DNA from: a virus
Virus record (IMG/VR): IMGVR_UViG_3300027733_000148
Span: 1 to 31,078 of that record
Reading direction: 5' to 3' (one strand)
DNA: 31,078 nucleotides
Position numbers and translations under genes: made by a program. The notes under the pieces are model-generated. The model was given only the letters and a program-made list of their open reading frames with translations. It was not told where the DNA came from and searched no databases. Positions 1-31,078 of the stretch are shown here, one piece after another; positions within the stretch are counted from its first letter, which is position 1; the number at the start of each line of letters is the position of its first letter.

Positions 1-91
1 AGCTGGCCCGGGCGGCGTTGTTACGCAGGACGAGGTAGCCGGAGATAAAGCCGAGAAGGAAAGCGGTGCCGACTGAGATAAAGTAAAACAT
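1..91 (-). CDS. Small membrane protein, partial left-end copy
   Basis: This is the first 30 codons of the 46-aa gene seen complete at 30891-31031. It is cut by the contig edge and is not a second gene. Residues 27-28 read Ala-Arg instead of Val-Lys. The ATG at 91 lies just after the TAA stop of the upstream 64-aa gene (CTAACAATG), which suggests translational coupling. Confidence 0.75.
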   Translation of the reverse strand, partial: MFYFISVGTAFLLGFISGYLVLRNNAARAS

Positions 92-138
92 TGTTAGACG
101 GTGTCGATGACTTCGACGCGGACAAGGGGGCCGAGGTC
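1..138. repeat. Terminal redundancy, left copy
   Basis: This stretch recurs at 30941-31078. Bases 13-138 match 30953-31078 exactly. Three mismatches lie at positions 9, 10 and 12. The copy spans the join between a 46-aa membrane-protein gene and the next small gene, so both genes are intact on the closed circle. It is either the overlap left by assembling a circular or permuted genome, or a genuine short direct terminal repeat. The sequence cannot separate these. Confidence 0.93.
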
Positions 139-288
139 GACCGGGGTTTGCGGGGTAGCAAAGGTGACGGTGATTTCTGATTGACTGGCGGTGACAGGTT
201 CACCGTTCCATGCCGGGAAGATGGTGGCCAGAAGTTGAGCGTAGTCGCCGATCAGGAGCGACGAGGTGATGCGGTAAGTGATAGTCAT
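94..288 (-). CDS. Small protein downstream of the tail fibre
   Basis: A 64-aa protein I do not recognise. It starts MTITYRITSS and has alternating hydrophobic residues suggesting a small beta-rich domain, with no signal peptide or membrane helix. It begins 3 nt after the tail-fibre stop (TAACCCATG) and is followed directly by a 46-aa membrane protein, so it sits between the tail fibre and the lysis cassette. It could be a small fibre-associated or assembly protein, or a lysis accessory; the sequence does not decide. Its C-terminal codons are repeated at the right end of the window (31034-31078). Confidence 0.65.
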   Translation of the reverse strand: MTITYRITSSLLIGDYAQLLATIFPAWNGEPVTASQSEITVTFATPQTPVDLGPLVRVEVIDTV

Positions 289-291
289 GGG

Positions 292-2445
292 TTAGCCGTG
301 GGCGACGAGGGTGCGGAGGTTGGAGACATAGGCAGTTGCTTGAGCGGGTGAAGATGTTCCACCAGCGGAATTGATTTCAACAGCGGCATAGCCTGCAGTA
401 ACTGCGCCAGAATTGCTTGCCGTTGAAAAACCTGTCGTGCTGTCGATGAGAACGCCATCAGCGTAGGCGTAGACTGTTCCTGTTCCGTCTGATTTTATCA
501 TAAAGTCAACGGATGCAATTCCAGCATACGGCACAGCCCAAGAAGTCGTCTTGGTCGTCAAGGTTGTTCCGTTGTGGGCAAGGATAGATAGCACCTTAGT
601 CGCCAAGTTGATTGAAATACCGAAACCGATTTGCGAAAGCGTTCCGTTAGTTGTTCCGGTATTCATTCGGAATAATAACGTCAACGATGTGGCCACAAAG
701 GTGGATGACCATCCAGTAGCCATTTTACACGATATCCGAATCTCCTTAGTAAAATTAAACCCATAAGTTGAATTACTGCGGGCAAACATTAAGATGTTTT
801 TCTGACAATATCCTGCCGTGTTTACATTAGGCCCCCATAGATATCCGTAGTCTGGCGAGGCATTGACATAAGCCGCGCCCGTTCCACTGGTAGCAGTGGT
901 GGTAGTAGTGATAGGAGGGACTGACCAAGTAGTATCAGAAATATAATCCCGAACAAAAGCCGTGGTAGCAATTTGCGTTGTATTCGTGTCTACCGAGGCG
1001 GTGGTCGAGAGAGGCGTGCCGGTTAGGCTTGGGGAAGCCGTAGGAGCGCGAGTCGTGTCGGTCGGGTGAACGTGATCCTGACGGGAATAGAGGAGAGATG
1101 TACCGACGGCAGCCGTGCCGTTAACGATAGGGGTAGCCGTACCTACCTGACCCAATACAAACGCCGTGGTAGCAATCTGGGTGGTATTCGTCGAGACGCT
1201 GGCCGTGGTCGAGAGGGGCGTGCCGGTTAGGCTTGGCGATGCCATGTTGGCTTTTAAATCCAGCGCCGCCTGTAAGTTCGTATTGCCAGAGACTGCCCCA
1301 GTGATGTCCGAGAAGGCTACGGAAGTCGCAGGGGTGACGCCGCCCACGTTAACCACCCATGAGGCGTACGTTCCCGAGCCGGTGTGATTATTAACGTCAA
1401 CGGTCAGGACGCCAGTGCTTGTGCTGTACGTCAGCACCTCGCCATGCATATGGTGCGACGCGTCGTAAGAAATCGTGATGTTCTGGGTCGGCGTATACGA
1501 GAGGCCAGTACCGATGGTGAACGTCTTGTTACCGTTACTAATCGTGTTGCTCGTCGTCGAGGTCGTCAGGTAGCGGTCGCCGAACGCCTGGGCCTTGACG
1601 TACGCCGTCGTTGCGATGGAGGTATCGTTATCAGAGGTGGCCGGAGTCGGGGCGGTGGGGTTGCCGGTTAGAGCCGCGTTATTGAAGCCAAGGAAAGCGG
1701 TGGTTTGCACCGTTGAGTCTGGAAAAGTCAGCCCAGTTGGAGTGACCTCCATCGTCCCGGCAGAGTCGTAAACATTCAGGCCATTATACTCGACTGTCGT
1801 TCCTTGCGCGTGATCGCTGGATAACTCAACTCCTAAGCCCCATCCAGCCAGCGCGCTATCGTGACTACTACCGTCGGAAATGGTAACTTCGGCGCCGGTA
1901 TTCATCGCACCGCCAGCCAGGGGTAACTTGTCATCTAGCTCGCCTTGCAAATCCGTCTGGCTGGAGAGCGTCCCGGTGATGCTTCCCCAAGCAGTTGCCG
2001 CTGATCCCGTAAATGCCGTAGTCTGTGTACTGGAGTCTGGGAAGGTTAGTCCCTCGTCTGGATTGATAATAAATTGTCCTGCTGCCGTAACGACATGTAT
2101 ATTGCCCTCTGGATTAATATATGTTCCGTAACCTCCAAGGGTTTGATTTACGACGAACTGATTTCCCAATACCGTTAATGCTGCAGTATATAACGAGTTA
2201 GTCAAAGTGCCGCCCGTAAGCGACAACTTGCCGTCAAGCTCACCTTGGAGGTCGGTCTGGTCTGAAAGCGTACCCGTGATATCGCCCCATATTGCATTTT
2301 GACCTGAAGGCCCTTGGGGCCCGGGTATGCCTTGTGGCCCAGGGGTCCCGATGACGCCAGAGAGGACGCCGCCAGCAGTGTTCTGAAACACGCCAGAGAT
2401 AGTCCCTGCGACGAGACTATTGAAAGAGCCGGTAATGACAGCCAT
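292..2445 (-). CDS. Tail fibre with collagen-like and modular repeats
   Basis: A 717-aa protein expected to form a trimeric fibre for host binding. Near residues 33-49 it has a short collagen-like run of G-P-Q triplets. It then carries two copies of a WGxITGTLSxQTDLQGELD module (about residues 53-71 and 152-170), two FPDSxxQTTAF units, and two SPSLTGTPLSTTAS-x-IATTAFV units plus a diverged third. These are typical of phage fibre shafts. The last 200 residues are Thr/Ser/Gly-rich beta sequence that could be a lectin-like tip domain. It starts at ATG 2445, right after the stop of the 105-aa baseplate-like gene (TAAGCCATG). The shaft assignment is strong; the receptor is unknown. Confidence 0.88.
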   Translation of the reverse strand: MAVITGSFNSLVAGTISGVFQNTAGGVLSGVIGTPGPQGIPGPQGPSGQNAIWGDITGTLSDQTDLQGELDGKLSLTGGTLTNSLYTAALTVLGNQFVVNQTLGGYGTYINPEGNIHVVTAAGQFIINPDEGLTFPDSSTQTTAFTGSAATAWGSITGTLSSQTDLQGELDDKLPLAGGAMNTGAEVTISDGSSHDSALAGWGLGVELSSDHAQGTTVEYNGLNVYDSAGTMEVTPTGLTFPDSTVQTTAFLGFNNAALTGNPTAPTPATSDNDTSIATTAYVKAQAFGDRYLTTSTTSNTISNGNKTFTIGTGLSYTPTQNITISYDASHHMHGEVLTYSTSTGVLTVDVNNHTGSGTYASWVVNVGGVTPATSVAFSDITGAVSGNTNLQAALDLKANMASPSLTGTPLSTTASVSTNTTQIATTAFVLGQVGTATPIVNGTAAVGTSLLYSRQDHVHPTDTTRAPTASPSLTGTPLSTTASVDTNTTQIATTAFVRDYISDTTWSVPPITTTTTATSGTGAAYVNASPDYGYLWGPNVNTAGYCQKNILMFARSNSTYGFNFTKEIRISCKMATGWSSTFVATSLTLLFRMNTGTTNGTLSQIGFGISINLATKVLSILAHNGTTLTTKTTSWAVPYAGIASVDFMIKSDGTGTVYAYADGVLIDSTTGFSTASNSGAVTAGYAAVEINSAGGTSSPAQATAYVSNLRTLVAHG
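953..1245 (-). repeat. Direct DNA repeats within the tail-fibre gene
   Basis: Roughly 85-90 bp around 953-1040 recurs around 1157-1245 at high identity (shared blocks include GCCGTGGTAGCAAT and GCGTGCCGGTTAGGCTTGG). A diverged third unit lies around 1597-1677. They encode the SPSLTGTP/IATTAFV shaft modules and could recombine to change fibre length. Confidence 0.8.
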
Positions 2446-2448
2446 GGC

Positions 2449-2766
2449 TTAGGATTTGGTAATGGTATCCGCAATGACGATGCGGAAAATGACAGAGTGA
2501 GCCGTAGGGCTACCGTCAAATACGAAGCGCATATCCCAGTTGGCCTGACCGACCGCCCAATCTGAGGTCGAGTCATTGTAGATAGTCGTAAATGACAAGC
2601 CGTTTTCGGCAATCGTTACAACCAGTGGGTACTCGGTTCCGCAGTGATCGCGGATGGTCGAGGTAATGGTCGTATCCAGCAGGTTTGCGGGTTCTCCAGC
2701 TGAGGGAGTCCACATCCAAGTGCACCCGAATGAGTCTCCACGCGAGAAGGAAGCGGTGTTTGCCAT
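2449..2766 (-). CDS. Baseplate-like small tail protein
   Basis: A 105-aa protein beginning MANTASFSRGDSFGCTWMW. The pattern of an early F-x-R-G-D-x-F followed by W-x-W, then a GEPANLLDTTITSTIRD segment, resembles the N-terminal domain of phage pseudo-baseplate (BppU-like) proteins that anchor fibres to the tail tip. It lies directly upstream of the tail fibre, with only 3 nt between stop and start, which suits an adaptor between tail tip and fibre. It has its own intergenic leader with the CCCGCAATA start element and a hairpin upstream, so it may head a separate fibre unit. The family call is from pattern only. Confidence 0.62.
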   Translation of the reverse strand: MANTASFSRGDSFGCTWMWTPSAGEPANLLDTTITSTIRDHCGTEYPLVVTIAENGLSFTTIYNDSTSDWAVGQANWDMRFVFDGSPTAHSVIFRIVIADTITKS

Positions 2767-2774
2767 GCTACTTA

Positions 2775-2781
2775 TTGCGGG
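2775..2781 (-). promoter_or_regulatory. CCCGCAA start-site element before the baseplate-like gene
   Basis: On the coding strand TTTTCCCGCAATAAGT lies just upstream of ATG 2766, and no Shine-Dalgarno sequence is present. It shares the CCGCAATA core with the elements before the genes at 11443 and 14323. Confidence 0.5.
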
Positions 2782-2796
2782 AAAAGTAGGGTTTAA

Positions 2797-2823
2797 GGCG
2801 GCTTAGGGGGTGGGTTAGCCGCC
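2797..2823 (-). terminator. Hairpin downstream of the 256-aa tail gene
   Basis: A perfect 7-bp inverted repeat, GGCGGCT/AGCCGCC, with a 13-nt loop lies in the 63-bp gap between the 256-aa gene and the baseplate-like gene. On the coding strand TTAAA and then ACTTTT follow, not a clean U-run, so it may be a weak terminator or an mRNA processing/stability hairpin. Confidence 0.45.
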
Positions 2824-2829
2824 GGGGGG

Positions 2830-3600
2830 CTATTCTTCAACGGCGAAGTAAGCCGTACGAGTGTATTCAAGGGGGTAGAAGGACTGATACTTACCGGGGT
2901 CAAAGTTTTCATCCGTTCCATTACCATCGACAACGCTTTGCTCAAGGAAATCAACGTCCTCAATTAACTGTGTGAAATTACCCGGTGCCCCAGGAGTGTA
3001 TCCGTAAGGCGTATCCGGATAATCTTTAACAGGGGATGAAGCAAAGTCTCCCGAAACGCACTCATGGACATATTCAATATCCCTGTAAGTTGTGTTAGTT
3101 ATTTCATCATCAACCCATGTATCTGTTTTAACCTTAGCCCTAAAGGTAACGGTTTGTCCAATCCATGGGCGGTGGTTATTGCTACATTCAGTGGTATCAA
3201 TTTCAACGTGTATCGCCGTCCCGGGCGGATCGAGGTCACCACGGTATTCTTCGATAAAATCAAAAACCATTCTACCGGGCGATGCTCCAGAAACACCACC
3301 CGTTGGGAGGGGGCCTTTGCCGACCCATTCATTAAATTCACCAAGCGGAACGGCCTGATAGACAGCTGAGTCCTGACCGCCAAATACCCCAGACCTTGGA
3401 GCATTGCACCCTGACGTGAACTCAGTCATTTCGTAATTAGTAAAATCGCCTAAATAACCTTGTCCACCTACGGGAGCCAAAGGGGTGTAGGGAGTCCAAA
3501 CAGGTTGATATTTTTCAGCATAGTTTTCGTCAAAGCCGCTAACGTAATATCCGAACTTAAACGAAGACGGCGTCATCGGCCTAAATATTTCGTTAGCCAT
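2830..3600 (-). CDS. Tail protein of unknown type (256 aa)
   Basis: No family recognised. The protein is acidic and aromatic-rich (many Tyr, Phe, Trp, Gly and Pro), beginning MANEIFRPMTPSSFKFGYYV, with no signal peptide or helix-rich region, as expected of a beta-structured virion surface protein. It starts 2 nt after the stop of the 727-aa protein and is the last of three consecutive unfamiliar proteins between the tape-measure candidate and the fibre adaptor. From position it is probably part of the tail tip or adhesin. A hairpin follows the stop. Confidence 0.7.
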   Translation of the reverse strand: MANEIFRPMTPSSFKFGYYVSGFDENYAEKYQPVWTPYTPLAPVGGQGYLGDFTNYEMTEFTSGCNAPRSGVFGGQDSAVYQAVPLGEFNEWVGKGPLPTGGVSGASPGRMVFDFIEEYRGDLDPPGTAIHVEIDTTECSNNHRPWIGQTVTFRAKVKTDTWVDDEITNTTYRDIEYVHECVSGDFASSPVKDYPDTPYGYTPGAPGNFTQLIEDVDFLEQSVVDGNGTDENFDPGKYQSFYPLEYTRTAYFAVEE

Positions 3601-3602
3601 AT

Positions 3603-5786
3603 TTAAACGCGGTAGAAGAAGTACGATGCCGAGTTAGGCGAAGTGAACTTATGGCGCTGTGACCACAGTGATCCAGTGACAAACTGATTGGCCGTGGTAG
3701 CCGACGTAATCTCGGCCAGCGTGATGTAACCGTACTCGTCGCTATCAACAGGGGTCGTTGTGTCCGTCTCAATGGTAAGCGTATCGCCTGGGTATTGGCC
3801 ATCCGTGTTGGATATCTTCAGGTAAATCATGCCGCTTGAGGCCGTAATCTCTGACTCCATATTGTCGGGAACGTAGTCGTTGAGCGTACCGGGTTGAACC
3901 TTCCATTTGCCATCCTCGGAGCCTGGATAGACCGTGAAGGGTGGTACGGTGTAATCTGGCAATTGCTTAGCGCACGATCCGTCACGGAAGTAGAAGTCCT
4001 TAAACCCTGCCGCAACATAAGCCGTAGGGGTCGTATCGTCGATGAGAGGCTCGACGGTGGCATCAAGAGTATAACCTCCAGGCACTTCATAGGCAATGGC
4101 TTCAGCACGATTTACGACATCTACCCAGTCGTTTTCCAAGTTATAATTATAATAGTCATCGGCTTCCGTCCAATCCTTCTCATTCATCAACTGCGTTCCG
4201 TTGAACTGAAGGTCAATAGACACGTCGATAAGCCCAGTGGCGTACTGGGTGACCTCTACCTTCTTAAGAGGGTTTAATGAGTTAGTCCCTATTTCGATGT
4301 CAAAAGTAGAACGGAGCTGAAGATTATTGATAAACTCTACATAAAAGATGAGGTCGCTGCCGGCCGTCACGATAATGTTCTTTTTCAACGCGTCGATTTG
4401 CTGAAGGGCATTGCTCAGCTGACGGGCTGATTCTTGGAATGGATCAAAGGCTCCGGATTCTGCTCCATCATATTTGAAAGTAATTGTACCTGACGAATTA
4501 AGGTCGCTAAACTCAAGTTTAAGGATGCGGTTAGCCGTAGCCGAATGCTCTTGTAGGGTAGTGATATCGCAAGAGGGCTGGCCTTGCTCTGTAACAAATA
4601 TGTCGGCCACAAACTTGACGTTATAACCGAACTTCATCGGGTTGTACCAGGAGGTATGACAATTACCCCAATCGGTGTCATCGTCGCCCGTAGCCGCGTA
4701 CCCGGTCATCTTGTGGACGTTCATCGTATTGGTATAATACGAAGGGCCAGTTTCTACGAAAAAGGAATTAAGGTCATCCCATTTGACAATCATCAGAGCG
4801 GGGGTGGCCGTGATGGCGCCGCCGCCGCTTGGCAGGGCATCACTCTTAATGTCCCATTTGGCGACAAAGACGCTGTAGCTTCCGGCATCAAGATCATAGC
4901 CCCCGCCATTCATCATCCAAACGCTGGTACCTTCGGACTCTCCGCCATCCTCTTGGGAACCCGTGGGGAAGAGGTTAGCCTTTCGATGTTCTGCCTGCCA
5001 ATAGTTAGTCAATGCCCCCGTCTTAATAAGGGGCATATTGCTGTCCGTATATCCGCAAGATCCTGTTCCAATCTGAAGGATACGTTTAGTGCTTTCGCCT
5101 TCGCGGATTAAGTAACCTGCCCGGCATTCATACGGCGAAGGGGTATAGGGAACCTCATCTTGGGTAGGCATAGTCTGGCCTGTCTTGATAGGCTCAGGCA
5201 TCGTCAGCGACCCAATGAGTTTCTGATTGATTACAAACTTGTCAGTAACCCACTCAATAATTCCGACATTCATCAACTGATAGCATGGATCAGTGTACGC
5301 GTCAAAAGCTGGGATAAGTCCATTAGGAACATCGATTGGCAATACGGTTGACCAGTCGCCTGATGCGTATGGAACAAATACAATCACCGGGGGAATATCG
5401 TCATCCTGATTGGTGACTTGAATGATATGTACCGCCCACTTACCTGCACCCGTTACAATGTGTCCACCCGGTCCGCTAACCGATGCTCCAGCGGTATTAT
5501 TAATGTAACTTGGATTTGTCCCGACTACCTTCGTGGCCGCGCTGTTAGAAGCCTGATATTGATAGATGACCTTCTGGTCAGTACCATCGAGCTGGGTAAA
5601 TACGCACGATCCGTTCCATACGCTTATGAGATAATTTCCACCGGAAACTTTATTAACAGATATTTCAAACTGCTCAAAGGACTTAGCACCACTTCCGTCC
5701 CACTCGCTCCAAGGTTGCTCGATAGTGAGGTTAGTCCCCAAGCTCGAGGACGTGAACGTATAGCCTACTCCTGGTTGAGTAGCCAT
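3603..5786 (-). CDS. Large tail-tip/adhesin-like virion protein (727 aa)
   Basis: A large acidic beta-type protein with no recognised full-length family. A central segment (about residues 435-515) reads GTITFKYDGAES, then SNALQQIDALKK, then LIFYVEFINNLQLRSTFDIEI. This resembles a repeat domain seen in large secreted and phage proteins, where a Gly-Thr-x-x-x-x-x-x-Asp-Gly strand is followed by a short helix and a V-x-F-x-N/G strand. The rest is rich in Asp, Thr, Tyr and Gly. It occupies the place where siphophages encode distal tail/hub proteins. ATG at 5786 follows the previous stop by 3 nt (TAACCCATG). The role in the tail tip is inferred from gene order only. Confidence 0.75.
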   Translation of the reverse strand: MATQPGVGYTFTSSSLGTNLTIEQPWSEWDGSGAKSFEQFEISVNKVSGGNYLISVWNGSCVFTQLDGTDQKVIYQYQASNSAATKVVGTNPSYINNTAGASVSGPGGHIVTGAGKWAVHIIQVTNQDDDIPPVIVFVPYASGDWSTVLPIDVPNGLIPAFDAYTDPCYQLMNVGIIEWVTDKFVINQKLIGSLTMPEPIKTGQTMPTQDEVPYTPSPYECRAGYLIREGESTKRILQIGTGSCGYTDSNMPLIKTGALTNYWQAEHRKANLFPTGSQEDGGESEGTSVWMMNGGGYDLDAGSYSVFVAKWDIKSDALPSGGGAITATPALMIVKWDDLNSFFVETGPSYYTNTMNVHKMTGYAATGDDDTDWGNCHTSWYNPMKFGYNVKFVADIFVTEQGQPSCDITTLQEHSATANRILKLEFSDLNSSGTITFKYDGAESGAFDPFQESARQLSNALQQIDALKKNIIVTAGSDLIFYVEFINNLQLRSTFDIEIGTNSLNPLKKVEVTQYATGLIDVSIDLQFNGTQLMNEKDWTEADDYYNYNLENDWVDVVNRAEAIAYEVPGGYTLDATVEPLIDDTTPTAYVAAGFKDFYFRDGSCAKQLPDYTVPPFTVYPGSEDGKWKVQPGTLNDYVPDNMESEITASSGMIYLKISNTDGQYPGDTLTIETDTTTPVDSDEYGYITLAEITSATTANQFVTGSLWSQRHKFTSPNSASYFFYRV

Positions 5787-5789
5787 GGG

Positions 5790-6620
5790 TTAGGCGTGCT
5801 TTTTGTATACGTCAATTTCCCAACCTACCCGTGAGTACCTAATCTCGTAGTTAATTTTAAATATCTCACCAAACTCCTCAACGTTAACTTGAGAAAGCAA
5901 GTTTACAGGGTTACCTTGAAACCCGGTTCCGATTGGAGCCCATGCAGGCAAAAGCGGAAAGGTGCTCCAACTTCGTGTCGTGTTACTTGTGTTAAGCAAT
6001 TCAACAAGAACCGTAACACCCTCCTCACTGTCAACATACATGATGCCAGAGTAAGTAGTTGTCGGAGACAGGTACTGAGTCTTTCCATAATACTGAGGAT
6101 AAGTAGGGTCAACAAAGCCAATGAAACGGCCTCCGTTTTGACGTTCAAAGCATGATCCGTTAAGACCAAGAAATGCAGGAGCCTTGTTTACCGTTGGAGC
6201 AAGATTATCAACCGAGTCTTGCGTATAAGGTGCAGGCCCGGCAATGGCCCCAAGATAACCTTCTTGAGCAGCAAAGAAGTTAGGATGCGCCGTAATGTTT
6301 TCCGACGTCAAGCCATTGGCAGCTTGGCAATTCGGATTGGTCATGCTGCCGCTATTTACTTCTGAATCAATACCTACATAGTCGATTCGCATCGTCGCTA
6401 TGTTTAATGCGTCGTAAGTTATAGAAGCTTTATGAGCCTTCATATAGGTGTATGGCGATTTTGGGAAAGCAAGCCCACGTACGTCTAGTTCTGCCGCGTC
6501 ATCAGCATTAACTTTAAACGTAACCGTTCCAGTGTTTAGGCCGAAACCATCAGACTGCACAGTCCAACCAGGTTGTAATTGTGAAACGGATAGTGCGTCG
6601 CCTTTATCAATTCGTGCCAT
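5790..6620 (-). CDS. Tail protein downstream of the tape measure (276 aa)
   Basis: An unrecognised 276-aa protein, the first gene after the tape-measure candidate, where a distal tail protein is usually found. It begins MARIDKGDALSVSQLQPGW and ends in an aromatic/charged beta segment (FKINYEIRYSRVGWEIDVY). There are no membrane segments. It shares low-complexity style (NGSC, GGRF and Tyr-rich stretches) with the two following proteins, but I see no convincing homology between them. Its start lies in CTAACCATG immediately after the upstream stop. Confidence 0.7.
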   Translation of the reverse strand: MARIDKGDALSVSQLQPGWTVQSDGFGLNTGTVTFKVNADDAAELDVRGLAFPKSPYTYMKAHKASITYDALNIATMRIDYVGIDSEVNSGSMTNPNCQAANGLTSENITAHPNFFAAQEGYLGAIAGPAPYTQDSVDNLAPTVNKAPAFLGLNGSCFERQNGGRFIGFVDPTYPQYYGKTQYLSPTTTYSGIMYVDSEEGVTVLVELLNTSNTTRSWSTFPLLPAWAPIGTGFQGNPVNLLSQVNVEEFGEIFKINYEIRYSRVGWEIDVYKKHA

Positions 6621-6622
6621 GG

Positions 6623-7375
6623 TTAGGTAGTATAGTTAATGCTTGGATTACCTTTTGTAAAGTCTACGTCGGTTATGCCAAGCATAGGCTTGCTACCCTT
6701 CAAGTGCTCAAGGATCTGTTGCTGGATGTCAGTCTGACGAGTCATATTCTCAAGCACCGGGTTGGCTCCTACGCCGATGATATTTGAGAAACCTGACGGG
6801 CCTTGGAAATTGGTGTCCTTGCCAGCCATAGCTGGTAAAGGGTTAGCCTTCATGTCCTCGGCAATGAGGGCTTGGACTTTAGCTTGGATTTCTGGGTTAC
6901 CAGCAATAGTGCCATGATATTTTCTAAAAGGATGACCAAATACTTTTTGAACATAAGCCTCATCGAACATTTGTTTACCCCTTGGATCCTCTTCTAAAAA
7001 TTGCCTAGTAGTATTTTCGCGAGCAGTTGCTGCTTCCTCAACGGTTGCTTCTGCCTTCTTCTCGTTATTACGTTTGCTAGCCCAGTATTTATCCTCAGCG
7101 GACATCAATTTATTAGTTCCATCAATAGCGGCTTGATTGGCATCCTCAACCCTCTTCTGATTATCCGCAATCAGTTTACCAATGAACCCCATGGCCGTTC
7201 CGAGCAAAGCCATAGGTCCTAGGAATGACAGGAAGATATCCTTAAACGAACTGCCAAACTTCTTACCGATACCATCCATCTGCTTGTCTAAGCCGGTTAG
7301 CGAAGCCTTGACGCGGCCTGAGACTTGCTCGGCGTTAGTATCCCCATCGATGCTATATTTGACGGAATTACTCAT
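6623..7375 (-). CDS. Short tape-measure protein candidate
   Basis: A 250-aa, mostly helical protein. An N-terminal helix (DKQMDGIGKKFGSSFKD, about residues 30-46) runs into a hydrophobic, membrane-like segment at about 47-68 (IFLSFLGPMALLGTAMGFIG). A charged Lys/Glu/Ala coiled-coil-like stretch follows (about 72-125), and near the C-terminus comes a QTDIQQQILEHLKG helix typical of tape-measure tails. It overlaps the stop of the chaperone-like gene (ATGA), the usual place for a tape measure. At the usual ~1.5 angstrom per residue it would set a tail of only about 35-40 nm. It could instead be a small minor tail protein in a phage with an atypical tail. Confidence 0.6.
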   Translation of the reverse strand: MSNSVKYSIDGDTNAEQVSGRVKASLTGLDKQMDGIGKKFGSSFKDIFLSFLGPMALLGTAMGFIGKLIADNQKRVEDANQAAIDGTNKLMSAEDKYWASKRNNEKKAEATVEEAATARENTTRQFLEEDPRGKQMFDEAYVQKVFGHPFRKYHGTIAGNPEIQAKVQALIAEDMKANPLPAMAGKDTNFQGPSGFSNIIGVGANPVLENMTRQTDIQQQILEHLKGSKPMLGITDVDFTKGNPSINYTT

Positions 7376-7905
7376 TCTTTTTCAAGGCGTTCGAGGAGTT
7401 CTTCGTCATCGGATGTGAGTATCTTTATGTCAGCTCCTTGCGCTACCGCAAACGAAGAATGAAGCCAAATGGCCTGCGACTCAGGCATGGTCCATGCTCG
7501 TTCCTCTGAGATACCATTACGGATCAGATTAGTTACTACCGTAAGCGTCCAGGGGATGCCGGAGACGTCTTGCTGTTTGGATTTCTTTTCCCAGAACTTA
7601 GGCCAAGCTTCAATTAATACGTACTCAGAGAACCGGGCTAACTGTTTAACAAAGTATGCTTCGTTAGCATTTAAGCGACCTAGGTAGTAATAGTCCTTTA
7701 GGCTTAGCTTATTGATGGGCTCTTGAGCGCATATCTTTACCGCGATCAAAAGGTCGAGCGGACGGACTGTAGTTGATGGCTTAACAAAAGGAGATTCAGC
7801 CGCCTCTAAATGCACCCGGCTAAGTAGTGAGAACGGAAAAACTAACCGACCCAGCATCGAGATTCGCGCCGGGTCAGTAAACGCGCTAATGGCGCGCTTA
7901 TCCAT
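7372..7905 (-). CDS. Tail assembly chaperone candidate (177 aa)
   Basis: Position between the tail tube and tape-measure candidates suggests the chaperone that coats the tape measure before tube assembly. The protein is soluble and mixed helical. A central Tyr/Asn-rich helix (KDYYYLGRLNANEAYFVKQL) leads to a C-terminal segment with ISEERAWTMPESQAIWLHSS, resembling the short helical endings of G/T-type chaperones. There is no second downstream frame of the classical G-T type. The stop overlaps the next ATG (GAATGAG), a -1 register, after a GAAAAAG run that could in principle slip. Family assignment rests on gene order. Confidence 0.5.
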   Translation of the reverse strand: MDKRAISAFTDPARISMLGRLVFPFSLLSRVHLEAAESPFVKPSTTVRPLDLLIAVKICAQEPINKLSLKDYYYLGRLNANEAYFVKQLARFSEYVLIEAWPKFWEKKSKQQDVSGIPWTLTVVTNLIRNGISEERAWTMPESQAIWLHSSFAVAQGADIKILTSDDEELLERLEKE

Positions 7906-7908
7906 CGT

Positions 7909-8286
7909 TTAGACTACGGCCTCGTAACCGACAGCAGTTACCGTTACAGCAGAATAAGACTTGTTAGAACCCTTATCTGAAACCTTGGTTACCCAACCGG
8001 AGAAAACTGTCGATGCGGAACCGTCAGTATAAGCCGCATCGGTGTTGATATTAATTGAAAAGCTAGCACCCAGCTCAGGAATCGAAGAAGTTTTGGCAAT
8101 CAACTCTACAGTGATTTGCGTTTTACGGTCGTCACCACGCCAGGTAATCGTCTGGCCTGTCTCATCTACAATAGTCGTTTCGTTGTTAAACTCACCATCA
8201 TTGGTATATGATTGCACCACGGCATTAGATACGGTGGTGTCTTCCATACCATAAATTGCGGTAATTCCTTTAACTATGGCGGCCAT
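7909..8286 (-). CDS. Major tail tube protein candidate
   Basis: A 125-aa beta-rich protein beginning MAAIVKGITAIYG and ending in a hydrophobic strand (SAVTVTAVGYEAVV). Alternating Thr/Val/Ser strands, a DETGQTITWRGDD hairpin and small size fit compact tube-forming proteins. It lies after the terminator-like protein and before the chaperone and tape-measure candidates, the canonical tail tube slot. An ACAATAGTAT element precedes ATG 8286 and a 23-nt intergenic leader is present, so it may be expressed independently at high level. Identity with a specific tube family is not proven. Confidence 0.6.
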   Translation of the reverse strand: MAAIVKGITAIYGMEDTTVSNAVVQSYTNDGEFNNETTIVDETGQTITWRGDDRKTQITVELIAKTSSIPELGASFSININTDAAYTDGSASTVFSGWVTKVSDKGSNKSYSAVTVTAVGYEAVV

Positions 8287-8300
8287 ATACTATTGTTTCG
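8287..8300 (-). promoter_or_regulatory. CAATAGTAT start-site element before the tube gene
   Basis: The coding strand reads CGAAACAATAGTAT immediately before ATG 8286. The CAATAGTAT part is identical to the element abutting ATG 11443, although the CCGC part is replaced by CGAAA. No Shine-Dalgarno sequence is seen. Confidence 0.4.
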
Positions 8301-8309
8301 GGGGTAAGG

Positions 8310-8747
8310 TTATGCCTGAGGGTTGACCACGATCAGGATATCGTAGCTCATAACAGACGCCCACGAGCGCTCATTTACCCCTTCATCTTCGGACTGAGGG
8401 GTGACGTCGTAGCACGCCGCATCGCCTCCGGCCACGAACTTGGCTTTGATGGCTGTCAGGTCCTGCATAGCCCCGGCAACAGCTGCACATCTTGCCCGGT
8501 GTTCTACCAGGGTGTTATCGTCGGCGCTTGAGAAAATGGTAACGCGAGTCCCGCACATATAGTTACCCAGTCCTTGGGGTAAGTCGTTAGGCGTTCGAGC
8601 CGAATCGCAGAGCACAATGAGCTTAGGCAGTACGTTAGTATCTGCACCGTCTCCGGTATAGATAGATACTCCAGTCAGTTCGGTCTGGTCGGATAGGTGA
8701 GAAGCGATAACGGCTTCGAGGATTTGTCGTGCGGATATAGTGCCCAT
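8310..8747 (-). CDS. Tail terminator/completion protein candidate
   Basis: A 145-aa protein with the layout of siphophage tail terminators: an N-terminal helix (ISARQILEAVIASHLS), a strand with KLIVLCDSARTPND, a central helix with charged residues (TLVEHRARCAAVAGAM), and a C-terminal strand (SYDILIVVNPQA). The family caps the tail tube and joins it to the connector. It sits between a neck-type gene and the tube candidate, as expected. The upstream leader (GAAAATAACAACTTT) is A-rich and has no Shine-Dalgarno sequence. Confidence 0.55.
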   Translation of the reverse strand: MGTISARQILEAVIASHLSDQTELTGVSIYTGDGADTNVLPKLIVLCDSARTPNDLPQGLGNYMCGTRVTIFSSADDNTLVEHRARCAAVAGAMQDLTAIKAKFVAGGDAACYDVTPQSEDEGVNERSWASVMSYDILIVVNPQA

Positions 8748-8754
8748 AAAGTTG

Positions 8755-9717
8755 TTATTTTCTGCGATTAGCGCGTTTTATTGCGTCTCTTTTGCGAGCC
8801 TCAACGGTAGCAGTAATCTGCTTAACTCTGTTACCATACACAATGTTTTCCGTACCTGCGTCGGAAGAAACATTATTAATGTTACCTATCATGTTAGTGG
8901 CCTCCATCATTACCCGGCTCCCAGTCTTAAGCATGGAAAACTGACCCATGGCTGAGCGATTACGATCAACCCAGGGGGCATCATATACCCCAAGGTTACG
9001 AGCACTGCCTTTCGAGGTTACCAGCGGAGGGATTAATCTCATGGCTGCCGCCCATCCTGCCTTGACGCGTCCAACCATTAGTTGACGTTCGGCTATGTAG
9101 GCTTGCAGGAAATTAACCGAATCTACCATGTATTGAGGGCCACCAACAGGGGCTCCCTTGGGCCATCGTCCATTAACCTTGTTTTTATATCTATCATGGA
9201 TGCCGCGTAGGTCGTTGGTTGGCCCTTCGATTGCGGTCTTTTGCCCAAAGATATTGGCACGGCTTAAGTAGTTTTTAGCCTTCTTAAAGCCACGCTCCCA
9301 GTCCGTGTCGTCGAGAATCTTACGCATAATGGGAGAGATACCGGATAAACGCCCATCGTTCTTCTTTCCCATCGTAGTCGAGAGTTCGAGATAACCACCA
9401 CGGTCATCAGACTTAACCATGTTAATAACCTGGCGCAAGATGACCGGCATACTCCTTCGGGGTTTATCCATCGGAATAAAGATGCGATTAACGTCCTTGG
9501 CTAACTTGCCCATACCAGACTTATGAGCGGCAACGCTTAGGCCGCGACCACCACCCTTAGGCATAGGCGGGGTAAAGGTCATAGCATCCCTAAGCATTAG
9601 CCGCATTTGCTCGTTAGTGATTATTTCAACGGAAACCTTCACCTCTTCGGCAAATTGAGCTATGGCCGCGTCAAAGTCCGCTTTGCTCTTAGGATCAATG
9701 CGGCTCTTCTTAGCCAT
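8755..9717 (-). CDS. Neck/minor tail protein (320 aa)
   Basis: A basic 320-aa protein rich in Arg and Lys, with a helical N-terminus (DFDAAIAQFAEEVKVSVEI) and a TPPMPKGGGRGLS segment. That arrangement loosely recalls HK97 gp10-type neck proteins, whose N-terminal helix is followed by a Pro/Gly-rich turn, but this protein is two to three times longer. The middle (KKAKNYLSRANIFGQ and YKNKVNGRWPKGAPVGG) is unfamiliar. The ATG overlaps the stop of the preceding adaptor gene (TAATG), so the two are probably coupled. It is likely a head-tail connection component; the exact family is unknown. Confidence 0.55.
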   Translation of the reverse strand: MAKKSRIDPKSKADFDAAIAQFAEEVKVSVEIITNEQMRLMLRDAMTFTPPMPKGGGRGLSVAAHKSGMGKLAKDVNRIFIPMDKPRRSMPVILRQVINMVKSDDRGGYLELSTTMGKKNDGRLSGISPIMRKILDDTDWERGFKKAKNYLSRANIFGQKTAIEGPTNDLRGIHDRYKNKVNGRWPKGAPVGGPQYMVDSVNFLQAYIAERQLMVGRVKAGWAAAMRLIPPLVTSKGSARNLGVYDAPWVDRNRSAMGQFSMLKTGSRVMMEATNMIGNINNVSSDAGTENIVYGNRVKQITATVEARKRDAIKRANRRK

Positions 9718-10088
9718 TACTGGTTATCGTCGATGCAGTCTAGCTCGATGACGGCGCTAGTTTTCTTGTAGGACTGTCCCTTAATGCGAAGGACTTGCCC
9801 ATTGACGGTCAATTTCTTACCTTCGCCTAGGGCGGCTATAGGGACCCCAGAGGCCAGAGTTGCTACCTGCCCTCCAACCCTACCGTCAGAAGCCGTCCAA
9901 GGGGCCGTAGCGGCGGCAAAACGCACCGTCCACATCTTCTGGTCGGTGAAACCACCAGAGTCAAACTTAGGGGTATTCATCGGACGCGAGAGTCCAACGA
10001 GGAACAGGTCGGAGCCGACCGTAGCCGGGACGCCTATATCGGCTAGCAGACCTTGGAAATCTGGGAGAAATGTATCGTAAATGCTCAT
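9717..10088 (-). CDS. Head-tail adaptor/stopper candidate
   Basis: A 123-aa small beta-rich protein beginning MSIYDTFLPDFQGLL, with a Gly/Val-rich middle (DGRVGGQVATLASG) and a C-terminal SAVIELDCIDD. Size and position (first gene after the major capsid protein, before the neck and terminator genes) fit a head-tail joining or stopper protein closing the portal. The gene starts after a strong terminator and is preceded by CTCCCCACCT just before the ATG, a variant of the C-rich start context seen elsewhere in the window. The C-terminal stop overlaps the next ATG. Confidence 0.55.
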   Translation of the reverse strand: MSIYDTFLPDFQGLLADIGVPATVGSDLFLVGLSRPMNTPKFDSGGFTDQKMWTVRFAAATAPWTASDGRVGGQVATLASGVPIAALGEGKKLTVNGQVLRIKGQSYKKTSAVIELDCIDDNQ

Positions 10089-10117
10089 AGGTGGGGAGGG
10101 TAGGGAATTGGAGATAC

Positions 10118-10142
10118 AAAAAAGCCCCCATTGCTGGGGGCT
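10118..10142 (-). terminator. Rho-independent terminator after the major capsid gene
   Basis: On the coding strand AGCCCCC, a 6-nt loop and GGGGGCT form a perfect GC-rich stem at 10123-10142, followed directly by a T-run (10118-10122). It lies 21 nt past the capsid stop and faces leftward, so it would separate abundant capsid mRNA from the connector and tail genes. Confidence 0.9.
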
Positions 10143-10163
10143 GTCTTAGACCGTCAGCCCAGA

Positions 10164-11018
10164 TTAGGGGTTGTAAACCGAAGCGATCGTTCCGGTCGTG
10201 ATACCCTTATTCGCGCCGAACATCAGCTCGAACGAGCCAACGAGGTTACGAGTGGTAGGATCACCCCAGACATTGTAGAAGATGCTCAAGCCAAGACCAG
10301 GGATAACCATGGACTCGCTAACGAGGAAGTCATTCTGCGTAGCCGAGAAGTCAGGAGCAGCGGCGGCCATTGCGATGGCTTCAGGAGCACAAGCAAATCC
10401 TGCCAATTTGGCTTCGGAGTTGAAAGCAGAAGCGTAGTAAACACCAGCTTCGAAACCATAAGCACCAGCCGAGAGAGGCAGGGAGGTCGTGCTGGTTGGG
10501 ATAAGGTTGCTGTAAATGCCCGTGTTAACAATCAGAGCCTTACGGTCAGCCTTTGCAACACCGGCCCAGAGAGCGCGGAGGTTAGCAGAGCCAGGGGTAA
10601 CGGTAGAGTCAGCACCGGTGACGGTGGCGGCTCCGAAGTTAGCGACGGTGATAGGAGCAGTAGCGGCATCCCAGATGGCGTCAGCAAGTTTATCCATGTT
10701 GATCTTAACCAAGCGTTCAAGCTTGATGCCGTTCTGGATGTCACCGTAAGCCAAACCGAAAGGCTGGTAGAGGTGAGCGAGCGTGACGGCAGAAGCGCCA
10801 AGGGTGGTTGCACCGATGGTCGAGAAGTCCGTAGGGTTAGTTACGGTCGTCGAGCCAGCAGTGGAGAGCGAAACTTGAACGATGTCCTTAGGGCGCTTAA
10901 CATCAGCGGAGAAATCCGTGGTGAAAAGGCTGAGGGCAGCGAGGCGGTTCGCGAGTTTGGTAAGGCCGTATTCGCTGACTGTGTCAACGATCAGGGCGCT
11001 GTTGATGGTATTAGCCAT
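10164..11018 (-). CDS. Major capsid protein
   Basis: A 284-aa protein, Ala/Thr/Ser-rich with few cysteines, following the protease and scaffold genes and ending at a strong terminator: the standard place for an HK97-fold major capsid protein. The N-terminal segment (ALIVDTVSEYGLTKLANRLA) looks like an N-arm helix. A central segment reads LAYGDIQNGIKLERLVKINMDKLADAIWDA, typical of the spine-helix region, and the C-terminal beta segment includes NLVGSFELMFGANKG. No separate decoration gene follows. It is compact for the family but plausible for a ~31-kb genome. The start ATG 11018 has the leader CCCAATATAACCTACC. Confidence 0.82.
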   Translation of the reverse strand: MANTINSALIVDTVSEYGLTKLANRLAALSLFTTDFSADVKRPKDIVQVSLSTAGSTTVTNPTDFSTIGATTLGASAVTLAHLYQPFGLAYGDIQNGIKLERLVKINMDKLADAIWDAATAPITVANFGAATVTGADSTVTPGSANLRALWAGVAKADRKALIVNTGIYSNLIPTSTTSLPLSAGAYGFEAGVYYASAFNSEAKLAGFACAPEAIAMAAAAPDFSATQNDFLVSESMVIPGLGLSIFYNVWGDPTTRNLVGSFELMFGANKGITTGTIASVYNP

Positions 11019-11041
11019 GGTAGGTTATATTGGGTAGTAGA

Positions 11042-11443
11042 TTATTTGGAGGAAAAGAGGACTGCCTTATGCAGTTTGAAAAACGCACGACGTTCAGCGC
11101 CTGCAGGCATTGCGGCATATTGCTCGCAGATGGAACCGAGAGCGCCAGAAACGACAGGAGCGGCGACCGGGTCAACGCCAGAGGCGGCGAGGATGTTAGC
11201 GGCTTCGACGGAGCCAGTAGCCTTGGAGGCTTCCAGTTCAGCGTTCTTGGCGTTAGCCTCAGCGAGAGCGGCTTCGAGTTCCAGAATCTTCTGGGACTGG
11301 GCAGCGGACTCAACCTTGAGAGCGTCAAGCTCAGCAGAGACGTTAACGACCGAAGCCTCGACGGTCTTGCGGAGATCGTCGCGTTCGGCGGTCAGGGAAA
11401 GGACGGAGGCTTCAGCAGCCTTAGCGCGCTCTTCGATAGTCAT
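11042..11443 (-). CDS. Capsid scaffold-like coiled-coil protein
   Basis: A 133-aa protein whose first ~75 residues form an almost continuous Ala/Glu/Leu heptad coiled coil (ERAKAAEASVLSLTAERDDL onwards). A short linker and a basic C-terminal helix (GAERRAFFKLHKAVLF) follow. Coiled coil plus basic tail is the classic scaffold pattern, and the gene sits between the protease and the major capsid protein. The basic tail would bind capsid subunits, and the protease would clear the scaffold. The start ATG 11443 directly follows the CCGCAATAGTAT element. Confidence 0.75.
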   Translation of the reverse strand: MTIEERAKAAEASVLSLTAERDDLRKTVEASVVNVSAELDALKVESAAQSQKILELEAALAEANAKNAELEASKATGSVEAANILAASGVDPVAAPVVSGALGSICEQYAAMPAGAERRAFFKLHKAVLFSSK

Positions 11444-11456
11444 ATACTATTGCGGA
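11444..11456 (-). promoter_or_regulatory. CCGCAATAGTAT start-site element before the scaffold gene
   Basis: The coding strand reads TCCGCAATAGTAT directly abutting ATG 11443 and fills the whole gap after the protease stop. The element matches the ones before the genes at 14323 and 2766. Confidence 0.5.
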
Positions 11457-12605
11457 TTAGGTAAGGTTAGGAATCACCCACAGTTTGCAGATTCCGTTTG
11501 GATCGATGTCACCGGATACTAGCTGACAGCCGCGTGGGCCACGATAAAAAACACAGTTCTGGCAAAGTAGTCCTTCAGAAGCGAATGGTGAAACTGGGCC
11601 ATAGTGAGCACCGTCTGGGCCAACGCCCTGGTCAAAGGCTCCGAACGTTTTTTCGATATCTGAATAGTTATCGACCATCTCGCGCTGACGCGGGGAAAGA
11701 AGGTCAATGACTTCGGGCTCAAGTTCAACGGATGCCAATGGCTTGGCGATGGCCTTAGCCTTCTTGCCAGTCTTAGCCATGGTAATTCGCTTAGCGTCCT
11801 GACCATCCGAACCCTCGAAAGATGCCAAGGCAGAGGCAAAGGACGTAGCAAGGCCGGTGATAAGATTCTTAGCTGCGGCTTCTTCGCCCGTGAAAATCTG
11901 GCCTTCCATGTCGGCACGGTTAGCCATCGAGCGCTTACGCAGTACGACCTGTTTAAACTGTTCATGCATGGCGTCGATGCGGGCCTGCTCTTCAGCGCGC
12001 ATCTCGTCAGAGTAGCCCTCTCCTGCCACATTGGCCGCCTTATACTTTCCAGCGCGGAAGATTTCCATCTTGAGGCCGATTTGTTCGTAGTAAGCCGCAT
12101 AGGACTCATCAACCATGATTACACCTATGGAGCCGACGTAGGCGCTGTTACTAGCCACGACTTGATCGGCTTGGCTAAATGCGTAGACCGCCCCTGATGC
12201 CATCATGTCTTTAGTGTAAGCCATGGTAGGAAGCGGGATGCCTGCGACCTTGTCGGCAAGCTCAGGGGTTCCGAGGACAGTACCACCAGGAGAAGAGACG
12301 TTGAAAGCGATACGCTGCACAGCCGGGTTAGCCAGCATATCGTCAATCTGGTTAGTGATATCTTCCATGTCTACGCCACCGGTCATGCGCTCAAACTTGG
12401 AAAGGCCAAGCCCCATGGCCCCCTTCACTGTGATTACGCCCGTGCCCGACTGAGTAACGTACGGCTTCTCGACAGGGTTAAAAAACATATCGAGCACGCC
12501 GTCGATAACGCCGTACTTCTCGGCGTACTTCATGTGATTGGCCGCCTTGATGGGGTCAATTAGCATCGGCTCTTGGCCGGACAATCCTGAGATTAAGCAC
12601 TTCAT
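11457..12605 (-). CDS. S49-family prohead protease with four-cysteine tail
   Basis: A 382-aa head-maturation protease of the SppA/lambda C type. It has the SSPGG oxyanion segment (about 104-108), the nucleophile serine in MMASGAVYA (about 137), the GSIGV strand (about 158) and a lysine in FRAGKYKAA (about 187-189) for the Ser-Lys dyad. After residue ~265 an Ala/Lys linker leads to a C-terminal domain with LLSPRQREM, GAHYGPVSPF and four cysteines spaced C-x2-C-x8-C-x12-C (CQNC, GCQLV, NGICKLW). This is a small Fe-S/HiPIP-like or zinc-binding pattern seen in phage head modules. An in-frame ATG near 11780 could yield the C-terminal part separately. It starts 3 nt after the portal stop. Confidence 0.9.
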   Translation of the reverse strand: MKCLISGLSGQEPMLIDPIKAANHMKYAEKYGVIDGVLDMFFNPVEKPYVTQSGTGVITVKGAMGLGLSKFERMTGGVDMEDITNQIDDMLANPAVQRIAFNVSSPGGTVLGTPELADKVAGIPLPTMAYTKDMMASGAVYAFSQADQVVASNSAYVGSIGVIMVDESYAAYYEQIGLKMEIFRAGKYKAANVAGEGYSDEMRAEEQARIDAMHEQFKQVVLRKRSMANRADMEGQIFTGEEAAAKNLITGLATSFASALASFEGSDGQDAKRITMAKTGKKAKAIAKPLASVELEPEVIDLLSPRQREMVDNYSDIEKTFGAFDQGVGPDGAHYGPVSPFASEGLLCQNCVFYRGPRGCQLVSGDIDPNGICKLWVIPNLT

Positions 12606-12608
12606 TGG

Positions 12609-14075
12609 TTAAGGGGTTTCTGGGGGAGGGGGGATATCGAGGTTGTCCGCAACGTCAGAAGGCGTCTGCGCCGAAGCCTGACCCTGCTGGAGCCAATTGA
12701 AGGCAGACTGGTAGAGCATCCAAAGCGGCAGGCTGCGGTCCTTGGCTTTCTGTACGAGCTTCTCCATCTCGACAGCACGTTGCTCTAGGACTTCGTCGTA
12801 GGTCATACCCTTCTTACCGAGGATAGCCTGAGCTGTCGTGAGACCCATCTGGAGGTCGGCCCGGTCTTGCGAGGCTTCGCGGCCAGCGTCCACGGTGATG
12901 TCGCGGGGCGTGATCCAAGACTTGCGGTTAAAGTCGGGGTCGTCTGGAATCTTACCCTTAGCGATGCCGTCTGCGATAACGTAATCGTATACGCGGTCTA
13001 GGCTATCGATGAGAATGGACTGCCACTTGTTGGCCCATCGTGACACACGACCGGCTACCAGTCTGACGGACGAACCGCCGAGGACGCCAGGGGTTACCTG
13101 ATATTCGTAAGGGAGTAGACGGACGATGTCGCGCTCGATGGCGGTCATCATGCCAATCCAAGCAGGAGAAGGGCGAGTCTGACTTAGCTGGGATAAATCC
13201 TCATTGGTATCTACCACCAGCATCTTACCGCCCATCTGGCTGGCAAGTTTTTCGCAGGAGTTAGCGTCGCCGGAGAATCGAGCGGCAGGGTCATCCTGCA
13301 AAACGCCGCCCTGCTTCTTCAGGATTAACGTGTGATCTGCCGAGTCGCGGGCCGCACGGACTTCTAGACCGAAGACCTCTAGGTGATCCTGCACGCTATT
13401 GAGGCTAGACTGCAGCACCGGGTAACCTCGTACTGCAGAGGGGCGTTCAAACTCCATAATCTGAAGCATGGCCGATGAGGGTATATAACGGTTCTGAGTA
13501 TCGTCAGTATAGACATTCCATCCCACAATTTCACCAAACTTTCCAAGGTACGCACCGTCCACGTTATTATCGACAATCTCATCGCGAGGGGTTCCGACCC
13601 TATGAGCTTCTAGAATCTGGATGGCTGGCACGTCGGTCTTAGGGTCGTTGGTCAGGATGCCAAAACTATCGCCATCAATCAAGGCTCCTAGCATCCACAT
13701 GGTCTGCAACTGTCCGAGGTTGTAACGCCGGGTGAGGTCACAACGCACTGACCAGTCGCGGAAGTATTTATCGTAGGCCACCGCAGTCTGCGGATTCTTA
13801 GCCAGTGACTGAGCCACAAGGCCATCACCGACAGAAATCAAAACGGCCTCGTCAGCGCACTGCTTATAGATTGGACTGTTACGCACAGCCCAACGGGATT
13901 TCGCCATCATGGCGGTCCTGGTTGCAGAGGTAACTTCCTTGCGCTGGTCATTCACACCACCGATAAACAGCATACGGCGCGCGCCGGATTGCGTCGTGCT
14001 TGCGAACTGCGAGTAACTCGCAGAGGGTTGCTTCTTAGCCGCCTTGGCTTTTGAGGTAGGTTTCTTAGAAGCCAT
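12609..14075 (-). CDS. Portal protein (lambda B-type)
   Basis: A 488-aa portal forming the dodecameric DNA gate at one capsid vertex. It shows lambda-family features: an N-terminal RRMLFIGGVNDQRKEV region, AVRNSPIYKQCADEAVL with a helical stem, GDGL, a YNLGQLQTMWMLGALIDGD segment, and HRVGTPRDEIVDNNVDG, where lambda-type portals have an E-x-x-R-V box. A charged Lys/Ala N-terminus (MASKKPTSKAKAAKK) and a Pro-rich C-terminus are extensions. The start ATG overlaps the gpW-like stop (TCTAATGGC), and the stop is 3 nt from the protease start, so the order gpW-portal-protease is as in lambda (W-B-C). Confidence 0.92.
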   Translation of the reverse strand: MASKKPTSKAKAAKKQPSASYSQFASTTQSGARRMLFIGGVNDQRKEVTSATRTAMMAKSRWAVRNSPIYKQCADEAVLISVGDGLVAQSLAKNPQTAVAYDKYFRDWSVRCDLTRRYNLGQLQTMWMLGALIDGDSFGILTNDPKTDVPAIQILEAHRVGTPRDEIVDNNVDGAYLGKFGEIVGWNVYTDDTQNRYIPSSAMLQIMEFERPSAVRGYPVLQSSLNSVQDHLEVFGLEVRAARDSADHTLILKKQGGVLQDDPAARFSGDANSCEKLASQMGGKMLVVDTNEDLSQLSQTRPSPAWIGMMTAIERDIVRLLPYEYQVTPGVLGGSSVRLVAGRVSRWANKWQSILIDSLDRVYDYVIADGIAKGKIPDDPDFNRKSWITPRDITVDAGREASQDRADLQMGLTTAQAILGKKGMTYDEVLEQRAVEMEKLVQKAKDRSLPLWMLYQSAFNWLQQGQASAQTPSDVADNLDIPPPPETP

Positions 14076-14323
14076 TAGAGATCAACACGCGAGGACCAGT
14101 TAATCTGGACAGAAGTATGAGCACCGCCATAGCGGGAACTATCGATACGGCTTAACGCGAAATTGATTTCCTGAATCCGGGCAGCAGGAGGCATCCCGAA
14201 TTGTTTATTTACCGAAGTGCCTGAATCACTGTAACTAGTGACAGCCTTGCCCAAGTCAGCAAGGGCCTCCGCTTTGTATTGCAGGAGGGTGTCTTCATCG
14301 ACGCCTACATAGATGCCAAGCAT
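14075..14323 (-). CDS. gpW-like head-tail joining protein
   Basis: An 82-aa protein between large terminase and portal, exactly where lambda has gene W. It has a helix (EDTLLQYKAEALADLGKAVT), a short beta-turn (SYSDSGTSVNKQFG) and a second helix (AARIQEINFALSRID), the helix-hairpin-helix layout of gpW, which closes the filled head before tail joining. The C-terminal extension (YGGAHTSVQINWSSRVDL) is longer than in lambda. It is preceded by the CCCCGCAATAGTT element right at its ATG and overlaps the portal start. Confidence 0.75.
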   Translation of the reverse strand: MLGIYVGVDEDTLLQYKAEALADLGKAVTSYSDSGTSVNKQFGMPPAARIQEINFALSRIDSSRYGGAHTSVQINWSSRVDL

Positions 14324-14336
14324 AACTATTGCGGGG
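14324..14336 (-). promoter_or_regulatory. CCCCGCAATAGTT start-site element before the gpW-like gene
   Basis: The coding strand reads CCCCGCAATAGTT directly abutting ATG 14323 and overlapping the last codons of the large-terminase gene. The core CCGCAATAGT is identical to that before the scaffold gene at 11443. Confidence 0.5.
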
Positions 14337-16155
14337 TTTGTAAGGTTTGAGGCTCATCCCTGCCTATCAGCCCCCATCGTGCGGCTATGAGCATACCGAG
14401 TAGCTCACAGTCAAGAGCGTGGTTATGCTTAACACCCTGACGCAGACGCCAGATAGGCTTCCCGGCTTCTTTTGTCCTGATCTCGGAATCGAGCTGGGCG
14501 ATGTAGTCAGGCAAGGCATCACGGGCAAAACTAAACACGCGGCGAGCTCTTGTGCCCCAGAATAAATCCTTGCCCGAGAGATTCGACCACACGACCAGCG
14601 TCGTGGGGTTTCGGACGCCCGGCACGTGAATAGCCGTGGGCGTGTTGTAGAACCGACGCACCGCATCACCGGCCTTTGTCTTGACGTTGAAATACTCCTG
14701 GCCTGAACCCTTAGCACACTGCCAGCCACGGGTAGCGCATTGCTTGTAGACCTCCTGCGTAGAATTACCGTCACCAGAGTCTACCATAACAAGCTGCGGA
14801 TGCACCCCATGCTTTGCCACTAAGGCATCTATTCCACTCCAATCTGTTAGGCCATCGGTGCTCATAACTTTTCCGAACCAGACTAGGCGGCTATGCCCTG
14901 TACGCGCCCACTGCCTAAGCACAACCCAAAGGTGGTCACCCTGGCAGTCGATAGCCATGGTAAGGAACTTAACCGAACCATCAGGCGCGTCGGCCTTGTC
15001 CACAATCTGGCCGCGTGGGCCGATGTAGGCCACGGCATCCCAAGGGTCTGCCATGGCGTAGTCCGAGGACTCGGTCGATACAACTAGTGATCCGGTTTCG
15101 TCTGACCAGGGCTGGGCCAAAAACTGATTTTTAAATATTTTGCGTGGGGTTATGTCGCCCATCTCGGCAACCTGCTTTGCCTTGATGGTATCCACGGCCA
15201 GAGACCCCCAGCTCGTTGACGCCAAAGCGTTGACGTGCAGGCCGACATACCCGGCCTTCTCGGCGTGGCCTGTAGCTACAAACCCAGCGCCGCGTTCGAC
15301 CTCGTTGCACGTCGTGCGGACCTCGTCGTTGTCCTCAAGCCGCGTCTTGCACTTCGAGCACTCGTAGGTCGTTCCATTCTGCACGGCCTCAAGGTCCCAG
15401 CCGTCGATGCCCTTAGCCCCTTCTGGGAATCTGATGTAATCCCATAGCCACGGTTGCCGATGCTGGCACGTTTCGACCGGGCAGATGAACATCCACTGAC
15501 GCTGGTCAGTCATCAGGTAGAACTTCCAGAACTCTGCGCCCTGTCCTTCGATGTCTCCTGGCTGGCTCTCGTACACCGCCTTCGACGCGAACGCCGCCGC
15601 CTTCAGTCGGCTCATGCTCATGGCGATCGCCCCATTAGGCCACTGCCAGATCTCCGAGCCTAGGACGTAGCGGACGTGCAGACTCTGCAGGTGCTTCTCG
15701 GTCGAGGCCGAGCGGTTGTGAATCAGGCATCCATCCGCAAACCGAAGCGTGCCTGACTTATCGTTGTCGTCGGCGCTCATCTGCGAGCGGATGTCAGCGA
15801 CCTGCTCGAACAGGGGCCGCAGCTCGTTCAGCGTAAACCCCTTGGCCTTGTCCTGCGAGTCAAGGTAGATAGCCATCGACGCACGGCGGTTTGCCATCAG
15901 GTAAGTTGCAATCAGTTTCAATGTCAGCGTCTTCCCGCAGCCGATGGCCCAGGGCATAAACATCCGGCTAGTCGTCGGCGCATTGAAAATCCGCACGGCT
16001 TCTGCAATCCACGGCCAACGCTTAGGATTGTACCCACCATCAAACACGCCAGCAGGAATCTTCTTAACATTCTCCTTCAAGTATGCGACCGGGTCGCTCA
16101 AGGCCGATGGCCTTACGACAGTCAGTCCTTCCTCAAACAGTTCCTTAGCGTTCAT
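14326..16155 (-). CDS. Large terminase subunit, GpA family
   Basis: A 609-aa packaging motor and headful/cos nuclease. The start is set at MNAKELF (16155), whose ATG overlaps the small-subunit stop (ATGA); an upstream in-frame start would overlap TerS heavily. An N-terminal ATPase carries Walker A-like WAIGCGKTL (about 69-77). The Walker-B zone (YVLGSEIW) has Glu but lacks a clean DE pair. Four cysteines (C225, C230, C266, C269) form a zinc-ribbon insertion typical of GpA. The C-terminal RNase H-like nuclease has acidic residues at AIDCQGD (about 403), VMVDSGDG (459) and HNHALDCEL (582). It pairs with the AT-hook TerS just upstream. Confidence 0.95.
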   Translation of the reverse strand: MNAKELFEEGLTVVRPSALSDPVAYLKENVKKIPAGVFDGGYNPKRWPWIAEAVRIFNAPTTSRMFMPWAIGCGKTLTLKLIATYLMANRRASMAIYLDSQDKAKGFTLNELRPLFEQVADIRSQMSADDNDKSGTLRFADGCLIHNRSASTEKHLQSLHVRYVLGSEIWQWPNGAIAMSMSRLKAAAFASKAVYESQPGDIEGQGAEFWKFYLMTDQRQWMFICPVETCQHRQPWLWDYIRFPEGAKGIDGWDLEAVQNGTTYECSKCKTRLEDNDEVRTTCNEVERGAGFVATGHAEKAGYVGLHVNALASTSWGSLAVDTIKAKQVAEMGDITPRKIFKNQFLAQPWSDETGSLVVSTESSDYAMADPWDAVAYIGPRGQIVDKADAPDGSVKFLTMAIDCQGDHLWVVLRQWARTGHSRLVWFGKVMSTDGLTDWSGIDALVAKHGVHPQLVMVDSGDGNSTQEVYKQCATRGWQCAKGSGQEYFNVKTKAGDAVRRFYNTPTAIHVPGVRNPTTLVVWSNLSGKDLFWGTRARRVFSFARDALPDYIAQLDSEIRTKEAGKPIWRLRQGVKHNHALDCELLGMLIAARWGLIGRDEPQTLQTPQ

Positions 16156-16658
16156 GCTCCAGGCTCCTCGAACAATCCGGCCACCCGGGCTACCTTCTCG
16201 CGAGCGTCTCTCGCCCAATCGGTCAGGACACCGATAGCCTTGATGGGGTCCTTCGGGTTGCAGTTCTCACCGCACTCTGAGCCAAGCGCGTCTAGCCGCT
16301 CGACGATCAGCCCAGCCAGACGCAGCATCGCTTCGCGCGCTTCGACCGCAGGAATCTGTTCACGGGCAAACACACTCCGGCGTTCCTGTTCCTCACGCAG
16401 AGCAATGGCCTGCTTCAGACTCTGGTTATAAGTGACCTGGTAACGGCCTGCTTCAGCGTCACCGGCACGCAGCATCCGCTCGTACTTCTCGCGAGCAAGC
16501 ACGACCAAGCTTTCATGCTTAGCAATCGTCTCGGCAAAGTTTGCGTCGGGGATTCCCTCCACATCTAGCTCAGGCCGTTCCTTTTTCGGTCGCCCTGGCT
16601 TACGCGGGGATTCCACCGTTTCAGAATCAGGCGTTTTTTGCTCGTTTTCAAAACTCAT
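16152..16658 (-). CDS. Small terminase subunit (Nu1-like role)
   Basis: A 168-aa protein directly upstream of TerL and overlapping it by ATGA. The start is set at MSFENEQ (16658); the next in-frame upstream ATG adds ten unlikely residues. An N-terminal AT-hook-like KPGRPKKERP (about 20-29) suits DNA recognition. Charged helices follow (ESLVVLAREKYERML), and a C-terminal coiled coil (LIVERLDAL to AREKVARVAGLFEEPG) probably contacts the large subunit. It would recognise the packaging site. The fold family is not certain from sequence, but role and partner follow from context. Confidence 0.8.
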   Translation of the reverse strand: MSFENEQKTPDSETVESPRKPGRPKKERPELDVEGIPDANFAETIAKHESLVVLAREKYERMLRAGDAEAGRYQVTYNQSLKQAIALREEQERRSVFAREQIPAVEAREAMLRLAGLIVERLDALGSECGENCNPKDPIKAIGVLTDWARDAREKVARVAGLFEEPGA

Positions 16659-16704
16659 GTTAAAAAAAACGACGGGGTGGCAAGCCACGCGGCATATAGC
16701 GGCA

Positions 16705-17211
16705 TCATAAAAGATTCCTTAGACCCCCCTTTTGCCCTGTTTTCTCGTGTGTAGATTTTACAGCAGAAATACCATTGTTTAGACGTGCTTTAAACGCGGA
16801 TACCTGCCCCATTGCGGCTTCACGACTACAGCCAAGCAGTTTCCCAACCTGTTTCATGGTTAACTTACTGCCTATGCCTAGTCCAATACGGATGACCTCA
16901 GCTTGACCACGCATAGCCGGACAGCGCTTGCGACCGATAGAGTCGAGCACGACCGAGAGTACGGCGAGGACTTCATCACGGTCGAAGGTCTGCTGTCTGA
17001 TCGTGGCATCATCACCTTCCCCTTGCCTGAGTCGCCAGCAAGCCCTGGCTTCGTTCAGCTCCATGACTGTATCACCTGAGCGTGGGAGTTCGCGGTAAGG
17101 TTTAAAGCCAGCGGCCCTAGCCTTGCGTTGCTTAGCCGGTGATAAGGAATCGTAGTGGGCATCCACGGCTGCTTGATGCGCTAATGGGATGTTATCTTGA
17201 GTCTCAACCAC
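16705..17211 (-). CDS. Helix-turn-helix protein upstream of the terminase genes
   Basis: A 168-aa protein with a GTG start at 17211, chosen because the reading from there is coding-like; the first internal ATG would remove 49 residues. A C-terminal segment (SKLTMKQVGKLLGCSREAAMGQVSAFKARL) is a sigma-70-region-4-like helix-turn-helix: helix, turn with LGCSR, recognition helix. The middle has a conserved-looking FDRDEVLAVLSVVLDSIGRKRCPAMRGQA. The gene stands between the control region (17212-17535) and the terminase genes, so it may bind the repeated sites there as a late regulator, or mark packaging sites. Both roles are inference. Confidence 0.68.
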   Translation of the reverse strand: MVETQDNIPLAHQAAVDAHYDSLSPAKQRKARAAGFKPYRELPRSGDTVMELNEARACWRLRQGEGDDATIRQQTFDRDEVLAVLSVVLDSIGRKRCPAMRGQAEVIRIGLGIGSKLTMKQVGKLLGCSREAAMGQVSAFKARLNNGISAVKSTHEKTGQKGGLRNLL

Positions 17212-17247
17212 GTATCAGTCTTAGGGTGGTTTACGTTGATAAGTCGC

Positions 17248-17306
17248 ACTATAACTCAGCACGGCTGTATGCATTTGAATGCAGATGAATGCAGGACTTG
17301 CATACA
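17248..17306 (-). promoter_or_regulatory. Putative leftward promoter P2 with operator array
   Basis: On the leftward strand a -10-like TATAGT (17248-17253) lies exactly 12 nt downstream of the site TGCATACA (17266-17273). There is no -35 hexamer; the site occupies that position. Further upstream are two tandem GAATGCAG decamers (17277-17296) and another site (17299-17306). The inverted pair spans 41 bp. The layout suggests an activator-dependent promoter for the helix-turn-helix and terminase genes. Confidence 0.5.
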
Positions 17307-17363
17307 CCTTAAGACATTGGCTAATAGTAGTTTAGTCCCCTACTACTACTACTTACCTATAAC

Positions 17364-17417
17364 AATAGATAGATAGATATAGAGAGAGAGAGGAGAGGAG
17401 GGGGTAGGAGGAGGTAT
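17364..17417 (+). repeat. C-free purine-rich tract with GATA and GA repeats
   Basis: For 54 nt the + strand has no C: GATAGATAGATA, GAGAGAGAGAG and then GGAGGAGGGGG-type runs. A leftward transcript would be G-free and C/U-rich, as in Rho-loading (rut-like) or pyrimidine-tract leaders. As duplex DNA it could form a triplex or an easily melted region. Confidence 0.7.
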
Positions 17418-17429
17418 CCTATTAAGGGG

Positions 17430-17506
17430 GCTATATCGTTGGAAACCTGCATACAGTCTAAGAGTAACATAAAGGCTTACCACTACAGACACTTAGCGTG
17501 TATGCA
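17430..17506 (-). promoter_or_regulatory. Putative leftward promoter P1 with paired sites
   Basis: The leftward strand reads TGTATGCA (17448-17455), 12 nt, then TATAGC (17430-17435), the same spacing as P2. A second copy of the site lies at 17499-17506. There is no recognisable -35 hexamer. A transcript from here would carry the 54-nt G-free leader. Confidence 0.45.
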
Positions 17507-17535
17507 GAAATGCCTACAGTGCTTGCAATCAACCT

Positions 17536-20199
17536 TTAGGACAGGAACTCAGAGCGAGGAATCCGTACCGCACGATGGGTCGAAGCCCCAAAACGGATGC
17601 TCGAAAGGTGCACGGCTCCCGGTACTCTTGCAAACTGATCCTTCCACTTGTCAGCCCAAGAAGTGTTCTCGAATAGAGTACGAAGAGCGGGGTGATGATT
17701 GGAGATACAGACCGTAGCGTCTTCAAGCTTAAGGCCTGAACGCATCAGGTTACTTCGGATGTTATCCGCGTCATCGACGGTGACATCGGTCGAGTAGTAA
17801 GCCTGCACCAGTTCGCCGATAGACCGGGTGTAGGTATGATCGCCTTGCTCAAAGCGGATAGACTTATCCAGCATCCAAGCCAGGGCACGGACTTCGTCTT
17901 GGTCGGCCTCGTCGGGCATGAAGCCATGCCAGTTCTGCTTCTCAACCCAAACGGTGGCATCATCAAGGGACAAGACTCGCGTTGAGGTAAGGGAGAAAGC
18001 ACCAGAGAGCAGCGCGCCCAACTGATCGCCGATACGCTGGTCACCTAGCTTGATGGCGACGGCCTTGGCAAATGTCCGGGCGTTCTCGGTGATCGCCATA
18101 GCGTAGGCGAGAGAGCGTGAGCGGATTCCCTCTGCATAGCCTGGTCGGGCTACAGTGTCGGCCCAGAGAGTCTTAAGGGCTTCGAAACGAGCCTGCCCAC
18201 CGTCAGTGTTGTCCTTACGGAGTTCAAGGGATGTTATGCGGCTAGTGTCGGCGCGCTGGTTAGCGGCCACACCGATGGAGGCGAAAGCAAAGCACGAGCG
18301 TATCTGATACTCCATGGCCTTGCCTGAGGCTGAACCCTTACCGATACCGGCTCCCGTCTCAGCTGACGCGGCACGGGCGAGTTCAAGGATGGACTGCATC
18401 CGGGCTTGGCCGCGCTTGTCTTCGGACTCGGCTTCATCGAACACGACAGGCAGAGCGTCGGAGCGTAGGCGTTGACGGATAAAGGCCTCAGTAGTCGCAG
18501 ACTGCACCGAAAGGGCTAGGCGGCCCACCAGAGGGTCGAGGATGTTATTCAGGAGCCACGTCTTACCAGAGCCAGACGGTCCGTTAACCCAGATATGGGG
18601 ACGCCAGCCTAGCACGCCGCAAATTGGGGCGATGACGCACCACCCAGCAAAGAACTTAGAGTAGATAGGTTCCTTCCAGTTCATCATATCGGTGAGGGTC
18701 ATGAGGCGTGCGGCCTCAGCATTGGATAACGGTTCAGCCTGATCGGCCTCGAGGCGCTGGCCTTGAGTGTATATCCACTTAGACTTGAAAGATGGAATAG
18801 AGCGTTCCTCGTTACCAATCAGGAGACGGTCGCCAGCGTGGAAGATAACTTGGGCTTCATCGACCCAACAGCCACGGCCACGGACTTTACGCGGGGCAAA
18901 GATGCCTTCGCGGTGGCTGGCTTGGATTAGAGCGTTAGCGGCGGCTTTCCAATCGGCTCCCTCACGACCGGGAAAGTGTGACTCCCACCAGTTAGCACCA
19001 GCGAGTCTGAGGAACGGCAAGTGTTTATGATCGTTAGCGGTGAGGCTGACAATCTGCTGAGAGGAGTCGGGTAGGTAAAAGTAAACGCCATCGTCATGAC
19101 CGAGCACTCGGAACGGCCAAGGGTCTTCCTGCACCGGGTCGGGCTCATGGAGGGGCTGAGCATCAAGGTTAGCGTAGTCAATAGCCTCAAGCACTTCGGG
19201 AGGGGGCGGAACTAGCGTAGATTGAGTAGTGCTAATCTCCGCATCCTTGCGGGGAATAGGCTCGCCTCTGATGTGAGCGCGTACCATGTCGGTAGTCCAA
19301 CCTTCGGCCTCAGCGTCGGCAAGGTCCCAGCCCTCGGCCACGTTAGCGGGAGGGGTGACGATGCGGACATCTGGTAGTTGCTTGCGGATTAGCTCGATAC
19401 ACTTGCGGCCCGGCTCGTCGGCATCAGGCCAGAACAAGACGCGACGACCAGCAAGGGACGACCAGTCGGCTAGGCTGACGGCCTTGGAGCCACCTGACCA
19501 GGTCGTGACGGTGAGGTTAGGTAGCAGACGGCTGGCGGCCTCGGCGGTCTTCTCGCCCTCAACAACCAGCACCCACTTGTTAGCGTCGGCGTGGACAACC
19601 TTCGGCAGATTGAAAAGCGGCCTAGGCTTGGCAAAGGACTTCCATCGCCACGACTGCTTGCCAGACACGTGCTCGCACCAAGTGATGGGTAGGACTTCCT
19701 TGGAGCCATCAGTTAGGTCGAATCTGCAGATCAGGCCGACGCGGTTACCTTCGGCGGTGAGATAAGGCCAAGTGGCAACAGGCTGGCCGTGCTTGTAGTG
19801 GTTAAGATCCGGCTCATGGCAACCGTCTGGAGCGTGGGGCAGAGGTTCCCACTCGGACGCAGCTGATGGCTTGGACTCATACTCAGCGCGCGGGGCGGTA
19901 GCAGAGGTAACGCCAAGGGATAAACGCTCGGCTAGTTCGCGGGCGGCTTCGCCTTGCTTACATCCCTTGATGGCAGCGAGCAGGGAGATAGGATCGGAGC
20001 CTTTATCGTCACCGGCGAAGTCGCACCATTTACCAGTAGTCAGATTGATTGAGAGGCTGGAGCCAGGTTCACCTCGGACTGAGCCGACCTTAAACTCATG
20101 GCCGTCTTTCTTGCCAGCGGGGAACCATTCACAGCAGAGGGATTCAAGGGAGCCAAGCGCGGCGGCATTGACGGTAGCGAAGTCGAGACGAGGAGCCAT
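17536..20199 (-). CDS. Primase-helicase (Toprim plus SF3/P4-like ATPase)
   Basis: An 887-aa replication protein. The start is placed at MAPRLDF (20199), preceded by TCCCGCAC; the longer frame upstream reads as non-coding. The N-terminal domain (about 1-95) resembles primase zinc-finger domains, with DFAGDDKGSDPISLL, but keeps only a few cysteines. A Toprim-like domain has VVEGEKTAEA (about 212-221) and WPDADEPG (257-264). The C-terminal helicase has Walker A NGPSGSGKT (539-547), Walker B VVFDEAE (about 585-591), and further motifs including ASIGVAANQRADTSR. It probably primes and unwinds at the origin. A 38-nt gap separates it from the VRR-NUC gene. The gene-free control region follows its stop. 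Confidence 0.88.
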   Translation of the reverse strand: MAPRLDFATVNAAALGSLESLCCEWFPAGKKDGHEFKVGSVRGEPGSSLSINLTTGKWCDFAGDDKGSDPISLLAAIKGCKQGEAARELAERLSLGVTSATAPRAEYESKPSAASEWEPLPHAPDGCHEPDLNHYKHGQPVATWPYLTAEGNRVGLICRFDLTDGSKEVLPITWCEHVSGKQSWRWKSFAKPRPLFNLPKVVHADANKWVLVVEGEKTAEAASRLLPNLTVTTWSGGSKAVSLADWSSLAGRRVLFWPDADEPGRKCIELIRKQLPDVRIVTPPANVAEGWDLADAEAEGWTTDMVRAHIRGEPIPRKDAEISTTQSTLVPPPPEVLEAIDYANLDAQPLHEPDPVQEDPWPFRVLGHDDGVYFYLPDSSQQIVSLTANDHKHLPFLRLAGANWWESHFPGREGADWKAAANALIQASHREGIFAPRKVRGRGCWVDEAQVIFHAGDRLLIGNEERSIPSFKSKWIYTQGQRLEADQAEPLSNAEAARLMTLTDMMNWKEPIYSKFFAGWCVIAPICGVLGWRPHIWVNGPSGSGKTWLLNNILDPLVGRLALSVQSATTEAFIRQRLRSDALPVVFDEAESEDKRGQARMQSILELARAASAETGAGIGKGSASGKAMEYQIRSCFAFASIGVAANQRADTSRITSLELRKDNTDGGQARFEALKTLWADTVARPGYAEGIRSRSLAYAMAITENARTFAKAVAIKLGDQRIGDQLGALLSGAFSLTSTRVLSLDDATVWVEKQNWHGFMPDEADQDEVRALAWMLDKSIRFEQGDHTYTRSIGELVQAYYSTDVTVDDADNIRSNLMRSGLKLEDATVCISNHHPALRTLFENTSWADKWKDQFARVPGAVHLSSIRFGASTHRAVRIPRSEFLS

Positions 20200-20202
20200 A
20201 GG

Positions 20203-20210
20203 GTGCGGGA
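20203..20210 (-). promoter_or_regulatory. TCCCGCAC start-site element, primase-helicase
   Basis: The exact 8-mer on the coding strand lies 3 nt before ATG 20199, in a 38-nt gap with no Shine-Dalgarno sequence. It decides the choice of MAPRLDF as start. Confidence 0.6.
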
Positions 20211-20237
20211 TGGCCCAAGGTGTCGGCAGGGTTGCGG

Positions 20238-20582
20238 TCAGGCAACCAGAAACTGTACGTCCTCGACCGAGCGCGCGACTATGGCGATACCACCGGCCTT
20301 CAGGACAGCCGCCCGCCAAGTCTCCTGCTCTGGGGTTAGCCTGCCATTGGGGGCCTTAACCTCTACGGATAGGAACCGGGCAAACCTTTGGCCGACCATG
20401 TCAGGCGTGATCGTAAGCGTCTGCCAGCCAATTAGGTCAGCCGAGCCAGTGGTCAGGCCGTAGCGTATGACGCGGCCAGAGCGGGGGTCCTTGTATGCGC
20501 CGGAGTTATTGCGGAACATCCGAACGGCGGGACACTTACCCAGGGACAGTCGGATGTCCTGCTGGATAGCGGCTTCGCTCAT
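20238..20582 (-). CDS. VRR-NUC domain nuclease
   Basis: A 114-aa stand-alone VRR-NUC protein (PD-(D/E)xK superfamily). It shows the family signatures: N-terminal SEAAIQQDIRLSLG helix, FRNNSGAYKDPRSGRVIRYG, GSADLIGW with the catalytic Asp, FLSVEVKAP supplying E-x-K, and RLTPEQETWRAAVLKAGG. Such proteins cut structured DNA and in phages usually sit beside helicases. The ATG overlaps the helicase stop (ATGA), so the two are co-translated, which suggests resolving branched replication or recombination intermediates. All expected catalytic residues appear present. Confidence 0.93.
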   Translation of the reverse strand: MSEAAIQQDIRLSLGKCPAVRMFRNNSGAYKDPRSGRVIRYGLTTGSADLIGWQTLTITPDMVGQRFARFLSVEVKAPNGRLTPEQETWRAAVLKAGGIAIVARSVEDVQFLVA

Positions 20583-21952
20583 TTGCGTTGCCGTGCCTTG
20601 AACACGTTGTTGGCCCAGCCGTAAGGGTTCTTCATGCCTCTGGCTTTGCCTACGCGGATTAGGTCCTCAAGGGTCTGAGCAGTGCCCTGCTCCCGCTTAC
20701 GTCCTCGGATGGCCTCACGTGCCTTCAGTTCCTCTAGCTCGCCATCGACCATATCAGGGATGCGGTCTTTAATTTCGTAGACGTGCAAGCACTGCGGGCA
20801 GGCCGGGCTTGGGGTATGGACTGCATAACACTCCGGGCATTGGCGAGTGCTCTGTATGTCATCCTGTATGTTATTACGTACGCGTTTACGTACACCGTCG
20901 AGCGACCAGTCGCGGACCTCCTCGGCTAGTCCATGCCGTTTACAGTTGCCAACGTGGTCAAGGATGACGGCACGTTGCTTGCCCGGTGACGGACGCAGGA
21001 CGCGCCCAATCTGCTGAAGGTGCAGGGAGAGGGATGCCGTCGGCCTGAGCAGGATGGCCGTCGATACGCAGGGAAGGTCGAAGCCCTCTGAGACGATGTC
21101 CACGCTGACCAGCCCTTGCAGTGCTCCAGAGGACAAGTCGATGACTCGGCGCGCGCGCTCTTCTTTAGCGAGAGTACCGTCGATGACCTTGAACCTATAG
21201 CCTGCCGCGTTGAACGCCTGGGCAACGTGCTCAGCGTGTTTTATTCCTGTGCAGAATACAATGCACGGCTGGCCTTCGGCGTATTTGCGGTAGTGAATGA
21301 CAGCATCGCCGGTGATGGTCGGTCGGTCCATCCGCTCGGCTACCTCGGCACGGTTGTAATCCCCTGCCACCATGTGCACCCCTGTGAGGTCCACGGTCTT
21401 GGGGGCGTAATACACTGGTTTACATAAGTACCCCTGGTCTATGAGTTTTGTAACCTCTGGCCCACGGATCAGGTCGTCGAACACTTGGCCGAGGCCCTTG
21501 CCGTCGAGGCGTTGCGGAGTCGCGGTGACACCGAGCACGCGTGCGTCAGGATACTGAGCGAGCACCGATGCCCAAGCACCGGCGGTGGCGTGGTGTGCTT
21601 CGTCGATGACGATGAGGTCAGGAGCCATGACGCGGTCGAACCTACGGACGAGCGTCTGCACGCTGGCGATCTGCGTGAGGTGTGAGCGGTCGGGCGTCAT
21701 GCCTGAGGCGATAAGGCCGTGAGGCACGTCCATGGCATCGAGCGAGCGGTGGCACTGCTCCAGGAGTTCGGCACGGTGTACGAGCACCAGCGTGCGGTTG
21801 CCCTTGGCTGCAGCTGAGGCGGTGATATAGGAAAAGATGACGGTCTTCCCGGAGCCCGTAGGGGCGACCAGCAGGGGCCGCTTACGGCCTGAGCGGAAGG
21901 AGTCTCGGACCGCATCGACGGCGGCTTGCTGATAGGGACGGAGGTCGAACAC
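20579..21952 (-). CDS. DEAD/DEAH-box (SF2) helicase
   Basis: A 457-aa helicase in the RecG/UvsW-like SF2 style common in phages. It has LRPYQQAAVDAV (Q-like), Walker A APTGSGKT (30-37), TLVLVHRAELLEQ (motif Ia), DEAH (117-120), GVTATPQRLDG (motif III), CIVFCTGIKHAEHVAQ (IV), VDIVSEGFDLPC (V) and QQIGRVLRPSPGK (VI). Near residue 375 is a zinc ribbon, C-PEC and C-PQC. It starts at GTG 21952 directly abutting TCCCGCAC and opens the leftward block, divergent from the small-gene operon. It is likely an early replication or recombination helicase. Confidence 0.94.
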   Translation of the reverse strand: MFDLRPYQQAAVDAVRDSFRSGRKRPLLVAPTGSGKTVIFSYITASAAAKGNRTLVLVHRAELLEQCHRSLDAMDVPHGLIASGMTPDRSHLTQIASVQTLVRRFDRVMAPDLIVIDEAHHATAGAWASVLAQYPDARVLGVTATPQRLDGKGLGQVFDDLIRGPEVTKLIDQGYLCKPVYYAPKTVDLTGVHMVAGDYNRAEVAERMDRPTITGDAVIHYRKYAEGQPCIVFCTGIKHAEHVAQAFNAAGYRFKVIDGTLAKEERARRVIDLSSGALQGLVSVDIVSEGFDLPCVSTAILLRPTASLSLHLQQIGRVLRPSPGKQRAVILDHVGNCKRHGLAEEVRDWSLDGVRKRVRNNIQDDIQSTRQCPECYAVHTPSPACPQCLHVYEIKDRIPDMVDGELEELKAREAIRGRKREQGTAQTLEDLIRVGKARGMKNPYGWANNVFKARQRK

Positions 21953-21960
21953 GTGCGGGA
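21953..21960 (-). promoter_or_regulatory. TCCCGCAC start-site element, helicase
   Basis: The exact 8-mer directly abuts GTG 21952 with zero spacing. It supports the GTG over any downstream ATG. Confidence 0.6.
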
Positions 21961-22050
21961 AAGAGGCAGGTTAAAGGCGTTATAACTGGGGGGCAATATT
22001 TATAACGGTTTATGGTTTACGGTACTTGCAGATGGGGTAGGGTACTTACC
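21961..22050. promoter_or_regulatory. Divergent intergenic control region
   Basis: This AT-richer stretch lies between the helicase and the rightward operon. It contains the palindrome GTTATAAC (21979-21986), a second TTTATAACG (21999-22007), tandem GGTTTATGGTTTACGG and a repeated GGTACTT. Possible rightward promoter: TTTACG, 16 nt, TAGGGT. Possible leftward -10: TTATAA. Both are weak matches, but divergent promoters are expected here. Confidence 0.5.
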
Positions 22051-22058
22051 TCCCGCAC
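22051..22058 (+). promoter_or_regulatory. TCCCGCAC start-site element, first rightward gene
   Basis: The exact 8-mer on the + strand abuts ATG 22059 with zero spacing, mirroring the copy before the divergent helicase gene. Confidence 0.6.
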
Positions 22059-22247
22059 ATGAAAACTACTAAACCTACCGCCTATGATTTGAAACGCTTA
22101 CGCCTTCATATTGACCGACTCAATATCGCTCGCGTCGAATTATCACTATCCGGTCACATGACTGATGACCAGAGCTGTGATCTACTTGAAACTATCGATA
22201 TTCTTGAAGACCGTTTTATTGAACTCACTAACCTTCGTAATTCTTAA
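22059..22247 (+). CDS. Small helical protein, first gene of rightward operon
   Basis: A 62-aa protein I do not recognise. It is helical and charged (YDLKRLRLHIDRLNIARVEL, then CDLLETIDILEDRFIELT), suggesting two amphipathic helices and possibly dimerisation. It heads the rightward block after the divergent control region and directly follows a TCCCGCAC element. Position suggests an early-expressed protein acting on host or phage gene expression, but nothing in the sequence shows its target. Confidence 0.72.
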   Translation: MKTTKPTAYDLKRLRLHIDRLNIARVELSLSGHMTDDQSCDLLETIDILEDRFIELTNLRNS

Positions 22248-22248
22248 T

Positions 22249-22341
22249 ATGAAACTCCTCGCCTTCACCGTCCTGCTCACCCTGTTCATCTACTTTCTGG
22301 CCGATGGCCCGAGCCTGTTGGATATCCTGAATAACTATTAA
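22249..22341 (+). CDS. Very small membrane protein (30 aa)
   Basis: A 30-codon frame starting one base after the previous stop (TAATATG) and ending just before the next gene's leader. It encodes MKLLAFTVLLTLFIYFLADG and a short polar tail, one clear hydrophobic helix with a Lys at the N-terminus. Its exact fit in the gap and coherent membrane-protein composition support it as real. Role unknown; a membrane-acting early peptide is possible. Confidence 0.5.
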   Translation: MKLLAFTVLLTLFIYFLADGPSLLDILNNY

Positions 22342-22351
22342 TTTCCCACCC

Positions 22352-22618
22352 ATGCCTGACGCTAACTTTCAGTTCGTACAATCGGTTACCTTTGCCGGTC
22401 GAGTCATCCCGCTGACTAAGCCGATTGCCGCTTTCAACGCTCGCCGCCTTCAACGCATCCTCCCGGTGATTGCCGCGCTTAACGCCGCCGGCAAGTCTCA
22501 GGAGGAAGCCGCCAAGTTTCTTGGCACCACCGTTGGCACCCTACGCAAGTGGCTTGCCATCACTGACACGCCTTGGGTCAACCTTAAGCGCCGTGGCAAA
22601 TACAAGACCAATGCCTGA
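22352..22618 (+). CDS. Small helix-turn-helix protein
   Basis: An 88-aa protein with a helix-turn-helix near residues 45-70 (ALNAAGKSQEEAAKFLGTTVGTLRKWL): scaffold helix, turn at LGTT, recognition helix TVGTLRKWL. A beta-like N-terminus (NFQFVQSVTFAGRVIPLTK) and a basic C-terminus complete it. The start context is TTTCCCACCC immediately before the ATG, the CCCAC variant of the window's start element. Likely a DNA-binding regulator or anti-host factor in the early block. Confidence 0.72.
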   Translation: MPDANFQFVQSVTFAGRVIPLTKPIAAFNARRLQRILPVIAALNAAGKSQEEAAKFLGTTVGTLRKWLAITDTPWVNLKRRGKYKTNA

Positions 22619-22643
22619 TCCTTCCCACCGTTCCTTACTACCC

Positions 22644-22904
22644 ATGACTGACGCAGAAATAAAAGCATACAAGGTTCGTCTTTGCCGAGAAGCCAACCCG
22701 GAGAAATATTTAACCTATGCTAAAGAATGGCAGAAGGCTAACCGCGATAAATGTAAGGTTTACTTGCAACGTTATTACCAGAAAAACCGCAAAGTCCGAA
22801 TTGAAGTTGCCAGAAAATGGCAAGCGGCAAACCCAGAACGGTACAAGGCTATCCTTCAACGTGCGTATGCTAAGCGCAAGGCCCGCAAATCTATTCCCGC
22901 ATAA
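22644..22904 (+). CDS. Strongly basic repeat protein, HNH-accessory-like
   Basis: An 86-aa protein starting at MTDAEIKAY (22644), chosen because TTCCCACC lies in its leader and because longer in-frame readings overlap the previous gene in another frame. It is very rich in Lys, Arg, Tyr, Gln and Ala, with two NPE[KR]Y units (ANPEKYLTYAKEW and ANPERYKAILQRAY). This resembles basic linker repeats often fused upstream of phage HNH nucleases, but no HNH domain follows, so it is a stand-alone nucleic-acid-binding candidate. Confidence 0.66.
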   Translation: MTDAEIKAYKVRLCREANPEKYLTYAKEWQKANRDKCKVYLQRYYQKNRKVRIEVARKWQAANPERYKAILQRAYAKRKARKSIPA

Positions 22905-22908
22905 CCCC

Positions 22909-23163
22909 ATGAACATCATCCGACCCGACCGCCTCCCGACTCTCTGGTGGCTTAACCCCTGGCTAACCGTCCGCTACCTTCACCGGGCAGTCGGCGCCTT
23001 TAAGTCCTACGCCGATAAGGCCGACCGTTGCGTCGACCTGCAACAGGCCGTCATCAATGAGCAGTCCAAGGAGATTAAGTATCTGCGTCAGCGCAACGAT
23101 GACTTGAACGACGCCATCATCAAGGGTCACGCTATCAACCCAGACGCCGAGATCCATGAGTAA
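22909..23163 (+). CDS. Small coiled-coil protein
   Basis: An 84-aa protein from ATG 22909, 4 nt after the previous stop. The N-terminal part has a hydrophobic/aromatic patch (LPTLWWLNPWLTVRYLHR) that could lie on a membrane or bind a partner. The remainder is a coiled coil (DLQQAVINEQSKEIKYLRQRNDDL in outline). The end overlaps the next ATG by 8 nt. No family recognised; its placement suggests an early accessory protein. Confidence 0.66.
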   Translation: MNIIRPDRLPTLWWLNPWLTVRYLHRAVGAFKSYADKADRCVDLQQAVINEQSKEIKYLRQRNDDLNDAIIKGHAINPDAEIHE

Positions 23164-23371
23164 TCAATTATCACCTAAGCAAGTTGCTACGCGGTTCATG
23201 GCCTCTGAGGTTGAGCACGTGAACCGGCTCCTGCATACGCGTGACCTGTCAGTGGCTAAGGCTAAGCTGATGCTTATCGAAGCCGCCCATGAGGCAACTA
23301 AGCGTGCGGCTGAACCTTTAATTATTGAAACCGACATCAACGCAGGTCGCGCTTGGTTCAATATCCTATGA
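23156..23371 (+). CDS. Small helical protein (71 aa)
   Basis: A helical 71-aa protein (MSNQLSPKQVATRFMASEVE, then SVAKAKLMLIEAAHEATKRA). It overlaps both neighbours: its ATG lies inside the end of the coiled-coil gene, and its TGA overlaps the next ATG (ATGA). Tight overlap supports translation as part of one operon. No recognisable family or motif. Confidence 0.64.
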   Translation: MSNQLSPKQVATRFMASEVEHVNRLLHTRDLSVAKAKLMLIEAAHEATKRAAEPLIIETDINAGRAWFNIL

Positions 23372-23640
23372 GCGATTTTTACGAAGGCAGAATGATTCCG
23401 CTGAAGATTGCGGATCAGGCTATTATCTCTTGCAACAAGGAGATTGAAAAACTACAGGCTGAGAACGCCCGCCTCAAAGCCGAGGTTGTGCGGCTGACCA
23501 AGGCAGGGGATTTGCTTGCTGTTCATTACACTGCTTTAAGCAAATGCGTTACCCCAAACAATGCGAAGTCGGGTAGCATAAATGATTGGACATCTGTTAT
23601 TGACTGGAACGCCGCCAAGGAGGGCAAGGGCCAGCCATGA
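23368..23640 (+). CDS. Small coiled-coil protein (90 aa)
   Basis: The start is set at MSDFYEG, which overlaps the previous stop (ATGA); a frame opening 15 nt earlier also exists. Residues about 25-50 form a strong heptad coil (KEIEKLQAENARLKAEVVRL), followed by a polar tail. The pattern is typical of small phage proteins annotated as coiled-coil or DUF. Its stop overlaps the next start, so it is translated in tandem. Partner unknown. Confidence 0.66.
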   Translation: MSDFYEGRMIPLKIADQAIISCNKEIEKLQAENARLKAEVVRLTKAGDLLAVHYTALSKCVTPNNAKSGSINDWTSVIDWNAAKEGKGQP

Positions 23641-23990
23641 CTACCCCTTATAATTCTCACCACTCGGTCAACGATATGAACGACCTAATTGACAAGTACG
23701 TGCCTGTCCGGGAAGCCGCCCTTCAAGAGCACTACATGAAGGCCGCAGAGACTCGAGCGCTCCTTAAGCGCCTCGGGTGCTGGCCTGATAAACCAAGCCG
23801 ATCACCAGAGACGCGAGGCAAGAAACCCAAGAACGGCAAGCTTGCCAGTGAGATAGGCCGCGATGCTTACCACTGGGCGTACGCCAATAAAGCCACTTAC
23901 ACCGAAGCCGCTGAACGGTTCCGCGTCTCATCCGACGCTATTCACTCCTACCGACAATACCGCAAACTCCCTAAACTCCGTACTTTATAA
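23637..23990 (+). CDS. Small DNA-binding-like protein
   Basis: A 117-aa protein. The C-terminal half contains a helix-turn-helix-like segment (DAYHWAYANKATYTEAAERF, then RVSSDAIHSYRQYRKL) after a basic stretch (SRSPETRGKKPKNGKL). The N-terminal part is helical (NDLIDKYVPVREAALQEHYM). It overlaps the previous gene (ATGA) and ends 2 nt before the acidic 85-aa gene. Likely a small transcription or host-interaction factor. Confidence 0.66.
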   Translation: MTTPYNSHHSVNDMNDLIDKYVPVREAALQEHYMKAAETRALLKRLGCWPDKPSRSPETRGKKPKNGKLASEIGRDAYHWAYANKATYTEAAERFRVSSDAIHSYRQYRKLPKLRTL

Positions 23991-23992
23991 CC

Positions 23993-24250
23993 ATGGCTGA
24001 ACATGAATTAAACATCACCCACCGTGACAACGAGTACCAGGTCATCCTTGATGGCCCGGCTATGTACGTCGACGACTCCTTCGATCATGAGTTCGGGACT
24101 GAGCAACGCGGCCATTGGGAGCTCGACTGGGAGGAAACCGAAATCATCGCAGTGCTCGACGCAGAGGGGGCCGAGATTGATGCCGACGGCGTGCCCGGCC
24201 TCATCCTTGCCATACGTGATGCCGCCCAAGAACTAGAGATTGACGGCTAA
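23993..24250 (+). CDS. Highly acidic small protein, DNA-mimic candidate
   Basis: An 85-aa protein with about 24 Asp/Glu and only 3 Arg and no Lys, so strongly negative overall. Alternating charged strands (YQVILDGPAMYVDD, then HWELDWEETEIIAVLD) suggest a compact beta-rich fold. Extreme acidity and small size in an early operon recall DNA-mimic inhibitors such as Ocr-type or anti-CRISPR proteins, but no known family is recognised and the mimic role is inference. It follows ATG-proximal TAACC from the preceding stop. Confidence 0.68.
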   Translation: MAEHELNITHRDNEYQVILDGPAMYVDDSFDHEFGTEQRGHWELDWEETEIIAVLDAEGAEIDADGVPGLILAIRDAAQELEIDG

Positions 24251-24285
24251 CCCACCCAGAGTGACCGCCAAAGCCCTTTAACCCT

Positions 24286-24759
24286 ATGACCCTAATCCTA
24301 GCCCTATCAGCCGCCTTGCTCGTCTCTGAGGCCATCCCAGAGGCAGTCGTTCAGGCGGTCGAACAGGTCGAGTCCTCTGGCCGCGGCTCTAAGACCCCAA
24401 ACGGGGATGGGGGAAAGGCTATCGGATGCCTTCAGTGGCACTCTGCCGCGTGGTCCGACTGCTCGGCTGTACGGCTTAAGGCCGGGCTGGCCGTCTACCC
24501 TTACTCTGACGCCAAGGCCCCAATCAGAGCGCGCGAGTATGCTCGCACCTGGCTAACTGTCCTGAAGGTCAGGCTGTCTACGCAGTTAGGCAGACAGCCG
24601 TTTCCCGGTGAAGTCTGGCTGGCTTGGAATCTGGGGTGGAGTGGCTTTAAGCGCTACGGATTCCAGTGGGCAGACGTTCCTCCCGCTAAGTTTGCGAAGG
24701 CCCGACAGGTCAACACGTTGGCTTGGGGCTTGCTAAAGGAAGATCAGTCAGCACGTTAA
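24286..24759 (+). CDS. Lytic transglycosylase-like endolysin
   Basis: A 157-aa protein that would cleave peptidoglycan. A hydrophobic N-terminal segment (TLILALSAALLV) may be a signal-anchor or SAR helix. The fold signature follows: VVQAVEQVESSGRG with the catalytic Glu near residue 29, then GGKAIGCLQWHSAAW (the G-A-x-G-x-x-Q strand), a Tyr-rich helix region, and WLAWNLGWSGFKRYG. This matches the SLT/lysozyme-like superfamily. It is the last gene of the rightward block, 35 nt after the acidic gene, and is separated from the spanin/holin cassette, which is transcribed the other way. A hairpin terminator follows. Confidence 0.8.
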   Translation: MTLILALSAALLVSEAIPEAVVQAVEQVESSGRGSKTPNGDGGKAIGCLQWHSAAWSDCSAVRLKAGLAVYPYSDAKAPIRAREYARTWLTVLKVRLSTQLGRQPFPGEVWLAWNLGWSGFKRYGFQWADVPPAKFAKARQVNTLAWGLLKEDQSAR

Positions 24760-24785
24760 GAACTGAGGCCCGAGCAAAATCAATT

Positions 24786-24793
24786 GTGCGGGA
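24786..24793 (-). promoter_or_regulatory. Orphan TCCCGCAC element
   Basis: An exact copy of the start-site 8-mer lies in the 82-bp convergent gap on the leftward strand, with no plausible reading frame behind it. It is either a relic or a hint that the element has a role other than translation. Confidence 0.4.
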
Positions 24794-24819
24794 TCGCAAA
24801 TGAGGGCAGTTCGGGCTTC

Positions 24820-24841
24820 GGGCCATCCGTAAGGGTGGCCC
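24820..24841 (+). terminator. Hairpin terminator with GTAA tetraloop at the convergent point
   Basis: GGGCCATCC-GTAA-GGGTGGCCC forms a 9-bp stem (one G-T pair) with a GNRA-type loop, followed by TTACCGTTT. It ends the rightward block, and its other strand may also slow the leftward block, whose last gene stops at 24842. Confidence 0.75.
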
Positions 24842-25339
24842 TTACCGTTTACGCATGACCCGGTCTAGGTCGGATTTCTTATAGAAAGCGTTGAGGTGCA
24901 AGCCTATGATGCCGCGTGGGGTCTTCCAGTATTTAGGCTTAAGACTTGCCCTGGCTACTTTTGACCGGACGGCTGCTTCTGAAATCTCATGGGTAAAAAC
25001 ATAATCCACAATACGCACCCAGCCATTAGGAACCTTATCAGCCTGATAGTGAAATAAACCATCTGAAGCTTCTCTGATTGATTGGTAAGGTGCAATAGGC
25101 TTATAAACGTAAGCCTTATGGCATTGCCCGGTAGCGACCTTAAACTTATGGGCTTTACGTTCAAGGATACCGCGACGGAACAGATCATAAGCCCTTGACG
25201 ACGCATTACGGGTATGAGCCATATCTAATTCGGTACGGATTTGCTCTACGGTGAAGAACCCGGCTGGTGGAGGGGCTATGCTCTGGTCATTATTGAGTTC
25301 ACGCATAATGCGCTCAATGATAGCGGCTGTTTTAATCAT
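24842..25339 (-). CDS. Winged-helix-like DNA-binding protein
   Basis: A 165-aa protein, the last gene of the leftward block. The N-terminal half has a winged-helix feel (FFTVEQIRTELDMAHTRNAS, SRAYDLFRRGILERKAHKFK), as in small phage replication initiators or regulators. The C-terminal half is basic (VARASLKPKYWKTPRGIIG, FYKKSDLDRVMRKR). It overlaps the phosphoesterase stop by ATGA. Function unknown; DNA binding is a modest inference. Confidence 0.62.
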   Translation of the reverse strand: MIKTAAIIERIMRELNNDQSIAPPPAGFFTVEQIRTELDMAHTRNASSRAYDLFRRGILERKAHKFKVATGQCHKAYVYKPIAPYQSIREASDGLFHYQADKVPNGWVRIVDYVFTHEISEAAVRSKVARASLKPKYWKTPRGIIGLHLNAFYKKSDLDRVMRKR

Positions 25340-26097
25340 ACGCTAATTCTCCAAGGTTGACCGGCTAGTTCCTGCGGGTGAACGTACAAGGTAGGGATAA
25401 CAAGGTCATCGCAATACTCGCCATAACAGATAGCCTGACCCCACGAAAATGATTTCCTGCGCCCATTTGCATAATCCATGCAGGCCATTCGCGTAAGCGT
25501 GCCGACATTGATGCCAATGGGACCATCGTCGCGTCGTCCTTTTGCGATGCCAGGTGAATGAGTATGCCCGAAGATGACCACTGAGACACCGCCTTTACAA
25601 TACATCTCGGCCATATCTCGGCAGGCGTTCTCGTTGTAAATGGAGCCATGGGTAATCAGGCCGTTGCCAATGCGGGAGCCTTCCCAGATTCCCCGGTAAG
25701 GGATCTGCTTAGCTTTTAACTTAAGGCAATGCTGCTGTATCTTATTAATCAATAGCCTAGCACATTCAGACACGACCTCGTTAGTGCACTGAGCCAATCG
25801 GAACAAGCGCGCCTCATGGTTACCATCATGCACGACTAGTTCTAGGTCTTTGTAGGCTTTCAGCTGCTCAAGGAACGCCAGGCCCTCATCAATGTCAGGG
25901 GCCAGCGGGTCGCCTTCGCCTTTGCCGCCACCCATCAAGGGGGATAGGTCTGTATAGTCCCCGGCATGGTCGAAGCGATGTGGACGGAAAGCCTTAATAA
26001 AATCAGTCACCCCTTTCTGGGCAGATGGGTCGATAAAATGTCCATGCGAGCAAGATACTACCGCAAATCGCTTCCACTTACGGGTGATATTACTCAC
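25336..26097 (-). CDS. Metallophosphoesterase
   Basis: A 253-aa calcineurin-like phosphoesterase. Motifs in order: SCSHGH (15-20), HAGDYTD (44-50), DGNHEAR (91-97), LITHGS (about 148-152) and FGHTHS (176-181). The first motif is normally D-x-H, but Asp is replaced by Cys here, so one metal ligand is changed. Phages use such enzymes on nucleic acids or nucleotides. It lies between the dNMP kinase and the winged-helix-like gene, overlapping both by 4 nt, so it is probably in nucleotide or DNA metabolism. It could also dephosphorylate host signals. The substrate cannot be told from sequence. Confidence 0.88.
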   Translation of the reverse strand: MSNITRKWKRFAVVSCSHGHFIDPSAQKGVTDFIKAFRPHRFDHAGDYTDLSPLMGGGKGEGDPLAPDIDEGLAFLEQLKAYKDLELVVHDGNHEARLFRLAQCTNEVVSECARLLINKIQQHCLKLKAKQIPYRGIWEGSRIGNGLITHGSIYNENACRDMAEMYCKGGVSVVIFGHTHSPGIAKGRRDDGPIGINVGTLTRMACMDYANGRRKSFSWGQAICYGEYCDDLVIPTLYVHPQELAGQPWRISV

Positions 26098-26714
26098 CGG
26101 TATAGGCTCATTGATTGAGTGAACTTACGAGCCCATTGGCTGATGAGCTCAACCGACTTATCTCCAAAGCAAACTTGAAGGGCATTGTCCCTAGTGAAGT
26201 ATCCCTTTGAAGCCATGAGGCCGATTGACTCTGCTTCCTCATTGTTAGCAGGTATATTGAACTGACGCTCAATGTAGATAGGGACATAAGACCAGCCGCG
26301 CTTAATGCATAAGGCCTCAAGCTTGTGATACTCGTTCGAGTACCGGAGGTCTGGCACAATGACTACGGAACCGGCCGATCCAGAGTCCAGCAGGGTATCG
26401 TCTGCCCAGGTGTTAATACTCTCCACTACTTTATCTACCCAGACGTTAGGGTTTTGCCTTCGGCAATATTCGCCATAAGCCACAAGCAATGGTCGAAGTG
26501 CTGCCTTTTTTGCAGTATCCTCCGTAAATACGTCAACGGAAACTCCTGCGTCATCAAGCGATGCTTGTACGGATTCCTTAAGGGCATCAGCAAACTTCAT
26601 TATGATGACCGAGTATTCAGGCTCATCTTTAGCAAGATGGTCGAAGATGGCATTTGCCAACGTATCCTTTCCTGCCCTTGCAAATCCCGCGATGGGGATA
26701 ATCACGTGCTTCAT
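26094..26714 (-). CDS. Deoxynucleoside monophosphate kinase
   Basis: A 206-aa P-loop kinase with Walker A GFARAGKDT (10-18), KFADALKES (the usual conserved F-A-x-x-L-K strand), a YGEYCRRQNPNVWVDKV segment, and VIVPDLRYSNEY, the 'D-x-R-x-x-N-E' box of phage T4-type dNMP kinases. It would convert dNMPs toward dNDPs to supply replication. The start at ATG 26714 follows an AAGTAAAGTCC leader. It overlaps the phosphoesterase start (ATGA) and comes after the recT terminator, so it may need readthrough or its own promoter. Confidence 0.9.
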   Translation of the reverse strand: MKHVIIPIAGFARAGKDTLANAIFDHLAKDEPEYSVIIMKFADALKESVQASLDDAGVSVDVFTEDTAKKAALRPLLVAYGEYCRRQNPNVWVDKVVESINTWADDTLLDSGSAGSVVIVPDLRYSNEYHKLEALCIKRGWSYVPIYIERQFNIPANNEEAESIGLMASKGYFTRDNALQVCFGDKSVELISQWARKFTQSMSLYR

Positions 26715-26759
26715 GGACTTTACTTTCTGTTACCGCATCTGCACCTATGCAAACAATAA

Positions 26760-26783
26760 GGCCGACCCCTTACGAGATCGGCC
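26760..26783 (-). terminator. Terminator after recT with GTAA loop
   Basis: On the leftward strand GGCCGATCTC-GTAA-GGGGTCGGCC forms an 10-11-bp stem with two G-T pairs, followed by TTATTGTTT. It lies between recT and the dNMP kinase and shares the GTAA loop with the hairpin at 24820. Confidence 0.8.
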
Positions 26784-26809
26784 CGGCTACACGGCACTCC
26801 TGCGTCAGC

Positions 26810-27595
26810 CTAAATATCAATCGGCTCGTCGGCGGTAGCGACGGCCTCTGGCTCTACGGCCTTGGCCTTCTTCACGGCTTCCTTGATGGCCTCAGCTGCA
26901 GGCTGGACTGGCTGGCCTTCAACGGTTCGATGACCGTACTCGGCCTCGTTGTCTTTATGGATGGCTTCCTGCACGTCACGCGGCAAACGCGGAAGCCATT
27001 TAGCAAGGCGCTTAAAGGCGGTCTTCTTCCACATCTCCATTGGGTAAGTTGCCCAAGGACCTGACGCACCAGAACGGCTTGCCTTACGGATGGCCTCGAC
27101 CTCGGCCTTGCTCATCTGAATGGCGGCAGTCTCACCGTCCTTGAAGCGAACCATGGCGTAGACCGCATAAGGTTCTCCACGATCCTTGGATAAATCCACG
27201 ACGTGCTCCTCGACCTTGCCAAGATTGAATCGGTACTTGTCGGCGTTGCATACGATGTCGGCGTGGATGTGAGCCACTTCGCCGGAGCGCATGACGAGCG
27301 CAAGGATGCCCTTGTAGTCGAACTGCAGGGTAGCGTCATTGCCATAGGGGATAAGGTGGGCGTGATGGCCGTCTGGCATCAAGCCCCATTGGGCGGCTTG
27401 CAGGATGACCGAGGCCACGCTGGATGGGGTGCAATCCCACAGCTTAGGGTTCTTGTTACAGGCCGTGATAACGCAGCGCATAAAGCGGCTTGCGTCGTCG
27501 GCGTTAGGCAAAGCCTTCGCAACCTGCTCTTGCAGGGACTGCGAGCGGACAAGCTCGATGGTGTTCTTCGGTTGGAGTGCGGGTGTTGTGCTCAT
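26810..27595 (-). CDS. recT: RecT-family single-strand annealing protein
   Basis: A 261-aa annealing protein that pairs complementary single strands made by the exonuclease. RecT features: FMRCVITACNKNPKLWDCTP, a SVASVILQAAQWGLMPDG core, HLIPYGNDATLQFDYKGIL, and VYAMVRFKDGETA. The C-terminus (EAVKKAKAVEPEAVATADEP) is a charged tail. The gene follows the exonuclease by 11 nt and starts after TTCCCACC just upstream of the ATG. The pair is the classic RecE/RecT arrangement and suggests recombination-dependent replication or concatemer formation. Confidence 0.96.
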   Translation of the reverse strand: MSTTPALQPKNTIELVRSQSLQEQVAKALPNADDASRFMRCVITACNKNPKLWDCTPSSVASVILQAAQWGLMPDGHHAHLIPYGNDATLQFDYKGILALVMRSGEVAHIHADIVCNADKYRFNLGKVEEHVVDLSKDRGEPYAVYAMVRFKDGETAAIQMSKAEVEAIRKASRSGASGPWATYPMEMWKKTAFKRLAKWLPRLPRDVQEAIHKDNEAEYGHRTVEGQPVQPAAEAIKEAVKKAKAVEPEAVATADEPIDI

Positions 27596-27606
27596 GGTGG
27601 GAAGGG

Positions 27607-28395
27607 TTAGACGTTAAACTTGGAGAGGTCCACTTCGATAACACCGGGGCCGGTCTTGTGAGGCCACGCGGCTGGGTCGATACCAATCGTGGTCTGGTAA
27701 GCGGCCATCAGGTCGAGTCCGTTGCGGTAGCGACGGCGTCCGACTTCGATATCGGCCTCGGTCATCACGAACACTTGGACGAAAATCTCTGGGGCGTCCT
27801 TGCCCTCGATAGCGATGAAGGCAAAGCCGATGGGCTTGCGCTTGGTCATGGCCTCGATGCCGTCTTGATAGATGGCGGCCTGCCTGTCGTATCCAAACTC
27901 CCAGCAACTGCGCCTAAAAGCAAAGTGGTCTATTGATGGGGTTGTTTTTATGTCTACGAGCAGACCGTCTTCCCGGTAGCGATCAGGTCGGCAGCGCATC
28001 GGGATGCCGGTGGCCTCGTCAGTCCAGAAGTAGGAAGCTTCATTTACACCTTCGCCAGCCAGGAGCGACGCGGCCTCAGTGTCCTGCTGCACAGCGGCGG
28101 CGATGGAAGTCAGTTGCACGTACTCGTCATGGCTCACAATCTCTTTGCCAATGCTTGCCATTTCAAACTCCTCTTCGCGGGCCTTGGCTCCCTTGCCCTT
28201 GTCGAGACCCTCGGGCATCACGGCCCACTCGGAGCCGACGAGCTGAGGCTCAAGGATGATAGTATGGACAAGCGAACCCCAACGGAGTGAGGGGGTCTTC
28301 TTGCGGGGCGTGTTCATGAGCCGGGGAGACTCAAGGAAGCGGGACAGTTTGGAGTTACTGACCGCCGAGCTGGCGTGGTATTCTTTATTATTCAT
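27607..28395 (-). CDS. RecE-like PD-(D/E)xK exonuclease
   Basis: A 262-aa exonuclease that resects double-strand ends to load RecT. The start is set at MNNKEYHASS (28395), which directly follows a TCCCGCAC element; an upstream frame of 61 codons lies in the ligase region and is rejected. Family marks: SNSKLSRFLESPR with the Ser-rich helix, LRWGSLVHTIILEP (the conserved G-x-x-H-x-x-x-L-E), RCRPDRYREDGLLVDIKTT with the D-(x)n-D-x-K catalytic residues, and GYDRQAAIYQDG. Partner: RecT immediately downstream. Confidence 0.94.
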   Translation of the reverse strand: MNNKEYHASSAVSNSKLSRFLESPRLMNTPRKKTPSLRWGSLVHTIILEPQLVGSEWAVMPEGLDKGKGAKAREEEFEMASIGKEIVSHDEYVQLTSIAAAVQQDTEAASLLAGEGVNEASYFWTDEATGIPMRCRPDRYREDGLLVDIKTTPSIDHFAFRRSCWEFGYDRQAAIYQDGIEAMTKRKPIGFAFIAIEGKDAPEIFVQVFVMTEADIEVGRRRYRNGLDLMAAYQTTIGIDPAAWPHKTGPGVIEVDLSKFNV

Positions 28396-28403
28396 GTGCG
28401 GGA
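28396..28403 (-). promoter_or_regulatory. TCCCGCAC start-site element, exonuclease
   Basis: The exact 8-mer directly abuts ATG 28395, preceded by TTTT. It sits in the 13-nt gap after the ligase stop and decides the MNNKEYH start. Confidence 0.6.
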
Positions 28404-28408
28404 AAAAC

Positions 28409-29296
28409 TTACTTGTCGCCTCGGATGCGAGGGTGACGCATGGAGCCATCGGGCGTCTTGCTCTGGAAGGTAACCTCAAGCCAGGAGCCGATGACGGTAT
28501 CGCGGTTCTCCCAGATTGAGGAGCGTTGCTCGTCGGTAAAGCCACCGCCCACACGCACCAAGCGTCCGTTATTCTCAACGACTACGTGGCCCATCGTGCC
28601 AGCCAGACGGCCTTTGCCCTCATGCACTGATACCACCGGGCAATCCTCGGCGTCAACGGCCTTGACCTTAAGCCATGCAGTCGAGCGCTTACCCTGCGTA
28701 TAAGGGGCTTCAGTGTCCTTGACCATCGCACCCTCGAAACCCTGAGAGACGAAGCGACGGAAGGCATCGTTAGGCGAGATGCCCATGAAAGACTCTACCA
28801 ACTTAATCTTGTCAGAGTAAGTGAAGCCAGACATCAGTTTGCGGCGCTCAAAGTATGATCCGATATCGTCGGGCACATCAAGCAACCATAGCCTAGCGTC
28901 CGTAGCAGGTTCGCTAGAGCGAATGTCGCCAACAGAATCGTAGAAATCAGCGCCGGATACAGCCTCGCAATCAAAGGTGAACACGCCGTGCTTGCTGGCA
29001 GTGTCAGCGAACCATGCACCAAGGTGCTCGATGGACGGCAGCGGATTGCCGTTTCGAGTCTTCATGCCGACTGCCAAAGACTCTCGACAGACTTCAACAA
29101 TCACGCGGACGCCGTCAATCTTCGGCTCGACTGCGTAAGAATCTGGCAATATTCCCTTATATGGGCGAGCCAGCATAGCCGGTGACAGCGGAGCCTTAGG
29201 CTCCTTGCGTGGGCCGACGCGGAAGTTCGGCTGACTTTCAACCATGTTAAAGATGAACGCGTACAGGTCAGCGTTCGAGTCGGAGGATGTGCTCAT
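28409..29296 (-). CDS. ATP-dependent DNA ligase
   Basis: A 295-aa ligase starting at MSTSSDSN (29296), chosen over an 11-codon longer frame because TCCCGCAC sits 3 nt before it. The catalytic Lys lies in EPKIDGVR (K59-G62). Other motifs: TFDCEAV (motif III-like), FEGAMVKD (IV) and STAWLKVKAVD (V), with a C-terminal OB domain (VHEGKGRLAGTMGHVV to HPRIRGDK). Small size matches compact phage ligases. It would seal nicks in replicated or recombined DNA. It opens the ligase-exo-recT group after the lysis cassette. Confidence 0.95.
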   Translation of the reverse strand: MSTSSDSNADLYAFIFNMVESQPNFRVGPRKEPKAPLSPAMLARPYKGILPDSYAVEPKIDGVRVIVEVCRESLAVGMKTRNGNPLPSIEHLGAWFADTASKHGVFTFDCEAVSGADFYDSVGDIRSSEPATDARLWLLDVPDDIGSYFERRKLMSGFTYSDKIKLVESFMGISPNDAFRRFVSQGFEGAMVKDTEAPYTQGKRSTAWLKVKAVDAEDCPVVSVHEGKGRLAGTMGHVVVENNGRLVRVGGGFTDEQRSSIWENRDTVIGSWLEVTFQSKTPDGSMRHPRIRGDK

Positions 29297-29299
29297 GTT

Positions 29300-29307
29300 G
29301 TGCGGGA
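29300..29307 (-). promoter_or_regulatory. TCCCGCAC start-site element, ligase
   Basis: The exact 8-mer lies 3 nt upstream of ATG 29296 on the coding strand. It is part of a 117-nt gene-free leader that also holds a promoter candidate. Confidence 0.6.
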
Positions 29308-29314
29308 TAGGCAA

Positions 29315-29343
29315 GGTATGCCCATGCACGGATGCTCCGTCAA
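29315..29343 (-). promoter_or_regulatory. Promoter candidate for ligase-exo-recT
   Basis: On the leftward strand TTGACG (29338-29343, 5 of 6 to consensus) is followed by a 17-nt spacer and CATACC (29315-29320, weak). Transcription would begin close to the TCCCGCAC element, giving a very short leader. The -10 match is poor. Confidence 0.35.
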
Positions 29344-29413
29344 GGGAGAATCTGCCCCTGCCTAAAATCCCTTAGGAGGTGGGGGTAGTGGTCAGGGGGT
29401 ATTCTGCCTAGGG

Positions 29414-29716
29414 TCAGCCCTTAGAACGCCAGCCACGGACCGTCTGGAGGGCTTTCCTGATAAGCTCTGGGCTACAGAAGCCAGCCATGCCTGCGACCGC
29501 CAGATGGAAAGTCCCCTGTGCCTCGGTAAACCAGCCCTTGGAAGCCATGCCTACGAGGACGGCCACCAGTCCAGCCATTACAGTCTGAACGGCTAAGGCC
29601 GCTAGGCTCTCGCGCTTGTCGGCGCATAAGGCCCGGATAAGGAACGCCCCGACGCCCATGCCAGCGGCGATGGTCGCGTCGTTGAGGTTGTCGGGAGGGG
29701 TAGTCAGGGCGCTCAT
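29414..29716 (-). CDS. Holin-like membrane protein (100 aa)
   Basis: The start is set at MSALTTPPDN (29716), which overlaps the previous stop (ATGA). Two or three hydrophobic stretches are visible: AGMGVGAFLIRAL, AVQTVMAGLVAVLVGM, and the GTFHLAVAGMAGFCS area. A basic tail (KALQTVRGWRSKG) follows. Size, topology and position in the lysis cassette fit a holin that holes the inner membrane to release the endolysin. The endolysin gene is elsewhere. A specific holin family cannot be named with certainty. Confidence 0.68.
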   Translation of the reverse strand: MSALTTPPDNLNDATIAAGMGVGAFLIRALCADKRESLAALAVQTVMAGLVAVLVGMASKGWFTEAQGTFHLAVAGMAGFCSPELIRKALQTVRGWRSKG

Positions 29717-29877
29717 TTGCGGACAGAGATTAAAAGCATAATATTGGCTAGGCTGTAACAGGCCCACATCACGGCCAAAGCTGGACGACCTATGCAGAAG
29801 CAAGCAATGCTTGCAGACAAGTAGGCTGCTGAGGCAATCCCTGGCACGATCAAGGTGGTAAAGGTTTCGGTGGTCAT
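29713..29877 (-). CDS. Small two-helix membrane protein (54 aa)
   Basis: A protein from ATG 29877, overlapping the metalloprotease stop (TCACATGA). It has a short polar start, then two hydrophobic helices (LIVPGIASAAYLSASIACF and ALAVMWACYSLANIMLLIS) and a basic end (VRK). It is a second holin/antiholin or small membrane accessory candidate beside the 100-aa holin-like protein. The stop overlaps the next ATG. Confidence 0.6.
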   Translation of the reverse strand: MTTETFTTLIVPGIASAAYLSASIACFCIGRPALAVMWACYSLANIMLLISVRK

Positions 29878-30161
29878 GTGATGCGCGGGGGCTTGGCGTT
29901 CTTGTCCATAAGGACGCGGCGGTAGTTCTGAGCCCAGAGCACCTTGCAAATCATCTTTCCGGTGCGGTCGACTTCGGACTCGCCCATTCCCGGATGGCAA
30001 AGATGCGTGACCTCATGGATCAAAGTTTCGAGCATCCGTTTTGCACCAAGGCGCGGATCTATTTCGAGCTTGTTCTCTCCGAGGAAGGCCTGTCCCCAGG
30101 CACGTTCACGACCTAGGCGACGATGCACCACTTTCACTGGCTTATTTTTGCGGCGGCTCAT
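29874..30161 (-). CDS. Small HExxH zinc metalloprotease-like protein
   Basis: A 95-aa SprT/zincin-type protein. It has ETLIHEVTHLCHPGMGESEVDRTG, with H49-E50-x-x-H53 and a downstream Glu (61 or 63) as third ligand, then MICKVLWAQNYRRVL. Basic N-terminus (MSRRKNKPVKVVHRRLGR). Proteins of this compact type are common in phages near lysis genes, but their substrate is not established. It lies between the spanin-like lipoprotein and the small membrane proteins, overlapping both by 4 nt. It may process a virion or host protein, or act in lysis; this is inference. Confidence 0.78.
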   Translation of the reverse strand: MSRRKNKPVKVVHRRLGRERAWGQAFLGENKLEIDPRLGAKRMLETLIHEVTHLCHPGMGESEVDRTGKMICKVLWAQNYRRVLMDKNAKPPRIT

Positions 30162-30889
30162 TCGTCTTTGGTGATTTCGGCTTCATCCTTCTTGTCCTGC
30201 ACGGCATCGGACACCTTGTCGGCCAGCCACCAGAGGAACAACCCAGAGGCGATGGCCGCCGTCGATATGCTCACCCACAGGAAAGCGGGACTGTCAATGA
30301 TGTGAGGTAGTGCGCCGCAGAAACCAGCGCATAGCAAGATAGGCAGACCGATGCGTGGGCCACCGCAAAAAGCGAAGGCCAACGCGCCGACGATTGCCAG
30401 CCCGGCCCCGGTTATGGTCCAGATGTTCCGCGAGGCCTGGGCTTTCACGCGCTCAATTTGTTTCGTCAGCTCTACGATGCGTTGGTCTTTAAGAGCGGAG
30501 ACGCGGAGGGCTTCCTTCTGGTCAGCCTCAAGGCGTGCCCACTTGCTGTCGACGGCGGCCAGTAGGCGCTTACCGTAATCGGCTTGCCGGGCGTAGGCGG
30601 TAGGATCGCCAGCTGATGCCCTGGCTAACGCAAAAGCGATGTCACCTTCTGATGGCTTTGCTAAGTAGGCTTGCCCAAGTTTGGCTTCGGCGGTGACGAC
30701 GGCGGGCTTGTCGGCGTTGCGCTCGATGGCGACCAAAGACGCGGCGACGCGGTTCTCGGAGATGTCGATTTCCTCGCCCAGAGTAGACAGGTTTTTTGAA
30801 TCTGTCGGAGCGTCGGGCTGGACTGGCAGAGCCTTCGGGGACGTAGCACACCCGGCCATCAGGAGAGAGATGGTCAGGAGGTAACGCAT
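30158..30889 (-). CDS. Spanin-like lipoprotein with C-terminal membrane helices
   Basis: A 243-aa protein. A signal peptide with lipobox LMAGC (Cys14, MRYLLTISLLMAGCATS) would tether it to the outer membrane. A long charged helical region with a coiled coil follows (LEADQKEALRVSALKD and IVELTKQIERVKAQ). Then come up to three hydrophobic segments (IWTITGAGLAIVGALAFAF, IGLPILLCAGFCGALPHI, FLWVSISTAAIASGLFLWW), ending with an acidic tail. Lipoprotein at one end and membrane helix at the other is the unimolecular-spanin plan, but three helices are unusual. It heads the lysis group and overlaps the metalloprotease start. Confidence 0.7.
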   Translation of the reverse strand: MRYLLTISLLMAGCATSPKALPVQPDAPTDSKNLSTLGEEIDISENRVAASLVAIERNADKPAVVTAEAKLGQAYLAKPSEGDIAFALARASAGDPTAYARQADYGKRLLAAVDSKWARLEADQKEALRVSALKDQRIVELTKQIERVKAQASRNIWTITGAGLAIVGALAFAFCGGPRIGLPILLCAGFCGALPHIIDSPAFLWVSISTAAIASGLFLWWLADKVSDAVQDKKDEAEITKDE

Positions 30890-30890
30890 A

Positions 30891-31031
30891 TTACTTTCCT
30901 TTGAGCGCGTCGAGGAGGGCTTTGCCTTTGGCTTCCGTCGAGCTGGCCTTGACGGCGTTGTTACGCAGGACGAGGTAGCCGGAGATAAAGCCGAGAAGGA
31001 AAGCGGTGCCGACTGAGATAAAGTAAAACAT
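30891..31031 (-). CDS. Small membrane protein (46 aa)
   Basis: A 46-aa frame starting at ATG 31031, one base before the spanin-like gene. It encodes MFYFISVGTAFLLGFISGYL, then a polar tail with STEAKGKALLDALKGK: one N-terminal membrane helix plus a charged amphipathic tail. The small size explains why it is easy to miss. A GGAAAG sequence in its last codons could act as the spanin gene's Shine-Dalgarno, one of the few in the window. The left-end copy (1-91) shows two conservative substitutions. A lysis accessory or holin-like role is possible. Confidence 0.65.
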   Translation of the reverse strand: MFYFISVGTAFLLGFISGYLVLRNNAVKASSTEAKGKALLDALKGK

Positions 31032-31078
31032 TGTTAGACGGTGTCGATGACTTCGACGCGGACAAGGGGGCCGAGGTC
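30941..31078. repeat. Terminal redundancy, right copy
   Basis: This is the second copy of the sequence at 1-138 and carries the full-length reading of the 46-aa gene. Relative to the left copy, its three differences change two adjacent codons (Val-Lys here, Ala-Arg on the left), both conservative. That fits two co-existing strain variants meeting at the contig ends better than random error. Confidence 0.93.
31034..31078 (-). CDS. Partial right-end copy of the 64-aa gene
   Basis: This is the C-terminal end (LGPLVRVEVIDTV) of the gene complete at 94-288. It is present again only because the window overlaps itself by 138 bp and should not be counted as a second gene. Confidence 0.8.
   Translation of the reverse strand, partial: DLGPLVRVEVIDTV

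Follow-up and report, generated by a model that had tools for sequence, protein, structure and literature searches.

Repeated word at the starts of replication genes

The question raised by this locus is why the same eight-nucleotide word, TCCCGCAC, stands at the starts of several phage genes, and what might recognize it there. The window, i.e. the whole stretch of DNA analyzed here, is a virus record of 31,078 bases from IMG/VR. Five exact copies of the word are located at gene starts, as follows.

20203..20210, minus strand: exact copy of the word, 3 nt before the ATG of the primase gene (17536-20199)
21953..21960, minus strand: exact copy, 0 nt before the GTG of the helicase gene (20579-21952)
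22051..22058, plus strand: exact copy, 0 nt before the ATG of the first rightward gene (22059-22247)
28396..28403, minus strand: exact copy, 0 nt before the ATG of the gene for a RecE/exonuclease VIII-type exonuclease (27607-28395)
29300..29307, minus strand: exact copy, 3 nt before the ATG of the gene for an ATP-dependent DNA ligase (28409-29296)

These coordinates and offsets (0, 0, 0, 3 and 3 nt) agree in every case with those of the first-pass annotation, made from the sequence alone. The gene names (DNA helicase, primase, exonuclease VIII, ATP-dependent ligase and RecT) are upheld by PHROGs. The earlier statements that the word marks genes of the replication/early class (the helicase, the first rightward gene, the exonuclease, the primase and the ligase), that overlapping (ATGA) genes lack it, and that it is not a Shine-Dalgarno (SD) sequence hold as well.

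The window contains seven exact copies of TCCCGCAC versus 1.06 expected by chance, in accordance with the earlier estimate of about one chance copy, and none of 100 dinucleotide shuffles has seven or more. The set of all possible ORF starts proved uninformative as a control, being dominated by spurious starts, and curated starts were used instead. The 8-mer is common to five of the 39 curated start regions, while the maximum observed in 3000 simulation runs (39 starts, 14 nt each, same dinucleotide content) is three.

The full count adds two copies that had been missed previously, at 8549 (plus strand) and at 24786 (minus strand). The former is antisense inside a coding ORF and absent from relatives, and thus was rejected as a chance occurrence. 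The latter lies in a convergent intergenic region, at no gene start, and is considered below. The shorter CCCGCAC in the RecT gene (27577-27584, minus strand), tried as a sixth target, was also rejected: it covers codons 5-7 (Thr-Pro-Ala), is kept in only 12 of 23 relatives, and is probably coding.

Conservation in related phages

Close relatives of this phage are numerous in IMG/VR, and together they make up a family of uncultured phages from fresh water. In the phage family, the word is kept at all distinct helicase starts (12/12), all exonuclease starts (27/27) and all ligase starts (29/29). Among the primase starts, 13 of 14 have it, the single exception (relative L273) being CCCGCAT, where pairing with the hairpin loop described below is still possible via a G.U pair. 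Rightward genes of the relatives carry the word before one to three of them, with the spacing of 0-4 nt. Where the exonuclease is replaced by a homologue with 53-54% identity, the word is still present.

The surroundings of the word vary. The distance to the start codon ranges from 0 to 5 nt overall (0, 3 or 4 nt for the ligase, 3 or 5 nt for the primase), and the sequence upstream of the word differs among relatives. The exonuclease copy lies within an operon, 10-20 nt behind the stop codons of differing upstream genes. As the word remains constant while both its flanks and its spacing change, it resembles a binding or pairing site in mRNA rather than a promoter or a fixed ribosome context.

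In one relative (L247:4288-4724), two extra genes are found between the ligase and the exonuclease, both with CCCCCCGCAC directly before the ATG, as if the newcomers had been recruited to the same control.

The same data bear on two readings at the level of DNA. The word could be a transcription-start or phage promoter signature yielding leaderless mRNAs, in line with its location immediately before start codons. We find this hardly credible, since no conserved upstream promoter partner accompanies the word, and since the word follows upstream stops by 10-20 nt in operons whose upstream gene differs. Alternatively, it could be an operator bound by a phage transcription factor at first genes, as suggested by the divergent region 21953-22058, where both starts have it, and by a weak HTH match of R2 (22352-22618). 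An operator seems very unlikely, however, given that the word is always in the sense orientation relative to the gene and 0-5 nt from the start codon, that it also occurs within operons directly after exchanged upstream genes, and that the intergenic copy is situated in a folded RNA element.

Probable host and its translation starts

The probable host, judging by sequence matches, belongs to Verrucomicrobiota (Opitutia). The terminase is 96% identical to one in an Opitutia MAG (Tous-C10FEB), and Verrucomicrobia phage P8625 and an Akkermansia phage are among the nearest isolates (approximately 21% for the terminase); this assignment is based on both observations. A second genome match for the terminase, 80% in an Aurantimicrobium MAG, is more likely a binning error.

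In 348 kb of the Opitutia MAG, containing 233 long ORFs, SD sequences precede 11.6% of starts compared to 8.6% in a control stretch, that is, there is little excess, and C is preferred at positions -1 and -2. In 21 genomes of the host family, TCCCGCACATG exceeds the reversed control only modestly, with little enrichment before ATG. CCCGCAC is upstream of none of the 233 long ORFs, which upholds the phage-specificity of the word. The C-rich non-SD start is a host habit, and it accounts for CCCACC at 22352 and 27595, interpreted in the first-pass annotation as a weaker variant of the word; these are a separate thing and reflect how genes of the probable host ordinarily start, which does not hold for the word itself.

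These observations allow one to assess the word as a non-SD initiation enhancer, pairing with 16S rRNA or contacted by the ribosome. Both the phage family and the probable host do without SD sequences and favour C-rich sequence before ATG, as such an enhancer would suppose. Still, the word is not in use in the probable host (0/233 ORFs), which makes a general enhancer very unlikely, the more so as only a single functional class of the phage's genes has the word and its spacing is variable.

A search for Hfq (PF17209) in the probable host family gave no match in 21 genomes (G021-G041), with positive controls.

Conserved hairpin element

The minus-strand copy at 24786 is the only one that is kept in relatives away from a gene start. 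It is present in 15 of 15 relatives that hold the region, inside an invariant 16-mer UUGUGCGGGAUCGCAA. Scanning IMG/VR with this 16-mer yields family members at the same place and a few unrelated chance matches. On the plus strand, this copy forms the apical part of a double hairpin of about 80 nt, in which H1 abuts H2, downstream of the last gene of the rightward operon.

24286..24759, plus strand: 157-aa gene that closes the rightward operon; its 3' UTR would hold H1 and H2
24765..24819, plus strand: hairpin H1, part of the candidate antisense RNA, with an 11-bp outer stem, an internal loop, an inner stem UUGUG/CGCAA and a hexaloop CGGGAU (24789-24794)
24820..24841, plus strand: hairpin H2, resembling a terminator: stem GGGCCAUCC-GUAA-GGGUGGCCC, capped by a GNRA loop and followed by a weak U-rich tail

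The 157-aa gene ends about 5-6 nt upstream of H1; its product has no PHROG or Pfam match. No Rfam matches above the gathering score and no tRNA matches are found in the window.

H1 is predicted in 18 of 18 relatives. Its outer stem comprises 11 bp (9 bp in one subgroup of relatives), and its inner 16 nt (UUGUGCGGGAUCGCAA, with the hexaloop CGGGAU) do not vary. Positions 24786-24793 of the plus strand, within H1, read GUGCGGGA, which is complementary to the target word, and hence the plus-strand RNA of the element carries the complement of the word, not the word itself.

The choice of strand is supported by several features of the stems. The H1 outer stem is retained through G.U/A-U/G-C exchanges, on the plus strand only, and H2 shows compensatory changes (G-C to A-U and C-G to G-C) with the loops GCAA, GUAA or GAAA, these GNRA loops being found on the plus strand. 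Across 15 distinct sequences, 36 G.U pairs and not a single mismatch occur in the outer stem and H2, and each of these pairs would become an A.C mismatch on the minus strand. Moreover, the folds are more stable on the plus strand in all 18 sequences (mean -45.2 versus -34.8 kcal/mol on the minus strand). As the stem pairing is clean only on the plus strand, and the plus strand is also the more stable one, the hairpins belong to a plus-strand RNA. The strand is read here from the outer stems and H2, whose sole role could be that of a terminator, the invariant core being strand-neutral by itself.

Hairpins of the H2 type precede T-runs in many other phages, as the IMG/VR scan demonstrated, and H2 looks like a generic terminator. 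Its U-tract is weak, and the consensus scan for terminators does not call it.

Complementarity between the hairpin and gene starts

The H1 loop together with the 5' half of the inner stem reads UUGUGCGGGAU. This segment is exactly complementary to AUCCCGCACAA before the ligase gene and to (A)UCCCGCAC at the remaining starts. In particular, AUCCCGCAC(AA) finds its complement in the hexaloop CGGGAU and the 5' stem UUGUG, and at the ligase start the pairing can be extended to 11 nt, AUCCCGCACAA.

When the hybridization of this RNA segment was calculated for all 39 start regions, the five targets occupied ranks 1-5, with the mean of -20.0 kcal/mol. None of 300 shuffled segments, each scored with its own best five starts, matched the result of the real one. 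The seed and the target sites are kept together throughout the family. The hairpin, its complementarity to the word, the conservation of both, and the preferential pairing with these starts are established computationally.

No co-variation between the loop and the targets is seen, the loop being invariant in the family and the sister genera with homologous replication genes having neither the word nor the hairpin; a relative with an altered seed was not found. In particular, sister genera G017, G019 and G042 have no word and no matching loop. The same is true for helicase homologues at 47-62% identity and for phages with a ligase at 46% identity. Scanning IMG/VR with H2 for changed loops returned generic terminators of many unrelated phages.

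Late module and sister groups

Four late genes, with starts on the minus strand (2449-2800, 7909-8320, 11042-11480 and 14075-14360), share a different upstream block, AACCYTACC-N6..8-GCAATAGTAT directly before the ATG. It is kept in the family and is recognizable in G042 and L337. Such an arrangement in two blocks is suggestive of a late promoter or leader.

In G042 (L265, L266), the terminase is 67% identical and the late module is kept, and the early module is unrelated, with no ligase, exonuclease or helicase of the type seen here; early and late modules are exchanged as blocks. In a large sister group (L308-L363), a ligase at 46-48% is encoded antisense within the structural module and has its own conserved leader TTGACG...GTTCCACCRATG.

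Proposed regulon

The word is probably a shared address for a phage antisense RNA of the 3'-UTR type, predicted from sequence to pair across the start regions of replication and recombination genes. Such an RNA would come from the 3'-terminal part of the rightward operon (24765-24841, plus strand), with H1 followed by the terminator-like H2. It would pair in trans with the mRNA starts of the helicase, the primase, the exonuclease and the ligase, as well as with the gene or genes that open the rightward operon from which it derives. The duplex, spanning about -11 to -1, would block the binding of the 30S subunit and lower initiation. Repression is the likely outcome, since the bases immediately preceding the start codon would be occupied by the pairing. 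The replication/recombination set would then be shut off when transcription reaches the end of the rightward operon. We infer in this scheme a separate or processed RNA molecule, its pairing in the cell, and the repressive sign and the timing of the effect.

Given the negative Hfq search in the family of the probable host, the RNA would have to work without this protein, and a GC-rich loop presented in a stem would suit Hfq-free pairing.

The main rival to an antisense RNA is an RNA-binding protein, of the phage or of the host, that would recognize YCCCGCAC near starts and repress or activate translation of replication genes. The model for it is RegA of phage T4, a protein translational repressor that acts at many early and replication gene starts with a loose sequence preference. 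A regulator of this type would produce the same pattern of sites, namely multi-gene, start-proximal, strand-oriented and variably spaced, and the minus-strand copy at 24786 can also form a small hairpin, UGCG-AUCC-CGCA. On the other hand, it would leave unexplained the plus-strand fold of the intergenic element, which displays the complement of the word. Furthermore, no such regulator is recognized by PHROGs or Pfam among the scanned proteins, several small ones of which have no match of any kind. We consider a protein of this kind unlikely, and the antisense RNA remains the preferred reading. Among the four possibilities named in the first-pass annotation, a binding site comes closest, but its best-supported partner is an RNA and not a protein; a transcription-start signature or 5' leader, and a general initiation enhancer, are unlikely.

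In its full form the proposal, which we slightly favour, is an Hfq-independent regulon where one invariant loop would address an 8-nt word repeated at nearly all replication and recombination gene starts. As an RNA analogue of T4 RegA, it would take a Verrucomicrobiota phage from replication to late functions, with new genes joining by gaining the word. If true, this would show how phages coordinate gene sets post-transcriptionally without a regulator protein, in a non-SD phylum with no detected Hfq. As the loop and the targets are known base by base, the system is ready for a compensatory-mutation test.

Comparison with known systems

Similar to T4 RegA, the candidate RNA would be one regulator for many early and replication gene starts, but it differs in relying on a strict word of 7-8 nt, the complement of which resides in a conserved RNA loop. 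The bacterial sRNA CpxQ is derived from a 3' UTR, being an mRNA 3' end with a terminator hairpin. The candidate would have a similar composition, an mRNA 3' end and a terminator-like hairpin, but it is phage-borne, and its seed is in an apical hexaloop rather than in a single-stranded 5' end.

Phage small RNAs known so far are mostly single-target and come largely from Enterobacteria and Vibrio. They include sar of P22, antisense to ant; OOP, directed against cII; PreS, directed against the host dnaN; and VpdS (PMC12197685). As proposed for the candidate, P22 sar is a phage-encoded small RNA that hinders translation initiation by pairing with an mRNA of the phage (PMC12197685), but it is cis-encoded and has one target, whereas the candidate would act in trans on at least five separate starts via an 8-nt word. 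PreS of Lambda and VpdS of VP882 are likewise phage-encoded trans-acting RNAs with a short pairing region (PMC12197685). However, PreS targets the host dnaN, and both bind Hfq, whereas the candidate is predicted to target replication genes of the phage itself, and the family of the probable host yielded no Hfq match. What sets the candidate apart from the known phage sRNAs is the number of own-phage targets per short word, the seed in an apical hexaloop, and the apparent absence of Hfq.
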